64,000 nucleotides of DNA from Acinetobacter larvae (GTDB lineage Bacteria > Pseudomonadota > Gammaproteobacteria > Pseudomonadales > Moraxellaceae), in contig NZ_CP016895.1 in NCBI RefSeq assembly GCF_001704115.1, positions 1,054,001-1,118,000 on the forward strand. Direction: 5' to 3'. Below the pieces are notes generated by a model. It was given only the letters and a program-made list of their open reading frames with translations, ran no database searches and had not been told where the DNA came from. This document shows positions 1 to 64,000 of this stretch, one piece after another. Every line of letters begins with the position of its first letter. Position 1 is the stretch's first letter. Made by a program: the position numbers and the translations under genes.

Positions 1-64
1 CTGCAGCAACAATGGTCACCGCATGGAAATCTTTTTGAAAAGGTATCAGTTCATAACTGGCCAT
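1..64 (-). CDS. Partial hypothetical CDS running off the left edge
   Basis: A minus-strand reading frame opens with ATG at 64-62, 13 bases after the yhbY stop, and stays open to the window edge for 21 codons, beginning MASYELIPFQKD. No convincing Shine-Dalgarno precedes it. Same-strand placement directly behind yhbY suggests co-transcription. Too little is present to name a family, and it may be a chance frame. Confidence 0.35.
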   Translation of the reverse strand, partial: MASYELIPFQKDFHAVTIVAA

Positions 65-77
65 AATTGCGGTTCAA

Positions 78-401
78 TTACTTTAAAAGATGTGCATGGC
101 GAACTAAATTAGATAATTTAGCATTTTGCTTGTCAGCTTTTTTGTAGATCAGTGCAATTTTACCAATGCGTTGTACCAAGGCTGCTGCTGTCGTGTTGAT
201 TAATTCATCAATAATGTGTTGACGTAATTCACGGTCTTCGCCCGCAATTTTAATTTTAATCAACTCATGATCATTTAATGCACGTAAAGTTTCTTCAATA
301 ATCGCATCTGTTAAGCCCTGAGCACCGATCATCACAACGGGATTCAGCGTATGACCAATTTGACGTAAACGTTTACGTTCCTGAATAGATAAAGCCGCCA
401 T
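78..401 (-). CDS. yhbY: YhbY-family CRM-domain RNA-binding protein
   Basis: The 107-residue protein is one CRM (YhbY) domain, the usual length for the family. It begins with the typical ERKRLRQIGHTLNPVVMIG segment and carries the conserved GLTDAIIEE helix and a basic KIKIAGEDRELR stretch. Members bind pre-50S ribosomal RNA and are implicated in ribosome assembly in the cytoplasm. The start is supported by AGGTGA five bases before ATG. It is divergent from rlmE, another 23S rRNA maturation gene, in the arrangement seen in many gamma-proteobacteria. The domain call is firm; the precise ribosomal role is taken from family knowledge. Confidence 0.9.
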   Translation of the reverse strand: MAALSIQERKRLRQIGHTLNPVVMIGAQGLTDAIIEETLRALNDHELIKIKIAGEDRELRQHIIDELINTTAAALVQRIGKIALIYKKADKQNAKLSNLVRHAHLLK

Positions 402-985
402 AGAAAATCACCTGTTATTCAAAACGCCTGATTATAGCAAAGCTCTATTTTATTCGCTCTAAAAATATAAAACTTCTTTAGGGTTAGCCTTTCTCTGGGG
501 GCTGTGGCGGATAGGGGATGTCCGCTTGGTTGTTTTTACACTTAAGTTACACCGAAATGAGGTAGGCTATTTTGTACAGTTGATTGTATGAATTATGTTA
601 TCCCTACTTGGTGGGAAAACAGCTATTTGCCGAGCGAAATCTAACAAAACAAGCGGCAACATCTTCGTTTAATTCATTTTAGCGAGCCAAACTTAAAAAT
701 GGATTACGCATGATGTGTTTAATGTGGTTACCGATGTGTACGGGGTGAAAAACCTTGCGTAGTATGGATGCTAATTAATAATAATTTTCAAACGAAAATA
801 CTATAAATAAAGCGCTATCATGGCGTCTCGAATATATCTTGCATATATTTCAGCTGGTTTTGCTTCCAGAAAAATACGTGCAATTTGCAATGAAATTTTG
901 CTGATTTAAATGTACAGCTGTACTGCATTTGAGATTAATTTCACGTACAATGATGTTTGCTATGTTGTTAAGAATTTAGTGAGTT
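402..985. other. Divergent intergenic region between yhbY and rlmE
   Basis: This 584-base region is long for two divergent housekeeping genes. I see no intact gene in it. It becomes AT-rich toward rlmE and contains a perfect 12-base palindrome, GTACAGCTGTAC, at 912-923 upstream of rlmE. It presumably holds both promoters, but I cannot assign -35/-10 elements with confidence. Confidence 0.4.
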
Positions 986-1636
986 ATGGCTACACGCATT
1001 ACCAACCAAAAGTTGTCTAAAAGTAGTCGTGCTTGGATGAGAGAGCATCTAGATGATCCTTTTGTTAAGAAAGCACAAAAGGAAGGATATCGAGCTCGGG
1101 CTGCTTATAAGTTGTTGGAAATTCAAGAAAAATATAAGCTGATCAAGCCTGGTATGACGGTGGTGGATCTGGGGGCAGCCCCTGGGAGTTGGTCACAAAT
1201 TGCGGGCAAGCTTGTAGGAGATGAAGGTTTAGTGATCGCATCAGATATTTTAGAGATGGATGCTTTACCCGATGTAACTTTCTTACAAGGTGATTTTAGA
1301 GAGCAAGAAGTTTTCGAAAAATTGTTAAATATTTTAAACGGACGCAAAGTAGACGTTGTAATTTCTGATATGGCCCCCAATACATCAGGTAATAAAGCCG
1401 TCGATCAACCCCGTCAGATTTATTTATGTGAACTTGCACTAGATTTTGCCAATAAGGTATTAGACCAAAAAGGGCAATTTGTGGTAAAAGTATTCCAAGG
1501 TGTTGGTTTTGATGAATTTCGGAAGCAAGTGGTGGACAGTTTTGATGTGTTAAAAACTGCAAAACCCGCAGCATCACGGGCACGTTCGAAAGAGGTTTTT
1601 TTAATAGGACAAGGCCGTAAAAAGTCATCGCAATAA
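986..1636 (+). CDS. rlmE: 23S rRNA (uridine-2'-O-)methyltransferase RlmE (FtsJ/RrmJ)
   Basis: RlmE methylates U2552 of 23S rRNA in the 50S subunit using SAM. The 216-residue protein has the family length. It shows the N-terminal [11 protein letters not shown] segment with the first catalytic Lys (K42), the SAM-binding motif [11 protein letters not shown] beginning near residue 61, the catalytic DMAPN motif near residue 128, and a late Lys/Glu pair in VVKVFQG and SKEVFLIGQ. These fit the K-D-K-E tetrad. The next gene is ftsH 137 bases downstream, the classic rlmE-ftsH pairing linked to heat shock in enterobacteria. Identification is secure. Confidence 0.95.
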
Positions 1637-1773
1637 TCTTTACTTGCCAAGTTGGTAAAATTTGTGCATTTTGTATCTTTTTTAAATTACTGCGATGTAA
1701 GTTACACGCTTTTTGTTAATGGTCAGCCTTTAATACGGCATGATCAGAATTAGATTGATATGGGAATAAAGCT

Positions 1774-3663
1774 TTGAGCGATCTCTTCAAAAATGCCGTA
1801 TTGTGGCTCGTTATTTTAGGTGTGCTGATTCTGATTTTCAGTAACATCAGTGACCGCAGTAAGCCATCTGCAATGAACTACTCTGATTTTGTTGCGGCGG
1901 TAAATGCTGGTCAAGTTAAAAAAGTAACTATAGACGGTGTACAAATCACTGGTGAAAAAACCAATGGTACTCAGTTTGAGAGTGTTCGTCCTCAGGTTGA
2001 AGATACTCAACTTATGCCTAGCCTGACCAAAAATAATGTCGTCGTTGAAGGTGCAGCACCGCAACGTCAAGGCTTATTGATGCAACTGCTTATTGCCAGC
2101 TTCCCTGTGCTTTTAATTATTTTATTATTCATGTTCTTCATGCGCAACATGGGTGGTGGCGCAGGTGGTAAGAACGGTCCAATGAGTTTTGGGAAGTCCA
2201 AGGCAAAAATGTTGGCTGAAGATCAAATTAAAGTAACATTTACAGATGTTGCTGGTTGTGATGAAGCAAAACAAGAAGTTGTTGAGATTGTTGACTTCCT
2301 GAAAGATCCATCAAAATTCAAACGTTTGGGTGCAACTATTCCGAAAGGCGTTTTAATGGTTGGTCCTCCAGGTACGGGTAAAACACTTTTGGCCAAAGCC
2401 ATTGCTGGTGAAGCCAAAGTACCATTCTTTAGTATCTCAGGTTCAGACTTTGTTGAAATGTTTGTAGGGGTTGGTGCTTCACGTGTTCGTGATATGTTTG
2501 AGCAAGCAAAACGTCATGCACCTTGTATTATCTTTATTGATGAGATTGATGCGGTTGGTCGTCACCGTGGTTCAGGCACAGGTGGTGGTCATGACGAGCG
2601 TGAACAGACGTTGAACCAAATGTTGGTTGAGATGGATGGTTTTGAAGGCAATGAAGGTATTATTGTCATTGCTGCAACCAACCGTGCTGATGTACTGGAT
2701 AAAGCGTTATTACGTCCAGGTCGTTTTGACCGTCAGGTGATGGTGGGTCTGCCAGACATCAATGGTCGCGAACAGATTTTAAACGTACATTTGAAAAAAC
2801 TGCCTTCAGTTACAGGTGTAGATGTCAAAGTACTTGCGCGTGGTACGCCAGGTTTTTCTGGTGCGCAATTGGCGAACTTGGTTAACGAAGCTGCATTATT
2901 TGCTGCACGTCGTAATAAAAACACTGTCGATATGCATGATTTTGAAGATGCAAAAGACAAGCTTTATATGGGACCTGAGCGTAAATCGATGGTTATTCGT
3001 GAAGAAGAGCGTCGTGCAACTGCTTATCATGAAGCGGGTCATGCAATCGTAGCTGAAATTTTACCGGGCACCGATCCAGTACATAAAGTAACCATTATGC
3101 CGCGTGGTTGGGCTTTGGGGGTAACATGGCAGTTACCTGAATTTGACCAAACCAGCCATTATAAAGATAAGATGTTGAATGAAATTTCTATCTTATTTGG
3201 TGGTCGTATTGCTGAGGAAATCTTTATTCATCAGCAATCAACTGGTGCATCAAATGACTTTGAACGTGCAACCAAAATGGCGCGTGCAATGGTCACCAAA
3301 TACGGTATGTCAGATAAGATGGGTGTGATGGTCTATGAGGATGATTCACAACAATCTTTCTTAGGTAGTATCGGTAGTCGTACCATTTCTGAAGCGACAC
3401 AACAACAAGTTGATGCAGAAGTACGCCGTATTCTTGATGAGCAATATCGGGTTGCCTATGATATCTTGGAAAATAATAAAGATATTGCACATACCATGGT
3501 AAAAGCCTTGTTGGAATGGGAAACGATCGATCGCGAACAAGTCCGTGACATTATGGAAGGTCGTGAACCGCGTCCACCCAAAGTTTATGTTGCTGAGAAC
3601 CCGGTATTGGATGTTGTTGCAAGCGATGATGCCAATACACCTCCACCTTTACCAGCCAGCTAA
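1774..3663 (+). CDS. ftsH: ATP-dependent zinc metalloprotease FtsH
   Basis: FtsH is a hexameric inner-membrane AAA+ protease that degrades misfolded membrane proteins and regulators. The start is TTG with GGGA about eight bases upstream; it gives the family N-terminus [16 protein letters not shown]. Order of parts: TM1 at about 9-25, a small periplasmic domain, TM2 at about 102-124, then a Gly-rich linker. The Walker A is GPPGTGKT at 197-204 and the Walker B is CIIFIDEID. The second region of homology ends [10 protein letters not shown]. The zinc site is HEAGH at 419-423 with a third ligand D495. The length of 629 residues is normal. It lies between rlmE and folP. Confidence 0.97.
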
Positions 3664-3682
3664 TCATCAATGTTAAAAAGTA

Positions 3683-3715
3683 AAAGGCGTTTTATTCAGT
3701 AAAGCGCCTTTTTTT
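3683..3715 (+). terminator. Intrinsic terminator after ftsH
   Basis: AAAGGCG and CGCCTTT arms with an extended A/T inner stem form a hairpin followed by a T run, 20 bases after the ftsH stop. This separates ftsH from folP transcription at least partly. Confidence 0.8.
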
Positions 3716-3794
3716 GTGAGTTAAAATTATTGTGTCGATTAAAACCACTGGTGGTAGACTTATTCTCTAATTTTGCTACATCGGAAATGTTGTT

Positions 3795-4655
3795 ATGCGG
3801 CTTATGTCTTTGCCACAGCGTTATTTGCAATGCAGAGAAAAAACACTTGATTTATCAAAACCTCATATCATGGGTATCTTAAACGTCACACCTGATTCTT
3901 TTAGTGATGGTGGTCGATACTTAGACCAGAATAAAGCGATTGCACATGCACAGGAAATGATTACCGCTGGTGCTTCAATTATTGATATTGGAGGGGAGTC
4001 AACACGCCCGGGTGCTGCAAAAGTTTCGGTGGAGCAAGAATTACAACGTATTATTCCTGTGGTACAGGCATTACATGGCTTAGATGTGGTGTTGTCGATC
4101 GATACCTCTACACCTGAGGTGATTGAGGCTGCAGTCGCACAGGGGGCGCATATCTGGAATGATGTACGTGCTTTAAAACGGCCAGGTGCTTTAGAAATGG
4201 CTGCGCAGCTTGCCATTCCAGTCATTATGATGCATATGCGTGGTGAGCCAGACAATATGCAGCAGTTTGCACAGTATGATGAATTATGTGATGAGATAAT
4301 ATTTGAATTAAAAGAGCGCATTTCTGCTGCCATTGAAATGGGCGTACAGCGAGATCATATTTTGATAGATCCTGGTTTTGGCTTTGCCAAAGATACTACA
4401 CAGAATTTGGCGTTGTTGCGGCAGTTATATCGGTTAAATGAACTTGGGTTTCCATTGGTTTCAGCATTGTCTAGAAAAAGATTTATTGGCGATGTTTTGG
4501 GTGGAGTCGATGCTCCACAACGCGTGCTGGCATCGGTTACAGCACATCTTATTAGTATTCAACAAGGCGCTTGTATTGTAAGAGCGCATGATGTTGCTGA
4601 GATGAAACAAGCTATTGTGTTGTGGCAGGCAATGCAAGCCACAACGATTACTTGA
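3795..4655 (+). CDS. folP: Dihydropteroate synthase
   Basis: FolP condenses p-aminobenzoate with dihydropterin pyrophosphate in folate synthesis and is the sulfonamide target. The 286-residue protein carries both family signatures: IMGILNVTPDSFSDGG near residues 25-40 and GGESTRPGA near 68-76. Further TIM-barrel motifs follow: DTSTPEVIEAA, IWNDVRAL, MMHMRGEP, IDPGFGFAK and the phosphate-binding SRKRFIGDVL. The rlmE-ftsH-folP order is conserved in gamma-proteobacteria. The ATG at 3795 gives a short N-terminal extension before the first strand; an internal start is possible but less likely. Confidence 0.95.
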   Translation: MRLMSLPQRYLQCREKTLDLSKPHIMGILNVTPDSFSDGGRYLDQNKAIAHAQEMITAGASIIDIGGESTRPGAAKVSVEQELQRIIPVVQALHGLDVVLSIDTSTPEVIEAAVAQGAHIWNDVRALKRPGALEMAAQLAIPVIMMHMRGEPDNMQQFAQYDELCDEIIFELKERISAAIEMGVQRDHILIDPGFGFAKDTTQNLALLRQLYRLNELGFPLVSALSRKRFIGDVLGGVDAPQRVLASVTAHLISIQQGACIVRAHDVAEMKQAIVLWQAMQATTIT

Positions 4656-4669
4656 GTGCGTTATCGTTT

Positions 4670-4696
4670 GAATATGTTGAATATGTTGAATATGTT
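4670..4696. repeat. Three tandem copies of a 9-base repeat
   Basis: The unit GAATATGTT occurs three times in direct succession just after folP, followed by a diverged partial copy. This is an intergenic microrepeat with no assigned function. Confidence 0.8.
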
Positions 4697-4912
4697 GAAG
4701 ATATTCTGAGTAATCATGTTATGTTTTACGGGCAAGGTCGGCGAGGTCTTATTGGCTATATGCCCATGTTCGATTTAGATTGATGCATATTATTTTAAAA
4801 GTGTCTTAAAAAGTATCTTGAAAAGAAATATCGCACTCATGCCGCAAGGAGCTTTTGTGTGAGTGCGATGATTAGTTAAAAATATTACAGACTATGTTCA
4901 TGGTGGAAAAAT

Positions 4913-6577
4913 ATGAATCACTTGGTTATAAAAATATTGAGTTTTAGTGCACTGAGTTGGGCTTTGTCTGGTTGTGGCCAGCATGCTGTACAGCGAGATA
5001 TTACGGCTTATGAAGCGACTACACCCGCTGGAGTGCTTATGCCAGCACCGATGGAAGCCTCCGCAGTAAGACAACGTATGACAGGGCAGTCTGTGGCAAG
5101 AGTGCCGGTCGCGCGTCGAGCGGAAGCAAGTGTTTTATATGAAAATACAGAGCGTTATCAGAAAAATACCATCAATCCAGTACATCGTGTAGCAGAACAA
5201 GCGGTCTCAACTTTTAGTATCGATGTGGACACTGGTAGTTATAGTAATGTACGGCGTTATTTAGAGTCTAATGGTCGTTTACCCCCTGTAGATGCTGTGC
5301 GTATAGAGGAGATGATTAACTACTTTGATTATGACTATCCTTTGCCAGTAGGGCAGCATCCTTTTGCTGTGCATACCGAAACTGTGGATTCCCCTTGGCA
5401 TAAGCAAGCGAAATTAATCAAAATTGGTATACAAGCCAAGAATATTGCGAGCAAAGATTTACCTGCAGCGAATTTGGTTTTTTTGGTAGATGTTTCAGGC
5501 AGTATGTCAAGTGATGATAAATTGCCGCTGGTGAAGAAAACGCTGCGTATTTTAACAGAACAATTAAGACCCCAAGATACAGTGACATTAATCACCTATG
5601 CGAGCGGTGAAAAGCTGGTATTAGCCCCGACATCTGGTCGTGAAAAACAAAAGATTCTAAAAGAGATTAATAAATTACAAGCAGGTGGCGCGACAGCTGG
5701 AGAGCAGGCAATCCAAATGGCTTACCAACAAGCGCAAAAAGTATTTATTAAAGATGGAATTAACCGTATTTTGCTGGCAACAGATGGTGATTTCAATGTT
5801 GGGATTAGTGATTTTGAAACCTTAAAGGGGATTGTTGCAGAGAAACGTAAAAGTGGTATTTCACTGACAACTTTGGGTTATGGAACAGGGAACTATAACG
5901 AACGCCTAATGGAGCAATTGGCAGACGCAGGGGATGGTAACTATAGCTATATAGACAGTGAGAAAGAAGCGAAGCGTGTATTGCAAAGACAGCTTTCATC
6001 GACTTTGGCGACTGTGGCGCAAGATGTCAAAATCCAAGTGGAATTTAATCCCAATAGCGTTAAAGAATATCGTTTGGTGGGCTATGAAAATCGTATGCTA
6101 AAACAAGAAGATTTTAATAATGACCAAGTAGATGCAGGCGATATTGGTGCGGGACACCGTGTGACTGCAATTTATGAAATCATTCCTGTAGGACAAAAAG
6201 GCTGGCTGGAAGATTCACGTTATCAAAGCAACAATACCGTAACTGCTGCTCAAGCGAATGGTCAAAATCAAGAGTTTGCATTTTTAAAGCTACGTTATAA
6301 ATTACCACAACAAACACAGAGTATTCTGATGAGCCAACCGATCGCTGCAAGTAGTCAGCCTTTGACGAGTGCGAATGTGGATACGCGTTTTGCGGTTGCA
6401 GTTGCGGCATATGGGCAACAACTCCGCGGTGGGCAATATAATGGTCCGATGGGATGGGAACAAATCGTTCAACTGGCACAAAGTTCTGTTGGTACAGACC
6501 CATTTGGTTTACGACAAGAATTTGTCGATTTAGCCAAGATCGCCCAGAGTTTAAGTAGTCAGGCAGGAAAAGAATAA
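4913..6577 (+). CDS. YfbK-like von Willebrand factor A domain lipoprotein
   Basis: The 554-residue protein begins with a lipoprotein signal ending in the lipobox LSGC (Cys21), so it should be an outer- or inner-membrane-anchored periplasmic protein. After a linker comes the segment STFSIDVDTGSYSNVRRYL, which typifies the YfbK family. The vWA domain has an intact MIDAS motif, D193-x-S-x-S (DVSGS), plus ITYASG and LLATDGDFN. A C-terminal domain of the YfbK type follows from about residue 365. The function is unknown; vWA/MIDAS domains bind metal-dependent protein ligands. It stands alone between folP and the tRNA cluster with its own terminator. Confidence 0.85.
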   Translation: MNHLVIKILSFSALSWALSGCGQHAVQRDITAYEATTPAGVLMPAPMEASAVRQRMTGQSVARVPVARRAEASVLYENTERYQKNTINPVHRVAEQAVSTFSIDVDTGSYSNVRRYLESNGRLPPVDAVRIEEMINYFDYDYPLPVGQHPFAVHTETVDSPWHKQAKLIKIGIQAKNIASKDLPAANLVFLVDVSGSMSSDDKLPLVKKTLRILTEQLRPQDTVTLITYASGEKLVLAPTSGREKQKILKEINKLQAGGATAGEQAIQMAYQQAQKVFIKDGINRILLATDGDFNVGISDFETLKGIVAEKRKSGISLTTLGYGTGNYNERLMEQLADAGDGNYSYIDSEKEAKRVLQRQLSSTLATVAQDVKIQVEFNPNSVKEYRLVGYENRMLKQEDFNNDQVDAGDIGAGHRVTAIYEIIPVGQKGWLEDSRYQSNNTVTAAQANGQNQEFAFLKLRYKLPQQTQSILMSQPIAASSQPLTSANVDTRFAVAVAAYGQQLRGGQYNGPMGWEQIVQLAQSSVGTDPFGLRQEFVDLAKIAQSLSSQAGKE

Positions 6578-6606
6578 TAGAATAATAGTAAAAAATAGTA
6601 GAAGAA

Positions 6607-6641
6607 GGGTGATGGCGTGTTGGGCGTTCATCACCTTTTTT
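6607..6641 (+). terminator. Intrinsic terminator after the vWA lipoprotein gene
   Basis: GGTGATG and CATCACC arms with a 14-base loop are followed by six T residues, 30 bases after the stop codon. Confidence 0.75.
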
Positions 6642-6795
6642 GTTTGGTAGGATGGTGCATTGCTTTGGTGTATTGCGAGATTGATTGGGCGTGAGGTGCG
6701 TAATGTATGATTTGGGGGCGATTTCGCATGCTGCGTTGCATTGCGTATGCAAATTGAGTTGATGAGAGATCGGCGAATTATGAAATGATAGATAT

Positions 6796-6817
6796 AAAAA
6801 AACCAGCATCATGCTGG
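6796..6817 (-). terminator. Terminator of the tRNA cluster (distal copy)
   Basis: Read on the minus strand, CCAGCAT-G-ATGCTGG is a hairpin followed by a run of seven T residues, downstream of the second tRNA-Leu. A near-identical hairpin follows the first tRNA-Leu at 7208-7229. Confidence 0.75.
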
Positions 6818-6849
6818 AATTGTTTGGCACCATTTTAGGTTGTCTAAAA

Positions 6850-6935
6850 TGGTGCCCGGGGCCGGACTCGAACCGGCACGCTTTGTGGGCGGGGGATTTT
6901 AAATCCCCTGTGTCTACCTATTTCACCACCCGGGC
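6850..6935 (-). tRNA. tRNA-Leu (anticodon TAA), second copy
   Basis: The 86-base minus-strand gene runs from GCCCGGG at the 5' end to the matching CCCGGGC plus discriminator A and encoded CCA. The anticodon stem GGGGA/TCCCC encloses the loop TTTAAAA, giving anticodon TAA. A long variable arm and a GGTTCGAGTCC T-arm fit a class II tRNA. The same sequence occurs at 7262-7347. The 3' end GGCACCA forms a perfect 13-base inverted repeat with trailer sequence at 6826-6838. Confidence 0.95.
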
Positions 6936-7207
6936 ATGTGCGCAATCATATAGGAGCAACGAAAGCTTGGCAAGCATCTGTCGGCGAGTTTGTTGGCTTT
7001 TCAATCAAATTATCTGTAGCTGTCGAAAGATATAACAATATTTGCTTGTGTATTGCAGTCTTGGGTTTGTGATAATGGGTATTGATGTTTACATCGTATG
7101 TTGTCCAATCACGGTATTACTCCACCGCGTGCTGTTGCAAATCCATGCTGGTTTCTGGTATTTGAGGAGCAGAGAATAGGGGGCGCTGTATTATAAAATT
7201 CAGACAT

Positions 7208-7229
7208 AAAAAAACCAGCATGATGCTGG
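7208..7229 (-). terminator. Terminator between the two tRNA-Leu genes
   Basis: On the minus strand CCAGCA-TCA-TGCTGG is followed by seven T residues. It is a copy of the hairpin at 6796-6817 and lies 32 bases beyond the 3' end of the proximal tRNA-Leu. Confidence 0.75.
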
Positions 7230-7261
7230 AATTTTTTGACACCATTTTAGTTTGTCTAAAA

Positions 7262-7347
7262 TGGTGCCCGGGGCCGGACTCGAACCGGCACGCTTTGTGG
7301 GCGGGGGATTTTAAATCCCCTGTGTCTACCTATTTCACCACCCGGGC
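7262..7347 (-). tRNA. tRNA-Leu (anticodon TAA), first copy
   Basis: Identical in sequence to the tRNA at 6850-6935, with an encoded CCA at the 3' end (7264-7262). It follows the tRNA-Cys by 10 bases on the same strand, so the two are probably cut from one transcript. Confidence 0.95.
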
Positions 7348-7357
7348 TTTACCAAGT

Positions 7358-7431
7358 TGGAGGCGGAGGTCGGAATCGAACCGGCGTACACGGAGTTGCA
7401 GTCCGCTGCATGACCACTCTGCCACCCCGCC
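7358..7431 (-). tRNA. tRNA-Cys (anticodon GCA)
   Basis: The 74-base minus-strand gene starts GGCGGGG and ends CTCCGCC-T-CCA. The anticodon stem CGGA/TCCG encloses CTGCAAC, giving anticodon GCA, and the discriminator is T, as expected for tRNA-Cys. The T-arm contains GGTTCGATTCC. It is the promoter-proximal member of the Cys-Leu-Leu cluster. Confidence 0.95.
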
Positions 7432-7448
7432 ATCTCTTGGTGATGCAC

Positions 7449-7476
7449 ATATTAGCAATGTTTGAGAAAAAAACAA
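7449..7476 (-). promoter_or_regulatory. Probable sigma70 promoter of the tRNA cluster
   Basis: On the minus strand TTGTTT (7476-7471), a 16-base spacer and TAATAT (7454-7449) lie 17 bases upstream of the tRNA-Cys 5' end. Position and spacing fit a -35/-10 pair; there is no experimental support. Confidence 0.5.
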
Positions 7477-7582
7477 TAGAAAATGTGATGAAGATGGACA
7501 TAAAAACATCATCTAAAATAAATTCAGCTAAATAATCATGTATTATTTGCAAACTTGTTCGAATCTTGGCTGGAGATGTATT

Positions 7583-8431
7583 GTGGCATTGGTATTAGAT
7601 GGTCGTGCATTAGCAAAAAAAATTGAAGCAGATTTATTGCTGCGTGTTGAGCGTTTAAAAGAAAAATCGGGTCGTACCCCAATTTTAGCAACTATACTGG
7701 TTGGTGATGATGGGGCATCGGCAACTTATGTGCGCATGAAAGGCAATGCTTGCCGCCGTGTGGGGATGGAATCATTAAAAGTTGAATTAGCCAAAGAGAC
7801 AACAACAGAACAATTACTCGTTGAAATTGAAAAATTGAATGCCAATCCTGATGTACATGGCATCTTGTTGCAACATCCTGTCCCAGCTCAAATTGATGAG
7901 CGTGCTTGTTTTGATGCAATTGCTTTGGAAAAAGATGTTGATGGTGTGACTTGTCTTGGCTTTGGTCGTATGGCAATGGGGGAGGCTGCATATGGTTCAG
8001 CAACACCGGCTGGTATTATGACGATTTTGACTGAAAATAATATTGAAATTGCTGGTAAACATGCAGTGGTTGTTGGGCGTTCAGCTATTTTGGGTAAACC
8101 GATGGCGATGATGTTATTACAAGCCAATGCAACAGTTAGCATTTGCCATTCACGTACTAAAAATTTAGCGGATTATGTAAAACAAGCCGACATTATTGTT
8201 GGTGCTGTGGGTAAGGCTGAGCTGATCCAAAAAGATTGGATTAAAGCTGGTGCTGTAGTGGTGGATGCTGGCTTCCATCCACGTGATGGTGGTGGCGTAG
8301 GAGATATTCAATTGGTGGGTATCGATCAAGTTGCATCGGCGTATACCCCCGTACCCGGTGGTGTGGGTCCAATGACGATTACAACTTTAATTCGTCAAAC
8401 AGTAGAGGCTGCAGAAAAAGCACTGGCTTAA
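7583..8431 (+). CDS. folD: Bifunctional methylenetetrahydrofolate dehydrogenase/cyclohydrolase FolD
   Basis: FolD interconverts methylene-, methenyl- and formyl-tetrahydrofolate with NADP. I place the start at GTG 7583, which has GGAG seven bases upstream and gives the family N-terminus [15 protein letters not shown]. The upstream in-frame ATG at 7538 adds 15 unconserved residues and has no ribosome site. The protein (282 residues) shows [14 protein letters not shown] with the catalytic Lys, [23 protein letters not shown], the NADP-binding [14 protein letters not shown], and the C-terminal [12 protein letters not shown] signature. It is transcribed away from the tRNA cluster. Confidence 0.95.
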
Positions 8432-8529
8432 TTTTACTGTAGCGTGCGTGCATGGGGTGCGCGACAGCATGTGCGAACATCAGTGTAGCTGAACCAATCG
8501 GCTTAAGATCATTGCGTATTTTCTATAGC

Positions 8530-8568
8530 ATAAGGCAATGCGCTGCTTCAAACAGCGCATTGCCTTAT
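8530..8568 (+). terminator. Strong hairpin after folD
   Basis: A perfect 16-base stem (arms 8530-8545 and 8553-8568, outer bases ATAAGGCA) with a seven-base loop lies about 100 bases after folD. It is followed by a T-rich but not pure T tract, consistent with a terminator. Confidence 0.65.
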
Positions 8569-8637
8569 CTTGATCTTATTTGTTATATAACGCTTTAATC
8601 GAGCTTAATCCATTCAAATGCTTAAAAAGGTACTGTG

Positions 8638-9303
8638 ATGCCATATTCTATTCACCCGCCAGCGCAGCAGCTTTTAGATGCCTTACAGGCTGTCATTCCA
8701 GGTTGTCAGTTACAGCAACAACAATTACCACAATCCCCGATACGACTTTGGCTCATTCCTGCCGAATTCCCGACTGATCGATTAGATGATGAGACCATTC
8801 GTCGTATTTGGAACGAAACACCGTATTGGATTTTTTGTTGGGCATCCGGGTTGGCGATGGCGCAGTGGTTATTGGCTGAACCAGAACATGTTAAAGATAA
8901 AGTTGTTTTGGATTTTGGTGCTGGATCGGGTGTGGTGGCGATTGCCGCAAAAATGGCGGGTGCAAAGCGGGTGATTTGCTGCGATCTAGATAAAAATAGC
9001 TTATTGGCTTGTCAGCAAAATGCCCAGCTTAATCAGGTGGAATTGGAATATTTGGCTGATTTATACCAAGCCCCTCAGGTTGATGTTTTATTGGCTGCAG
9101 ATGTGCTCTATGATCAATGTAATCGTTTCTTTCTAGATGATTTTTTGAAGTTTGCACAGCAGGTTTGGGTTGCAGATAGCCGTGTGAAAAATTTTCAACA
9201 CCCTCAGTACCGTAAATTAGATACACGAAGTGCCACAACATGGCCGGATTTGGATGAGGCGCAGGAGTTTCGTAATGTATGTTTTTATCAGAGTATCGCC
9301 TGA
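8638..9303 (+). CDS. Class I SAM-dependent methyltransferase (ETFB-lysine/PrmA-like)
   Basis: The 221-residue protein carries the Rossmann SAM motif VVLDFGAGSGVVAIAAKMAG near residues 88-107, then the acidic end of strand 2, CCDLDKNSL. Post-motifs follow: LLAADVLYDQCN and late strands. The layout resembles small protein-lysine methyltransferases of the ETFB/METTL20 and PrmA group, so a protein substrate is plausible. The substrate itself cannot be read from sequence. ATG 8638 with AAAAGG seven bases upstream is preferred to the adjacent GTG at 8635. It is convergent with the lipoprotein gene on the other strand. Confidence 0.75.
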   Translation: MPYSIHPPAQQLLDALQAVIPGCQLQQQQLPQSPIRLWLIPAEFPTDRLDDETIRRIWNETPYWIFCWASGLAMAQWLLAEPEHVKDKVVLDFGAGSGVVAIAAKMAGAKRVICCDLDKNSLLACQQNAQLNQVELEYLADLYQAPQVDVLLAADVLYDQCNRFFLDDFLKFAQQVWVADSRVKNFQHPQYRKLDTRSATTWPDLDEAQEFRNVCFYQSIA

Positions 9304-9384
9304 GTGAGGCTTTGTCCGGTTGAATGAGAGAATATCAAGAATAAAATATTTAGTTGGAGCGTATAAAAATACAGTGTCTATATT

Positions 9385-9415
9385 TGCAAAAGATATGACC
9401 GACATATCTTTTGCA
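9385..9415. terminator. Perfect inverted repeat between convergent genes
   Basis: Arms TGCAAAAGATATG and CATATCTTTTGCA, 13 bases each, flank the loop ACCGA. The repeat sits between the convergent methyltransferase and lipoprotein genes. The position suggests a bidirectional terminator, although no long T run follows. Confidence 0.5.
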
Positions 9416-9457
9416 GTTGTGCTTCAACTTTTATATTTCAATGTGATGTGTTAGGTC

Positions 9458-9895
9458 TTAGTTGCTTGTACAGGTATAACGAACCACATGTAAGGTGCTT
9501 GGGCGAGTTTCAAGGATTTGCTGTGCTGCATAGCCTTCACTGTTATTGGTGCTTGGCGTATTCGCCAAACCAATCGAAGTGCGACTATTCCCTAGTTTGA
9601 TGCCATATTGGTCTTGTTTATCATTTGCAGGATTGGCAATTTCGGTGATGCTCAGCACTTTTAATTTAAAAGTTTGGTTGCTTTTTAAGACTTTTTGGCA
9701 AGCATGCTGCAATTTATTTTCATCGAGTTGACGATCTTTACGTGCTGCAAGTGTATAGACCAATACAGCGCTATCGGCATTTTTTTGTTCGATTTGATAA
9801 CCTGTCGTGCCATTAAATTGGCTTGGAGTAGATTGACATGCGGCTAACAAACCCGCTGCAATTGCGACAGCAGCTAATTTTATAGTATTCATCAT
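9458..9895 (-). CDS. Small lipoprotein of unknown function
   Basis: The 145-residue product begins with a lipoprotein signal (basic MMNTIK, hydrophobic AAVAIAAGLLA, lipobox LAAC with Cys20), so the mature protein is a membrane-anchored periplasmic or surface protein of about 125 residues. I do not recognise the mature domain. It contains two Cys residues besides the anchor, C66 in QHACQKV and C142 in RYTCTSN, which could form a disulfide. Two adjacent ATG codons compete as the start. It sits alone, read convergently toward the methyltransferase gene. Confidence 0.7.
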   Translation of the reverse strand: MMNTIKLAAVAIAAGLLAACQSTPSQFNGTTGYQIEQKNADSAVLVYTLAARKDRQLDENKLQHACQKVLKSNQTFKLKVLSITEIANPANDKQDQYGIKLGNSRTSIGLANTPSTNNSEGYAAQQILETRPSTLHVVRYTCTSN

Positions 9896-9994
9896 AAAGC
9901 GTTCCTATTGCACAATATGCTTAGTATGCCATAGTCACGGTCAATAAACGATGAGTAGCATGCTGAAAGAATAGATAAAATTAACAAATTTTTG

Positions 9995-10030
9995 GCATAA
10001 AAAAGACCACAATTGCGGTCTTTTTTATGC
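9995..10030. terminator. Terminator after pckG
   Basis: A 36-base inverted repeat, GCATAAAAAAGACC to GGTCTTTTTTATGC with one mismatch in the inner stem, lies between the pckG stop and the lipoprotein start. A/T runs on both sides mean it could terminate in either direction; the useful one is the minus strand, for pckG. Confidence 0.75.
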
Positions 10031-10039
10031 ACATTCAAC

Positions 10040-11869
10040 TTAAGATGCTTTAACTGCATCTAATAGTTGTTGCTGACGAACCTTGAGTGCTTCAGGTAAG
10101 CGCTCACCGAGTTTATTGAAAAGCTCAGTGTGACTTTCGATTTCTTTGATCCAAAGTTCTTTGTCTTGGCTGGTAACCAAGTTGAACTCTGCTTCCGAGA
10201 AGTCGCTACCAGTCCAGTTAAGATCGCTATAGGTTGGTACATAACCAATTGGTGTTTCAACCGCATGACCACGACCTTCACAACGTTCGATCATCCAGTC
10301 CAATACACGCATGTTTTGACCGAAACCAGGCCAAACGAAGTTGCCTTCTGCATCACGGCGGAACCAGTTAACGTTAAAGATTTTCGGTAGTTTATTCCCT
10401 GCAGCTGCAGCCTTAGCACCCACTTCTTCACCCATTTCTAACCAATGGCTAAAGTAATCAGCCATGTTGTAGCCTGTGAAAGGGAGCATTGCAAATGGAT
10501 CACGACGCACAACACCTTGTTGACCCACAGCAGCTGCTGTTGTTTCAGAGCCCATTGTTGCAGCTTTATAGACACCATCAACCCAGTCTAAAGCTTCGCT
10601 GACTAAAGGCACAGTGTCGGCACGGCGACCACCAAAGATAAAGGCAGAGATGGGGACACCTGCTGGGTTTTCCCAGTCGGCATCAATGGATGGACATTGT
10701 GCTGCTGCAACAGTAAAGCGGGCATTTGGATGTGCTGCTTTTTCTGCGCCAGTATGTGCTTGACCTTTCCAGTTGGTTAGGTTTGCAGGTGCTTCTTTGC
10801 TTAAACCTTCCCACCATACTTCACCATTATCTGTTACTGCAACGTTGGTATAGATAACGTCTTTGTGCAGAGTCGACATACAGTTCGGGTTGGTCTTGGT
10901 ATTGGTTCCTGGTGCAACACCAAAGAAACCAGCTTCAGGGTTAATGGCATATAAACGACCATCTTCACCTGGTTTAATCCAAGCAATGTCATCACCAACA
11001 GTTTCGATTTTCCAACCTTCATAACCTGCTGGTGGAATCAACATCGCGAAGTTGGTTTTACCGCAGGCAGAAGGGAAGGCAGCAGCGATATAGTGTTTTT
11101 CACCACGTGGATTAGTCACACCCAAAATCAGCATGTGCTCAGCTAACCAACCTTGTTGGCGACCCATTGCAGAGGCAATACGTAAAGCCAAGCATTTTTT
11201 ACCTAATAGTGCATTACCACCGTAGCCTGAGCCATAAGACCAGATTTCACGTGTTTCTGGGTAATGAACAATGTATTTTTCTGGATTACATGGCCATACA
11301 ACGTCCTTTTCACCTTCCGCAAGCGGAGCGCCTACAGAGTGTACACAAGGGACATATTCACCATCAGTACCTAGAACGTCGTATACTGCTTTACCCATAC
11401 GCGCCATTTTACCCATGCTAACAACAACATATGGAGAATCTGTAATTTCAATACCGATATGCGCAATATGACTACCTAAAGGACCCATTGAAAATGGCAC
11501 GACATACATGGTACGACCTTGCATGCAGCCATCAAATAAACCGTTTAAACGGTTACGCATTGCAGTCGGTTCTTCCCAGTTGTTGGTAGCGCCAGCATCT
11601 TCTTGTTTTTCTGAGCAAATAAAAGTACGACCTTCGACACGTGCAACATCAGATGGATCAGAGTTTGCTAAATAAGAACCAGGATGCTTCTCTTGGTTAA
11701 GTGCTTGCATGGTGCCGTTAGCAATCATTAAATCAATTAAGCGTTGATACTCTTCTGCGCTACCGTCACACCATTCAATTTTTGCTGGTTTAGTTAATTT
11801 GGCAACGTCTTCCACCCAAGCGATCAGCTGAGGATGACGGACGAATTCTGGTGCGTTCACTTTGGTCAT
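10040..11869 (-). CDS. pckG: Phosphoenolpyruvate carboxykinase (GTP)
   Basis: PckG converts oxaloacetate and GTP to phosphoenolpyruvate, CO2 and GDP, the entry step of gluconeogenesis from TCA-cycle carbon. The 609-residue length is typical of the GTP-dependent class, not the ATP class (about 530-540). Visible motifs are the kinase P-loop [13 protein letters not shown], the substrate-binding [19 protein letters not shown], the metal site GDDIAWIK and the guanine-site region [20 protein letters not shown]. The gene is monocistronic with a strong terminator and a long upstream region. Organisms living on organic acids and amino acids rely on this enzyme. Confidence 0.96.
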
Positions 11870-12459
11870 GGTGAGGCCTATCTAAAATGTGTGCGTTGAA
11901 TGAGCACAAATAAAAGTCTGAAACCTAGAAACTTACTACTCTAAGCCACAGATTTAAGTACGAAAAAAAAGTGGCTGTATTAAAGCACAAATAAACGAAA
12001 AAATTAAGGCTTGTCTCTCAATTAAGCATGCCGGTATGACTGGTCTCAATTACTTGTTAATACAAAGTTTTTTATTTTTATCTTGAAATATATTGCTTTA
12101 TAATCCTTGGTAAATATCGAGTATATATAATAAAAATACTAAAATGTTGCAATTATCTATTGGTCGAATAAAGGCAAAAAAATCGTAATTTTTATTTTTG
12201 CGCTGTATGTATATATGATGCAAAATTGAGAATTGTTTGTTTTAAAAACAGGCAATATCCCAAGGTTTTCTGAAAATATAACTCAAAATGGACTTCTACT
12301 CACAAAGCATCGTGTTGATATAGAGTAAGTGATACAGTGCAAATGTTTAGCAATAAGTAAGAAGGTTAATGCCGATTGCAGAGGGGCTAGATTCAAGCTT
12401 TATTTAAGTCATCAAGATATTGTAAGCTGAGCAATATATGAATGATTTAAAATTAATTT
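11870..12459. other. Long AT-rich divergent intergenic region
   Basis: The 590 bases between pckG (minus) and the phosphoesterase gene (plus) contain no recognisable gene. They presumably hold both promoters and pckG control sites. I see AT-rich tracts but no element that I can name. Confidence 0.4.
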
Positions 12460-13245
12460 ATGACCTTAGTACATTTGTCTGACTTACACTTTGGTACTGA
12501 AAACTTAGCGTGTTTAGAGGCAATACAGCATTTTTGTCAAATACAGCGACCAGAAGTGATTGTGGTGAGTGGTGATTTAACCCAGCGTGCCCGGAGCAAG
12601 CAATTTATAAGCTGTAAGGCATTTCTAGACAGTCTATCATGCCCTTATTTCGTTGTTGCGGGTAATCATGATATTCCACTCTTTCATTTATGGCGACGTT
12701 TATTTAGACCATTTGCGGGTTATCAAAAATACTTTGCAGCATTAGAACCCGTGCTTGAGACTGAGCATTTCTATTTGATCGGTTTAAATAGTATTCGTCC
12801 TTATTATCATTCCAAAGGTGCAATTAGTCAGTCGCAGATTGCGCGAGTAAAGCAATGCTTACAATATGCGCCACAAAATAAATTAAAACTTGTAGTGAGC
12901 CATCAACCTTTTATAACCCAGTATAGTAAACACCATCGACATGATGCGCCGAGGCTTGCAAGAGCTGCTATAGCGCAGTGGCAGGATTATGATCTGTTTG
13001 CCGTATTACATGGGCATCTTCATCAAATCGCTTGTTATGATTTAAAGCAAGAATATAACTTGGACTGTGCACAGCCTATTTTTTCTTTGTTGGCTGGTAC
13101 TGCGACGTCAACTCGACATTATCAACAACAAGCAAATAGTTTTAATGTGGTTTTAAAGAATGGTTGTATTCAGCATTATGTGTTTGATCCGCTGCGAGCA
13201 GAATTTTTGCTGCATGTGCCGCCTTTGTTGTCGTCCGTTTTGTAA
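12460..13245 (+). CDS. Calcineurin-like metallophosphoesterase
   Basis: The 261-residue protein has all metal-binding blocks of the superfamily in order. These are HLSDLHFG (Asp8, His10), VSGDLTQRA, VAGNHDIP, VVSHQPF and LHGHLHQI. These ligands build a dinuclear metal centre that hydrolyses phosphoesters. The overall layout resembles the CpdA/Icc group of 3',5'-cyclic nucleotide phosphodiesterases, but the substrate cannot be settled from sequence. There is no signal peptide, so it is probably cytoplasmic. It stands alone upstream of groESL. Confidence 0.8.
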   Translation: MTLVHLSDLHFGTENLACLEAIQHFCQIQRPEVIVVSGDLTQRARSKQFISCKAFLDSLSCPYFVVAGNHDIPLFHLWRRLFRPFAGYQKYFAALEPVLETEHFYLIGLNSIRPYYHSKGAISQSQIARVKQCLQYAPQNKLKLVVSHQPFITQYSKHHRHDAPRLARAAIAQWQDYDLFAVLHGHLHQIACYDLKQEYNLDCAQPIFSLLAGTATSTRHYQQQANSFNVVLKNGCIQHYVFDPLRAEFLLHVPPLLSSVL

Positions 13246-13446
13246 TAAAGCGCGTAAATACAGAATTTTGCAATGACATCAAAAATTCGAAAGTTTTAAG
13301 GTTTTTATTTTTATATGTTATTGATATTTATGATTAAAAAATAATAAATGGCGATTCTAATGAAATTTAAGCGGTGATTTCACGCGCTGCATTTAGCATA
13401 AGTGAATAAAAAAAGTGCAAAAAAACAAAAATATTTGTTTAAAGCC

Positions 13447-13474
13447 CTTGAAGCTTGCTTTTCCATCCCCAAAA
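13447..13474 (+). promoter_or_regulatory. Sigma32-like heat-shock promoter upstream of groES
   Basis: CTTGAA at 13447, a 14-base spacer and CCCCAAAA at 13467 match the sigma32 pattern (CTTGAA, then CCCCAT-like). They lie about 90 bases before groES in an otherwise gene-free 316-base region. No CIRCE-type long inverted repeat is seen. Confidence 0.6.
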
Positions 13475-13561
13475 AAGTGACATGTAAAAATTTTGATAAT
13501 GACCAATGGAATAATAAGTCGTTATCAGTTATCTAAATAGACTTAGTCTGATGGAGTTATT

Positions 13562-13852
13562 ATGAGCAACATTCGTCCATTACATGATCGTGTAGTTATT
13601 CGTCGTGTTGAAGAGGAAACAAAAACTGCTGGTGGAATCTTACTTCCTGGTTCAGCAGCTGAAAAACCAGCACAAGGTGAGGTTATTGCAGTGGGTAATG
13701 GTCAAATCACTGACAATGGTGTACGTGCTTTAGACGTTAAAGTTGGCGATAAAGTACTTTTCGGTACTTATGCTGGTACTACTGTTAAAGTTGATGGTGA
13801 AGAGCTTTTAATTATGAAAGAGTCTGACATCCTCGCTGTTATCGAAGCCTAA
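13562..13852 (+). CDS. groES: Co-chaperonin GroES
   Basis: GroES caps the GroEL ring. The 96-residue product shows the whole fold: [17 protein letters not shown] at the N-terminus, the mobile loop [18 protein letters not shown], and the C-terminal [13 protein letters not shown]. Length and sequence are typical. AUG follows GGAG seven bases upstream. groEL follows within 58 bases, forming the standard operon behind a sigma32-like promoter. Confidence 0.97.
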
Positions 13853-13888
13853 ATGAAGTTGTATTCTTAATCATACTTTTAGAATTAA

Positions 13889-15544
<1,656 letters not shown>

Positions 15545-15640
15545 GCCAACCATTGAATATCTAAGATATTTAAATATATTAATTATATTTAAATTGAATA
15601 GATGTTTACTTACAGTCTTACTCACTTGTGTTTTGACTGT

Positions 15641-15677
15641 AAAGAAAAGGTCGCACCATGCGACCTTTTCTTTTTTT
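15641..15677 (+). terminator. Intrinsic terminator after groEL
   Basis: A 15-base stem (AAAGAAAAGGTCGCA with TGCGACCTTTTCTTT) is followed by a T run, about 100 bases after groEL. Confidence 0.85.
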
Positions 15678-15751
15678 AATTTTCATGCAGATATATCTGC
15701 TTGGTTATTTTCATTAATGTTCGTGATGCACATGAGAATATCGCTATTTAG

Positions 15752-15932
15752 CTAGTAATTTTTGCATTCATCTTTAATTGTTTCTCTGGTACGCCCGTCT
15801 TTAATTCGCCCATAAAGTTTTTTCTCTGAAATATTCATGCGAAGTACGAACTCTGCCGTGAATATCAGATACTTTAGATTTTCTACTTTTAAGTTCAATT
15901 ATTTTTTGGGAGTATTGCCATATCTTGGGGTT
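15752..15932 (-). pseudogene. Frameshifted gene remnant beside the 3' end of ssrA
   Basis: Two minus-strand reading frames join into one plausible protein if a single frameshift near 15836-15845 is allowed. One gives NPKIWQYSQKIIELK followed by RKSKVSDIHGRVRTS (about 15930-15843). The other gives MNISEKKLYGRIKDGRTRE and ends at a TAG at 15752-15754. The joined product is basic with helix-turn-helix-like character, of the sort found in phage or mobile-element DNA-binding proteins. It sits in a 600-base gene-poor stretch between groEL and ssrA. The family is not firmly identified. Confidence 0.45.
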
Positions 15933-16055
15933 TTAAATTTCTACTGAGCATCTGAAAGCATGGTGTTATACTGTATAACATTTGCATAACAGATTAGCTT
16001 GATAAAGATTAATTATCAATGATTGAGCATGATCGAGTTTAGTGTAATTCAGGCA

Positions 16056-16092
16056 ATAAAAAAGCCTCAAACCGTTGTGGCTTAAGGCTTTT
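16056..16092 (-). terminator. Terminator of ssrA
   Basis: On the minus strand an AAGCCT/AGGCTT hairpin with a 17-base loop ends in a T run, about 55 bases beyond the tmRNA 3' end. Confidence 0.65.
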
Positions 16093-16145
16093 CTAGTATT
16101 TTTAATCAATCTTGATAAACTATGATTAAGATTGATTTTAATATT

Positions 16146-16505
16146 TGGTGGAGGTGGCGGGAGTTGAACCCGCGTCCGCCAACACTACGCTCGAGAATAC
16201 TACATGCTTAGATATCGTCTATTGTTTTAACATTTTATGACCCGACGAACAGGGTACAAAACGCGATCCTCTAAGTTTGGTATAAAGCCCCGAGGCTTGA
16301 CTCTATACGGACTTGTGTGCGTTCGCTTCGGTCGGGTTCACTGACCACAAGTATTCAGTGAAGCGGACAAGCGGCCCTTAGGCAGCTAGAGCGTAAGTTT
16401 CGTCGTTTGCGACTATTTAAATGCAAATTTTATTTACGAGAGGAAATGCGCTCTCGGCATGCATCTATGAGTTTCATCATCAGCGTCGAAGCCAATAACA
16501 CCCCC
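16146..16505 (-). ncRNA. ssrA: Transfer-messenger RNA (tmRNA)
   Basis: tmRNA rescues stalled ribosomes and adds a degradation tag. The 360-base gene has tRNA-like ends: 5' GGGGGTG pairs with 3' CACCTCC, followed by A and an encoded CCA. Near the 3' end is the T-arm, read as GGGTTCAACTCCC. The 5' segment GGCTTCGACGCTGATGATGA is typical. The internal tag frame at 16410-16378 encodes ANDETYALAA followed by TAA, a typical gamma-proteobacterial tag ending in LAA-type residues. A terminator lies downstream. Confidence 0.95.
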
Positions 16506-16612
16506 AAAGTACCGAGACATAGTAACACAGCCAAAAAAAAATACGAGCATTTTTCATTTAAAACGACGGATGCGTTGTAATTTTAAGCGATGATAAAATC
16601 TTAATTACTTAT

Positions 16613-16631
16613 TGATAATAATTATCATTTA
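16613..16631 (+). promoter_or_regulatory. Fur box upstream of the first fecI-type gene
   Basis: TTGATAATAATTATCATTT closely matches the 19-base Fur consensus (GATAATGATAATCATTATC) and lies 50 bases before the sigma factor start. Iron repression of this signalling pair is inferred. Confidence 0.75.
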
Positions 16632-16681
16632 TGTATATACTTCGAAAGTCCTTGTAACAGAATGAACAAAAGGCTCATCAG

Positions 16682-17215
16682 ATGTCTAGTTTTTCTAATT
16701 TGACTATAAATATACAGAATAAGGCGAAATTCAATCAATTTTATCTAGAAAATTATCATTGGTTGTATAACTGGTTATGTCGTAAATTAAGTTCCGCGCA
16801 TCAAGCAGAAGATATTCTTCAAGATACTTTCCTTAAAATTTTTGTTAGCCCTGAAACGATTACTCAGATTAAAGAGCCACGCCCTTATTTAGCGACGACG
16901 GCTAAACATTTAATATTGAATCATTGGCGTCGTCAGAAAATTGAAGAAAATTATTTAAAATTTTTAGCGGAGCAACAAGAGGAGCTTGTTGCTGACCCAG
17001 AGCATGTATTTATTTTAATGCAAACCATTGATCGCGTTGCAAGTGTGTTAGCGCTTTTACCAAAGCGGCAGAGATTAGCGATGATTATGCATTATATAAA
17101 GGATATTCCACAAACTCAGATTGCGGTACATTTTAATGTTTGCCGAAAAACTATACAGAGAGATTTGGCAGAAGCTTTAGTATTTTGTCATATTGAAATG
17201 GCGAAGTTACACTAA
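16682..17215 (+). CDS. FecI-type ECF sigma factor (pair 1)
   Basis: The 177-residue protein is an iron-starvation ECF sigma factor. Region 2 spans about 20-85 (HWLYNWLCRKL, EDILQDTFLKIF, PYLATTAKHLILNHWRR). Region 4 spans about 115-170 (LLPKRQRLAMIMHYIKDIP, then a helix-turn-helix ending RKTIQRDLAEAL). FecI proteins direct transcription of TonB-receptor genes when a FecR partner relays substrate binding. Its stop codon abuts the FecR start directly with no gap. A Fur box precedes it. The likely targets are the two STN receptors immediately downstream, which share a candidate promoter motif. Confidence 0.9.
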   Translation: MSSFSNLTINIQNKAKFNQFYLENYHWLYNWLCRKLSSAHQAEDILQDTFLKIFVSPETITQIKEPRPYLATTAKHLILNHWRRQKIEENYLKFLAEQQEELVADPEHVFILMQTIDRVASVLALLPKRQRLAMIMHYIKDIPQTQIAVHFNVCRKTIQRDLAEALVFCHIEMAKLH

Positions 17216-18193
17216 ATGGCACTTCAACAAGATTTTGATGCGACTGAAAAGCAGCAAATAATGCAACAGGCTGCTTTATGGCTGGTCAAAATGAGCAGCG
17301 ATGATCGAACAGATGCTGATCAAGAAGCATTTGAGCAATGGCTGCAGCAAAATCCAAAACATTTAAAACAATTACAAGCTTTAGAAAAAACCTTAGGTAA
17401 TTTCTATCAGTTAAAGCAACAAAATACACCACAAGCAATATCGAATACATTAGAGCAAAGTTTTTTATGGAATGGTCGCTCTGCATTACTGATTTTATTT
17501 TCTACCCTCATGATATTGGCTATGAGTTGGAAAGTTTTACCAACGCAACAATGGTTTGCAGATACCAAAACCACTTATGATCAATGGCAAGAACAGCTAC
17601 TGAGTGATCATAGTGAAATAAAGATTTCTGGAACGACTGCTTATGATATTCGATTTAATCAGCAGCAGCGGTTAATTGATTTATACCGTGGCAATATTTT
17701 AGTAGACGTTGCTAAAGATGCACAGCGCCCATTTATTGTAAAAACTAAAAATGCCAAGATTACAGCATTGGGAACGCGCTTTATTATACATCATTATGAT
17801 GATGTCACGATTTTAACCATGTTGGAGTCAAAAACAAAAGTTGAATTACTGGGTGAAAATAGAGATAAACATCCCGCTATAACTGTTGCTGCTGGGCAGC
17901 AGCTTATTTTAAATAAGCAAGGTGTGATTGCACAGACAAATGTTCCAACGACCTTATTTGAAGAGGCATGGCAGCAACATATGTTGGTGGTGCAAGATAT
18001 GCCTTTATCACATGTATTAGGCATATTAAAAACCTATTCTTCAATGGGGATCACATTTGAGGCAGAATCCTTACAAGATGTGAAAGTTAGTGCAACATTG
18101 CCATTAAATGATGATGGTATTGATTTGCTGAGTAAGAGTTTTAATTTAAAAGTAGAAAAAAGTTTATGGGGTAAATGGAAGATTACAAAATAA
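17216..18193 (+). CDS. FecR-type sigma regulator (pair 1)
   Basis: The 325-residue protein has the FecR layout. A cytoplasmic DUF4880-like N-terminus (about 12-60, with AALWLVKMSSD and FEQWLQQNP) contacts the sigma factor. One membrane segment follows at about 90-107. The periplasmic FecR domain runs about 130-230 (GTTAYDIRFNQQQR, NILVDVAKDAQRPF, ALGTRF). A C-terminal STN-like region would contact the receptor's own STN domain. It starts on the base after the fecI stop. It is a close paralogue of the FecR at 47340-48383, and both share the GNILVDV..D.QRPF block. Confidence 0.9.
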   Translation: MALQQDFDATEKQQIMQQAALWLVKMSSDDRTDADQEAFEQWLQQNPKHLKQLQALEKTLGNFYQLKQQNTPQAISNTLEQSFLWNGRSALLILFSTLMILAMSWKVLPTQQWFADTKTTYDQWQEQLLSDHSEIKISGTTAYDIRFNQQQRLIDLYRGNILVDVAKDAQRPFIVKTKNAKITALGTRFIIHHYDDVTILTMLESKTKVELLGENRDKHPAITVAAGQQLILNKQGVIAQTNVPTTLFEEAWQQHMLVVQDMPLSHVLGILKTYSSMGITFEAESLQDVKVSATLPLNDDGIDLLSKSFNLKVEKSLWGKWKITK

Positions 18194-18226
18194 ATGAATC
18201 CCAGAAATCCAATATTATAGTTCTTC

Positions 18227-19467
18227 AAAAATATTTTAGTATTTTATGTCCCACCGTATTGCGCTCAAGTGTCCTTGTTATAACAAAACATGAAAATTGA
18301 CACAATTTGCGTTGGGGCAAGTGTAATGAAAAATAAACATAAGCCATTTGGCTTTGCATTAAAACCGATGGCTGTCGCAATTCATATGGCATTGACTGTC
18401 GCTGTACTGACAACCTCTACAGTGGTCATGGCAGATGAAATACGTGTGCAACACTATAATATTCAGGCTGGAGATTTGGTAACGGCATTAAACCAATTCG
18501 CTTTACAGTCAAAAGTTGCGTTGGTTGGGGACAATAAAAAATTAACTGGTTTAAAGAGCAGTGGTTTAATCGGAAGTTATGGTGTAGAGCAAGGCTTTGC
18601 CAAACTGCTAGAGCAGAGTAATTTGCACGCTCAAAAAACGCAGTTGGGTTATATGATTGTAGAAAAGCCCAAAGCCCAGCCATCTGCTGAGCCCCAGCAT
18701 CAAGCGATGCAATATCCAGCAAACCCGATTACAGATGATGCCAATGCATTACCAGTGATTGAATTACGTGCCAGTCAGAGTTTGGCGGATCAATCTAAAA
18801 ATAACTATACCGTGAGTCGTTCAAGCAGTGCGACTAAACTCGATTTGGCATTAAAAGATACCCCGCAAAGCATCAGCATTATCACGCAGAAACAAATAGA
18901 AGAACAAAACCTACAAAATGTGAATGATGTATTAGAGGCGACGCCAGGCATTACCGTTTCAAACTTTGGTGTCCCTGGCGCAGGACGGGCGACATTTTAT
19001 TCTCGGGGTTATGAAATCAGTAATGTTATGGTTGATGGTAACCCGACTTTAATTAGTGGTTCACGTGGTATGGAGTTACTGGCAGGTTATGACACGATTA
19101 TCTATGATCGCGTTGAAGTGACTCGGGGGTCTACGGGTTTAAGTACAGGAACAGGTGATCCATCAGGGAGTATAAACTTTGTCCGTAAGCGACCAAGTAA
19201 AGAAGCGGAAGGTAGTGCGAAATTAAGTTATGGTCGTTGGGATAAAAAGCGAGTAGAGCTAGATGTTTCTCAGCCCTTTAATCAAGATGCATCGATTAGA
19301 GGGCGCTTTGTCGCGGCTTATAGTCAGGGAGATAGTTATATCGACCGCCTGTCAGAAGAGTCGAAAATATTTTATGGGATTATAGAAGCAGATCTAGGAG
19401 ATCAAACGACACTGGCATTAGGCGGAACATTTTTTGATAAAGATGTTGATGCAGCAAGCCCACATAT
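18227..19467 (+). repeat. Near-identical 1.24-kb direct repeat (first copy)
   Basis: This segment covers the promoter region and the first third or so of the receptor gene. It recurs at 21236-22476 with only scattered single-base differences, at a constant offset of 3009 bases. Downstream the two copies are a mosaic of identical and divergent stretches. Confidence 0.9.
18246..18274 (+). promoter_or_regulatory. Candidate ECF (FecI-type) promoter of receptor 1
   Basis: ATGTCC and GTCC are separated by 19 bases, about 50-80 bases before the receptor start. The same arrangement occurs before the second receptor (21255-21283) and, as ATGTCC-N19-GTCT, before the siderophore receptor at 36733-39249. 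Inferred from this sharing only. Confidence 0.4.
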
Positions 19468-21025
19468 GACATCTGGAGCAAGTAGTGATCCTTTAAGTCG
19501 AGGAGAATTTGATGGTGGTCGATACTGGAATGCGGCAACCGACTGGTCTTATGCGCATATCCGTAATTGGAATGGTTTTATTACTTTAGACCACAAATTT
19601 AATGATAACTGGAAGCTCTCAACCAATTATCAATATAGTAAAAGTACTCCAGACCGTAAATGGGGAGTGATTGGCTCTAGTTGGTATAATGAAGAATATA
19701 ATACGGCAAGTTATAGTATAGGACGAGAGAAACCTAATTCAGATATTCATAATTTAGATATGACCTTAATGGGTAAATTTAATTTATTTGGTCGAGAGGC
19801 ACAGATTGCCACAGGTATAAATGGTTATCAATCTAAAACTTTCGATCCTATTTATGGGACAAGAATTTATATCGAATGTCATGAAGGAAAAAAAACAAAA
19901 CAAGGATGTGTGAATTTAGATGATTGGAATAATGGTGCAATGCCATATCCAGAGAATACAAGTGGTGTATATAAAATGTTTTACGGTCAATTTCCAATAG
20001 ATGATTATCGTAATACATATTATGATCGTACAGAACGTCAATATGGCTATTTTTTTAGCACAAAGTTTGAGCCTTTAGAACGATTAAAAGTTATATTGGG
20101 TACACGCTATAATCATTATAATATTTATACAGACTATTATTTAAAGGGTAATCCAAGTGATGATTATGCTTATAATTATAAACCAAAAGATAAGTGGATT
20201 CCTTATGCAGGCTTAATTTACGATTTAACTGAAAATACGACCGCCTATGCAAGTTATACAGGAATCTATAAAACCCAGCTTGAAAAAGATTTATATGATG
20301 AGTTTTTACCTTTTGTAGAAGGTAATTCCTATGAGATGGGAGTTAAAAGTTCATTATTTAATGACACATTAAATCTACATACAGCAATTTTTAGAATGCA
20401 GGAAGAAAATACCCCGCATTATTATGCTATGGTGCCCGTAAATCCTGAAACTGGACAACAATATAGATGTACTAATCCCTTAGGGGGATTAGAGTGTGAC
20501 CCTAAGTTTGTAGATGAGGGTTCAACAATTACTGGTTTTGAAATAAGTGCAGCAGGTCAACTTACGCCAGCTTGGTTAATTAATGCTGGCTATACTTATT
20601 TACATGTAGATAGAGTCAGCAGAAAACAAGATGGCTTTTCTTATGCTATGACTTCAGGAATTTACAGTTATGAGCGACCCAAACATGCCATAAATTTTTC
20701 CACAAGTTATCAGTTAAATGATGATTTAACGATTGGTGGTGCTGCACGCTGGAAAAGTAAGACAACTCAGGGACTCAGTGGTTGTATGATACAGTCTGAT
20801 GGTACGGAGTCTTGTAGTTCTAATAAAGACTATTTATATAATCAAGTAGGTAATCAAGGTAGCTTTATTATCGTCGATCTTATGGGGCGTTATAAGATAA
20901 ATGAGCATCTTGTTGCTGGTCTAAATATCTCTAATTTATTTGATAAATCTTATAAACGTAATTATATGGCGAGCTTATATGGCGAGCCTAGAAATATTAC
21001 GATTTCATTAAGTTCTAAGTTTTAA
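18326..21025 (+). CDS. TonB-dependent siderophore-type receptor with STN domain (tandem copy 1)
   Basis: I place the start at ATG 18326, after GGGGC, giving MKNKHKPFGF and a signal peptide ending VVMA. The upstream ATG 18290 lacks a ribosome site. The 899-residue product has an STN domain (about 40-110, YNIQAGDLVTALNQFALQSK), TonB box LPVIELRAS, then a plug with TPQSISIITQKQIEEQNLQN and the 22-strand barrel ending in SSKF. The plug wording is that of siderophore (FpvA/FhuE-like) receptors. STN plus adjacent fecI/fecR means it probably signals as well as transports. Loop Cys pairs (ECHEG..GCVN, RCTN..LECD) differ from copy 2. The ligand is unknown. Confidence 0.88.
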   Translation: MKNKHKPFGFALKPMAVAIHMALTVAVLTTSTVVMADEIRVQHYNIQAGDLVTALNQFALQSKVALVGDNKKLTGLKSSGLIGSYGVEQGFAKLLEQSNLHAQKTQLGYMIVEKPKAQPSAEPQHQAMQYPANPITDDANALPVIELRASQSLADQSKNNYTVSRSSSATKLDLALKDTPQSISIITQKQIEEQNLQNVNDVLEATPGITVSNFGVPGAGRATFYSRGYEISNVMVDGNPTLISGSRGMELLAGYDTIIYDRVEVTRGSTGLSTGTGDPSGSINFVRKRPSKEAEGSAKLSYGRWDKKRVELDVSQPFNQDASIRGRFVAAYSQGDSYIDRLSEESKIFYGIIEADLGDQTTLALGGTFFDKDVDAASPHMTSGASSDPLSRGEFDGGRYWNAATDWSYAHIRNWNGFITLDHKFNDNWKLSTNYQYSKSTPDRKWGVIGSSWYNEEYNTASYSIGREKPNSDIHNLDMTLMGKFNLFGREAQIATGINGYQSKTFDPIYGTRIYIECHEGKKTKQGCVNLDDWNNGAMPYPENTSGVYKMFYGQFPIDDYRNTYYDRTERQYGYFFSTKFEPLERLKVILGTRYNHYNIYTDYYLKGNPSDDYAYNYKPKDKWIPYAGLIYDLTENTTAYASYTGIYKTQLEKDLYDEFLPFVEGNSYEMGVKSSLFNDTLNLHTAIFRMQEENTPHYYAMVPVNPETGQQYRCTNPLGGLECDPKFVDEGSTITGFEISAAGQLTPAWLINAGYTYLHVDRVSRKQDGFSYAMTSGIYSYERPKHAINFSTSYQLNDDLTIGGAARWKSKTTQGLSGCMIQSDGTESCSSNKDYLYNQVGNQGSFIIVDLMGRYKINEHLVAGLNISNLFDKSYKRNYMASLYGEPRNITISLSSKF

Positions 21026-21063
21026 CTAGGCAGTAGAATGGTTAAAATTTTGAGTTAATGTTA

Positions 21064-21108
21064 AAAGACCATTATACGATTGATTGTGATTTGATGATGG
21101 TCTTTTTA
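21064..21108 (+). terminator. Probable terminator after receptor copy 1
   Basis: AAAGACCAT and ATGGTCTTT arms around a long AT-rich loop, followed by T residues, 40 bases after the receptor stop. The same AGACCATC arm sequence is reused in the hairpin at 24943-24981. Confidence 0.55.
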
Positions 21109-21254
21109 TATTGCATTGAAAGATTGAGCATAAAAGTATAATTATTAAATTTAGCCTTCAAGTAAATGTTCAGTCTAAGTTTTTAAAAACCTAAAAATAA
21201 AATAGCTTGCTAAAACATATATTTATAATTTTTTTAAAAATATTTTAGTATTTT

Positions 21255-21283
21255 ATGTCCCACCGTATTGCGCTCAAGTGTCC
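21255..21283 (+). promoter_or_regulatory. Candidate ECF promoter of receptor 2
   Basis: An exact copy of the ATGTCC-N19-GTCC arrangement at 18246-18274, carried in the duplicated segment. It would let the second receptor be expressed independently of the first despite the terminator between them. Confidence 0.4.
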
Positions 21284-21334
21284 TAGTTATAACGAAACAT
21301 GAAAATTGACACAATTTGCGTTGGGGCAAGTGTA

Positions 21335-24016
21335 ATGAAAAATAAACATAAGCCATTTGGCTTTGTATTAAAACCGATGGCTGTCGCAATTCATATGGCA
21401 TTGACTGTCGCTGTACTGACAACCTCTACAGTGGTCATGGCAGATGAAATACGTGTGCAACACTATAATATTCAGGCTGGAGATTTGGTAACGGCATTAA
21501 ACCAATTCGCTTTACAGTCTAAAGTTGCGTTGGTTGGGGACAATAAAAAATTAACTGGTTTAAAGAGCGGTGGTTTAATCGGAAGTTATGGTGTAGAGCA
21601 AGGCTTTGCCAAACTGCTAGAGCAGAGTAATTTGCACGCTCAAAAAACGCAGTTGGGTTATATGATTGTAGAAAAGCCCAAAGCCCAGCCATCTGCTGAG
21701 CCCCAGCATCAAGCGATGCAATATCCAGCAAACCCGATTACAGATGATGCCAATGCATTACCAGTGATTGAATTACGTGCCAGTCAGAGTTTGGCGGATC
21801 AATCTAAAAATAACTATACCGTGAGTCGTTCAAGCAGTGCGACCAAACTCGATTTGGCATTAAAAGATACCCCGCAAAGCATCAGCATTATCACGCAGAA
21901 ACAAATAGAAGAACAAAATCTACAAAATGTGAATGATGTATTAGAGGCGACGCCAGGCATTACCGTTTCAAACTTTGGTGTCCCTGGTGCAGGGCGCGCG
22001 ACATTTTATTCTCGGGGTTATGAAATCAGTAATGTTATGGTTGATGGTAATCCGACTTTAATCAGTGGTTCACGTGGTATGGAGTTACTGGCAGGTTATG
22101 ACACGATTATCTATGATCGCGTTGAAGTGACTCGGGGGTCTACGGGTTTAAGTACAGGAACGGGTGATCCATCAGGGAGTATAAACTTTGTCCGTAAGCG
22201 ACCAAGTAAAGAAGCGGAAGGTAGTGCGAAATTAAGTTATGGTCGTTGGGATAAAAAGCGAGTAGAGCTGGATGTTTCTCAGCCCTTTAATCAAGATGCA
22301 TCGATTAGAGGGCGCTTTGTCGCGGCTTATAGTCAGGGAGATAGTTATATCGACCGCCTGTCAGAAGAGTCGAAAATATTTTATGGGATTATAGAAGCAG
22401 ATCTAGGAGATCAAACGACACTGGCATTAGGCGGAACATTTTTTGATAAAGATGTTGATGCAGCAAGCCCACATATGACCAGTGCAGTGGTAGATGAATC
22501 GGTAGCAAATGGTGTGTTTGATGGTGGTCGGAACTGGAATGCGGCAACCGATTGGTCTTATGCGCACATTCGTAATTGGAATGGTTTTATTACTTTAGAC
22601 CACAAATTTAATGATAACTGGAAGCTCTCAACCAATTATCAATATAGTAAAAGTACTCCAGACCGTAAATGGGGAGTGATCGGTTCTAGTTGGTATAATG
22701 AAGAATATAATACAGCAAGTTATAGTATAGGACGAGAGAAACCTAATTCAGATATTCATAATTTAGATATGACCTTAATGGGTAAATTTGATTTATTTGG
22801 TCGAGAGGCACAGATTGCCACAGGTATAAATGGTTATCAATCTAAAACTTTCGATCCTATTTATAATAATGAGATTTATCAACCATGTAGAGTTGGAACA
22901 ACCAATGTTAATCCATGTGTAAGCTTAGATGATTGGAATAATGGTGCTATGCCATATCCAGAGAATAGTGGTATCTTTAAAATAAAATATGGTCAATTCC
23001 CAATAGATGATTATCGTAATTCATATTATGATCGTACAGAACGTCAATATGGCTATTTTTTTAGTACAAAGTTTGAGCCTTTAGAACGATTAAAAGTTAT
23101 ATTGGGTACACGCTATAATCATTATAATATTTATACAGACTATTATTTAAAGAGTAATCCAAGTGATGATTATGCTTATAATTATAAACCAAAAGATAAA
23201 TGGGTTCCTTATGTTGGTTTAATTTATGATTTAGCAGAAAACACTACCATTTATGGTAGCTATACTGGTATTTATAAGACACAATTAAAGAAAGATATAT
23301 ATGATGATTTTCTACCATTTATTGAAGGTAACTCTTATGAGGTAGGATTGAAGAGCTCATTATTTAATGACACTTTAAATCTTTCAACTGCCATATTTAG
23401 AATGAAAGAAGAAAATGTAGCAACAAATTATTTTGGCGGCGTACCCAAAGATGAAAATGGAAAAAACTATACATGTACAAATGTAGAAAGTGATGCATCA
23501 ACAAGCACATGTGTTCCAAAATATGCTGCTGATGGACCAACGGTTACAGGCTTTGAAGTAACTGCACAAGGTCAGATTACACCTGATTGGCTAATTCACG
23601 CTGGCTATACTTATTTACATATAGAGCAACCTGTCGATGGTTATGCTCGCTTAAATTCATTGAGCATGACAAATGGTGATTATAGTTATGAAAGACCAAA
23701 ACATGCTATTAACTTGACGACATCTTATAAAGTGATTGATGATTTAACAGTTGGCGGATCTTTACGTTGGAAAAGTAAAACAACTCAAGAAGCTAATTTA
23801 TTAACAACCCAAGGTAAAGAAATGGATGTCAATAGTATTCTATCTCAAGGAAGTTTTATGGTGGTTGATTTAATGGGTCGTTATAAAATTAATGATTATG
23901 TAAGTGCTGGGTTAAATATCAATAACCTATTTGATAAATCATATAAGACAAATTCCTTAGCAAGTTTATATGGTACACCACGTTCAGCAACAGTTTCGCT
24001 GAATTTTAAATTTTAA
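21335..24016 (+). CDS. TonB-dependent siderophore-type receptor with STN domain (tandem copy 2)
   Basis: The 893-residue paralogue of the preceding receptor starts at ATG 21335 by the same logic. The signal peptide, STN domain, TonB box, plug and early barrel are almost identical to copy 1. Differences begin abruptly in an extracellular loop (TSAVVDESVANGVF versus TSGASSDPLSRGEF). Identity resumes, and the copies then diverge strongly over the last third, including the Cys-containing loops. The final strand is LNFKF. Duplication followed by loop diversification suggests different or changing ligands. The Slam-substrate gene follows 126 bases downstream. Confidence 0.88.
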   Translation: MKNKHKPFGFVLKPMAVAIHMALTVAVLTTSTVVMADEIRVQHYNIQAGDLVTALNQFALQSKVALVGDNKKLTGLKSGGLIGSYGVEQGFAKLLEQSNLHAQKTQLGYMIVEKPKAQPSAEPQHQAMQYPANPITDDANALPVIELRASQSLADQSKNNYTVSRSSSATKLDLALKDTPQSISIITQKQIEEQNLQNVNDVLEATPGITVSNFGVPGAGRATFYSRGYEISNVMVDGNPTLISGSRGMELLAGYDTIIYDRVEVTRGSTGLSTGTGDPSGSINFVRKRPSKEAEGSAKLSYGRWDKKRVELDVSQPFNQDASIRGRFVAAYSQGDSYIDRLSEESKIFYGIIEADLGDQTTLALGGTFFDKDVDAASPHMTSAVVDESVANGVFDGGRNWNAATDWSYAHIRNWNGFITLDHKFNDNWKLSTNYQYSKSTPDRKWGVIGSSWYNEEYNTASYSIGREKPNSDIHNLDMTLMGKFDLFGREAQIATGINGYQSKTFDPIYNNEIYQPCRVGTTNVNPCVSLDDWNNGAMPYPENSGIFKIKYGQFPIDDYRNSYYDRTERQYGYFFSTKFEPLERLKVILGTRYNHYNIYTDYYLKSNPSDDYAYNYKPKDKWVPYVGLIYDLAENTTIYGSYTGIYKTQLKKDIYDDFLPFIEGNSYEVGLKSSLFNDTLNLSTAIFRMKEENVATNYFGGVPKDENGKNYTCTNVESDASTSTCVPKYAADGPTVTGFEVTAQGQITPDWLIHAGYTYLHIEQPVDGYARLNSLSMTNGDYSYERPKHAINLTTSYKVIDDLTVGGSLRWKSKTTQEANLLTTQGKEMDVNSILSQGSFMVVDLMGRYKINDYVSAGLNINNLFDKSYKTNSLASLYGTPRSATVSLNFKF

Positions 24017-24142
24017 CTAGATAGGAGAATTAATGGCATTTAAAGAGTATTTTTAGTTTTAGTAAGAGTTTATAATATAGATTATAAACGGAATATCTTA
24101 AAAGTTATATATCATATAGTTCTTAGAACAATGGAGTTTAGA

Positions 24143-24898
24143 ATGTTAAATAAATCATTATTTAAAATGGGTTTGATTGCAGCATCGATTTTTACAGCTT
24201 CACTTGCTTCAGCAGATGTAGGATTTGGACAAAGTCTCCAAAACTTTACCTTTGATAATAAATATCAAGGTACTTTTTCTTACAATAATAAGGTCTACGG
24301 TGCCGGTAGTACCAATGTTGATTTAAGTTCTTTACCATATGGTACAAATGGTTTTTATCGTACATCGGATAATAGTATTTATCGTATTTATAAACAGAGC
24401 TATTCAGCGGTTATCGGTAATATTACTCCTCGCAATGCAGACCGTAGTTTTATACGAGATGTGGCTGGAGAGGCGACATTGGCAAGTACTTTACCAGCAC
24501 AAGCAAGCTATAACTATACCGGTACAGTATTTAATCATATTGAAGGGACTGAAGGTCAACTCAATTATAATGTCAACGTAAACGGCAGTACAGTAAAAGG
24601 GTCTGGTTCATTTACTGGTGTAACGGGTAACCGCCCAGGTGTGGGACCATTTGAGTTATCTGGTACATTGCATGAAGTCAATTTTACAGCTTCAGGTGGT
24701 AAATTAAACCCAGCATCAGGTTCAGCAAGTTTAAATATTAAGGATGTTGCAAGCAATCAAACTGAATCATTGAGTGGTTCTAAATATGATATTGGATTAT
24801 ATGGTCCTAATGCTGCAGAGGTTGCCGGTGCAATTCATGGCGGTCAGCTGGAAGCATTGATTGGCGGTTATGGTATCGCGGGTACCAAAAACCCTTAA
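24143..24898 (+). CDS. Slam-dependent hemophore-like secreted beta-barrel protein (locus 1)
   Basis: The 251-residue protein has a Sec signal peptide (MLNKSLFKMGL to LASA) without a lipobox, so it should be secreted or only loosely held. ATG 24143 is chosen because GGAG lies six bases upstream; ATG 24131 overlaps that site. The second half shows the barrel seen in TbpB-lobe, fHbp and hemophilin Slam substrates: ATLASTLPAQASYNYTG, LNYNVNV, GSGSFTGVTG. It ends with YGPNAAEVAGAIHGGQ, the Slam-substrate signature. A Slam gene follows directly. Only three His residues are present in the mature protein (NHIEG, LHEVN, IHGGQ). Its neighbours are siderophore-type receptors, so the ligand may not be heme. 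Confidence 0.75.
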   Translation: MLNKSLFKMGLIAASIFTASLASADVGFGQSLQNFTFDNKYQGTFSYNNKVYGAGSTNVDLSSLPYGTNGFYRTSDNSIYRIYKQSYSAVIGNITPRNADRSFIRDVAGEATLASTLPAQASYNYTGTVFNHIEGTEGQLNYNVNVNGSTVKGSGSFTGVTGNRPGVGPFELSGTLHEVNFTASGGKLNPASGSASLNIKDVASNQTESLSGSKYDIGLYGPNAAEVAGAIHGGQLEALIGGYGIAGTKNP

Positions 24899-24918
24899 TG
24901 TTTTGATCCACGGAAGTT

Positions 24919-24940
24919 AGGCAACGACAGCCTTTTTTTT
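24919..24940 (+). terminator. Intrinsic terminator after the locus 1 Slam substrate
   Basis: A short AGGC/GCCT stem with a seven-base loop is followed by eight T residues, 20 bases after the stop codon. The stem is weak but the T run is good. Confidence 0.55.
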
Positions 24941-24942
24941 AA

Positions 24943-24981
24943 AGACCATCAAGTAAATGATTATCATTTGCTTGATGGTCT
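24943..24981 (+). promoter_or_regulatory. 18-base hairpin with a Fur-box core between hemophore-like gene and Slam
   Basis: Arms of 18 bases (one G/T wobble) flank the loop TTA. The central 15 bases AAATGATTATCATTT (24955-24969) are a perfect Fur-type palindrome. The element lies 96 bases before the Slam gene. It could be an operator for Slam, a transcript hairpin, or both. Confidence 0.55.
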
Positions 24982-25077
24982 ATTGATTGTCTTTGTTTTA
25001 GATTTTTATATTGATTAGACATCAATGGGTTTTTCATGATGTATTTTGAAAATAAGTATTAGAGGAATTTTGTTTGC

Positions 25078-26610
25078 ATGCATGCTTTAAGCCGATTAGC
25101 CTTTCAAGAACTACATTGTTTAACTTACTTTTTAAAACTAAAAACAGTGATTATTGGCGGAATATGTTGCATCGTATTTAGTGGTGAGATATTGGCAGAG
25201 ACATCATCTCGTTTAAGCCCTGAACCTTTAGATAATCTGGGGATATTAAAGCCTAATTGGAATAATCAAGCACATGAACTGAATGAACAACAAAAAGCTA
25301 TTTTAGATGCACAAACTGAAAAAACAAAACATGCAAATGTTGAACTCAGTGATGAGGATTTAAAAAAGAATCCTCAATTTGCTGAAATTATTATTCAAAC
25401 AGCAATTCAACGTCGTGATTGGACGACGGTAGAACAAGTCTTAGCGATTTATAAGCAGCATCCTCAGCATGATGAAATGTTGGTATTCTATGCCCAAGGT
25501 GGATTATTGCGTTATCAAGGGCATTATCAACAAGCGATTGCACAATATCGTGAGATGTTAGAACGTGATGCAAGTTTAGATTATGTCAGATTTGATTTGG
25601 GCGTCATGTTCTTTGAAAATAAACAATATCGAGATGCTGAGCGGCAATTGCAAGCAACTCGAGATAACCCACAAGTTTCTCAAGAATTTAGAGCTTTGTC
25701 AGAGCAATTTTTAAAACAAGTATCACAACGTGAAAGAATAAATAGTAAAGTAAAATTCAGATTGCTGCATAATGATAATGTTAACCAAGCAACAGATAAT
25801 GTTTATTTGGAAATAGGAAATCTTATTTTAAAAAAAGATCCACGTTATATGCCTAAATCTTCAGTCGGCAGTAATTATGCATTAAGCCTAGAGCAGGACT
25901 ATAATATCAAGACCAACCATTTTATAAGTTGGAGTACTTCCGTAGATGGGTTAAATTATGCCAGCGCACATGACTTTGATGAACATGCAATCAATGCTGA
26001 TTTGCAATATAAATGGCAAAATGCAAAATCATGGTTCTATATTGGTCCATCATTCGAATGGCGTTGGTTAGACCAAACTCGTTATCTGGACAATTATGGC
26101 ATCGCTGCAAGTGCTGGTCATTGGTTAAGCCCACGTTGGCAGGCGTCGTTATATACTCGGTGGTCAGATAAGTCTTATAAAAACTCAGCTTATGCTGCTT
26201 ATAATGGCAATACTTTAACCATATCACCGACACTAGTCTATTTATGGTCACCGAAAACTGCTATTTTTGCTGGCATTATAGGACAACAAGAAAATCTAAA
26301 ATTAGACAGTGAATCTTTTAAGCAATATGGTGTAAATTTTGGACTTAGCAAAGAATGGGATAATGGCATCAATGTGCTCACACAAATACAATGGGCGCGA
26401 CGTCATTACAATAAAAATAATCCAGTATTTCAATATAAACGTGAAGATGATCGTTTAAATGCTGTACTTTCTTTGGGATATAAAAAGTTTAATTTTATGG
26501 GAGTAGAACCCAAACTGAGCTTTCAAATGGATGATGTCGACAGTAATATCGATGCTTTATATTCCAGAGTCATCAAACAATGGATATTAAGTTTCGAAAA
26601 GAAATTTTAA
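25078..26610 (+). CDS. Slam-family outer-membrane translocator (locus 1)
   Basis: Slam proteins carry surface lipoproteins or hemophores across the outer membrane. The 510-residue product has a signal sequence (hydrophobic IIGGICCIVFSGEILA). A periplasmic TPR-like helical region follows at about 95-225 (FYAQGGLLRYQGHYQQAI, VRFDLGVMFFENKQYRDAE). The C-terminal 14-strand-type barrel (DUF560) runs from about 230, opening VKFRLLHNDNVNQA, and ends in the outer-membrane signature SFEKKF. It follows the Slam-substrate gene in the same direction, the usual client-translocator pairing. An upstream 18-base hairpin with a Fur-like core may control it. It resembles the Slam at 44115-45602 in architecture. 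Confidence 0.85.
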   Translation: MHALSRLAFQELHCLTYFLKLKTVIIGGICCIVFSGEILAETSSRLSPEPLDNLGILKPNWNNQAHELNEQQKAILDAQTEKTKHANVELSDEDLKKNPQFAEIIIQTAIQRRDWTTVEQVLAIYKQHPQHDEMLVFYAQGGLLRYQGHYQQAIAQYREMLERDASLDYVRFDLGVMFFENKQYRDAERQLQATRDNPQVSQEFRALSEQFLKQVSQRERINSKVKFRLLHNDNVNQATDNVYLEIGNLILKKDPRYMPKSSVGSNYALSLEQDYNIKTNHFISWSTSVDGLNYASAHDFDEHAINADLQYKWQNAKSWFYIGPSFEWRWLDQTRYLDNYGIAASAGHWLSPRWQASLYTRWSDKSYKNSAYAAYNGNTLTISPTLVYLWSPKTAIFAGIIGQQENLKLDSESFKQYGVNFGLSKEWDNGINVLTQIQWARRHYNKNNPVFQYKREDDRLNAVLSLGYKKFNFMGVEPKLSFQMDDVDSNIDALYSRVIKQWILSFEKKF

Positions 26611-26814
26611 ATGGCTTATGCCAGCTTTTAGTTATTTATTTTGAGGGCTGGCGGATTGAATACAGGTGGCTTATAGAGAATTAAAATGTAGTGAGCATTT
26701 TAAGCATGGCGTTTTCATATTTTTGTCTAAACTTATGCTTAATACTTGTTTTGTGAACAAAAAAATACTGCTTAGTATGCAGTAAAGATTAAATACAAGA
26801 GTTTCAAAACAGTA

Positions 26815-29220
26815 ATGGCTATCCATCTCCCAAAACAATTTAGGTTGAGTGTTATGAGTGCTGTGGTCTGGTCAGCGCTATATTCTACCGCTTCTGCTCA
26901 GTCAGAAAATCATACGACATCCGAGATAAAAACCTTAGATACCATTGTTGTGACTGGTACGCGTAGTTTAAAACGTTCCAAGACTGAGTCGTTACAACCG
27001 ATTGATGTGATTAGTGCGCAGGAGTTAAGTGAGCGTACTGGCAGCAGTGAATTGGGCACGGCACTGTCTCGTATTATTCCATCGATTAATTTCCCTCGCC
27101 CAACCGTAGTGGATGGGACTGAGTTGGTTCGCCCAGCGCAATTAAAAGGGCTTTCACCTGATCAAGTGTTGGTTTTGGTGAATGGAAAACGTCGTCATAG
27201 TGGTGCATTTATTAATTTAGGTGGAACAGTAGGGCGTGGTTCAGCCCCAACCGATTTAAATGCGATTCCGATGAGTGCAATTAGTCGCATTGAAGTGCTA
27301 AGAGAAGGGGCATCTGCACGTTATGGCTCCGATGCGATTGCAGGGGTGATTAATATTATTTTAAAGTCAGACCCAGCTCAGGGGGAAGTTGGACTACGTT
27401 ATGGTGTGCATAATAAAGGCGATGGCGAGCAAAAACAAAGCTATATTTCTGGTGGTGCTGATTTAAATGACCATGGCTATGTGATATTTAGTGGTGAGTG
27501 GCAAGATAATGAAGCAACCAATCGTGCCGGTTTGGACCGCCGTGATGCGACGTCTAGCACCTATGGACAACGAAGCTTTAAATTTGGTGATCCTAAATCA
27601 GATGAAGTGAAAGCTGCCGTTAATGCTGCTTATGCATTTTCTGATGCAGCAGAACTTTATGGTTTTTCTACCTATAGTCACCGTAATGCCGAAACAGCTA
27701 GTTTCTATCGACTCAGCAATGCCAGTAATAATATTCCAGCTTTATATCCAGACGGTTATTTGCCGATTGTAAAAGGACAATTAGATGATTTTGCCGCGGT
27801 AACAGGTATACGTGGTGATTTGGGGGCTTGGCATTATGATGCTTCGCTGAATTATGGCTTAAACCAATATGATCTGAATACACGTACCGTCAATGTCGAT
27901 TTATACAAAGATACAGGCAGTACGCCTTTGGGGTTTTATAATGGCGCATTAAAAAATAGTCAAACTGTCATCAATGCTGACTTTTCGCGAGAGATTCCAA
28001 TAGCCGTCTTGGCAACGCCTTTAAATCTTGCTTTGGGTGCGCAGTATTTAAAACAACAATATCAAATTAAAGCAGGTGATCCTGCATCATATTATAAAAG
28101 TGGTGCATCTGGTTTGGCTGGATTTAGACAAGCCGATGCAGGCAAATGGTCTAGAGATAGTTATGCGGCTTATCTGGATTTAGAGACAGATATTAGCGAT
28201 CGTTTAGCGGCATCGACGGCCTATCGTTATGAGCATTATGATGATTTTGGTGATAGCAATAATGCATCATTATCACTACGTTATCGCTTGCATCCTGCAC
28301 TTGCACTGCGAGGCAGTGTTTCGACAGGTTTTCGTGCGCCGAGCTTAGCACAACAATATTTTACCCAGACCTCATCACAATTGGTCAATGCACAAATGAC
28401 AGAAGCAGGAACCTTTCCGAGTAATGCGCCGGTCGCACAATTATTGGGTGCTGAAGATTTAAAAGCAGAGAAGTCCAAAAACTATAGTGTAGGTTTGGTT
28501 TTTACGCCAACAGATCAACTTTATATTACTTTAGATGCTTATCAAATTGATATTGATGGTCGTATTAGCTTATCTTCAAACATAGATGCAAGCAGTGCAA
28601 CGGTAAAACAGTATTTAGCCGCACATGGTATTACCGATAGCAATTTTGGTTCCGTACGTTATTTTAACAACGCCAGTGATACCCGTACCCGTGGGATAGA
28701 TTTGGTTGTCAATTATCAATGGCAGCATTTACCTTATGGAGAACTCACCACATCCTTGGCGTATAACTACAATAAAAATAAAGTCACGGATATTGATGCC
28801 AACCCTGAGGTGTTAAATGCTTTGGGCATTAATTTGACGCGTTTAGATCGTCGTGAACAATATGGTTTATTGGCAGGGAGTACGCCAGAGCATAAACTCA
28901 GTTTGGCAAATGATTATAAAATTAATAATTTTCTGATTCATACCAATTTGACGCGCTATGGTAGTTTTAAAAGCTTTAATAATGCAGGGGAAGCCAAGGA
29001 TCAAAAATTTTCCGCCAAATGGTTATTAGATCTCGCCTTGTCATACCAGCTGAATCAATGGAATATCACTGTGGGCGGCGATAATATTACCGATGTTTAT
29101 CCTGATCAGGATGTTTATGATATTAATCAACCGACAGGGGGGAGTTTACCTTATAGTCAATTCTCACCTTTTGGTTTCAATGGTGCATTTTATTATGGCA
29201 AAGTCAGTTATAAGTGGTAA
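26815..29220 (+). CDS. TonB-dependent receptor without STN domain
   Basis: The 801-residue protein has a signal peptide ending ASAQ and TonB box LDTIVVTGTR. The plug carries VLVLVNGKRRHSGAF and RIEVLREGASARYGSDAIAG, and the barrel ends in KVSYKW. There is no STN domain, so it is a transporter only and not a FecR signaller. The NGKRRH-type plug is seen in a broad receptor subfamily of mixed substrates; the ligand cannot be named. It follows the locus 1 Slam gene by about 200 bases with its own presumed promoter, and a strong terminator follows. Whether it belongs functionally to locus 1 is unclear. Confidence 0.85.
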   Translation: MAIHLPKQFRLSVMSAVVWSALYSTASAQSENHTTSEIKTLDTIVVTGTRSLKRSKTESLQPIDVISAQELSERTGSSELGTALSRIIPSINFPRPTVVDGTELVRPAQLKGLSPDQVLVLVNGKRRHSGAFINLGGTVGRGSAPTDLNAIPMSAISRIEVLREGASARYGSDAIAGVINIILKSDPAQGEVGLRYGVHNKGDGEQKQSYISGGADLNDHGYVIFSGEWQDNEATNRAGLDRRDATSSTYGQRSFKFGDPKSDEVKAAVNAAYAFSDAAELYGFSTYSHRNAETASFYRLSNASNNIPALYPDGYLPIVKGQLDDFAAVTGIRGDLGAWHYDASLNYGLNQYDLNTRTVNVDLYKDTGSTPLGFYNGALKNSQTVINADFSREIPIAVLATPLNLALGAQYLKQQYQIKAGDPASYYKSGASGLAGFRQADAGKWSRDSYAAYLDLETDISDRLAASTAYRYEHYDDFGDSNNASLSLRYRLHPALALRGSVSTGFRAPSLAQQYFTQTSSQLVNAQMTEAGTFPSNAPVAQLLGAEDLKAEKSKNYSVGLVFTPTDQLYITLDAYQIDIDGRISLSSNIDASSATVKQYLAAHGITDSNFGSVRYFNNASDTRTRGIDLVVNYQWQHLPYGELTTSLAYNYNKNKVTDIDANPEVLNALGINLTRLDRREQYGLLAGSTPEHKLSLANDYKINNFLIHTNLTRYGSFKSFNNAGEAKDQKFSAKWLLDLALSYQLNQWNITVGGDNITDVYPDQDVYDINQPTGGSLPYSQFSPFGFNGAFYYGKVSYKW

Positions 29221-29247
29221 GACCTTATTGTTATAAAAATAGTGCAT

Positions 29248-29284
29248 AAAATACCGAGCCAGTGTGTGGGCTCGGTATTTTTTT
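29248..29284 (+). terminator. Strong terminator between convergent genes
   Basis: AAATACCGAGCC and GGCTCGGTATTT arms with an eight-base loop and T run follow the receptor gene, and could also serve the convergent membrane-protein gene. Confidence 0.85.
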
Positions 29285-29326
29285 AGCTAAACTTTTTGCG
29301 TAAAGTTTTGCAGCACCTAAATTAGG

Positions 29327-29767
29327 TTATGGCGATGCTTGCTCATCAAAATTGGCAATATATTCGGGTAGCTGGTAATTGAAGTGATAGCAGAAAATCA
29401 GCAGCGCATTGATACATAGCCATAGACTAACCCAGCCTAAAAAGGGTTCGTAGGATGAATAACCTATATCCATGATCTGCATGCCGATGACCATTTGTAA
29501 TACACCTAAGCATAATAATGGACAGAGTAGACTCAGGCGCGTAAATATATTATGGCGATATAATGATTTGGTTTTTTCATCGACGCTGGACAAAGAATTT
29601 TTATAAAGTTTCAGTTTTTTAAATTGCTTATTGAGTTTGAAGGCGCTTGGAATTAAAAATAATACACCAGCAATTAAACCGATCAGGTAGAAGTTGTTAT
29701 TGGGGAATAGCCAAGCTATTACGGCAGTGATCAGCGCAGCAATGAACATAATAATGAGTGAAAACAT
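29327..29767 (-). CDS. Small integral membrane protein of unknown function
   Basis: The start at 29767 (MFSLIIMFIAAL) has AAGGA close upstream; a longer frame reaching 29821 has none. The 146-residue product has about four predicted membrane segments: near 1-18, 22-40, 72-95 and 102-125. Between the second and third is a charged cytoplasmic stretch (KLNKQFKKLKLYKN). I do not recognise a family. It lies on the opposite strand between two iron-uptake gene groups and shows no obvious link to them. Confidence 0.6.
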   Translation of the reverse strand: MFSLIIMFIAALITAVIAWLFPNNNFYLIGLIAGVLFLIPSAFKLNKQFKKLKLYKNSLSSVDEKTKSLYRHNIFTRLSLLCPLLCLGVLQMVIGMQIMDIGYSSYEPFLGWVSLWLCINALLIFCYHFNYQLPEYIANFDEQASP

Positions 29768-30066
29768 AATTTCCTTGTTATGCAAAGTTATGCAAATTTG
29801 AATGATTGTGCCTCGAATCATAACCGAATATTTGGATAAAATACAAACAAGACGCGATGTTCTTTAAATTGTTTTTTAAATAATGCTACAGTATTTGCGG
29901 CTGTCATTAGGCTAATTTTTAATCGGTTGAGAGCGAAGAGCTGTGCAATTTTAAATGAGTTGTAAAAAGGCAAGCCAAAGTATTTGAAAACTTTTTTGGA
30001 ATAATTCGGAATAAAATAATTTGCAATAAACTGTGGGCAGCCCTTGAGTTATGCTAAATTTAAACT

Positions 30067-30083
30067 AATAATAATCATTCTCG
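30067..30083 (+). promoter_or_regulatory. Fur box upstream of the second fecI-type gene
   Basis: AATAATAATCATTCTCG resembles the Fur consensus in its central ATAATCATT portion and lies 22 bases before the sigma factor start. Confidence 0.6.
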
Positions 30084-30105
30084 TTTAAAAGTGTATCACC
30101 TGCTT

Positions 30106-30651
30106 ATGACCATTCCTCAACAACAAATGATCAATGCTTTGGTCGTACATCATGATGAGCTGGTCAATTATATTCATCGCCGTTTTGGCAACCGAAATTT
30201 CGCCATTGAAGTTGTACAAGAAACATGCTTGCGCATATTAACCAAAAAGCGTGATGATTTTAATTCCTTACATGCTGCATTGCCCTTACTCAAACATATA
30301 AGTTTGCAGCTGGCGATTGATTTATATCGACGTGATCAGGTACGCCGTCAATATATCGATGAGGATTTAGATTGGTCGGAGCAGGTGGAAATTGTGGCTG
30401 AGCAAAGACTGACATTGCCCGAGTTATCATTGGCCAAACAACAATATCAACACATTGTCGTTCAGGCGATACACGCTTTACCCGAGGCTTGCCAAGAGGT
30501 GTTTATTTTAACCCAACTCTATCATTTAACTCAGCATGAAGCGGCAGCAGAACTGGGTATTTCAAGAGCAATGATTAATAAGCATCTCAACCGTGCTTTA
30601 CAGTTATTGGTACCGATCTTATTTCAACAGCAGGATCATATTGCATCATGA
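30106..30651 (+). CDS. FecI-type ECF sigma factor (pair 2)
   Basis: The 181-residue protein is a divergent ECF sigma factor. Region 2 (VNYIHRRFGNRNFAIEVVQE, RILTKKRDDF, LQLAIDLYRRDQ) spans about 20-90. Region 4 (ALPEACQEVFILTQLYHLT, then ELGISRAMINKHLNRAL) spans about 120-170. ATG 30106 is preferred over an in-frame GTG at 30091. It overlaps the FecR gene by ATGA, implying translational coupling. A Fur box precedes it. The likely target is the large STN-bearing heme-type receptor at 31756. Confidence 0.85.
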   Translation: MTIPQQQMINALVVHHDELVNYIHRRFGNRNFAIEVVQETCLRILTKKRDDFNSLHAALPLLKHISLQLAIDLYRRDQVRRQYIDEDLDWSEQVEIVAEQRLTLPELSLAKQQYQHIVVQAIHALPEACQEVFILTQLYHLTQHEAAAELGISRAMINKHLNRALQLLVPILFQQQDHIAS

Positions 30652-31553
30652 AACGGCAACCCAATGCTGAATCGGCCAAAGCACATGCCTATGCTTTACG
30701 CGATCTACAAGATGTGATCGCCCCCATAGAAGATCATCTTTTGGCGCAATTACCCAGTAAAGATGAGATTATTCAACGTGCGAAAAAACGTCGTTTGCAT
30801 CAGCACATGCGGCATTTAATGGTTGCTGCTATTTTTCTATCGGGTATTTTGCTTTATGCCATTAACCCGGTCTATCAGACTGAACATTTGCAAACCGCGC
30901 TTGGGCAGACTCAAGGTGTTGAATTGAAAGATGGTAGTCGCATTCATCTCAACAGCGCAACACGTATGCAGGTGCAATATCGTTTGCGTTCGAAAAATAT
31001 TGAACTCTATCAAGGGGAAGCAAGTTTTGAGGTGGAGCACTATGCGCACACTTGGCTTAGACCCTTCGAGCGCGCTTTTATGGTACGTTCTGGTTCTTTG
31101 TTGGTAGAAGATATTGGTACCGTGTTTAATGTTCGGCATTTTGATGCTCAACACAGCCAAGTCACGGTGCTGCAAGGTAAAGTACGTGTTTCTATCGTCG
31201 ATCAACCGCAACAGGCTGCGTTGGAGCTAGAGCAACAACAGGCTGTTGAACAAGTAGGGCAACGCTTAAGTTTATATCAAGTCAAAGATTTAGATCAGGT
31301 GACGGCATGGCAGCAGGGTTATTTACAATTTAAAGCATTGCCATTAGCACAAGTGATTGCTTCATTTCAGCGTTATCAGAAAGTTGATGTGCAGTTGCAT
31401 GATGCACTGAGTCGTGAGTTTAAAATTTCCGGACGTTTTCAATTCGACCAAGCTGAACAATTTATGCAGATATTGCCACAGATTAGCCCATTGCAGGTGC
31501 GTCAAGATCCTCAATCTGGGCAGTGGCAAATCGCTGCGATAACTTATGATTAG
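30648..31553 (+). CDS. FecR-type sigma regulator (pair 2)
   Basis: The 301-residue protein lacks a clear DUF4880 N-terminus, unlike pair 1. It has a basic cytoplasmic region ending AKKRRLHQHMRH, then one membrane segment at about 52-70. The periplasmic FecR domain follows (VELKDGSRIHLNSATRMQVQ, IELYQGEASFEVEHY, DIGTVFNVRHF, VTVLQGKVRV). A C-terminal STN-like part closes the protein (VIASFQRYQKVDVQLHD). Its start overlaps the sigma stop codon. It would sense ligand-loaded receptor 31756-34890 through STN contact. Confidence 0.88.
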   Translation: MKRQPNAESAKAHAYALRDLQDVIAPIEDHLLAQLPSKDEIIQRAKKRRLHQHMRHLMVAAIFLSGILLYAINPVYQTEHLQTALGQTQGVELKDGSRIHLNSATRMQVQYRLRSKNIELYQGEASFEVEHYAHTWLRPFERAFMVRSGSLLVEDIGTVFNVRHFDAQHSQVTVLQGKVRVSIVDQPQQAALELEQQQAVEQVGQRLSLYQVKDLDQVTAWQQGYLQFKALPLAQVIASFQRYQKVDVQLHDALSREFKISGRFQFDQAEQFMQILPQISPLQVRQDPQSGQWQIAAITYD

Positions 31554-31755
31554 AGGGCTAATGATTAGAGAGCTAAAAGTTGATTGGCGCTATATTTTAC
31601 GGTAAATGGCGTAAATCGCTTATTGAAGGTTATTTTTAAGTATTCTTAAAAAGAAGTATTTTTTAAAATAATTCTTGTTTGAAGGTATACAGTGCGGCAC
31701 TGCAAAACGGTAATACAAATGAAGCAGTTGAAAAATCATTTGTAGAGGGGCAGAT

Positions 31756-34700
31756 ATGCGCTTGGAATCCGATAGAAACGCTCAGAGCGCTCAGCGGCAA
31801 TGGAAACTCAAAGTCATGAGTTTATTGGTCAGTAGTCTTTTATATACTACGGCGCTCCATGCTGATGATCGTGTATTGAATATTCATTTAGCCGCACAGC
31901 CTTTGGCGCAGGCTGTAGAGCAATTGGCAAAACAAGCCAATATTCAAATTGTCTACGCCAGTTCGGCACTTGATCAGCATCATATTTCAGCTTTATCTGG
32001 GCAATATACCATTGAGCAAGCTTTACAGCGCTTAGTACAAGGTCGTAATCTGAGTCTGCAAAAAAATGGCGCGGTATGGACGATAATTGAAAAACCCGCA
32101 GCCATTCAGTCACATAAAACAGCTTTAAGCACAGCGATTCAGTCAGAAGATAAGATGCACACTGTATTAAGTGCAGAAGCAAGCCCAGAAGCACCTTCAG
32201 AAATCTTAACACTGAGTCCTATTACGCTTTATGGTGTGGTTGATCGAGATACTCAAGGCTATAACGCTGTATATAGCGACGATATTTCCAGTGTTTATGC
32301 GGGTAAAGAACAAATCGAGCGTTATAAAGGTGCACAACCAGCCGATCTTTTTAAAGGCATGGTGGGTGTTTATAGTGGGGATGCGCGTAATAGTGGCGCT
32401 CTAGATCCAAGTATTCGAGGTATACAAGGACCGGGGCGTGTTCCTGTTTTAATCGATGGTACCGAACAGGCTTTAACCGTATGGCGTGGTTATAATGGTG
32501 CCAATAACCGCAGTTATATTGATCCCAACTTGATTGGTGGTTTGCAGGTTATTAAAGGTCCTTCATTGACCCGTAATGTCAATTCGGGGGTGGGCGGTGC
32601 CGTGGTGATTAGTACCTTGTCGGTCAATGATGTTTTAAAAGCAGGTAAAAACTTTGGTGGTGAAATTAAAGTTGAAACCAGCAGTAATGCCGTTAAACCG
32701 CGCGAACCGCAATTATTAACTGGACAAAGTATTTACGATAATCCCAATTATCCACCAGCTTATCAGTTCGGTAATAATATCCTGTTTGAACCGTTCTATG
32801 ACCCAAGTTTATTTAAACCGGTTCGAAGCAGCCGTGAAAATAGTCTCTATTCGGGTGATGATGTGGCTGGGCGTATTGCTTTGGCTGGACGGACTGAGCA
32901 ATTTGAATTATTGGCAGCTTATGCTTATCGCAATAAGGGCAATCATTTTTCGGGTAAACGTGGCAGTGCTTATTATGATAAACCGGTGCAGGGGCGATTT
33001 GATTATACGCCGTATTTAGCAAAGGTTTATCCAGCAGGCACCGAAGTACCCAATACATCTTTGGAAACTGAATCTTATTTAATCAAGGCCGTTTGGAAGC
33101 CCACAGATGAACAGCGTTTAGAATTGGGTTATCGAGATACCGCCATCACCAATGGTGAGATTTTACCCTCACGCATCGCCTGGGATAGCTTGGTACAAGA
33201 TAAAACTGGTGTGCCGCAATGGCCGCTGAGTCATACCGATGCCAAAGCCTATAATCTCGAATATAAATATCAGCCACAGGGGAGTCGACTGATCGATTTT
33301 TATTCTAACCTTTGGCGTACCGATACCCAAAGCGCAACCTATAGTGCGGGTGGTTTTCCCAATGATGCCAATAAAGAGCTTGGTATATTTGTGAACAGTG
33401 CGGTTGCGCATGCCGATAATACGCGGCAAGGTGTAACCATAAGCAATAAGTTTAATTTGTTCTCTCATTTAGATCTGACCCTTGGCGGGAGTTTTCAAAA
33501 AGAAAAATTAAGTTCAGAAGATATGTATCGTGACCCCTATACAACGGGAAGCAATGCAGGTTTTAAAATGCTCCCCAGAGCTGGAGAACGAGAAGAACGC
33601 GAATTTAATGTTAATGTTCATTATCAACCGAGCAACTGGCTAACGTTAAATGCAGGGGTGCGATACCAAAATTATTGGGCATTTGATCGGTTTTTAGCAG
33701 ATCAAGTCAATGCCGGTGATGCTAGCTTTGCTAAGGTTTGGAAAGAGACCTCAAAAGCAATGGAGTATTACACCAAAAGGGAGGATATGACACCTGAGCG
33801 GGAACAAGAATTATGGGAATTGGTCAATAGCTATGGCTATACACCAGCGCAAACCCAAGAACAATTTATCCGTGTCGTATATAAGCAAAAAAATAAGGTT
33901 AATTATAAAACGGATGAGCGTGGTAAATATACTGTTGCCAATAACCCATTTTTAAATGGCACGGTAACGGCTACCGATTATCAACGTGTGGCATTTTCGG
34001 GGACAGAATATGATGTAATTGATCTCACTGAAACAGGGGTACAGAAAAAGAAAGATCATGGATGGACACCAACGCTGTCAGCAACGGTCAATTTTAGTTC
34101 TAATAGCCGAATATATCTACGCTATAGTGAAGCCTATCGTATGCCCAGTATGTTTGAAAGCACCATTGGGTTTTCTGGCAGTCAAAGTGGCTATAAACTT
34201 GAACCCGAACATGCGCATAATTATGAAGTGGCTTATATTCACGATTTTTCTGACTTATTTAAAAGTAGTAGTTTTGCCGATATCAAACTGTCCTATTATC
34301 ACAACAAAACTGAAAACGCGATTGAGCGTAGCCCGACACTGGTCTTTAGTAATGTTGACAGCCATACCATTGAAGGTTTGGAGCTACAAAGTCGTTTTGA
34401 TAATGGGCGCTTTTTTACCGATTTCAGTGCCAATTATAATTTACAGAACAAAGTCTGTGATGAGCATTCAGCCATGCTTTTGGGGATGAGCCATAATTTT
34501 GAAATAAGTCGTTGTGTCGATGATGGTTTTGTGGGGGGGTATTTATTGTCGATGGCAACGCCAAAGTATTCGGCTCATTGGACGGTTGGTGGGCGCTGGT
34601 TTGATCAGCAGTTAGAGTTAGGTGCACGCGCGAGTTATATGCATAAATATGAAAATCCAGAAACCAAGAACTACAATGGTACCGAAATCAGTTATTACTC

Positions 34701-34890
34701 CAATACACCTTTGGCTTGGAATTCGATGATTATACTCGATGCCTATGTAAATTATCGTCTACAAGAGGATACGGTGTTTGAATTGGTCGGTACCAATTTA
34801 ACGGATGAATTTTATATCGATCCATTAACACGTTCTTCAATGGCAGCACCCGGGCGCACCTTAAAGTTGAGTATTAGCCATAAATTCTAA
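31756..34890 (+). CDS. Heme/hemoprotein-type TonB receptor with STN domain
   Basis: GAGGGG precedes the ATG. The 1044-residue protein has a signal peptide (ending LHA), an STN domain at about 37-115 (HLAAQPLAQAVEQLAKQAN), TonB-box-like LSPITLYG and a plug (DLFKGMVGVYSGDARNSGA, GPGRVPVLIDGTEQ). The large barrel contains a FRAP-like YRMPSMFES followed by LEPEHAHNYEVAY. These are features of the hemoglobin/heme receptor group (HpuB/HasR-like). It is much longer than most receptors because of a large insertion at about 655-755, shared in position with the receptor at 39634. It is the probable partner of FecI/FecR pair 2 upstream. Confidence 0.88.
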   Translation: MRLESDRNAQSAQRQWKLKVMSLLVSSLLYTTALHADDRVLNIHLAAQPLAQAVEQLAKQANIQIVYASSALDQHHISALSGQYTIEQALQRLVQGRNLSLQKNGAVWTIIEKPAAIQSHKTALSTAIQSEDKMHTVLSAEASPEAPSEILTLSPITLYGVVDRDTQGYNAVYSDDISSVYAGKEQIERYKGAQPADLFKGMVGVYSGDARNSGALDPSIRGIQGPGRVPVLIDGTEQALTVWRGYNGANNRSYIDPNLIGGLQVIKGPSLTRNVNSGVGGAVVISTLSVNDVLKAGKNFGGEIKVETSSNAVKPREPQLLTGQSIYDNPNYPPAYQFGNNILFEPFYDPSLFKPVRSSRENSLYSGDDVAGRIALAGRTEQFELLAAYAYRNKGNHFSGKRGSAYYDKPVQGRFDYTPYLAKVYPAGTEVPNTSLETESYLIKAVWKPTDEQRLELGYRDTAITNGEILPSRIAWDSLVQDKTGVPQWPLSHTDAKAYNLEYKYQPQGSRLIDFYSNLWRTDTQSATYSAGGFPNDANKELGIFVNSAVAHADNTRQGVTISNKFNLFSHLDLTLGGSFQKEKLSSEDMYRDPYTTGSNAGFKMLPRAGEREEREFNVNVHYQPSNWLTLNAGVRYQNYWAFDRFLADQVNAGDASFAKVWKETSKAMEYYTKREDMTPEREQELWELVNSYGYTPAQTQEQFIRVVYKQKNKVNYKTDERGKYTVANNPFLNGTVTATDYQRVAFSGTEYDVIDLTETGVQKKKDHGWTPTLSATVNFSSNSRIYLRYSEAYRMPSMFESTIGFSGSQSGYKLEPEHAHNYEVAYIHDFSDLFKSSSFADIKLSYYHNKTENAIERSPTLVFSNVDSHTIEGLELQSRFDNGRFFTDFSANYNLQNKVCDEHSAMLLGMSHNFEISRCVDDGFVGGYLLSMATPKYSAHWTVGGRWFDQQLELGARASYMHKYENPETKNYNGTEISYYSNTPLAWNSMIILDAYVNYRLQEDTVFELVGTNLTDEFYIDPLTRSSMAAPGRTLKLSISHKF

Positions 34891-35098
34891 ATAAAGATTT
34901 AGCCATTCCTCGCTAACAGCTCTAAAGAGTCTAAAGGGTCTAAGGTGATCTAACTCGCCGAACCACGTTTAAATGAGGTCATGATTTTAAGCGTGGTGAG
35001 CATCCTTTTAAAGAATGGGGGAAGCGTTACGATGATTAACATGAACCTATTAACCTGACATTGTTGTTGGATTACTTGAACAGATAATCATTTTTAAA

Positions 35099-35116
35099 AG
35101 ATAATAATTCTTATCT
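35099..35116 (+). promoter_or_regulatory. Fur box upstream of the third fecI-type gene
   Basis: AGATAATAATTCTTATCT is a near-perfect palindrome of Fur type. A further GATAATCATT element lies just upstream at 35083, suggesting a double site. The sigma gene starts 56 bases downstream. Confidence 0.7.
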
Positions 35117-35171
35117 GCCTTGATTTTTGTTAAGATAGTCTTCATTCATTAATCTCTCCCTTATTGAAGTC

Positions 35172-35657
35172 ATGTCTGATTCTTTCAATCATTTATATCG
35201 TGATCATCACACGTGGTTGTATCAATGGTTAAGGCGCCGACTTAACCATGCCGAAGATGCAGCGGATTTGGCACATGATACTTTTTTACGTGTGTTGAAA
35301 AAGCAAGACCGTTTGCATTTTGAACAACCACGCGCCTTACTCACCACAGTTGCCAAAGGTATTTTAATCAACTGGTATCAACGTAAAGCGATTGAAAAAG
35401 CTTATTTAGATGAGTTAGCACAGCATCCCCAATATTATGAAATTACCCCAGAGCAAACTGCGGCTGCGGTAGAAGCGTTATATCTTATTTATCAGCTACT
35501 TGGTCAGCTTTCAGCGCGACAACGTCAAACCTTTATTTGGTCACAACTTGAAGGCTTAACACAGCAACAAATTGCTGATCGTTTAGGGGTTTCGACCCGT
35601 ACAGTCATGCGTGATGTGGTCAGTGTTTTGGCTAAATGTTTGAGTGTAATGGAATAA
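35172..35657 (+). CDS. FecI-type ECF sigma factor (pair 3)
   Basis: The 161-residue protein has compact ECF architecture. Region 2 spans about 8-70 (HTWLYQWLRRRLNHAEDAAD, LAHDTFLRVLKKQDR, ALLTTVAKGILINWYQRKA). Region 4 spans about 108-155 (LSARQRQTFIWSQLEGLTQQ, ADRLGVSTRTVMRDVVSVL). It is followed ten bases later by its FecR partner. A double Fur-type site precedes it. It could control the convergent siderophore receptor at 36733-39249, which has the shared ATGTCC-N19-GTC motif, and/or the heme-type receptor at 39634. Confidence 0.9.
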   Translation: MSDSFNHLYRDHHTWLYQWLRRRLNHAEDAADLAHDTFLRVLKKQDRLHFEQPRALLTTVAKGILINWYQRKAIEKAYLDELAQHPQYYEITPEQTAAAVEALYLIYQLLGQLSARQRQTFIWSQLEGLTQQQIADRLGVSTRTVMRDVVSVLAKCLSVME

Positions 35658-35667
35658 ATATCTTGTT

Positions 35668-36627
35668 ATGGCGAAACAACAAGAGCGCTTACTGACGGAA
35701 GCCGCTGAATGGATGGTAAAGATCCAAAATGGTCCCTTAAGCCCTGAAGAACAGCAAAGGCTCCAGCACTGGTGTCAGCAAAGTAAGGAACATCAACGGA
35801 CTTGGCATAAAGCACAAACCTTAATGCAAAGTCTCAATGGTCTACCTGAAAATTACGCACCGATTTTAGAGCAGAGCCAGCAGTTTAATCCGTATCGTTG
35901 GACTGGAAAGTTGCTGCTGCTGTTATCTGTGGGAGCGGTCAGTATTTTTGCTTGGACTTCAAGTTGGCGTTATCAAATCACGGCTGAATATAGCACAGCC
36001 GTCGGTGAGCAAAAGAAAATTGAGCTGGCGGATGGCACAGAAGTGACTTTAAATACCAATACTGCCTTGGACAGTCACTATTCAGCAACCACACGGCAAT
36101 TGCAGCTGCATTATGGTGAAATCATGGTGCGGACCGCAGCGGAAAAACATAGAGCTTATCGTCCATTTATCGTAAATCAGTCCTATGCAGATATACAGGC
36201 ATTGGGTACGGTGTTTAGTGTCAAAATGCTAAAACAACATGCTGAGCAAACTTGTGTGGCCGTAGTGGAAAGTGCTGTGCGTATTCGTTTAAAACAAAGT
36301 GCCGCGGAGCAGACGATTCATCGTGGTGAACAAGTGTGTTTTGATGCCCAACATTTTTATCCGCAGCAAACCATAGAAACCAATTTATATGCCTGGGAAA
36401 ACGGGATGTATATGGCGGATAATATTACCCTACAAGATTTGATCGACGAAATGAATCGCTATCAATCCCATTATTTTTATGTCGATTCGAATATCCGGAA
36501 TATCCGTGTTTCGGGATCTTATCCAGTACGTGATCCAGCGGCATTGGCAATTGCATTACAACTGAGTTATCCCGTGCAGTTCCAATATTATTTAAATGGT
36601 TATATGACCCGTATTGTGCAACATTAA
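35668..36627 (+). CDS. FecR-type sigma regulator (pair 3)
   Basis: The 319-residue protein has the DUF4880-like N-terminus (AAEWMVKIQNGPLSPEEQQR, about 10-30), a membrane segment at about 83-100 and the FecR domain (KIELADGTEVTLNTNTALDS, LQLHYGEIMVRTAAE, ALGTVFSVKM, AVVESAVRIRL). The C-terminal STN-contact region follows (NITLQDLIDEMNRYQSHYFY). It faces the STN-bearing receptor at 36733-39249, read convergently, which is a plausible signalling partner by proximity. Confidence 0.9.
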   Translation: MAKQQERLLTEAAEWMVKIQNGPLSPEEQQRLQHWCQQSKEHQRTWHKAQTLMQSLNGLPENYAPILEQSQQFNPYRWTGKLLLLLSVGAVSIFAWTSSWRYQITAEYSTAVGEQKKIELADGTEVTLNTNTALDSHYSATTRQLQLHYGEIMVRTAAEKHRAYRPFIVNQSYADIQALGTVFSVKMLKQHAEQTCVAVVESAVRIRLKQSAAEQTIHRGEQVCFDAQHFYPQQTIETNLYAWENGMYMADNITLQDLIDEMNRYQSHYFYVDSNIRNIRVSGSYPVRDPAALAIALQLSYPVQFQYYLNGYMTRIVQH

Positions 36628-36732
36628 TCACCAGCGTTGATATCCTCCTCCCCACTACAGCAACATCAAAACAGCTGAGTGGGTCGGATTGTGTTGATGG
36701 TGTCTGATTAAATTGGTGACTTGTTCTTTGAT

Positions 36733-39249
36733 TTAAAAATCAAAACTGGTCGAGAGCATGACGGTACGTGGCGCACCTAAGCCAGAACCTGGAGAACTTG
36801 CCCAATAGGCTTTATTGGCGACATTTTTAATATCCGCACGGACTGTGGTTGGAATCTGCCCAATATGGGTCTGATATCGTGCGCCAATATCGTAAATGGT
36901 GCGACCAGGTACAGATAATACGTTATCATTACTGATATATTGTTTAGACAAAGCCACCGCATTGGCATTAATACTTAGGCCATCTACCCAAGGAAGGTCA
37001 TATTCAGCCCCTAGTTTTGCCTGCCATTTTGGGGTTGCAGAAGCATAGTTACCTTGGTTTACGCCACCTTGGGTTTTGGTTAGCTTCGCTTCAGTATAGG
37101 CAATACCACCCATGAGTTTTAAGTCTGGCAAGGCTTTACCAAAAAAGCCCCATTCCACCCCTCGGTTACGTTGTTCGCCATCTGCATTGTAAATATTGGT
37201 GATTGGATCGGTAATGGCACTAGGTTTTTCAATTTGATAAAGACTTAAGGTATTGGCAAAGTCGCCCCATTCTAATTTTGTTCCTACTTCATACTGCTTG
37301 GTTTGGAACGGCGGGAATACTTCGCCGGCATTATCTGCGGTCGCTGGTGCGGTTGAACCGACACTGAGCCCTTCAATATAGTTGGCATATACCGAAAGAT
37401 GTTCTGAGGTTTTAAAGAGCAGTGCAACGGCTGGTGTCAGTTTGCTTTGATTATAATGACCACTGGCGGTTTTTGCGCCATTGCTATCGAAAGCATCTTG
37501 TTTGACCCGTTGTTGACGTAAACCAACAATCAAATTTAGCCGATCATTGAGCATGCTCATGCTGTCGGTTAAGCCAACGCTGGTATTGCGGACTTCGGCT
37601 GTTTTAGGCAAGCTGGCGCTACTAAAGCTTTTATCTAGACTGAAACCATCCCAATTCGGGGCATACATATTGGTGGTCCATTCTTGCTCAGCTGTTAGGA
37701 AATTACGTCTAAAACCAAACTTTTGCTCATGCTGATACCACGTCGCATTGACGATCAAATCATGCTGAATGGCAAAGGTATTGAAGTTAAATTGAATACC
37801 AACATCACTGGAGTCTTTGTCGAGTTTTAGCCGTTGATGTGAATAGTTCGTGGTAAAGTCACCGGCATCATTGATGATTTCTTGTTTCGATCCCGCCAAA
37901 GAGTCAAAGTCTGTTTGACTATGACCATAAGTGGCATAGGCACTGATGTTGTCATGCAACTGATAATCACCCCGTAAAATAATCACATCATCGGTGGTAT
38001 CGGTGAAGGTATCTTTGGGTGCAAAAACCGTTTTCGCTTTGGGTGCTTTGGGAATATAGTTTAATTTGCCAATAGAAATGCCTCGGTTCAGACCATCGAC
38101 ACGGTCTTCAGAATGGTAGAGATCGGCAGAGAGACTGCCTCTATCAAATTTCCAATCCAGACCTAAACTGGCAAATTTGGTCGATGCAGACTGGTTTTTG
38201 ACCGCGGTATCGCCATCACGATAGACCCCATTAAAGCGGATGCCAAATTGTTTTTCATCACCAAAACGGGTGGCCAAATCGGTATGTACACCAAATTTTG
38301 CATCTGAATCATAGCTTGCCGTGAGGCGCTTGATAGGGGCTTCGGTCGCACGTTTAGTCACCATATTAATCGCCCCGCCGACAGAACCATTCGGTGGCAT
38401 ACCATTGAGCAAAGCCGAAGGACCTTTCAGTACTTCTACACGTTCGGCGAATTCAGGGCTGGCACGCCAGTATGGGCTTACGCCGTATAAGCCGTTGATA
38501 CTGACATCTTGGGTCGAAACCCCAAAACCACGAATACTATAACTTTCACTGATTCCACCGGCAGACCCTGAGCTATAAACGCCGGCATCTGTTTTGGCAA
38601 TAATGCCGGTAATGTCTTTGGATTGGCTATTTTGAATATAATCGCTGGTATAGCTCATGATATTAAAAGGCGTTTCCATAAAATCTTTTTCACCCAATAC
38701 TCCGACACGTGCACCGCGCGCAGCTTGACCACCAGCAAATGCAGGCGGTAAATCTTGTCGTTCATGTTGGGCGGTCAAGACAATGGTGGGGAGTGCGCTT
38801 GCATCACTGGCTTGTACGCTTGCAGTGGGCTGTTGGATGTTCTGGGCATTTTGTTGTGCGTTTAGGGTAATGGTTTGTAGCTGTAAAACATTTTGTTGTG
38901 GTGCAATCGCTGTCAGTACATAACCATTGGCAGTTTTAGTAACTTGCAACGGAGTGCCTTTTAATAACGTTGCAAAACCCTCTGCAATACTATAATTGCC
39001 TTGTAAACCTTGGCTTGTTAAACCTGCAACTAAATCGGCATTAATGGCCAGTTTAACACCTGCTTGTAAGGCAAATTGATTGAGCACATGTCCAAGGCTA
39101 CCTTTTGAAATTTGGTAATGTGCCGTAGGGGAATGCTGTTCAGCATGTGCCATGGCACTCAATCCAAGCGCAACACCACAAAGTGCAAAGTGGATAGACA
39201 TGACCAATGGTTTAAGGAGAGGTCTTTGTTGTTGACCGTTGATGTTCAT
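36733..39249 (-). CDS. TonB-dependent siderophore receptor with STN domain
   Basis: The 838-residue protein has a signal peptide ending AMAHA, then an STN domain at about 43-115 (YQISKGSLGHVLNQFALQAG) and TonB box LPTIVLTAQ. The plug has the siderophore-receptor wording METPFNIMSYTSDYIQNSQS, YSIRGFGVSTQDVSINGLYG and VEVLKGPSALLNGMPPNGSV. The barrel ends STSFDF. It resembles ferrichrome/hydroxamate-type receptors, but the ligand is not determinable. It is divergent from the heme-type receptor at 39634 and convergent with FecR pair 3. Its upstream region has a GATAATCATTACTC Fur-like half site and a candidate ECF promoter. Confidence 0.9.
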   Translation of the reverse strand: MNINGQQQRPLLKPLVMSIHFALCGVALGLSAMAHAEQHSPTAHYQISKGSLGHVLNQFALQAGVKLAINADLVAGLTSQGLQGNYSIAEGFATLLKGTPLQVTKTANGYVLTAIAPQQNVLQLQTITLNAQQNAQNIQQPTASVQASDASALPTIVLTAQHERQDLPPAFAGGQAARGARVGVLGEKDFMETPFNIMSYTSDYIQNSQSKDITGIIAKTDAGVYSSGSAGGISESYSIRGFGVSTQDVSINGLYGVSPYWRASPEFAERVEVLKGPSALLNGMPPNGSVGGAINMVTKRATEAPIKRLTASYDSDAKFGVHTDLATRFGDEKQFGIRFNGVYRDGDTAVKNQSASTKFASLGLDWKFDRGSLSADLYHSEDRVDGLNRGISIGKLNYIPKAPKAKTVFAPKDTFTDTTDDVIILRGDYQLHDNISAYATYGHSQTDFDSLAGSKQEIINDAGDFTTNYSHQRLKLDKDSSDVGIQFNFNTFAIQHDLIVNATWYQHEQKFGFRRNFLTAEQEWTTNMYAPNWDGFSLDKSFSSASLPKTAEVRNTSVGLTDSMSMLNDRLNLIVGLRQQRVKQDAFDSNGAKTASGHYNQSKLTPAVALLFKTSEHLSVYANYIEGLSVGSTAPATADNAGEVFPPFQTKQYEVGTKLEWGDFANTLSLYQIEKPSAITDPITNIYNADGEQRNRGVEWGFFGKALPDLKLMGGIAYTEAKLTKTQGGVNQGNYASATPKWQAKLGAEYDLPWVDGLSINANAVALSKQYISNDNVLSVPGRTIYDIGARYQTHIGQIPTTVRADIKNVANKAYWASSPGSGLGAPRTVMLSTSFDF

Positions 39250-39291
39250 AACTGCTCCACAGAGAGTGAAAAGATAATCATTACTCGCTAT

Positions 39292-39320
39292 AGACGGATA
39301 AGCTCGGCGGCACTGGACAT
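39292..39320 (-). promoter_or_regulatory. Candidate ECF promoter of the siderophore receptor
   Basis: On the minus strand ATGTCC, 19 bases and GTCT lie about 45-70 bases before the receptor start. The arrangement matches the one ahead of the two tandem receptors at 18246 and 21255. Confidence 0.4.
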
Positions 39321-39602
39321 CAAAAAGGACTTTTTTTACAAAAAAATTATTACTGTTAAGTTTATGATTTATTTGTTTTTAGTTGGGTTGAATCAAAGAC
39401 TGACAATATGATGTAGAGCGAATGCAGCTGCAAAAACAACAAGATTTAAGTTTTTATGCTTAAGTAGAATAGGGCTAAATTAATTAGTCAGAGCATCAAC
39501 CGATATCACTTGATTAAGAATAATTTAAAATTATTTTGCGTAAAAAGTTTAGCTCATCCGACAATAGAGTAAAACAAGGCTTTATTTTGTCTTGCTGTTG
39601 TA

Positions 39603-39621
39603 AATGATTATTATTCAATAT
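39603..39621 (+). promoter_or_regulatory. Fur-like box upstream of the heme-type receptor
   Basis: AATGATTATTATTCAATAT lies 13 bases before the chosen start ATG 39634. It overlaps an earlier in-frame ATG at 39604, which argues against that ATG as the start. The rest of the 384-base region between the divergent receptors holds promoters only. Confidence 0.55.
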
Positions 39622-39633
39622 ATCGGGTTGGGT

Positions 39634-42600
39634 ATGAACAGTTCTTTATTTCAAAAGCATTTAACGCTTAAGCCGCTTAGTATCTGTATATCTATTGCGG
39701 TATTCAGTGCTTATATGACACCAGTGAGTCATGCGGCACCGGCTGCTATTCATTATCAAATACAAAAAGGCTCATTGACGGATGCATTGAATTATGTAGC
39801 GCAAAAATCAAATGTTACCTTATTGCTGGACGCCAAGCAGACCGATGCATACCGTGCACCGCCCTTGTCTGGTCTTTATACCCCTGAGCAAGCCTTTGCC
39901 AGTTTATTGCAAGGCACACCATTTCGGATCAACAAAACTGCCGCAGGTTATTTATTGGTGAATGCACAGACTGGCACAGTGGCTCGCCAGCGACCTGATG
40001 GTACTGCGTTGGGCAATATGCAGGCTATGGGCACAGCATCTACCGTGTCTACAGCAGCAAGGGCGGATGTAACCTTAAGTACCATTGAATTAACAGCTGA
40101 TCAAGACCGTTACCAACAAGGGAAAGACAATCAATTTCAAAAAGATATCGTCAATATCTATAAGAACAAAGATGAAGTAGAACATTTTAAAGGGAGCAAC
40201 CCGGCCGATATTTTAAGTGGTATTCCTGGGGTCTATAGTAGCGATGCGCGCAATAGCGGGTCTTTATCGCCCAATGTCCGTGGTCTACAAGGGCAGGGGC
40301 GTGTGCCAGTGATTGTGGATGGTACCCAGCAAGAAATCTCAGTCTATCGTGGTTATTCAGGTGTCAATAACCGGACCTATGTCGACCCGAATCTACTGAG
40401 TGAGACCACCGTTTATAAAGGTGCAACAGAATTGGGTTATGCGGTGCCATCGGCGATTGGTGGTGCAGTGATGCTCAATACCATTAACAGTGATGATGTG
40501 ATTCCAGAAGGTAAAAACTGGGGCATCAATCTACGTTATGAAACCAATAATAATTCTACCAAGGCCAATCCACCGAGTTTTAACTATGGTCAAGACTATC
40601 GTACAACGGAGAACTGGTGGGCGATTTTAGGCGATGTCAATCCACAGCTTTATAAAGAGCTAGAAACTTCGGGTAAGAATCGCTTCTTTGAAGACAGTGC
40701 CTTTCGGGTGGCGGTTGCTGGAAAGAATGATCTGACCGATATTATGCTGGCCTATAGCAAGCGTAATCAAGGCAATTACTTCTCAGGCAAACGCGGAGGG
40801 GAAGTGTATAGCGAGCGTTTTGACAATGCGGCATCTTCAGGGGTAACGCTCAATGTGGCCGATATTGCCCCACCAGGGTATGAGGTCAGTAATACCTCCA
40901 GCAGCAATGAATCGGTTTTGATTAAAAACAATTGGAATCTTCCGAACAATCAAACGTTAAAGCTGAGTTGGCGGCATAGTGATATTGAATATGGCGAGAT
41001 TATGAACTCGCGTTCAGTCTATGGTTTTGTTGTCGATCAGTTAATTGATGGCGGTTCGACCCGTGCTGCACAGTGGCCCTTGGCCAAGGTCAAGCAAGAT
41101 GCGGGGCGGATTGATTATGCTTGGCAGCCCGATGATTCTAACTGGATCAATCTCAAACTGGGTACATGGTATAGCCGTACCGATAGTCGTAATAACAGCA
41201 GTGGTGCATCACCCTATGCACCAAGAATGTTAGATACCCAATGGGCTACCTATATTATGCAGTTCAGTGGTTGTGTGACCGATACTGGGATCAATCCTAA
41301 TTGCCAAATCAGTCAAGCGGTGATTGATGCTGCTACTAAAATATCGGGTAATCATAGCAATAGCGATGGACGCTTTAATCTGATTAATCCAGCCTTACAG
41401 GTTTCCGCCAATGACCGTTGGGGAGTGGACATCAGCAATACCTTTGCGCTGCATCCACAGTTGGATCTCACCGTCGGGGGGAGCTTACAAAAAGAAAAGC
41501 TCAACAGTAGTTCTGAGGATACGCCCTTAACCTGTTCCGATATGAATAATCTAGCCTACTGTAAAAAAATGGACTATGTATTTGGTCCCAAGAGCGGCGA
41601 ACGCCAAGAATATAACAGTTGGTTTAATTTTGACTGGCGCGCCACCAATCGACTTACGATCAATGTTGGTGGTCGTTGGGGGCGTTATTGGAGCTTAGAT
41701 ACTCAGCTTGATGAGAAATTACAAAGCAAGCAGTGGAGTAGACCAAAGGTTTTAGAGGCACAGATTTATAAAATTAATAAATATTTTACTAAGGCCGATG
41801 AAGAGGCGATGAAGGGTACCCAGTATCATTATGTTGTTAAAGTTGGCGATTTAATTATTGATGATTATGACTATGATGGTTATGCCAAATCTCAAGGCTA
41901 TGCAGGTGCTGCTTATCAGCAAGGTCAAGCATATCAATATAAAAATTATGAGTGGCGAGCCGATGAAAATGGTGTCCTGCATGCAGACAATGCACCAGGT
42001 ACCCTTGATCTGAAAGAAGGCGAAAAGATAGATGCGATTTTAGGCGATGAAGGAAAACGCTACCGTGCGATGACAGAAGAAGAAAAATATGCACCTATCG
42101 GCAAACGGCGTGGTCAACAGTTTGATCCATCTTTCTCGATCAGCTATGCCTTGAGTGATTTTTCTCGTGCCTATGCACGCTATGTGGAAGCCACCCGTTT
42201 CCCCTCGATTTATGAAAGCAGTATCGGCTTTTCGGAAAATATTAGTCAGCGTGGCTTTGAACCCGAGCATGCACAAAATATTGAAGTGGGTTATGTGCAT
42301 GACTTAGGACAATGGTTGCTGAGCTGGCGCAGTGCCGATGTCAAGCTGAATTATTATCATAATAAAATCAAAGACGTCATCGACCGCAACTACAATACGG
42401 GTACCTTTGCCCAATATGACCAGCTCAAAACCCAAGGTATTGAGCTACAAACCCGTTTTGACCAAGGTCGGATCTTTGGTGATTTTGGCTATAGTTATCT
42501 GATTAAAAGTGAGATGTGTGATGCAGACTATGCCGCGTTACTATCACCGATTCGCTTCGAGGCACCAAGCTGCTTTATCGGCGGTTTTCCGGGGGGCTAT

Positions 42601-42945
42601 TTACGCGGTGCGATTCCACCCAAGCATTCGATCAGTGCCAATTTAGCCACCCGTTTATGGGATGACAAATTAACCGTGGGTACCCGTGTTGGCTATCACT
42701 CAATGTCGAATATTAAAAAACAAAGTACTGAAGGTTGGACCTTTGCCAATCAGGGCTTAGACAGTTATGGCTGGAAGTCTTATTGGACGGTTGATGCCTA
42801 TGCCGATCTCATGCTTACACCAGCCTTTAAAGTCTCGGTAATCGGTACCAATTTGCGCAATGAATACTATCCAGATGCGCTGACACGTACCGCAATACCA
42901 GCACCGGGTCGGACCTTGAAGCTGGCATTTGATTATAAATTTTAA
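39634..42945 (+). CDS. Heme/hemophore-type TonB receptor with STN domain (HphR-like)
   Basis: The 1103-residue protein starts at ATG 39634 after GGGTTGGG. It has a signal peptide ending VSHA, an STN domain at about 35-105 (YQIQKGSLTDALNYVAQKSN) and TonB-box-like LSTIELTAD. The plug reads GIPGVYSSDARNSGSLSP and GQGRVPVIVDGTQQ. The barrel has FRAP-like TRFPSIYESSIGF followed by FEPEHAQNIEVGY. It closely parallels receptor 31756 and shares a long Tyr/Asp-rich insertion at about 715-835. The next genes are an HphA-like hemophore and a Slam, matching the HphR-HphA-HsmA locus described in A. baumannii. The symbol is not assigned because identity was not tested. Confidence 0.87.
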   Translation: MNSSLFQKHLTLKPLSICISIAVFSAYMTPVSHAAPAAIHYQIQKGSLTDALNYVAQKSNVTLLLDAKQTDAYRAPPLSGLYTPEQAFASLLQGTPFRINKTAAGYLLVNAQTGTVARQRPDGTALGNMQAMGTASTVSTAARADVTLSTIELTADQDRYQQGKDNQFQKDIVNIYKNKDEVEHFKGSNPADILSGIPGVYSSDARNSGSLSPNVRGLQGQGRVPVIVDGTQQEISVYRGYSGVNNRTYVDPNLLSETTVYKGATELGYAVPSAIGGAVMLNTINSDDVIPEGKNWGINLRYETNNNSTKANPPSFNYGQDYRTTENWWAILGDVNPQLYKELETSGKNRFFEDSAFRVAVAGKNDLTDIMLAYSKRNQGNYFSGKRGGEVYSERFDNAASSGVTLNVADIAPPGYEVSNTSSSNESVLIKNNWNLPNNQTLKLSWRHSDIEYGEIMNSRSVYGFVVDQLIDGGSTRAAQWPLAKVKQDAGRIDYAWQPDDSNWINLKLGTWYSRTDSRNNSSGASPYAPRMLDTQWATYIMQFSGCVTDTGINPNCQISQAVIDAATKISGNHSNSDGRFNLINPALQVSANDRWGVDISNTFALHPQLDLTVGGSLQKEKLNSSSEDTPLTCSDMNNLAYCKKMDYVFGPKSGERQEYNSWFNFDWRATNRLTINVGGRWGRYWSLDTQLDEKLQSKQWSRPKVLEAQIYKINKYFTKADEEAMKGTQYHYVVKVGDLIIDDYDYDGYAKSQGYAGAAYQQGQAYQYKNYEWRADENGVLHADNAPGTLDLKEGEKIDAILGDEGKRYRAMTEEEKYAPIGKRRGQQFDPSFSISYALSDFSRAYARYVEATRFPSIYESSIGFSENISQRGFEPEHAQNIEVGYVHDLGQWLLSWRSADVKLNYYHNKIKDVIDRNYNTGTFAQYDQLKTQGIELQTRFDQGRIFGDFGYSYLIKSEMCDADYAALLSPIRFEAPSCFIGGFPGGYLRGAIPPKHSISANLATRLWDDKLTVGTRVGYHSMSNIKKQSTEGWTFANQGLDSYGWKSYWTVDAYADLMLTPAFKVSVIGTNLRNEYYPDALTRTAIPAPGRTLKLAFDYKF

Positions 42946-42996
42946 CGGTTAAACCCAGTGTATTGCGATTGATCGCTTTATGCTACGCAATCAAGT

Positions 42997-43013
42997 GTAA
43001 TGATTATCATTAC
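42997..43013 (+). promoter_or_regulatory. Fur box upstream of the HphA-like gene
   Basis: GTAATGATTATCATTAC is a perfect 17-base palindrome apart from its central base and an excellent Fur-box core. It lies 31 bases before the hemophore-like start, so this gene likely has its own iron-repressed promoter despite following the receptor gene closely. Confidence 0.8.
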
Positions 43014-43043
43014 ATTTTAATTTAGATCTCGAGGAGAGACATG

Positions 43044-43949
43044 ATGCAATTCAATAAAGTACTTTTAGCGACTTTCGTTGCTGCCGCTGCAGCCAGTGCA
43101 CATGCCAATGTTGTTGGCAATAGCAGCAATCTTGAAAAAATAAAAGTTGGTGCAGTTGGAACGGATATTAACCACACCGGTGATGTAGTGGGTGCCCCAG
43201 CGATTGCGGTGATCAATAACGGTGTAAATGCAGCACCAGTCACCAATAAGTTTGTCGACTTGTCTAGTTTACGTGGCATGGCAGATAAATGGTATTCAAA
43301 AATGACTACCAATTTAGGTGGTCTCGATTCATCTGGTATTGTGCAACTGGACTTTAATAAATGGAATTTACCAAAACCAGTACCGGACCACAGTGTATTG
43401 GGTAAATTCTCTTATCAACAAATCCAGCTTGATCCAAATAATGCATCACAAAGTGTCTTCTTTGGTGAATGGCACCAAGGCAGTACCACTTCGGCAGCAG
43501 ACAATACCCGTACTGTCTTCTATGTCGGTAGTACCGATAACTTAAGCCTACCGACCTCTGGTACTGCGACATATCAAGTGACAGGGATTAACCAATACAA
43601 TGGTGCGGTCAATAGCGTAATCAGTGGTTGGACCGGAAATGGCACTACTGCGGCTCCACAAGATGTACTAACAGGTACCTTAGTCGCTGATTTTGGTGCT
43701 AAGTCTCTTACAACAGAATCAGCTTTAACCCGTGCTGTGGCTAAACAAGGTGCTGCAAATACAATCTTAATTGCTGCAAAAATTGCCAATAATGGTGGTT
43801 TCACGGGTACAGCTGTTGCCAATGGTAGCGTAATTGGTAAAACCGATGGTAGCTTCTTTGGTCCCAATGCGGCGGCTCTAGCGGGTAATGCGACTTTTGC
43901 GGGTAATCAACAATTAAATACTGCTTTTGGGGGACAAAAAGCACAGTAA
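43044..43949 (+). CDS. hphA: HphA-like Slam-dependent secreted hemophore (locus 2)
   Basis: The 301-residue protein has a Sec signal peptide (MQFNKVLLATFVAAAAASAHA) with no lipobox. ATG 43044 is seven bases after AGGAG; ATG 43041 is the alternative. The mature N-terminal portion contains candidate heme-ligand His residues in DINHTGD, VPDHSVLG and FGEWHQGS. The C-terminal barrel ends with GSFFGPNAAALAGNATFAG, the Slam-substrate signature. It lies between a heme-type receptor and a Slam gene, the HphR/HphA/HsmA order known from A. baumannii hemophilin. Secretion by the neighbouring Slam and heme delivery to the upstream receptor are inferred from that system. Confidence 0.7.
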   Translation: MQFNKVLLATFVAAAAASAHANVVGNSSNLEKIKVGAVGTDINHTGDVVGAPAIAVINNGVNAAPVTNKFVDLSSLRGMADKWYSKMTTNLGGLDSSGIVQLDFNKWNLPKPVPDHSVLGKFSYQQIQLDPNNASQSVFFGEWHQGSTTSAADNTRTVFYVGSTDNLSLPTSGTATYQVTGINQYNGAVNSVISGWTGNGTTAAPQDVLTGTLVADFGAKSLTTESALTRAVAKQGAANTILIAAKIANNGGFTGTAVANGSVIGKTDGSFFGPNAAALAGNATFAGNQQLNTAFGGQKAQ

Positions 43950-44058
43950 AATACTGTATGGACAGTCAAAGCAGCGTAGTTTTATATTAAGGTTTATCAC
44001 GCTTAATACGTAAAAACTATTGTAGAATCAGACTGATAATAAGTACGCAACAACCATA

Positions 44059-44086
44059 AGTTGCTAGAGTAATTCTAGCAACTTTT
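44059..44086 (+). terminator. Terminator/attenuator between hemophore gene and Slam
   Basis: A perfect ten-base stem AGTTGCTAGA/TCTAGCAACT with a five-base loop is followed by a short T run, about 110 bases after the hemophore stop and 28 bases before the Slam start. Partial read-through would give abundant secreted protein and little translocator. Confidence 0.7.
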
Positions 44087-44114
44087 CTTCAATTGCTTGG
44101 GGCTAAAGATTTAC

Positions 44115-45602
44115 ATGATATTCAAAAATGCACGATGCCATCTGCTGCGGTGCAGCATCGTTTTGTGCACAATCAGTCAGCAGACTTTTGCCGTAGAAGA
44201 AGATACCTATTTGCTGCGTGAGCAAAATAAGCTGCAACTGCAGCAACAAGAGCAACAGATTGTTGCTGAAGCACAATTTCCAAATGAACAACAAGCATCT
44301 TACCTGACCATCAACGGACAAAGTTTTGCAGTACAAGATAATGATGCAGACTTAACCCGCGCTATCTTTATTAGTATTAACCGTCAACAGTGGGCAGACC
44401 TTGAGCGCTTTTTATTACGTTATCGCCAATTACAGCCACATGCTGAAGTCGTCGTACTGTTTGCTGAGGGAGCATTGGCTCGCGCGAAACAAGATTTAGG
44501 ATTGGCAGAACAAAAATTTAAAGCCATGCTCGCCATAGATGATGAATTTAGTCGCGGTAAACTGGAATTGGCTCGGGTGTTGTTTGAAAATAAAAAAAAT
44601 AAGCAGGCGGAGCAAATGTTTCGAGAGGTTTATGTCGACATGCCCGCAGACATTCAAAAATCAATACAACTGTATTTGGAAGCGATTCAGTTGAAGGATC
44701 GTTGGCGTAGTAAAGTCTCGCTGGGACTGACCTATAATAGTAATATTAATCAGAAAGCGGCAGGGCATAATGAATGTTTTAGTGTGATTACCGATCAAAA
44801 TGGCAATCAATATTGTTGGACACGTCGTTCAGAAGAGGCTGTATCAGATTGGGGCTGGAATTTTAATTTAAATCATAATAAAAATTTTGAGTTTAAAGAT
44901 CAGCAGAGTGTATTTATCAAAAGCTTATGGTATGGCACCCTATATGAAAATGAAAGGGATTATAACAATCAGACCTTCAATCTAAATACGGGCTATCGTT
45001 TTGCTGATGCTCGGCATGACTTCGCTGTTGGACCATTATTTGAAAAATATATCTGGGGTGGAAAAACACTCTACAATGGTTATGGCGCACGCTTAGAATA
45101 TAGTTATGTCGCCAATGCTAAAAACTTGCTTAATCTACAAATTGATGTACAGGATAATCATTTTAATAAAGATGCTTTGGCACAATATTATGATGGACAG
45201 CAATATAGTGCTTATCTGACTTGGAATCATTCTATCCAGCAGAGCCTGATTGGTTTTGCCAATTTGAGTTATATCAAGAAAGACGTAAACGACAAAGCCA
45301 ATAGTTTCGATCAGTGGGGGGGGCGTGTAGGTCTTTATAAAATGTTCCAAAATAATTCGGCCTTGTCTATTTTGGCGATGTATCGTCATAGTAATTATCA
45401 GCAAGCCAATAACTGGATTGGACCACAAGCTTCACGCAATAAAGAACAAATCTATTTTTTAAATTATGATATGCCGCAATATACTTATAAGGGTATTTAT
45501 CCAAGTCTGAGCTATAAATATAGCCATTTAGATTCCAATAATAAGTGGTTTTATGATTATTCCGCACACGAAGTTATTTTTAAATTACAAAAGAATTTTT
45601 AG
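44115..45602 (+). CDS. Slam-family outer-membrane translocator (locus 2, HsmA-like)
   Basis: I start at ATG 44115, giving signal sequence MIFKNARCHLLRCSIVLCT ending TFA; a TTG at 44097 extends it by six residues. The 495-residue product has a TPR-like helical domain at about 85-195 (RQQWADLERFLLRYRQLQPH, GKLELARVLFENKKNKQAEQ). The DUF560 barrel begins near VSLGLTYNSNINQKA and ends FKLQKNF. It follows the HphA-like gene and is the expected exporter for it. It is an architectural paralogue of the Slam at 25078-26610, with a different barrel sequence, consistent with one dedicated translocator per client. Confidence 0.85.
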   Translation: MIFKNARCHLLRCSIVLCTISQQTFAVEEDTYLLREQNKLQLQQQEQQIVAEAQFPNEQQASYLTINGQSFAVQDNDADLTRAIFISINRQQWADLERFLLRYRQLQPHAEVVVLFAEGALARAKQDLGLAEQKFKAMLAIDDEFSRGKLELARVLFENKKNKQAEQMFREVYVDMPADIQKSIQLYLEAIQLKDRWRSKVSLGLTYNSNINQKAAGHNECFSVITDQNGNQYCWTRRSEEAVSDWGWNFNLNHNKNFEFKDQQSVFIKSLWYGTLYENERDYNNQTFNLNTGYRFADARHDFAVGPLFEKYIWGGKTLYNGYGARLEYSYVANAKNLLNLQIDVQDNHFNKDALAQYYDGQQYSAYLTWNHSIQQSLIGFANLSYIKKDVNDKANSFDQWGGRVGLYKMFQNNSALSILAMYRHSNYQQANNWIGPQASRNKEQIYFLNYDMPQYTYKGIYPSLSYKYSHLDSNNKWFYDYSAHEVIFKLQKNF

Positions 45603-45679
45603 AGATGAATGGGCAGGCGGTGATGGAGCCCATGGTTGAGATTCAATGCTTACAACCATAGGCGCTTTGATTGGAGATA

Positions 45680-47014
45680 TTATTTTTGTACTTCTAGGCT
45701 ATTGTGAAGTGCTTTGTCTACAGCATCGGACGGTTTGCTTTCACGAATGCAGGCAAAAGCCAATAACGACAACAGTGCTGCACCACATAAATAATAGCCC
45801 ACAGCAGCGATGCCATAGCTATTGGCAAGGGCTGTAGCGATTAATGGTGCAAAAGATGCGCCTAAAATACTGGCTAAATTATAGGCCAGTGCTGAGCCTG
45901 TATAACGGACTGAAATTGGAAAAATTTCTGACAGAATTGTACCAATTGGTCCATAGGTTAGCCCCATAATACTAAGACCGAGACATAAGAAGATCAGCAC
46001 CGAAATGGGTTGCTTGGCAACAAAAAGGCTCGAGAAGCATAGCCCAAAAAGCACCACCAAAATACAAATAGCGATAGAGGTATTTTTGCGTCCAAATTTT
46101 TCCGCCAACTTTGCCGAAATTGGAATACAGATGGCAAAACATACGGTTGCAACCAATTGCATTTGTAAGAAGCTATCTCGTGTATAACCGAGTGCGGTTG
46201 TTCCCCAGTTTAATGCAAAGACCGTCATTAAATAAAACAATACTAAGGTACAAACCGTAGCCAATGTGCCAATGATTAATTTTGCAACATGTAGCGAAAT
46301 AACTTCTTTAAAGGGAGCTTTGGATGCTTTTTGTTTATCGAGCACCTTTTGAAATTCAGGAGACTCATGTAGTTTCAAGCGAATATATAAGCCCAAGAAG
46401 ACCAATAGTGCACTAGAAATAAAGGGAATACGCCATCCCCAAGCCAAGAAGTCAGCATCTGACATGAATGCGCCCAATAATAAGAATGAGCCTGCTGCCA
46501 AGATGAAGCCTATAGGTGCCCCGAGTTGTGGGAACATGCCATACCACGCACGTTTACCTTTGGGTGCATTTTCTGTCGCCAATAATACCGCACCACTCCA
46601 TTCACCACTCAATCCTAAGCCTTGTCCTAAACGACAAAGTGCTAAGAGTAAGGGAGCTAGAACGCCTATCTGTGCATAACTGGGTAATAAACCAATACAG
46701 ACCGTTGAGATCCCCATGAGTAACAGTGCCGCCACCAATGTTGCTTTACGTCCAATCCGATCGCCTAAATGCCCAAATACTGTTGCTCCAATTGGGCGTA
46801 CCACAAATGCGATTGAGAACGTTGCTAAAGATTGTAGTAATGCCACGCTACCACCGCTTTCTGGGAAAAATAATTTTGGGAACACCAAAACTGCTGCGGT
46901 TGCATAGATATAGAAATCAAAAAATTCGATTGTGGTACCAATTAAACTGGCAAATAAGACGCGGGTCTTTGAGTTGGGATTGACCGAGGCGTTCGCGTGT
47001 GCACTATATTCCAT
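45680..47014 (-). CDS. MHS-family MFS transporter (organic acid:H+ symporter type)
   Basis: The 444-residue protein has 12 predicted membrane helices and the metabolite:H+ symporter signatures. These are the helix 1 motif GTTIEFFDFYIYATAA, the loop 2-3 motif GHLGDRIGRKATL, GQGLGLSGEWSGAVLL in helix 4, and AWGWRIPFISS near the middle. The family includes ShiA, KgtP and ProP and imports shikimate, dicarboxylates, betaine and similar compounds. The substrate is not determinable. It is convergent with the locus 2 Slam gene and has no obvious functional partner; a second MHS transporter lies at 61317-62618. Confidence 0.85.
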   Translation of the reverse strand: MEYSAHANASVNPNSKTRVLFASLIGTTIEFFDFYIYATAAVLVFPKLFFPESGGSVALLQSLATFSIAFVVRPIGATVFGHLGDRIGRKATLVAALLLMGISTVCIGLLPSYAQIGVLAPLLLALCRLGQGLGLSGEWSGAVLLATENAPKGKRAWYGMFPQLGAPIGFILAAGSFLLLGAFMSDADFLAWGWRIPFISSALLVFLGLYIRLKLHESPEFQKVLDKQKASKAPFKEVISLHVAKLIIGTLATVCTLVLFYLMTVFALNWGTTALGYTRDSFLQMQLVATVCFAICIPISAKLAEKFGRKNTSIAICILVVLFGLCFSSLFVAKQPISVLIFLCLGLSIMGLTYGPIGTILSEIFPISVRYTGSALAYNLASILGASFAPLIATALANSYGIAAVGYYLCGAALLSLLAFACIRESKPSDAVDKALHNSLEVQK

Positions 47015-47339
47015 GAGAAACCATCATATTCTAGAGCAAGAGAACAGGCTGTAATGAAAATAAAAACTTTAATTTTCGATACGCGCTGTTCTTGCCCATT
47101 ATTCAATTACAAAAATAATTTTGGCTTATCACGCCAAATGGTGCAGAGCTGTTTTAGCTGGTGTATCAATAATCAAGATGACTTTTAGCTTGATTTAACA
47201 CATTAATTTCTAAAACACTGCAAAGATGCAATGATTTATACGCCAATCTGGGCATGAATGAAAACGAAGTTTTCTCATTCTAAACTGAACAAAATTCATG
47301 ATGAATAAAATACCACTATGCCCGTGAGACGTTGTGGTT
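47015..47339. other. Gene-free region between MFS transporter and FecR pair 4
   Basis: The 325 bases presumably hold the promoter of the minus-strand transporter gene. I see no intact gene and no TonB-receptor remnant that would pair with the upstream FecI/FecR genes. Confidence 0.4.
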
Positions 47340-48383
47340 CTACTCTGGGTTTGTCCGGGCTGCGGCAGGTACTTTGACGATGTTGATAAATGGAATGTAG
47401 TGCTGGATTTTAATGCCTAAACTCTCTTCTAATAAGTTAAAAGCTTGCGCTTGATGATCAAGCGGTAAAATAGCTGTGACTTTCAGATGTTGAATCTGAT
47501 CGTCTTGATATAAAATTTTAGTTTGCCCGTAGCTTTCCAAGATATTGAGCACTTGTGCCAAAGGCATATTTTCTACGATTAAACTGCGTTTCTGCCAAGC
47601 ATGCTCAATACTGTCTGTAGAAATATCTTTTTGTTGTATTTGTCCGTTCGCACTGATTTTCAGTTGCTGACCGGCTGCGACAATATATTGCCCTTGTTGA
47701 GTTTGGACAGATACCTTAGATTCCAACATGGTCACGACAGTTTCATGGTCAGTTTGATTGACAATAAATCGTGTACCTAAGGCTTGAATTTGAGCATAGG
47801 CAGTTTGAATAACAAAAGGTCTTTGCGGATCTTTATGTACATCCACCAAAATATTACCTTCAAGTAAATTAACCTGTCGCTGTTTATGGTTAAACGTAAG
47901 ATTATAAGCTGTCCTTCCCGCACTTTGTATTTGGCTGTGATCCGTCATCTGTTGTTTTTGCCATTGGTTATAACAGTTTTGATGATCTGCCAGCCAGAAT
48001 TGAATGGGTAATATCGCTGTAGCGATCCATAATGAAAGTGCACTGAAAATAATCAGACTTAAAAGCGGGAAATTGGGTTTAAATTTAAATTGAGGTTTAT
48101 GCTGTAATGCCTGCTGAAGAATACGACGTGACGCGCCATGATCCTGTGGCGTTTTAATTTGTTGTAAGCGCTCAATGACTTGTTGCATTTGCTGTACAGC
48201 AAGTTGATGCATAGGGTCTTGTGCTAACCATCGCTGAAAATCATCTTGATCTTGTTGTGTGCTTTCATCACTGCTGATTTTCACCAGCCACGCAGAAGCT
48301 TGTTGTAAAATATCATCAGATAATGGTTCAGTCGATGTGGTCATATGCAAAAAATCAGCAACAGGTGCAGTCGCAATAGTCAT
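47340..48383 (-). CDS. FecR-type sigma regulator (pair 4)
   Basis: The 347-residue protein has the DUF4880-like N-terminus at about 25-75 (QASAWLVKISSDESTQQDQD, FQRWLAQDP). A membrane segment follows at about 108-125 (LLSLIIFSALSLWIATAIL), then the FecR domain (GRTAYNLTFNHKQRQVNLLE, GNILVDVHKDPQRPF, ALGTRFIVNQT) and a C-terminal STN-contact region (PLAQVLNILESYGQTKIL). It is closely similar to FecR pair 1 throughout. ATG at 48383 or the internal Met14 could be the start. No STN receptor gene adjoins this pair. Confidence 0.9.
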   Translation of the reverse strand: MTIATAPVADFLHMTTSTEPLSDDILQQASAWLVKISSDESTQQDQDDFQRWLAQDPMHQLAVQQMQQVIERLQQIKTPQDHGASRRILQQALQHKPQFKFKPNFPLLSLIIFSALSLWIATAILPIQFWLADHQNCYNQWQKQQMTDHSQIQSAGRTAYNLTFNHKQRQVNLLEGNILVDVHKDPQRPFVIQTAYAQIQALGTRFIVNQTDHETVVTMLESKVSVQTQQGQYIVAAGQQLKISANGQIQQKDISTDSIEHAWQKRSLIVENMPLAQVLNILESYGQTKILYQDDQIQHLKVTAILPLDHQAQAFNLLEESLGIKIQHYIPFINIVKVPAAARTNPE

Positions 48384-48457
48384 TCATAGCAAGAGCAATC
48401 CATCGCAAGAGCCAATAAATAGTGGTGAATAATAGGTCAAATAAAAGCTACCGTGGT

Positions 48458-48961
48458 TTATTGACTATGGTGATGGCAATGCAATAATGCTTTGATTAAA
48501 TCACGTTGTACAGTCTTGGTGGAGATATTCAGCTGTAAGGCAATTTCAGTTTGTGGAATTTCATCAATATAATGCATGAGTAAAATACTGCGTGGACGCT
48601 CATCTAAATCACTTAAAATAAATGCCATTTGATCTAAAATCTCAATGGCCATTAGGGTTTCTTCAGGTGAGGGGTGGCGCCAGTCTTCTTCAAATTGCGC
48701 GAGATAACATAAATAAGCTTGCTCAATTTTTTTACGTCGCGCTTGGTCAATGATAATACGCTTCGCCGTAGCATAAATATAGTTTTGTGGCTTCTGAATA
48801 CTAAATATATCTTTACTACGCATGATCTTGACAAAGGTATCTTGGAGTACATCTTCAGCATGATCTTGTGAGCCCATGGTCTTACATAACCAATGATACA
48901 GCCAATGGTGGTTGTCCTTATATAACGTAGCAATCAAATGCGAAGCAGATAAAGCAGTCAT
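48458..48961 (-). CDS. FecI-type ECF sigma factor (pair 4)
   Basis: The 167-residue protein has region 2 at about 15-80 (HHWLYHWLCKTMGSQDHAED, VLQDTFVKIMRSKD, YIYATAKRIIIDQARRKK) and region 4 at about 112-160 (LDERPRSILLMHYIDEIPQT, LNISTKTVQRDLIKALL). It is a paralogue of the pair 1 sigma factor. A Fur box precedes it and its FecR follows 74 bases downstream. With no local receptor, it may act on one of the receptors elsewhere in this island. Confidence 0.9.
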   Translation of the reverse strand: MTALSASHLIATLYKDNHHWLYHWLCKTMGSQDHAEDVLQDTFVKIMRSKDIFSIQKPQNYIYATAKRIIIDQARRKKIEQAYLCYLAQFEEDWRHPSPEETLMAIEILDQMAFILSDLDERPRSILLMHYIDEIPQTEIALQLNISTKTVQRDLIKALLHCHHHSQ

Positions 48962-49006
48962 AGAAATTTAAACTGGGATTTGTTTATAGGCATTAAGTTT
49001 ATTTTA

Positions 49007-49027
49007 AAATGATAATAATTACCATTT
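49007..49027 (-). promoter_or_regulatory. Fur box upstream of the fourth fecI-type gene
   Basis: AAATGATAATAATTACCATTT is a good Fur-type palindrome 46 bases upstream of the minus-strand sigma start. The remaining bases to 49606 contain no recognised gene and presumably carry the vgrG promoter. Confidence 0.7.
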
Positions 49028-49606
49028 GTATTTTACAAATAGAAGTTTATTTGAGCCATGCTGTGGGTGAGTGATCAGTGCAATAAATATTAGTATTTAA
49101 TAAAGCTAAAAAAATACATATTCTGATCTGTTTTTTTCTCAATTTTATTTTGGCTAATGAGTCATATTTTAGTCGAGCTGTGCAGCGTTATTGTTGCACT
49201 TTCATTTGTCAAAAGCTGTAGTGACCGTAGGTTGATCGAAATAACACCAAGATTTTTGCAATATTAACATCGAATAGTTGTGTGAACTTGGCTGCTTTAT
49301 ATCTCAGCATAAATCTTGATCTATCTGTGATGACTAGGGATTAAAGCATTATGAGGCTATGCTATTGCACTTCAAAGGCATTGTGATGGATAAACTTGCA
49401 GCAACAATGCCCCACAATAAACAGGTCATGGATATATCAAAAGTAAATTTGAAGCGTGATCAAAGCGCAGCTCCTACAACGCAAAAATAAATAATTTATA
49501 AACAGCAATCTATAACACACAGAGACCAGCCATAACCGGTCTATTTTTATAAATTTGCAGATGTACTGACATCAATTTTTAATTTTAATCATAATGAGTT
49601 CTGATC

Positions 49607-52087
49607 ATGATGTTGAATCATATTTATACGGCTATTGAAAGCCTTGGTTTGGTCGCTTCGCGACGCGCAATACATTTAAAATTTTCCAATCCAGCATTAA
49701 ATCAACAAGTATTTTTACAACGTATAGATGCACAGCATGCCATCAATCAAGGGCTAAAAGCCGAGCTTATCTGTCTGTCGACCAATGCAATGCTGGCATT
49801 AAAACAGTTTCTAGCCAGTCAGGTTGCAGTTGACCAAGTCACTGATCAAGGGCAGTTGATGCGTATGACTGGGATTGTTACAGCCGTGGAGCAAGGCGCT
49901 TCAGATGGTGCATTAACGCTCTATAAAGTCACTGTGGAGGATGCTACAGCCCTATGGCATCAGCGCCGTAATAGTCGCGTTTTTATGAATAAATCGGTGC
50001 TTGAAATCGTTAATGTGCTAGTTAAAGAATGGCAACAACGCAGTAGTTTATTTGCAGCAAGTCTGAGTTTGGATTTAAGTGCTTTAAAAAAAGATTATGA
50101 TATTCGACCGTTTACCATGCAAAGCAATGAGAGTGATTATACTTTTCTAACGCGCTTGCTCAGACAAGAAGGAATTAATTGGTTAGTCGATGAACAACAG
50201 CTCATGCTGGATAATACGTCAGCTGAGATTCAAGCACAGAAATTACGCTTAATTGATGATAACAGCCAATTTCAAGCTTTAGGTCGACGTAGCATTCATT
50301 TTCATCGTAGTCATGCGACAGAACAACGCGATAGCATGACACAATTGAGTGCGCAACGTCGTTTACAACCGACTTCTGTATATGTGCAGCGTTGGCAGGC
50401 AGATGCACTGGATTATGATGAAGGGGCTGGCAGTGTACAAAGTAGTCATCAGCATAGTGCTTTATACGATAATACACGGTTGAATTTGGAGTCAGCTTGG
50501 CATTTTAGTCCAGCTTGGATGCAAGATTTAAAGGGAGAAGATGGTGCAACCCCATCAGCAAATGCACAGGTAGAGCGCATAAACCAAAATTTAATGCACT
50601 CTTATGAAGGACAAGCAAAGCAATTTATTGCCCGATCAAGTGTCAGAGATGCCCAAGTGGGTTATTGGTTTGAATTACATGAACATCCTGAAATAGATCA
50701 ACATGCGGCAGCTGATCAAGAATTTTTAATTATTGGCAAAGAATTTTATAATCAAAATAATTTACCCAAAGATTTGGCACATCAAGTACAGGCATTGGTC
50801 AGCCAAAGCGGTTGGTCGCAGCGTAGTACATTTGCAATAGATCCAGAGCAGCGTCAAGGCAATGTACTTCAGCTGCAACGACGACATATTCCTATCGTGC
50901 CGACCTATCATCCGCTACAGCATCGACCGAGTACGCATATACAACGGGCACGTGTGGTTGGACCACAAGGTGAGGAAATTTATGTTGATGCTTGGGGGCG
51001 GATCAAAGTACGTTTTTTATTTACCCGTGCACAAGACCAACAACATGATGCTGGTGCAGGCAGTAATAATAATGACAGTGACTCGGCATGGGTCGATGTA
51101 TTAACGCCTTGGGCTGGTGAAGGATTTGGGGCGCGTTTTTTACCGCGTATTGGTGAGTTGGTCGCAGTAGATTTTTTTGATGGCAATATTGATCGACCTT
51201 TTGTGGTCGGGCGTATACATGAAGCGCAACGTCAACCGACCCAATTCGATCAACAAGGCATACTTCCTGATACTAAAAAAATCAGTGGCATACGTTCACA
51301 AGAGATAGCAGGATCTGGCTTTGGGCAATTACGCTTTGATGACACCACAGGGCAGATTAGTGTGCAGTTACAAAGCAGTCATGCTGCCACGCAACTCAAT
51401 CTTGGACAGCTCAGCCATCCGAAAAAACAGGCCAGTAGTGATGGTCGAGGGGATGGCTTTGAATTAAGAACAGATCAATATGGCGCTGTTCGGGCGGCGC
51501 AGGGATTGATGATTTCAACCCATCCACAGCAAGACGCCGCAGGAGTGCATCTTGATGTGACACCCGCTATGCAACAGTTGGAAAGCAGTTTAAATCAAGC
51601 AAAAGTATTAAGTGATCTGGCTAAGAACCAACAAACAGATCCTTTACAAACCTTAGAAAATCTACAAGCCTTTATTGGAAATTTACAGCAAACAGATGCC
51701 GATAAAGCCGCAAGCTTTAAACAAGCATTGTTGTTATTGGCATCACCAGAGGGTATTGCGCTGAGTAGTCAGCAAGATATTCATCTCGCCTCAGATGGAC
51801 AAATTCAACAACATGCCGCACAGAGTATTAATCTCAGTACCCAACAATCTTTTGTGGCACATGCCAATCAGAAAATCAGTTTATTTGCTGCACGTGATGG
51901 GGCGCGGTTATATGCTGGGCAGGGCAAGATAGAGCTACAAGCACAATCCGATGATATGGAGTTGATTGCAAGACAACAGATCAAATTAATTTCAACTGAA
52001 GAACAAGTAGAAATTATTGCACCGAAAAAAATTGTACTCAGCGCAGCAGGTTCTCAAATTGAAATCAGCGAGGCGGGGATTTTTTAA
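49607..52087 (+). CDS. vgrG: Type VI secretion spike protein VgrG
   Basis: VgrG trimers form the tip of the T6SS needle and carry effectors. The 826-residue product has the gp27-like base domain (about 1-430, IHLKFSNPALNQQVFLQRID, YTFLTRLLRQEGINWLVDE). The gp5-like OB region follows (about 440-560, GPQGEEIYVDAWGRIKVRF, WVDVLTPWAGEGFGARFLP). A DUF2345 beta-helix region comes at about 630-826 (LNLSTQQSFVAHANQKISLF by context, GQGKIELQAQSDDMELIARQ). It ends at EISEAGIF, right after the DUF2345 repeats, without a C-terminal effector extension. No adaptor, PAAR or effector gene follows; an IS200/IS605-type element does. No other T6SS gene is in the window. Confidence 0.9.
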   Translation: MMLNHIYTAIESLGLVASRRAIHLKFSNPALNQQVFLQRIDAQHAINQGLKAELICLSTNAMLALKQFLASQVAVDQVTDQGQLMRMTGIVTAVEQGASDGALTLYKVTVEDATALWHQRRNSRVFMNKSVLEIVNVLVKEWQQRSSLFAASLSLDLSALKKDYDIRPFTMQSNESDYTFLTRLLRQEGINWLVDEQQLMLDNTSAEIQAQKLRLIDDNSQFQALGRRSIHFHRSHATEQRDSMTQLSAQRRLQPTSVYVQRWQADALDYDEGAGSVQSSHQHSALYDNTRLNLESAWHFSPAWMQDLKGEDGATPSANAQVERINQNLMHSYEGQAKQFIARSSVRDAQVGYWFELHEHPEIDQHAAADQEFLIIGKEFYNQNNLPKDLAHQVQALVSQSGWSQRSTFAIDPEQRQGNVLQLQRRHIPIVPTYHPLQHRPSTHIQRARVVGPQGEEIYVDAWGRIKVRFLFTRAQDQQHDAGAGSNNNDSDSAWVDVLTPWAGEGFGARFLPRIGELVAVDFFDGNIDRPFVVGRIHEAQRQPTQFDQQGILPDTKKISGIRSQEIAGSGFGQLRFDDTTGQISVQLQSSHAATQLNLGQLSHPKKQASSDGRGDGFELRTDQYGAVRAAQGLMISTHPQQDAAGVHLDVTPAMQQLESSLNQAKVLSDLAKNQQTDPLQTLENLQAFIGNLQQTDADKAASFKQALLLLASPEGIALSSQQDIHLASDGQIQQHAAQSINLSTQQSFVAHANQKISLFAARDGARLYAGQGKIELQAQSDDMELIARQQIKLISTEEQVEIIAPKKIVLSAAGSQIEISEAGIF

Positions 52088-52221
52088 AATACACATTCAA
52101 CAGAATAAAAATAATGGATCAGATTATTATACGGCCACAAGGAATTTATCCTTTGGAGCGTAAAACCTCTGGGTTTAGCCCAAGGATATAAGCGACTGGC
52201 GTAAGCCATTCGTGTGTAGTG

Positions 52222-52403
52222 TGGTGTTTGCTGTTGTTGGATGTATTGTTTAATTATCTTGATTGGTGCATCGCCACATGATGCAGTAAAGTAGCTAGGC
52301 GACCACAGAGTATTTCCCCATAGCTTGTTTTCATTTTAGGGTGTTTGATTCTTAGAGTGCGACTGGAAGCACCCTTTAAACTATTCACTAAGCTAGAAAT
52401 TAC
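52222..52403 (-). pseudogene. Truncated, frameshifted tnpA (Y1 transposase) remnant
   Basis: On the minus strand VISSLVNSLKGASSRTLR, then IKHPKMK (about 52403-52335), continues in the next frame as NKLWGNTLWSPSYFTASCGD and APIKIIKQYIQQQ (about 52330-52225). Together they match the C-terminal third of IS200/IS605 Y1 transposases. One missing base near 52325-52334 breaks the frame. An upstream stop and lack of the HUH and early motifs show that the N-terminal part is gone. Confidence 0.75.
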
Positions 52404-52447
52404 TATTTATTGTTAGCCATAGACCCAATATATTTTAAGTATTAAGT

Positions 52448-53506
52448 ATGAAGACACTTAAATTACGAATAAAAGATAAACATTGTAAGATGCTAGACCA
52501 ACTAGCGTCAGAAGTGAACTTTGTCTGGAATTATGTCAATGATTTGTGTTTTAAGCACCTGCAAAGAAAACAACAATTCTTTTCAGCATACGATATAGCA
52601 AAATACACGAAAGGCACATCCAAAGAATGCAACTTGCACAGCCAAACCATACAGGCAATCACAGAAGAATTAGTGACCAGACGCAAGCAATTCAAGAAAG
52701 CAAAATTAAAATGGCGTGTCAGCAATAAAAAATCAGCTAGACGCTCTTTAGGATGGATACCTTTCAAGAAAGTCGCAATTAAATATGCTGATGGCTATGT
52801 TCAATATGCTAAGCGCCAATTCAAAGTGTGGGATAGTTACGGACTAAGCAAATACAATGTTAAAACAGGCTCATTTGTTGAGGACAGCCGCGGACGTTGG
52901 TACGTTTGCCTTGTGGTTGATTCCATTAAAACTAAGAAAACCACCGCTAAAACCGCAATTGGGATAGATTTGGGTTTAAAAGATTTAGCGACTTGTTCCG
53001 ATGGCGTAAAGCTGAAAGCCCCTAAAATCTATCGGCAATATGAACAAAAACTTGGTATTGCACAAAGAGCAAGAAATAAGAAACGTCTTAGAGCGCTTCA
53101 CGCCAAGATCAAAAATACCCGTCAAAACATACTGCATCAATTCAGCCATAAACTAGTGAGTGAACATGCAGCGATCTTTGTTGGCAATGTGAATGCCAAA
53201 GCATTAGCACAGACTAGATTAGCGAAGTCTGTGCTAGATGCCAGTTGGTCAACATTAAGAACTATGCTCAAGTATAAATGCGAGAACGCAGGAGTATGGT
53301 ATGAAGAAGTCAATGAAGCCTATACCACCCAAACTTGCTCGTGCTGTGGTTCACGCTGCAGTAGTCCGAAAGGTAGAGCAGGACTTGGAATAAGAGAATG
53401 GCAGTGTCGTGAGTGTGGTAGCTCATGGGATCGGGATGTAAATTCCGCACTGAATATTCTTGCGCTCGGATATGAGCGTCTCGCAGGAGGAATCTCCGTC
53501 CTTTAA
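52448..53506 (+). CDS. tnpB: TnpB-family RNA-guided nuclease of IS605-type element
   Basis: TnpB proteins are RNA-guided DNA nucleases, ancestors of Cas12. The 352-residue product has the N-terminal helix-turn-helix/WED part, RuvC-I IGIDLGLKD with D174 and a zinc ribbon (CSCCGSRC and CRECG). RuvC-III is DRDVNSALNIL with D328/D330. The usual RuvC-II Glu position reads FVGNVN, with Gly246 in place of Glu; downstream acidic residues E286/E287/E290 in WYEEVNEAYTTQ are candidate substitutes. A relocated catalytic Glu has been reported in some TnpB lineages. The basic KKAKLKWR region fits RNA binding. The frame is complete, but activity is unproven. Confidence 0.88.
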   Translation: MKTLKLRIKDKHCKMLDQLASEVNFVWNYVNDLCFKHLQRKQQFFSAYDIAKYTKGTSKECNLHSQTIQAITEELVTRRKQFKKAKLKWRVSNKKSARRSLGWIPFKKVAIKYADGYVQYAKRQFKVWDSYGLSKYNVKTGSFVEDSRGRWYVCLVVDSIKTKKTTAKTAIGIDLGLKDLATCSDGVKLKAPKIYRQYEQKLGIAQRARNKKRLRALHAKIKNTRQNILHQFSHKLVSEHAAIFVGNVNAKALAQTRLAKSVLDASWSTLRTMLKYKCENAGVWYEEVNEAYTTQTCSCCGSRCSSPKGRAGLGIREWQCRECGSSWDRDVNSALNILALGYERLAGGISVL

Positions 53507-53524
53507 GGTCGGAGAGGATGTCAA
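53390..53524 (+). ncRNA. Possible omegaRNA (reRNA) at tnpB 3' end and IS right end
   Basis: In related elements the guide RNA overlaps the tnpB 3' end and the right end, with the guide lying just outside the element. Here the right-end hairpin (CTCCG/CGGAG, 53494-53514) and the tail GGATGTCAA are present; the guide would start near 53525 (TTATTAGAGCGC). The 5' boundary is a guess and the annotation is by analogy. Confidence 0.35.
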
Positions 53525-53775
53525 TTATTAGAGCGCTATCGCTCGATTGCACATCTTCTTGGTTTTATATTTTAAAGCGATGTTTAAGCCGTGCAATTGC
53601 ATGACAAATATTATTTTGACTCGATCACTACAGCAGTGCATCAACGTCATTATTGGGTTTTTAGGGCGAATATAAAATATGAAAATATTTATATCGCTTG
53701 GTATTTTATTTAAAATATATATAAAACATTAACTTAATTTAAATTTTATCGTGTTTGACCTCAGGTTTTAACAGG

Positions 53776-53805
53776 AAAATCTGCCCAATGTGTGCAGATT
53801 TTTTT
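53776..53805 (+). terminator. Terminator upstream of the catabolic cluster
   Basis: AAAATCTGC and GCAGATTTTTTT form a hairpin with a T run, insulating the cluster from upstream transcription. The bases from 53525 to here contain no recognised gene. Confidence 0.65.
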
Positions 53806-53818
53806 GCTCAAGATATTG

Positions 53819-53837
53819 CCATAATACTGTATTATGG
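53819..53837 (+). promoter_or_regulatory. Operator-like palindrome before the catabolic cluster
   Basis: CCATAATACTGTATTATGG is a perfect 19-base palindrome except for the central base. It lies about 40 bases before the aldehyde dehydrogenase gene and is followed by an AT-rich TAATGTAATATTA. It is probably a repressor site; the regulator is not in the window. Confidence 0.5.
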
Positions 53838-53875
53838 TAATGTAATATTACTTTGGAAAGATTCGTCATAAATGG

Positions 53876-55339
53876 ATGCAATACCTTATGGATATCACTC
53901 AATTTAAAATTTTTAAAAACTTGTCTCTGATCGATGGCGCATGGGTGGGGTCTGATCAATCCAATACGATTGATGTTTTTAATCCGGCTGATCAGTCTTT
54001 TATTGCGACCATTCCTGCATTAAGTGCCGCACAAATCTCCGCAGCAATTGCATCCTCAGAACAAGCATTGTCTGGTTGGCAAGCACGTTCTATGAAGCAA
54101 CGTGCAGATATTTTGAAGAAATGGTATGCGCTGATCATGCAGCATCAGGATGAACTGGCAACCATCATGACGGTGGAACAAGGTAAACCTTTGCATGAAG
54201 CCAAAGGTGAAGTGGGCTATGCGGCGAGTTTTATTGAGTGGTTTGCCGAAGAAGGGCGCCGCATGAATGGCGATACTATTCCTGCGGCGACGACAGACAA
54301 ACGCATCATGACCAGACGGGAAGCGGTCGGGGTTTGTGTCGCGATTACACCTTGGAATTTTCCAGCCGCGATGATTACCCGTAAAGCTGCGCCAGCATTG
54401 GTGGCGGGTTGTAGCATGATTGTCAAACCGGCACAAGAAACACCGTTTACGGCATTGGCTTTGGTGCATTTGGCAGAATTGGCAGGTGTACCCAAAGGGG
54501 TGCTGAATATTGTGACGGGTAAATCAGCAGAAATTGTACCGATCATGACGGCTAGTCCCGTGGTGAAAAAATTGAGCTTTACCGGGTCAACCCCAGTCGG
54601 TGCGCAGTTGATGCAGCAATCTGCACCAACCTTGAAAAAACTCTCTTTAGAGTTAGGGGGGAATGCACCACTGATCGTATTTGATGATGCCGATATCGAT
54701 GTCGCAGTACAAGGCGTGATGGACAGTAAATTCCGTAATGCAGGACAAACTTGTGTGTGTAGTAACCGCATTTTTGTACAGGCGCAAATTTATGAACAGT
54801 TTGTTGAAAAATTAGCGAGCAAAGTCGCGGCTTTAAACGTCGGTAATGGGTTGGTGGCGGGGACAGAAATTGGACCACTGATTAATGCTAAAGCCATCGC
54901 CAAGATTGAAGCGCATATTGCCGATGCTGTTGCCAAAGGGGCAGAGGTGGTAGTCGGTGGTCAAGTGAGTGCATTGGGCGGTCATTATTTTCAACCGACT
55001 GTCATTCAGCATGCGCAGGATGACATGCTGTGCTTTAGTGATGAGACTTTTGCACCATTGGCACCGATTTTTAAATTTGAGCAAGAAGATGAAGTTATTC
55101 AGCGCGCCAATAATACCGAGTATGGCTTGGCTTCTTATATTTTTACTGAAAATTTAAATCGTAGCATCCGTGTTTCGGAAGCTTTGCAATATGGCATGGT
55201 GGGTATTAATACGGGCTTAATTTCGACCGCAGAAGCGCCATTTGGTGGCGTCAAAGCCTCTGGCTTAGGGCGTGAAGGTTCTCGCCATGGTTTAGATGAA
55301 TATACCGAAATTAAATATATCTGTATTGGTCATGTCTAA
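53876..55339 (+). CDS. NAD(P)-dependent aldehyde dehydrogenase, succinate-semialdehyde (GabD)-like
   Basis: The 487-residue protein is an ALDH-superfamily enzyme oxidising an aldehyde to an acid. Motifs: TPWNFPAAMITRKAAPAL (cofactor site), FTGSTPVGAQLM, LELGGNAPLIVFDDAD with catalytic E259, NAGQTCVCSNRIFV with nucleophile C293, and the late EAPFGGVKASGLGREGS. The last two are very like GabD. An internal ATG at 53888 (MDITQFKIFK) may be the true start. It heads a same-strand cluster with E1/E2/E3 genes rather than a gabT, so its physiological aldehyde may differ from succinate semialdehyde. Confidence 0.88.
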   Translation: MQYLMDITQFKIFKNLSLIDGAWVGSDQSNTIDVFNPADQSFIATIPALSAAQISAAIASSEQALSGWQARSMKQRADILKKWYALIMQHQDELATIMTVEQGKPLHEAKGEVGYAASFIEWFAEEGRRMNGDTIPAATTDKRIMTRREAVGVCVAITPWNFPAAMITRKAAPALVAGCSMIVKPAQETPFTALALVHLAELAGVPKGVLNIVTGKSAEIVPIMTASPVVKKLSFTGSTPVGAQLMQQSAPTLKKLSLELGGNAPLIVFDDADIDVAVQGVMDSKFRNAGQTCVCSNRIFVQAQIYEQFVEKLASKVAALNVGNGLVAGTEIGPLINAKAIAKIEAHIADAVAKGAEVVVGGQVSALGGHYFQPTVIQHAQDDMLCFSDETFAPLAPIFKFEQEDEVIQRANNTEYGLASYIFTENLNRSIRVSEALQYGMVGINTGLISTAEAPFGGVKASGLGREGSRHGLDEYTEIKYICIGHV

Positions 55340-55357
55340 GCGATCAACGGTAATCAT

Positions 55358-55399
55358 ATGCGTAATGCGTAATGCGTAATGCGTAATGCGTAATGCGTA
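55358..55399. repeat. Six tandem copies of the 7-base repeat ATGCGTA
   Basis: Six exact head-to-tail copies of ATGCGTA lie between the aldehyde dehydrogenase and SDR genes, ending 30 bases before the SDR start. Each copy starts with an ATG. Copy-number change would shift spacing and frame. Confidence 0.9.
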
Positions 55400-55429
55400 A
55401 AGTGGACGAAAAATTTAAAGGAATAGTGC

Positions 55430-56224
55430 ATGCAACCTCAACTGAACGATCAACAACAAACGGTTTATGCCGGTATCGCTGGGAAAACCGTGGTGGTAAC
55501 GGGTGCCGCAGCAGGGATTGGTTTTTGTTTAGCCCAAGCTTTTGCCCAGCAAGGTGCACAGGTTTTTATGATTGATCTCAATCAAGATGCTTTGAATGCA
55601 GCGATGGAACGTTTGCAGGATTATCAAGTGGCGGGCTTTGCCGCCAATGTCACGGATGATGATGCAGTAGTGGCTGCTTTTGCTGCATGTCAGGCTAATT
55701 TTGGTGCTGTTGATATTTTATTTAATAACGCAGGTATCTCTCTCAACAAACCCTCTTTAGACATCACGATGTCTGAATGGCGTCGTTGTGTCGATATCAA
55801 TTTAAGCAGTTTGTTTTTGTGTTCACAGCAAGCTGCTTTACAGATGAAGCAACATGGGCGTGGTGTGATTATCAATACCGCATCGATTTGGGGCTTGAGT
55901 ACATCTGCTGAGCGCACTGCATATTGCACCACCAAAGCAGGCGTGGTTGCCATGACCAAATGTCTTGCGGCGGAATGGGGAAGCGCTGGAATTCGTGTAT
56001 TGGCCATCGGACCGGGTTATACCCGTACGGCACTGGTTGAAAAATTACAACAACAAAACACCTTAGATGTCGCCGATCTCGAACGTCGTACCCCTTTAGG
56101 TCGTCTGGCTGAACCTGAAGAGATTGCTGAGTTAGCGCTATTTTTGGCATCTGATGCAGCCAAATTTATGACAGGACAAACATATTTAATTGATGGTGGT
56201 TGGGAAGCCAATGGCTTTCAGTAA
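55430..56224 (+). CDS. Short-chain dehydrogenase/reductase (SDR)
   Basis: The 264-residue protein is a classical SDR. It has the NAD-binding VVVTGAAAGIGFCLA near residues 21-35, the acidic strand-2 end FMIDLNQDAL (favouring NAD over NADP), and NNAGIS. The catalytic Ser is in NTASIWG, with Y165-x3-K169 (YCTTK), then GPGYTRTAL and the terminal YLIDGGW. AAGGAA stands seven bases before ATG. It likely oxidises a secondary alcohol to a ketone or the reverse. It lies between the aldehyde dehydrogenase and the fused E1 gene. Confidence 0.88.
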   Translation: MQPQLNDQQQTVYAGIAGKTVVVTGAAAGIGFCLAQAFAQQGAQVFMIDLNQDALNAAMERLQDYQVAGFAANVTDDDAVVAAFAACQANFGAVDILFNNAGISLNKPSLDITMSEWRRCVDINLSSLFLCSQQAALQMKQHGRGVIINTASIWGLSTSAERTAYCTTKAGVVAMTKCLAAEWGSAGIRVLAIGPGYTRTALVEKLQQQNTLDVADLERRTPLGRLAEPEEIAELALFLASDAAKFMTGQTYLIDGGWEANGFQ

Positions 56225-56272
56225 GCAGACGCTACAACCATTCATGATGTTACATCGCAAAGGATAGACCGA

Positions 56273-58456
56273 ATGTCAAATCAGATTAATCTTCATCCAG
56301 AAAGTTCTTGGATTGAATTACAAAGCACGCCTGAAGATTGGAAGCAGGCAGATGCTGGATTACTCGAAAGTATGTTGGTTCAACTACATCTTATTCGAGC
56401 ATTTGAAGAGTCGGTATTGGAATTGGCAGGTGAAGGCCTTGTCCATGGTCCAGCACACTCCAGTATTGGTCAAGAGGGCGGCGCAGTTGGCTCGATTATT
56501 TCATTAAGTGCGGCTGATCAGGTGAATGGTTCACATCGTGGTCATCATCAATTTTTAGCGAAGGCATTGACCTATTTACGCCCTGAGGGAATGCAATTGG
56601 GCGTAGCTTTTAAGGATGATATTCAGTCCTTATTGCAACGGACTTTGGCTGAAATTTTGGGCTTGGCACAGGGTTTTTGTAAAGGGCGCGGTGGTTCCAT
56701 GCATTTGCAATGGATTGAGGCCGGGGCGCTAGGCACCAATGCCATTGTAGGTGGCGGTGCACCGATGGCTGCGGGTGCAGCATGGGCACATCGTCATGCG
56801 GAAACCGATGCCGTGGCGATTACCTATTTTGGTGATGGTGCAGTCAATATTGGTTCCGTGTTGGAAACCATGAACTTGGCAGCAGCGTGGCAATTGCCAA
56901 TTTGTTTTTTTATTGAAAATAACCGTTATGCCGTTTCAACGGCGGTTGAAGAAGCCACCGCGGAGACACGTTTATCATCGCGTGGTTTGGCATTTAATAT
57001 TCCGAGCTGGAAGGTCGATGGTATGGACCCCTTGGCGGTGCATTTGACCATGCAACAGGCTTTGGCACATATGCGTGCCGGGAAAGGACCTACCATTGTT
57101 GAAGCCGATGTGTATCGTTTCTTCCATCAAAATGGTCCTTATCCGGGCAGTGCTTTTGGTTACCGTAGCAAAGAAGAAGAACAGCAGTGGCGTGAGCGTG
57201 ATCCAATAATGTTATTGCAACAGCAAATGCAACAACGCCAATTGATCACAGCGGAGCAAATCACTGCATTACGTGAGCAATGTCAAACAGCAATGGCTGC
57301 TGCGGTGGCTGAGTTGACTGAGCCTGCCGATAAAGGCAAGCGCCGTATTCGTGATGATCTCTGGCCATCGCCAGATTTTGTCGACGTTGGGATCCGTGGT
57401 GATCTATCCGAGCTACAAGGCGTGCAAACTTTAGAGGAAAGCACAGCTGGTCAGACTTTGGTGAAAAGCAAGTTTATCGATGCTGTTGCCAATGTCATGA
57501 ATCGTCGAATGGAAAGCGATGACAGTATTGTGGTCATGGGTGAAGACGTACACCGTTTAAAAGGTGGCACCAATGGCGCGACCAAGGGTTTAAAAGATAA
57601 GTTCCCAACACGGACCTTAGGCACACCGATCAGTGAAAATGCCTTTATGGGACTAGGTGGCGGCATCGCTGTAGATGGTCGGTTTAAACCCGTAGTTGAG
57701 TTTATGTACCCCGACTTTATGTGGGTTGCCGCGGATCAGGTCTTTAACCAAATTGGGAAAGCGCGCCATATGTTTGGTGGGCAAAGTGATGTGCCTTTGG
57801 TACTTCGCACCAAAGTGGCGATGGGAACAGGTTATGGTTCACAACATTCGATGGACCCAGCGGGTATTTTTGTGACCAATCCCGGTTGGCGTATTGTGGC
57901 TGCGGCAACACCGTTTGATTATATCGGTCTGATGAATTTTGCTTTGACCTGTAAAGACCCTGTGTTGGTGATTGAACATGTCGATTTATATAGCAAATCT
58001 GGCTTGGTGCCTGAAAATAATCTGGATTATCAGACGCCATTTGCCCGTGCTGCGATTCGACGTGAAGGTAAGGCACTGACGATATTGACCTATTTATCCA
58101 TGGTTCATCACAGTCTAGAAGCCGTTGAACAAACGGGTATCGATGCAGAAGTGATCGATCTACGCTTTTTAGATCGCGCGAGTTTGGACTGGGACAGCAT
58201 TGAAGCCAGTATTCGTAAAACCAATAATGTCTTGATTGTAGAACAAGGCAATCAAGGCACATCCTATGGTGGCTGGTTGGCTGATGAATTGCAAAGACGT
58301 TGTTTTGATTGGTTAGATCAACCCATTCAACGTGTGCATGGTACGGAAGGTGCACCCAGTATTTCAAAAGTATTGGAGCGCGCCGCAGCGGCACGAACCG
58401 AAGAGGTTGTCGCAGGCTTATATCAAGTGATGCGTGAACAAGGCGCAGCAGTTTAA
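56273..58456 (+). CDS. Fused E1 alpha-beta thiamine-diphosphate dehydrogenase component
   Basis: The 727-residue protein joins both E1 subunits of a 2-oxoacid/acetoin-type dehydrogenase. The alpha part (about 1-370) has LVHGPAHSSIGQEGGAVGS and the thiamine-diphosphate motif YFGDGAVNIGS (Asp188), closing around ICFFIENNRYAVST. The beta part (about 395-727) has VVMGEDVHRLKGGTNGATKG, the lid GTPISENAFMGLGGGIA, and EFMYPDFMWVAADQ. It decarboxylates a 2-oxoacid or cleaves acetoin and passes the acyl group to the E2 encoded 47 bases downstream. Most pyruvate, branched-chain and acetoin systems in this group keep the two subunits separate. The substrate is unknown. Confidence 0.88.
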   Translation: MSNQINLHPESSWIELQSTPEDWKQADAGLLESMLVQLHLIRAFEESVLELAGEGLVHGPAHSSIGQEGGAVGSIISLSAADQVNGSHRGHHQFLAKALTYLRPEGMQLGVAFKDDIQSLLQRTLAEILGLAQGFCKGRGGSMHLQWIEAGALGTNAIVGGGAPMAAGAAWAHRHAETDAVAITYFGDGAVNIGSVLETMNLAAAWQLPICFFIENNRYAVSTAVEEATAETRLSSRGLAFNIPSWKVDGMDPLAVHLTMQQALAHMRAGKGPTIVEADVYRFFHQNGPYPGSAFGYRSKEEEQQWRERDPIMLLQQQMQQRQLITAEQITALREQCQTAMAAAVAELTEPADKGKRRIRDDLWPSPDFVDVGIRGDLSELQGVQTLEESTAGQTLVKSKFIDAVANVMNRRMESDDSIVVMGEDVHRLKGGTNGATKGLKDKFPTRTLGTPISENAFMGLGGGIAVDGRFKPVVEFMYPDFMWVAADQVFNQIGKARHMFGGQSDVPLVLRTKVAMGTGYGSQHSMDPAGIFVTNPGWRIVAAATPFDYIGLMNFALTCKDPVLVIEHVDLYSKSGLVPENNLDYQTPFARAAIRREGKALTILTYLSMVHHSLEAVEQTGIDAEVIDLRFLDRASLDWDSIEASIRKTNNVLIVEQGNQGTSYGGWLADELQRRCFDWLDQPIQRVHGTEGAPSISKVLERAAAARTEEVVAGLYQVMREQGAAV

Positions 58457-58503
58457 GCGCGCCGTCACATCCTGTTCATCTATTTTTAGTCAAAGGTCGC
58501 ACC

Positions 58504-59796
58504 ATGTCTACGTTATTGCATATGCCAGAAGTTTTGGCAAATACCACCCATGCCACCATCAATAAATGGTTGGTTGCAGAAGGTGATCAAATTGTGATTG
58601 GGCAATGTATTGCCGAAGTTGAAACCGATAAAGCCGTGGTGGAAATGGTGGCTGAAGCGGAAGGCTTGATCAGTAAAATTATTGTGCCAGAAGGTGAAGA
58701 AGTTGAAGTCGGGGCGGCAATTGCGCAACTGAATGGTGATGGTCAAGTTGATCTCGCGACAGTTGCAGCGAACACATCGCCCGTAGCAGCTGACGTGATT
58801 AGCGAGAATCGACTGGTCAGTACGCCCAGCACCGAGCATGGACAAACTGCTACGCCATTGACTGGCGACATTGATCCAAGTGCTGCGTCAACACGTATTT
58901 TTGCTTCTCCTTTGGCGAAACGACTCGCCAAGCAACATCAGTTAGATCTCGCCGCACTGTCTGGCAGTGGACCACGTGGGCGTATTGTAAAACGTGATAT
59001 TGAAATGGCACTTGAGCATGCCCTTGCTCAGCTTGCAGCCACACCAGCGACCACAGTACCCGAGCAGCCGAGTCTTGCCGGTACAGCTATTGCCGGGGAT
59101 CAAGTTGCGGGTGATCAAGCTTATGAAGATATTCCGTTGAGCAATATGCGTAAAACCATTGCAAGACGCTTAACCGAGAGTAAATCGACAGTGCCACATT
59201 TTTATTTAAATGTGCAGTGTCAGGTCGATGCACTATTGGCATTGCGTCAACAAATAAATGCCATTGCTACAGAAAAAATTTCTGTCAATGACTTGGTGAT
59301 TAAAGCGGTAGCCTTGGCTTCACAGCAGGTACCCGCCATGAATGCCTGTTGGGCAGAGACCGCTATACGCCAATATAAACATGTGGATATTAGTGTGGCT
59401 GTCGCAACAGAAAAAGGTTTACTCACGCCCGTGATCCGTCAAGCCGAACACAAATCACTGTCGACGATTCATCGTGAAGTGGCAAATTTGGCTGAATTGG
59501 CACGTGCGGGCAAATTGGCACCTGAGCAGTATCAAGGGGGAAGCTTTAGTATCAGTAACCTTGGCATGTTTGGGGTGTCGGATTTTAATGCCATTATCAA
59601 TCCGCCGCAGGCAGGCATATTGGCAGTTGGTGCGATACAGAAAGCAGCAGTTGTGGTGGATGATGCCTTAACCATCGCGTCGGTTTTGCGCTGTAGCTTG
59701 TCGGCAGATCATCGTGTGGTGGATGGTGCGGTGGCGGCGACATGGTTGGCTGCTTTTAAGCAGCTGATCGAAGATCCACTGAAGTTACTGATCTAA
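58504..59796 (+). CDS. Dihydrolipoamide acyltransferase (E2) component
   Basis: The 430-residue protein transfers the acyl group from E1 to CoA. One lipoyl domain (about 1-80) carries the lipoylated K43 in EVETDKAVVEM. An Ala/Pro-rich linker leads to the peripheral-subunit-binding domain at about 137-175 (ASPLAKRLAKQHQLDLAAL, GSGPRGRIVKRDI). The catalytic domain follows from about 205 (PLSNMRKTIARRLTESK) to SADHRVVDG, with H403 and D407. It lies between the E1 and E3 genes with short spacing, so E1-E2-E3 form a complete complex. Acyl specificity is not evident. Confidence 0.92.
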   Translation: MSTLLHMPEVLANTTHATINKWLVAEGDQIVIGQCIAEVETDKAVVEMVAEAEGLISKIIVPEGEEVEVGAAIAQLNGDGQVDLATVAANTSPVAADVISENRLVSTPSTEHGQTATPLTGDIDPSAASTRIFASPLAKRLAKQHQLDLAALSGSGPRGRIVKRDIEMALEHALAQLAATPATTVPEQPSLAGTAIAGDQVAGDQAYEDIPLSNMRKTIARRLTESKSTVPHFYLNVQCQVDALLALRQQINAIATEKISVNDLVIKAVALASQQVPAMNACWAETAIRQYKHVDISVAVATEKGLLTPVIRQAEHKSLSTIHREVANLAELARAGKLAPEQYQGGSFSISNLGMFGVSDFNAIINPPQAGILAVGAIQKAAVVVDDALTIASVLRCSLSADHRVVDGAVAATWLAAFKQLIEDPLKLLI

Positions 59797-59809
59797 ACAG
59801 GGCATGACA

Positions 59810-61201
59810 ATGAACGAACAAAAATTTGATTTGTTAGTGATTGGTGGTGGTCCTGGTGGTTATGTTGCCGCGATTCGCGCCAGTCAATTGGGCATGAAGG
59901 TTGCTTTGGTCGAAAAAGCTGAATTGGGCGGCATTTGCCTGAATTGGGGATGCTTACCGACCAAGGCTTTGCTGCGGAGTGCCGATGTATTGCGTTTGGT
60001 GAAAAATGCTGCGGCATTTGGTATTGATGTCGCAGCGCCACAGGTCAATCTGACGCAGGTGGTGCAACGTTCACGCGATGTCTCGGCCAAGCTACAAGGC
60101 GGTGTAGCCGGCTTACTCAAGAAAAATAAAGTAACGCTTTTTCGTGGGCTAGCTCAGTTACAAGGGCAAGGCTGGGTGCAGGTGCAATGTGCAGAGCGTA
60201 GCCAACGCTTGCACGCGACACATATTATTTTGGCAACTGGGGCGCGTGCGCGCGCGCTTACCGATATGCCGATCGATGGTCAGTATTTCTGGAGTTATCG
60301 TGAAGCATTAGTGCCCAAAACCATTCCCAAACGCTTGTTGGTGATTGGAGCTGGTGCGATCGGCATTGAGTTTGCGTGTTTTTATCGTGCGATGGGTGCC
60401 GAGGTGAGCGTGTTGGAGTGGGCAGATCGGATTTTGCCACAAGAAGATGCTGAAATTTCTGCCACGGTTGCCGCTGCTTTAGAGAAAGATGGCATACAAC
60501 TGTATACCGCCTCTAAAGTCGCAGCACATCGGATCGTCAATGGTGCTGTGCAGTTAGACATTACTGGGCAACATACGGGGCAATGCTCAGCTGACGTAGT
60601 ATTACTGGCCGTTGGCATCAGCGCCAATACTGAAAAACTTGGTTTGGAACAGACCCAAGTGCAGTTGGAACGTGGGCATATTGTCACTGATGAATTTTGC
60701 CGTACCGCAGAGAAAAATCTCTATGCCATTGGTGATGTTGCGGGTCCACCCTGGTTGGCACACAAAGCCAGTCATGAAGGGATTTTATGTGTAGAAAAAA
60801 TCATGGGTTTGACCGTTGCGCCGATCAACAGCAAACACATTCCAGCCTGTACCTATAGTCATCCACAAGTTGCCAGTGTTGGCTATAGCGAAGCACAAGC
60901 ACGTGAACTGGGGAAACCGATTCGTGTCGGGAAGTTTCCTTTTGTTGCCAATGGTAAGGCCTTGGCAATGCAAAGCAGTACAGGCTTTGTCAAAGTTATT
61001 TTCGATGAGCACAGTGGTGAATTATTGGGTGCACATATGGTGGGTGAAGAAGTCACCGAAATGATCAATGGTTATGCCATTGCCCAGACCTTAGAAACCA
61101 CCGAACAGGAACTGATGCACACCATTTTGCCGCACCCAACCATGTCAGAAGCCATGCATGAGGCTGTACTGGCGGCATATCAGCGCGCATTGCATCAATA
61201 A
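59810..61201 (+). CDS. Dihydrolipoamide dehydrogenase (E3)
   Basis: E3 reoxidises the E2 lipoyl group with FAD and NAD. ATG 59810 is preferred, seven bases after AGGG; ATG 59804 is too close to that site. The 463-residue product has the FAD motif VIGGGPGGYVAAIRA, the redox disulfide GGICLNWGCLPTKAL (C43, C48), the NAD motif VIGAGAIGIEFACFYRAMGA, LYAIGDVAGPPWLAHKA, and the C-terminal catalytic HPTMSEAMHEAV. It is a cluster-dedicated copy; housekeeping E3 genes normally sit with pdh or suc operons. Confidence 0.93.
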   Translation: MNEQKFDLLVIGGGPGGYVAAIRASQLGMKVALVEKAELGGICLNWGCLPTKALLRSADVLRLVKNAAAFGIDVAAPQVNLTQVVQRSRDVSAKLQGGVAGLLKKNKVTLFRGLAQLQGQGWVQVQCAERSQRLHATHIILATGARARALTDMPIDGQYFWSYREALVPKTIPKRLLVIGAGAIGIEFACFYRAMGAEVSVLEWADRILPQEDAEISATVAAALEKDGIQLYTASKVAAHRIVNGAVQLDITGQHTGQCSADVVLLAVGISANTEKLGLEQTQVQLERGHIVTDEFCRTAEKNLYAIGDVAGPPWLAHKASHEGILCVEKIMGLTVAPINSKHIPACTYSHPQVASVGYSEAQARELGKPIRVGKFPFVANGKALAMQSSTGFVKVIFDEHSGELLGAHMVGEEVTEMINGYAIAQTLETTEQELMHTILPHPTMSEAMHEAVLAAYQRALHQ

Positions 61202-61316
61202 TTGCGGGTGGTCGTGCGCGTCGCGATGCAGTACTTGATGTGCGGCGAGCTTAGGGCACGACCTATAAAATTCTTCGCTTGGAACGCGAAACTAAAGACA
61301 TGACATAAGGATATAT

Positions 61317-62618
61317 ATGAACCGACCTGTAGAAAATATACTTCAATCTACGGCTGATGCACCGGTTTTAGATGCAGCCCGTAAGAAGTCCTTAATCGCC
61401 AGTGGCGTGGGCAATCTTTTAGAGTGGTATGACTGGACCATTTATGCCGTTGCTTCGGCTTATATTGCTGCAGCATTGTTTGATAAAAGTGATCCAACAT
61501 CCGCATTACTCAGCACGCTGGCAGTTTTTGCAGTGGGATTTATTTCTAGACCCTTTGGGGGTTTTATCTTTGGACCTTTGGCCGACAAAATTGGTCGCCG
61601 TAACGTACTCATGATCACCATGCTATTAATGGCGGGTGCCAGTATTGTGATTGCGTGTATTCCCAGTTTTGAAAGCATTGGCTATTGGGCATCCTTGATT
61701 TTAGTAGTGGCAAGATTAGTGCAAGGCTTTGCACATGGCGGGGAAACCACCACATCTTATGCCTATGTATCCGAAATTGCGCCCCCGAAAAAGCGTGGTT
61801 TATGGTCAAGCACAGTATTTTTTGCGGTGGGTCTAGGGTCTCTGACAGCTACATTATTTTTAGCTTTATTAACTTCGGTTATTCCCAAAGAAGAGATGTA
61901 TGCATGGGGCTGGCGTATTCCGTTTTTAATTGGTGGTGTACTGGCTTTCTTTGCGCTGTATTTGCGTCGCAATATGATGGAAAGTGAGCATGTCGACAAG
62001 TTGCAACAAGATGATAGCCCGAAATGGCCGCTGTCGAAGTTTCTCTTTACCGGGCTGAAATTGTTCTTCTATGAGGCTGGCTCAACTTTGACCTATTATA
62101 TTTGGGTTACGGTCTGCGCAATTTATGCCATTAACCATCTAAAAATGGACCCACATGATGCCTTTGTGATGAGCTGTTTTGCTCAAGTGGTTTATCTTCT
62201 TTGCTTACCGATACAGGGCTGGCTCTCCGATATCATCGGTCGTAAAACCAGTACCTTGATTTCCTTTGGTGGTTCAATGCTGTTGTTATTTCCACTGTGG
62301 GGATTACTGTCGAGTGAGCCATGGACTTTATTTGTTGCCCAAGCCGTTGGTTTGGTTTTTGTTGGCTTCTTGACTGCCAGTAAACCTGCTGCGATGTCAG
62401 AACAGATTCCAACCCGTTATCGGACCAAACTGTTTGGTATCTTTATGTCCTTATCGATTGCAGTATTTGGTGGCACCGCCTCGTATTTAAATACTTGGTT
62501 ATATGCCAATCATATGGAATCTTATTTTAATGTTTATGGTGTGGTGGTGTGTTTGATTGCCATCATCGTGGTCTTGACTTGGAAAGACAATAAAGGCATC
62601 GACTTAGACAAAGTTTAG
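61317..62618 (+). CDS. MHS-family MFS importer of the catabolic cluster
   Basis: The 433-residue protein has 12 predicted helices and MHS motifs: GVGNLLEWYDWTIYAVASAY in helix 1, GPLADKIGRRNVLM in loop 2-3, VARLVQGFAHGGETTTSYAY in helix 4 and YAWGWRIPFLIGG. Relatives import shikimate, 2-oxoglutarate, citrate and similar carboxylates by proton symport. AAGG lies before ATG 61317. Its place between E3 and the shikimate-dehydrogenase-like gene suggests it brings in the cluster's substrate, probably a small hydroxylated acid. Confidence 0.87.
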   Translation: MNRPVENILQSTADAPVLDAARKKSLIASGVGNLLEWYDWTIYAVASAYIAAALFDKSDPTSALLSTLAVFAVGFISRPFGGFIFGPLADKIGRRNVLMITMLLMAGASIVIACIPSFESIGYWASLILVVARLVQGFAHGGETTTSYAYVSEIAPPKKRGLWSSTVFFAVGLGSLTATLFLALLTSVIPKEEMYAWGWRIPFLIGGVLAFFALYLRRNMMESEHVDKLQQDDSPKWPLSKFLFTGLKLFFYEAGSTLTYYIWVTVCAIYAINHLKMDPHDAFVMSCFAQVVYLLCLPIQGWLSDIIGRKTSTLISFGGSMLLLFPLWGLLSSEPWTLFVAQAVGLVFVGFLTASKPAAMSEQIPTRYRTKLFGIFMSLSIAVFGGTASYLNTWLYANHMESYFNVYGVVVCLIAIIVVLTWKDNKGIDLDKV

Positions 62619-62735
62619 GCTTAGCCCGGTCTTGAGCGTGTAGCGCATTGTAAATAAATGCCCATTCATTTGTTTGACCATGATCTATGCCCTCATGCTT
62701 TGTTGCTTTTATCTATCTTCATGGAGTAAGTACTT

Positions 62736-63578
62736 ATGCAAGCGATAGCAGAAATGCCGATTAGCGGCAACACCAAGATTATCCCGATTTTGGCAGATCC
62801 CATTGCGCATGTACAAACACCGCGCATTATGAATAGCTTGCTGCGTAAAGCCAATTATGATGCTATTTGTGTGCCTTTTCATGTGGCAGCTGCAAACTTA
62901 AGTCAATGCTTAGCCAGTCTACGCTTGATTCCCAGTATTGCCGGTGCCGTCATTACCGTACCGCATAAAATGGCCATGTGTGCATTGAGTGATATACAAG
63001 GTGCACAAGCCCAGATCATTGGTGCGGTCAATGCGATTCGTTTTGATGAAAATCGTCAAGTACATGGTGAAATGTTTGACGGCAAAGGCTTTGTACAAGG
63101 GCTTATTCAGGCGGATGTTCGTGTTGATGCAACACGACGAGTCTATATGGCAGGTGCAGGTGGTGTGGCGCGCGGAATTGCATTTGCACTGTTGGCAAAT
63201 GGCGTCAAATATTTACAGCTGTATAACCGTAGCACAGATAAAGCGATCCAATTGATCGCAGAACTGAAAGCTTTTGCACCAGATGCCGAGATTGTATTGG
63301 CAGATGCAACACCATATCAGGTTGATCTCTGCATCAATGCCAGTTCGGCGGGCATGTTAGGAGCACTGGAACAGGTGCTGCCTTTTCAGTTAGACCGATT
63401 AGATCAACAGTGTTGTGTGGCTGAAGTGGTGATGAAACCCAGCCAAACCTTGTTATTACAACAAGCTTCTGCCAGAGCCATGAAGACTGTTTCTGGGCAA
63501 GCCATGCTCATGGCACAAGTTGGTCAATTGGCTGCTTTTATTTTAGATGCGCCAGAACTGGCACAGCTCGCGTTTTAG
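62736..63578 (+). CDS. Shikimate dehydrogenase (AroE)-like oxidoreductase with altered pocket
   Basis: The 280-residue protein has AroE-family architecture. An N-terminal substrate domain keeps the catalytic Lys78 in ITVPHKMAM and an Asp in EMFDGKGF. A Rossmann domain follows (YMAGAGGVARGIAFALLANG). The normally conserved substrate-binding serines (SxSP) are replaced by HVQTP (V26, T28), and the Asn of NVTVPHK is Ile73. Catalysis is probably kept but the substrate is probably not shikimate. After strand 2, YNRSTDKA suggests NADP preference, by analogy with AroE. It lies in the catabolic cluster, not near aromatic biosynthesis genes. Confidence 0.8.
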   Translation: MQAIAEMPISGNTKIIPILADPIAHVQTPRIMNSLLRKANYDAICVPFHVAAANLSQCLASLRLIPSIAGAVITVPHKMAMCALSDIQGAQAQIIGAVNAIRFDENRQVHGEMFDGKGFVQGLIQADVRVDATRRVYMAGAGGVARGIAFALLANGVKYLQLYNRSTDKAIQLIAELKAFAPDAEIVLADATPYQVDLCINASSAGMLGALEQVLPFQLDRLDQQCCVAEVVMKPSQTLLLQQASARAMKTVSGQAMLMAQVGQLAAFILDAPELAQLAF

Positions 63579-63589
63579 GATGAACTGAG

Positions 63590-64000
63590 ATGTTTAATTT
63601 TCAAGGAAAAACAGTAGTTATTACCGGTGCGTCAGGTGGGATCGCGGTGAGCTGCATTGAGAAACTCTATCAAGCAGGCGCACAGTTGCTACTGACGGAT
63701 ATTCAGTTGCCCGCCTTACAACAATTGGCAGCACGTTTGGACCCCAGTGCACAGCGTATTTTAACCTTAGCACAAGACGTTGCCGATTCGGCACAAGCAG
63801 ATGCAGTCATGCAGGTCGCAGCTGAGCGTTTTGGTGGAATTGATATTTTGATTCCATGTGCAGGGTTGTATCGGGCTTGTGCACTGAAAGAAATGTCTGA
63901 TCAAGAGTGGTCTAAAGTTACGGCTGTAAACTTAGATGGTGTGTTTTATAGCATTCGTGCGGCAATTCCATATTTGCATCAAGGGGGTGCGATTGTCAAT
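63590..64000 (+). CDS. Short-chain dehydrogenase/reductase, cut by the window edge
   Basis: Starting at ATG 63590, 11 bases after the AroE-like stop, 137 codons are open to the right edge. The visible N-terminal two thirds shows the SDR cofactor motif VVITGASGGIAVSCIEKL, the strand-2 acidic residue LLLTDIQLPAL, DVADSAQADAV, IPCAGLYRA in place of the usual NNAG, and VNLDGVFYSIRAA. The catalytic Tyr-Lys lies beyond the window. Close spacing implies co-transcription with the AroE-like gene. The function is probably a second alcohol/ketone step in the same pathway. Confidence 0.85.
   Translation, partial: MFNFQGKTVVITGASGGIAVSCIEKLYQAGAQLLLTDIQLPALQQLAARLDPSAQRILTLAQDVADSAQADAVMQVAAERFGGIDILIPCAGLYRACALKEMSDQEWSKVTAVNLDGVFYSIRAAIPYLHQGGAIVN

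Follow-up and report, generated by a model that had tools for sequence, protein, structure and literature searches.

A candidate siderophore uptake locus of Acinetobacter larvae encoding a soluble, probably Slam-exported fHbp-fold protein

The ligands named for T11SS/Slam cargo proteins in the sources cited here are heme, transferrin, lactoferrin, hemoglobin, cobalt, and factor H. In the HphA/HphR/HsmA system of A. baumannii (PMC8560813), a soluble Slam-exported barrel protein is encoded beside a TonB receptor and follows a capture-and-deliver logic. A larger group of T11SS cargo with a lipoprotein C barrel, encoded beside cluster 1 T11SS genes, was catalogued in 2025 and comprises 285 soluble and 54 lipidated proteins (PMC12282271); section 15 of that paper gives no ligand for the group, and the word 'siderophore' is absent from its main text. 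For the lipidated fHbp itself, in vitro binding of xenosiderophores has been cited (Veggi 2012, via PMC5607398 and PMC5472700); according to one review, a physiological role of this binding was never demonstrated (PMC5472700). The XusAB system of Bacteroides relies on an extracellular protein to which a ferric catechol siderophore binds before its delivery to a TonB-dependent transporter (PMC13142918).

Here we describe a locus of A. larvae in which a Slam gene and a soluble cargo gene adjoin siderophore-type receptor genes. An earlier note had called this a candidate undescribed uptake system, which stands in part: soluble fHbp-like T11SS cargo had already been catalogued, i.e. the 2025 group without a ligand in section 15, and no description of such a T11SS/Slam-siderophore system was found among the titles and abstract beginnings listed by topic searches of an open-licence library.

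Gene organization of the A. larvae locus

The window, i.e. the whole 64,000-nucleotide stretch of A. larvae DNA that was analysed, contains at 16613-26610 six intact, collinear ORFs. Their order (fecI, fecR, two receptors, secreted protein, Slam) is that given in the earlier note. The features are as follows.

16613..16627, +, Fur-like operator 5' of fecI; exact match to TGATAATNATTATCA (15-mer, 0 mismatches)
16682..17215, +, fecI-like ECF sigma factor, 177 aa; Sigma70_r2 and r4_2
17216..18193, +, fecR-like anti-sigma/sensor, 325 aa; PF04773 FecR (62.8 bits) and DUF4880
18247..18274, +, 28-bp element, copy 1; candidate FecI-type promoter
18290..21025, +, TonB-dependent receptor 1 (TBDT1), 911 aa, FauA/FhuE-like; TIGR01783, 262 bits
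21256..21283, +, 28-bp element, copy 2; identical 28-mer
21299..24016, +, TonB-dependent receptor 2 (TBDT2), 905 aa; TIGR01783, 280 bits
24143..24898, +, secreted cargo, 251 aa, predicted fHbp-like double barrel; FHBP_C, signal peptide by eye, no Cys
24943..24981, +, 18-pair hairpin in the cargo-Slam gap; possible attenuator
25078..26610, +, Slam/T11SS outer-membrane exporter, 510 aa; PF04575 (185 bits) and PF24575 (111 bits)

The cargo start at 24143 was chosen to fit the relatives; the longest ORF opens at 24131. FecI is the best NCBIfam model for the fecI product, with a score under the equivalog cut-off.

Three Fur-like sites were observed in the window against 0.03 expected (scan with up to 1 mismatch). 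Of the two besides the operator at 16613, one falls within the cargo gene (24253). The two copies of the 28-bp element each lie 5' of a receptor gene, and the element is absent from the relatives' loci scanned, even at up to 8 mismatches. Terminator-like sites, including the cargo-Slam hairpin, number 13 in the region versus 6.2 expected, whereas a sigma-70 promoter scan found no excess (41 versus 45.5 expected).

Both receptors contain Plug and TonB barrel domains and pass the TIGR01783 cut-off of 223.5 bits, in agreement with their earlier description as siderophore-type receptors. The best-scoring models for receptor 1 are FauA and FhuE, and the nearest solved structures for TBDT2 are FhuE, FauA, and FpvA. 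Both receptors are also unlike HphR (29% over 261 aa), and both score under the cut-offs of the heme receptor models TIGR01785 and TIGR01786. The claim that they bear an STN domain needs rewording: Pfam STN is unlisted for either receptor at E <= 1e-3, whereas a FecA N-terminus model matches residues 26-123, with FecI-like and FecR-like genes alongside. Along the alignment of the two receptor genes, nucleotide identity falls from 98.9% in the initial 1,100 columns to 88.0% in the 900 that follow and 60.2% in the final 648. The plug and putative signalling parts are shared and the last barrel part differs, so that each receptor probably has its own ligand or loaded state.

The cargo matches FHBP_C (PF08794) at 49.6 bits (cut-off 28.1), its sole listed domain at E <= 1e-3. 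The predicted model of the 24143 product, which the earlier note had described as a secreted barrel protein, has the fHbp fold and covers both barrels of the mature protein, and 2w80, the fHbp-factor H structure, is among its structure matches. All seven full-length cargo proteins counted, including that of the window, contain no Cys and thus no site for the lipidation expected of the fHbp family. From sequence and predicted structure, the cargo is shown to have the fHbp fold, a signal of the Sec type, and no Cys for a lipid anchor. The XusB-type domain DUF4374 is unlisted for it at E <= 1e-3. Both Slam domains, SlipAM (185 bits) and TPR_Slam (111 bits), score above their cut-offs.

It is very improbable that the cargo is a second hemophore, binding heme for import by the two receptors. 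HphA_N and HphA_C are unmatched in the cargo at E <= 1e-3, on which ground an HphA-like identity was rejected; the same domain search matched the protein at 43 kb to PF22828 (HphA_N) at 1.8e-11, and A. larvae thus already has an HphA-type set. The receptors score above the siderophore cut-off and below those of the heme families, and the cargo family has no invariant His. The cargo had also been called His-poor relative to the 43-kb protein, a contrast that disappears on counting (3 His in 251 residues versus 4 in 302).

Distribution of the trio and its siderophore biosynthesis neighbours

Full-length cargo was identified in 5 of 175 Acinetobacter genomes, and the receptor-cargo-Slam trio recurs among these five carriers, three of which are species described from Populus bark. 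A contig search with a single protein returned no loci and one with an alignment returned five. Each protein database search gave two proteins, including that of the window, within the limited reach of the shared-word method used. A family-wide search found matches in 13 of 299 genomes (4 of them full-length) and a class-wide search in 3 of 369, of which one was the window's genome and the other two had weak matches; a phage collection contained no cargo match. G026, G058, and G098 match the fHbp domain weakly, and these matches were rejected as relatives of the system; those in G026 and G098 lie in proteins of 489 and 476 aa, with a different Slam adjoining and no receptor of the trio's group. 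A 1267-aa A. lwoffii plasmid protein was likewise rejected.

In three of the five carriers, the trio adjoins genes for DHB-siderophore biosynthesis, with two cluster types and three different junctions. In one (G096), the order is FecBCD-type genes, SIP, a stand-alone condensation protein, EntA, EntC, EntE, an EntB-type isochorismatase, a putative small carrier protein, and a LysA-like decarboxylase, followed by fecI, fecR, receptor, cargo, and Slam. In A. puyangensis, receptor, cargo, and Slam are followed by relatives of these biosynthesis genes at a different junction. The gene names denote best family matches, several of them under curated cut-offs (e.g. EntE, 702 versus 723.55 bits); the isochorismatase, PPTase, SIP, MatE, and condensation domains were confirmed by domain search. 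A 76-aa ORF beside the isochorismatase gene has a carrier-protein-like motif by eye.

The third carrier, A. qingfengensis, has a fimsbactin-like cluster in which the trio occupies the receptor slot. Receptor, cargo, and Slam are followed on the same strand by genes for a thioesterase, a PPTase, EntC, an isochorismatase, EntA, and NRPSs, with 2 bases between the Slam ORF (L009:7525-9018, minus) and the thioesterase ORF at its longest (6782-7522, minus). Four of the seven further fimsbactin-like loci fetched have an FbsN-type receptor (714-728 aa) between their thioesterase and MFS genes; none was found by tblastn in the A. qingfengensis sequences L009, L014, and L015.

A. larvae carries the same biosynthesis set as G096 (70-84% identical) at C1:2405.7-2414.1 kb, 1.3 Mb from its trio, and no receptor was matched in the 38 kb around it. 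In A. populi, fecR, fecI, receptor, cargo, and Slam are all retained at a chromosomal site shared with A. puyangensis, and the genome has no match to EntE (the DHB-AMP ligase) at E <= 1e-60.

The condensation protein was found in 14 of the 175 genomes (E <= 1e-60), three of them cargo carriers (hypergeometric P 0.0038), and EntE in 4 of 5 carriers against a background of at least 50 of 175 (P 0.024); these P values are modest, treat genomes as independent, and concern only five carriers. Close receptor orthologues (E <= 1e-150) occur in at least 4 of 175 genomes, all four being cargo carriers. Six candidates per genome were scored in the receptor search and at most eight in the EntE search, and these two counts are thus lower bounds.

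The cargo might instead scavenge foreign siderophores, its position near biosynthesis genes reflecting incidental clustering of iron genes. Such piracy would agree with the A. populi cassette, with the two Pseudothauera/Thauera-type cassette loci, around which ~10 kb of sequence lacks matches to these biosynthesis genes, and with the xenosiderophore binding cited for fHbp. We consider it unlikely, given that the trio stands directly at a biosynthesis cluster in three of five carriers, at different junctions of two cluster types, and takes the receptor's place in the A. qingfengensis operon.

The trio's wider receptor group also includes cargo-free members. In A. puyangensis one is present as a second copy (L093); another, of 725 aa and 32% identical, adjoins the biosynthesis cluster of G087. 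Receptor trees built by segment are mosaics: the N-terminus unites A. puyangensis and A. populi (support 98), whereas in both barrel segments A. populi groups with the A. puyangensis copy that lacks a cargo (support 100); supports for pairing the window receptors with ligands are 51-65. A conventional catechol receptor of ~708 aa has an orthologue in 16 of 16 genomes tested, including all five carriers, and the trio is therefore perhaps not their sole uptake route.

A quite improbable reading is that the cargo has no small ligand and that its partner is the receptor or a protein of a host or competitor, the cargo serving as an adhesin, a complement-type ligand, or a shield of the receptor against phage or bacteriocins. 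The fHbp fold does bind a host protein in Neisseria, and phage or bacteriocin pressure likewise predicts receptor divergence mostly in the last barrel part. This reading is at odds with the recurrence of the trio with siderophore-type receptors, joined by DHB biosynthesis genes in three of five carriers, and with the origin of three named carriers from tree bark; complement factor H would be an implausible ligand on Populus bark.

Proposed function and comparison with known systems

The location of the trio beside or inside catechol chelator clusters in three related genomes suggests that the exported protein catches the iron-loaded siderophore. From its gene content and context, the A. larvae locus is reasonably likely to be a siderophore uptake cassette that responds to iron and includes an exported protein for capture. 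Upon iron starvation, Fur would release fecIR; Sec would carry the cargo into the periplasm, and the adjacent Slam would recognise its C-terminal barrel and export it as a soluble protein. The cargo would then bind the ferric catechol siderophore and pass it to a paired receptor, which would import it with TonB while its N-terminal domain signals to FecR and FecI. In A. larvae, the ligand would most likely be a propanochelin-type bis-DHB-diamine, with the unlinked cluster responsible for its synthesis. The earlier expectation of a ligand other than heme is thus retained in its siderophore form, to which the biosynthesis neighbours, the receptor slot, and the fHbp fold point; its histidine argument is dropped.

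More tentatively, and with somewhat less than even confidence, we propose that a dedicated soluble Slam-exported protein outside Bacteroidota holds the cell's own ferric catechol siderophore and returns it to the matched receptor alone, so that a protein would privatise what is otherwise a diffusible public good. The fHbp fold would then have served siderophore capture before it came to bind factor H in Neisseria. A siderophore-serving cargo, if true, would extend the reach of T11SS/Slam to siderophores and give the soluble fHbp-like cargo class a testable role and the reported fHbp siderophore binding a natural setting. Clean comparisons are offered by A. puyangensis and A. populi (with and without biosynthesis genes) and by fimsbactin-like clusters with and without the trio.

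The locus resembles HphA/HphR/HsmA in its soluble barrel protein beside a TonB receptor and in the ECF sigma/anti-sigma pair, which is also present in the hemophilin cluster (table in PMC10483418), but its cargo carries FHBP_C and not HphA_N/HphA_C, its receptors are of the FauA/FhuE-like siderophore type and not the heme type, and its relatives have siderophore biosynthesis neighbours. Unlike lipidated fHbp, the window protein lacks a lipid-anchor Cys and is encoded with siderophore receptors, in a family with three carriers from tree bark. It shares predicted solubility, the C barrel, and the adjoining T11SS gene with the fHbp-like soluble group of PMC12282271, section 15 of which reports no match to the fHbp N-terminal domain, whereas the window cargo model matches both barrels. 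The likeness claimed to XusAB concerns the mode of action alone, which is proposed here for the window protein: XusB is a lipidated seven-bladed propeller, also present in vesicles, whereas the window protein is a soluble, probable Slam cargo with the fHbp fold. Finally, the A. qingfengensis cluster agrees with the fimsbactin cluster fbsA-Q in its kinds of genes and is similarly arranged (PMC10483418), and the fbs gene table contains neither cargo nor Slam; in place of the fbsN-type receptor, A. qingfengensis carries a receptor of another family together with a cargo and a Slam.

Genes of the cassette and the surrounding iron-uptake island

The A. larvae genome is a single contig of 3.74 Mb. 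ORF, family and Fur-site scans of the window bore out the parts and order described in the earlier note, every gene reading on the plus strand: fecI and fecR, then the two receptors, the secreted protein and finally Slam.

Iron-related features of the window
16.6-26.6 kb, plus strand: Fur-like site, fecI, fecR, two receptors (TBDT1 and TBDT2), secreted fHbp-like protein (the cargo), Slam
24943-24981: hairpin between the cargo and Slam genes
26815-29220, directly after Slam: third receptor (plug + barrel by family search), belonging to a different group
30091, 35172 and 47340-48961 (the last on the minus strand): three further sigma/FecR-type pairs
Regions 30091-39249 and 47340-48961: two further receptors, one of 1044 aa (33% identity with the HphR-like receptor) and one of 838 aa, minus strand
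39604-45602: second Slam cassette, comprising an HphR-like receptor (1113 aa), an HphA-like protein (HphA_N + HphA_C) and a Slam
49010-49024: Fur-like site (1 mismatch) just outside a minus-strand fecI at 48458-48961

The extra sigma/FecR-type pairs and receptors mark 16-49 kb as an iron-uptake island. A whole-genome search listed two Slams, both inside the window and only 24% identical, and the second cassette looks like the ordinary heme version. The hairpin could hold the exporter level below that of the cargo. The third receptor had no similar match in the relatives' loci.

The siderophore-type label given earlier to the twin receptors also held, as both passed the TIGR01783 cut-off and the heme receptor models scored below their own cut-offs. 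The best-scoring models for both were FauA and FhuE, yet below those equivalog cut-offs, and the nearest solved structures of TBDT2, searched alone, were FhuE, FauA and FpvA. Both share 29% identity over 261 residues with the HphR-like receptor. The TBDT1 and TBDT2 genes are 98.9% identical in the first 1,100 columns, 88.0% in the next 900 and 60.2% in the last 648, and each is preceded by an identical copy of a 28-bp element. This graded identity and the shared elements suggest a tandem duplication in which the signalling domain and plug were conserved and the last part of the barrel was altered.

Distribution of the receptor-cargo-Slam trio

Of 175 Acinetobacter genomes searched with a profile built from five cargo sequences, five yielded a full-length cargo and three more gave weak matches to other fHbp-domain proteins. 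The gene-order search that the earlier note had proposed found receptor, cargo and Slam collinear in all five carriers. The same order is kept in both loci found outside the genus, in Pseudothauera rhizosphaerae and Thauera sp. Sel9, the cargo frame of the latter (L098 10001-10713) being broken, either truly or by assembly. fecI and fecR lie beside the trio in every carrier except A. qingfengensis, where no FecI or FecR match was found in three fetched stretches (L009, L014 and L015).

On the mobilizable A. lwoffii plasmid pAVAci94 (L010 3857-10627), a 1267-aa fHbp-domain protein adjoins a Slam, and an ISAba1-family element separates the Slam gene from a 103-aa Slam-like piece. Another Acinetobacter cassette (L028 7921-12085, L029 6281-10471) encodes a weakly fHbp-type protein (476 or 489 aa), a Slam and a protein of ~360 aa, without any receptor of the trio's group.

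Linkage to catechol siderophore biosynthesis and the receptor position

In one carrier, Acinetobacter G096, the trio and fecIR follow a catechol cluster that has SIP and FecBCD-type genes next to it and encodes a stand-alone condensation protein, EntA, EntC, EntE, an isochorismatase, a 76-aa carrier-like ORF and a LysA-like decarboxylase. We call it VibH-type from its gene make-up, the model set containing no VibH and several family scores being below curated cut-offs. The 76-aa ORF, whose carrier-protein-like motif was recognized by eye, abuts the isochorismatase gene (L007 3618-3848; L036 13972-14202), and the isochorismatase has no carrier domain of its own in these clusters. According to PMC10296737, which also discusses its vibH homologues, Acinetobacter bouvetii produces propanochelin, butanochelin and pentanochelin; the present clusters may yield similar compounds. 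In A. puyangensis, relatives of the G096 biosynthesis genes lie downstream of Slam, with a different junction. In A. qingfengensis, the trio runs into a fimsbactin-like operon, with thioesterase, PPTase, EntC, isochorismatase, EntA, NRPS, EntE, N-monooxygenase and acetyltransferase genes on one strand and AraC, MatE, SIP and MFS genes on its other side.

Two sets of control clusters were compared. The first comprised 11 Acinetobacter genomes that encode the condensation protein and lack cargo (17-20 kb fetched each), and no stretch contained a cargo or Slam match. A conventional receptor (703-743 aa) adjoins the cluster in six, one (G087) instead has, with no cargo gene, a receptor of 725 aa that shares 32% identity with those of the trio, and the remaining four clusters gave no receptor match. 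Cargo and Slam matches were likewise absent from the stretches of seven genomes with an EntE like that of A. qingfengensis (38-40%). In four of these, a gene for an FbsN-type receptor of 714-728 aa lies between those for thioesterase and MFS; no such transport genes appear within the stretches fetched from the remaining three. The trio-bearing clusters of A. qingfengensis and A. puyangensis gave no match to a conventional receptor, and the sole receptor match besides the trio in the G096 stretch is a distant 763-aa protein (23-24%) 12 kb away. In catechol clusters of two kinds, the trio therefore occupies the usual receptor position. Conventional receptors of the two types resemble one another (33-35%), whereas the trio receptors, at 22-26% (bit scores <60 where listed), are barely related to them.

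This physical linkage and slot replacement form the real argument. EntE (E <= 1e-100) occurs in four of the five carriers (P 0.024) and is weak evidence taken alone because it is common in the genus (at least 50 of 175 genomes); the condensation protein occurs in three of five carriers and 14 of 175 genomes (P 0.0038; genomes treated as independent in both tests). A. larvae has the same biosynthesis set as G096 at C1:2405.7-2414.1 kb (70-84% identity gene by gene, including the 76-aa ORF), and thus set and cassette are present together though unlinked. No receptor matched within the 38 kb fetched around this set. The genome encodes a single strong DHB-AMP ligase (706 bits; curated cut-off, 723.55; next best, 231.5) and gave no IucA/IucC match.

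Against a link to the carriers' own siderophore, the A. populi trio and fecIR lie at the same site as in A. puyangensis, with biosynthesis genes absent from the site and the genome giving no EntE hit at E <= 1e-60. This shared site, with siderophore genes in A. puyangensis (L008) and not in A. populi (L025), is a natural gain-or-loss pair. Furthermore, a conventional catechol receptor was found somewhere in all 16 genomes tested, including the five carriers. A second A. puyangensis receptor (L093 7325-11444), which shares 88% identity with the A. populi receptor, has fecI-like and fecR-like neighbours and neither cargo nor Slam alongside; its barrel is almost that of A. populi and its N-terminus differs, indicating past shuffling of receptor parts between loci.

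Proposed mechanism and comparison with known systems

At the sequence level, the parts, order, fold and recurrence with catechol biosynthesis genes are clear. In the mechanism proposed, Fur would control the cassette, FecIR would signal, and Slam would export the cargo, which would bind a siderophore and pass it to the receptor. Bis-catechol siderophores leave open iron sites, which a Tyr or His residue of a protein can occupy; periplasmic CeuE is an example. The cargo family has invariant Tyr residues, and whether these might fill such sites, by analogy, is worth a test. PMC5607398, PMC3731240 and PMC5472700 cite Veggi et al. (2012) for in vitro binding of xenosiderophores by fHbp, a binding that, PMC5472700 adds, has no demonstrated physiological role.

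Within the openly licensed literature, we found no report combining Slam export with siderophore capture. Hemophilin already has the same chassis of Slam, soluble cargo and TonB receptor (PMC8560813), and soluble fHbp-like cargo is already catalogued in PMC12282271, the main text of which does not contain the word siderophore. Bacteroides XusB captures siderophores outside the cell, with a different fold and by a different route (PMC13142918). The Slam chassis, soluble fHbp-like cargo and extracellular siderophore capture are each known, and what would be new is a variant joining them.
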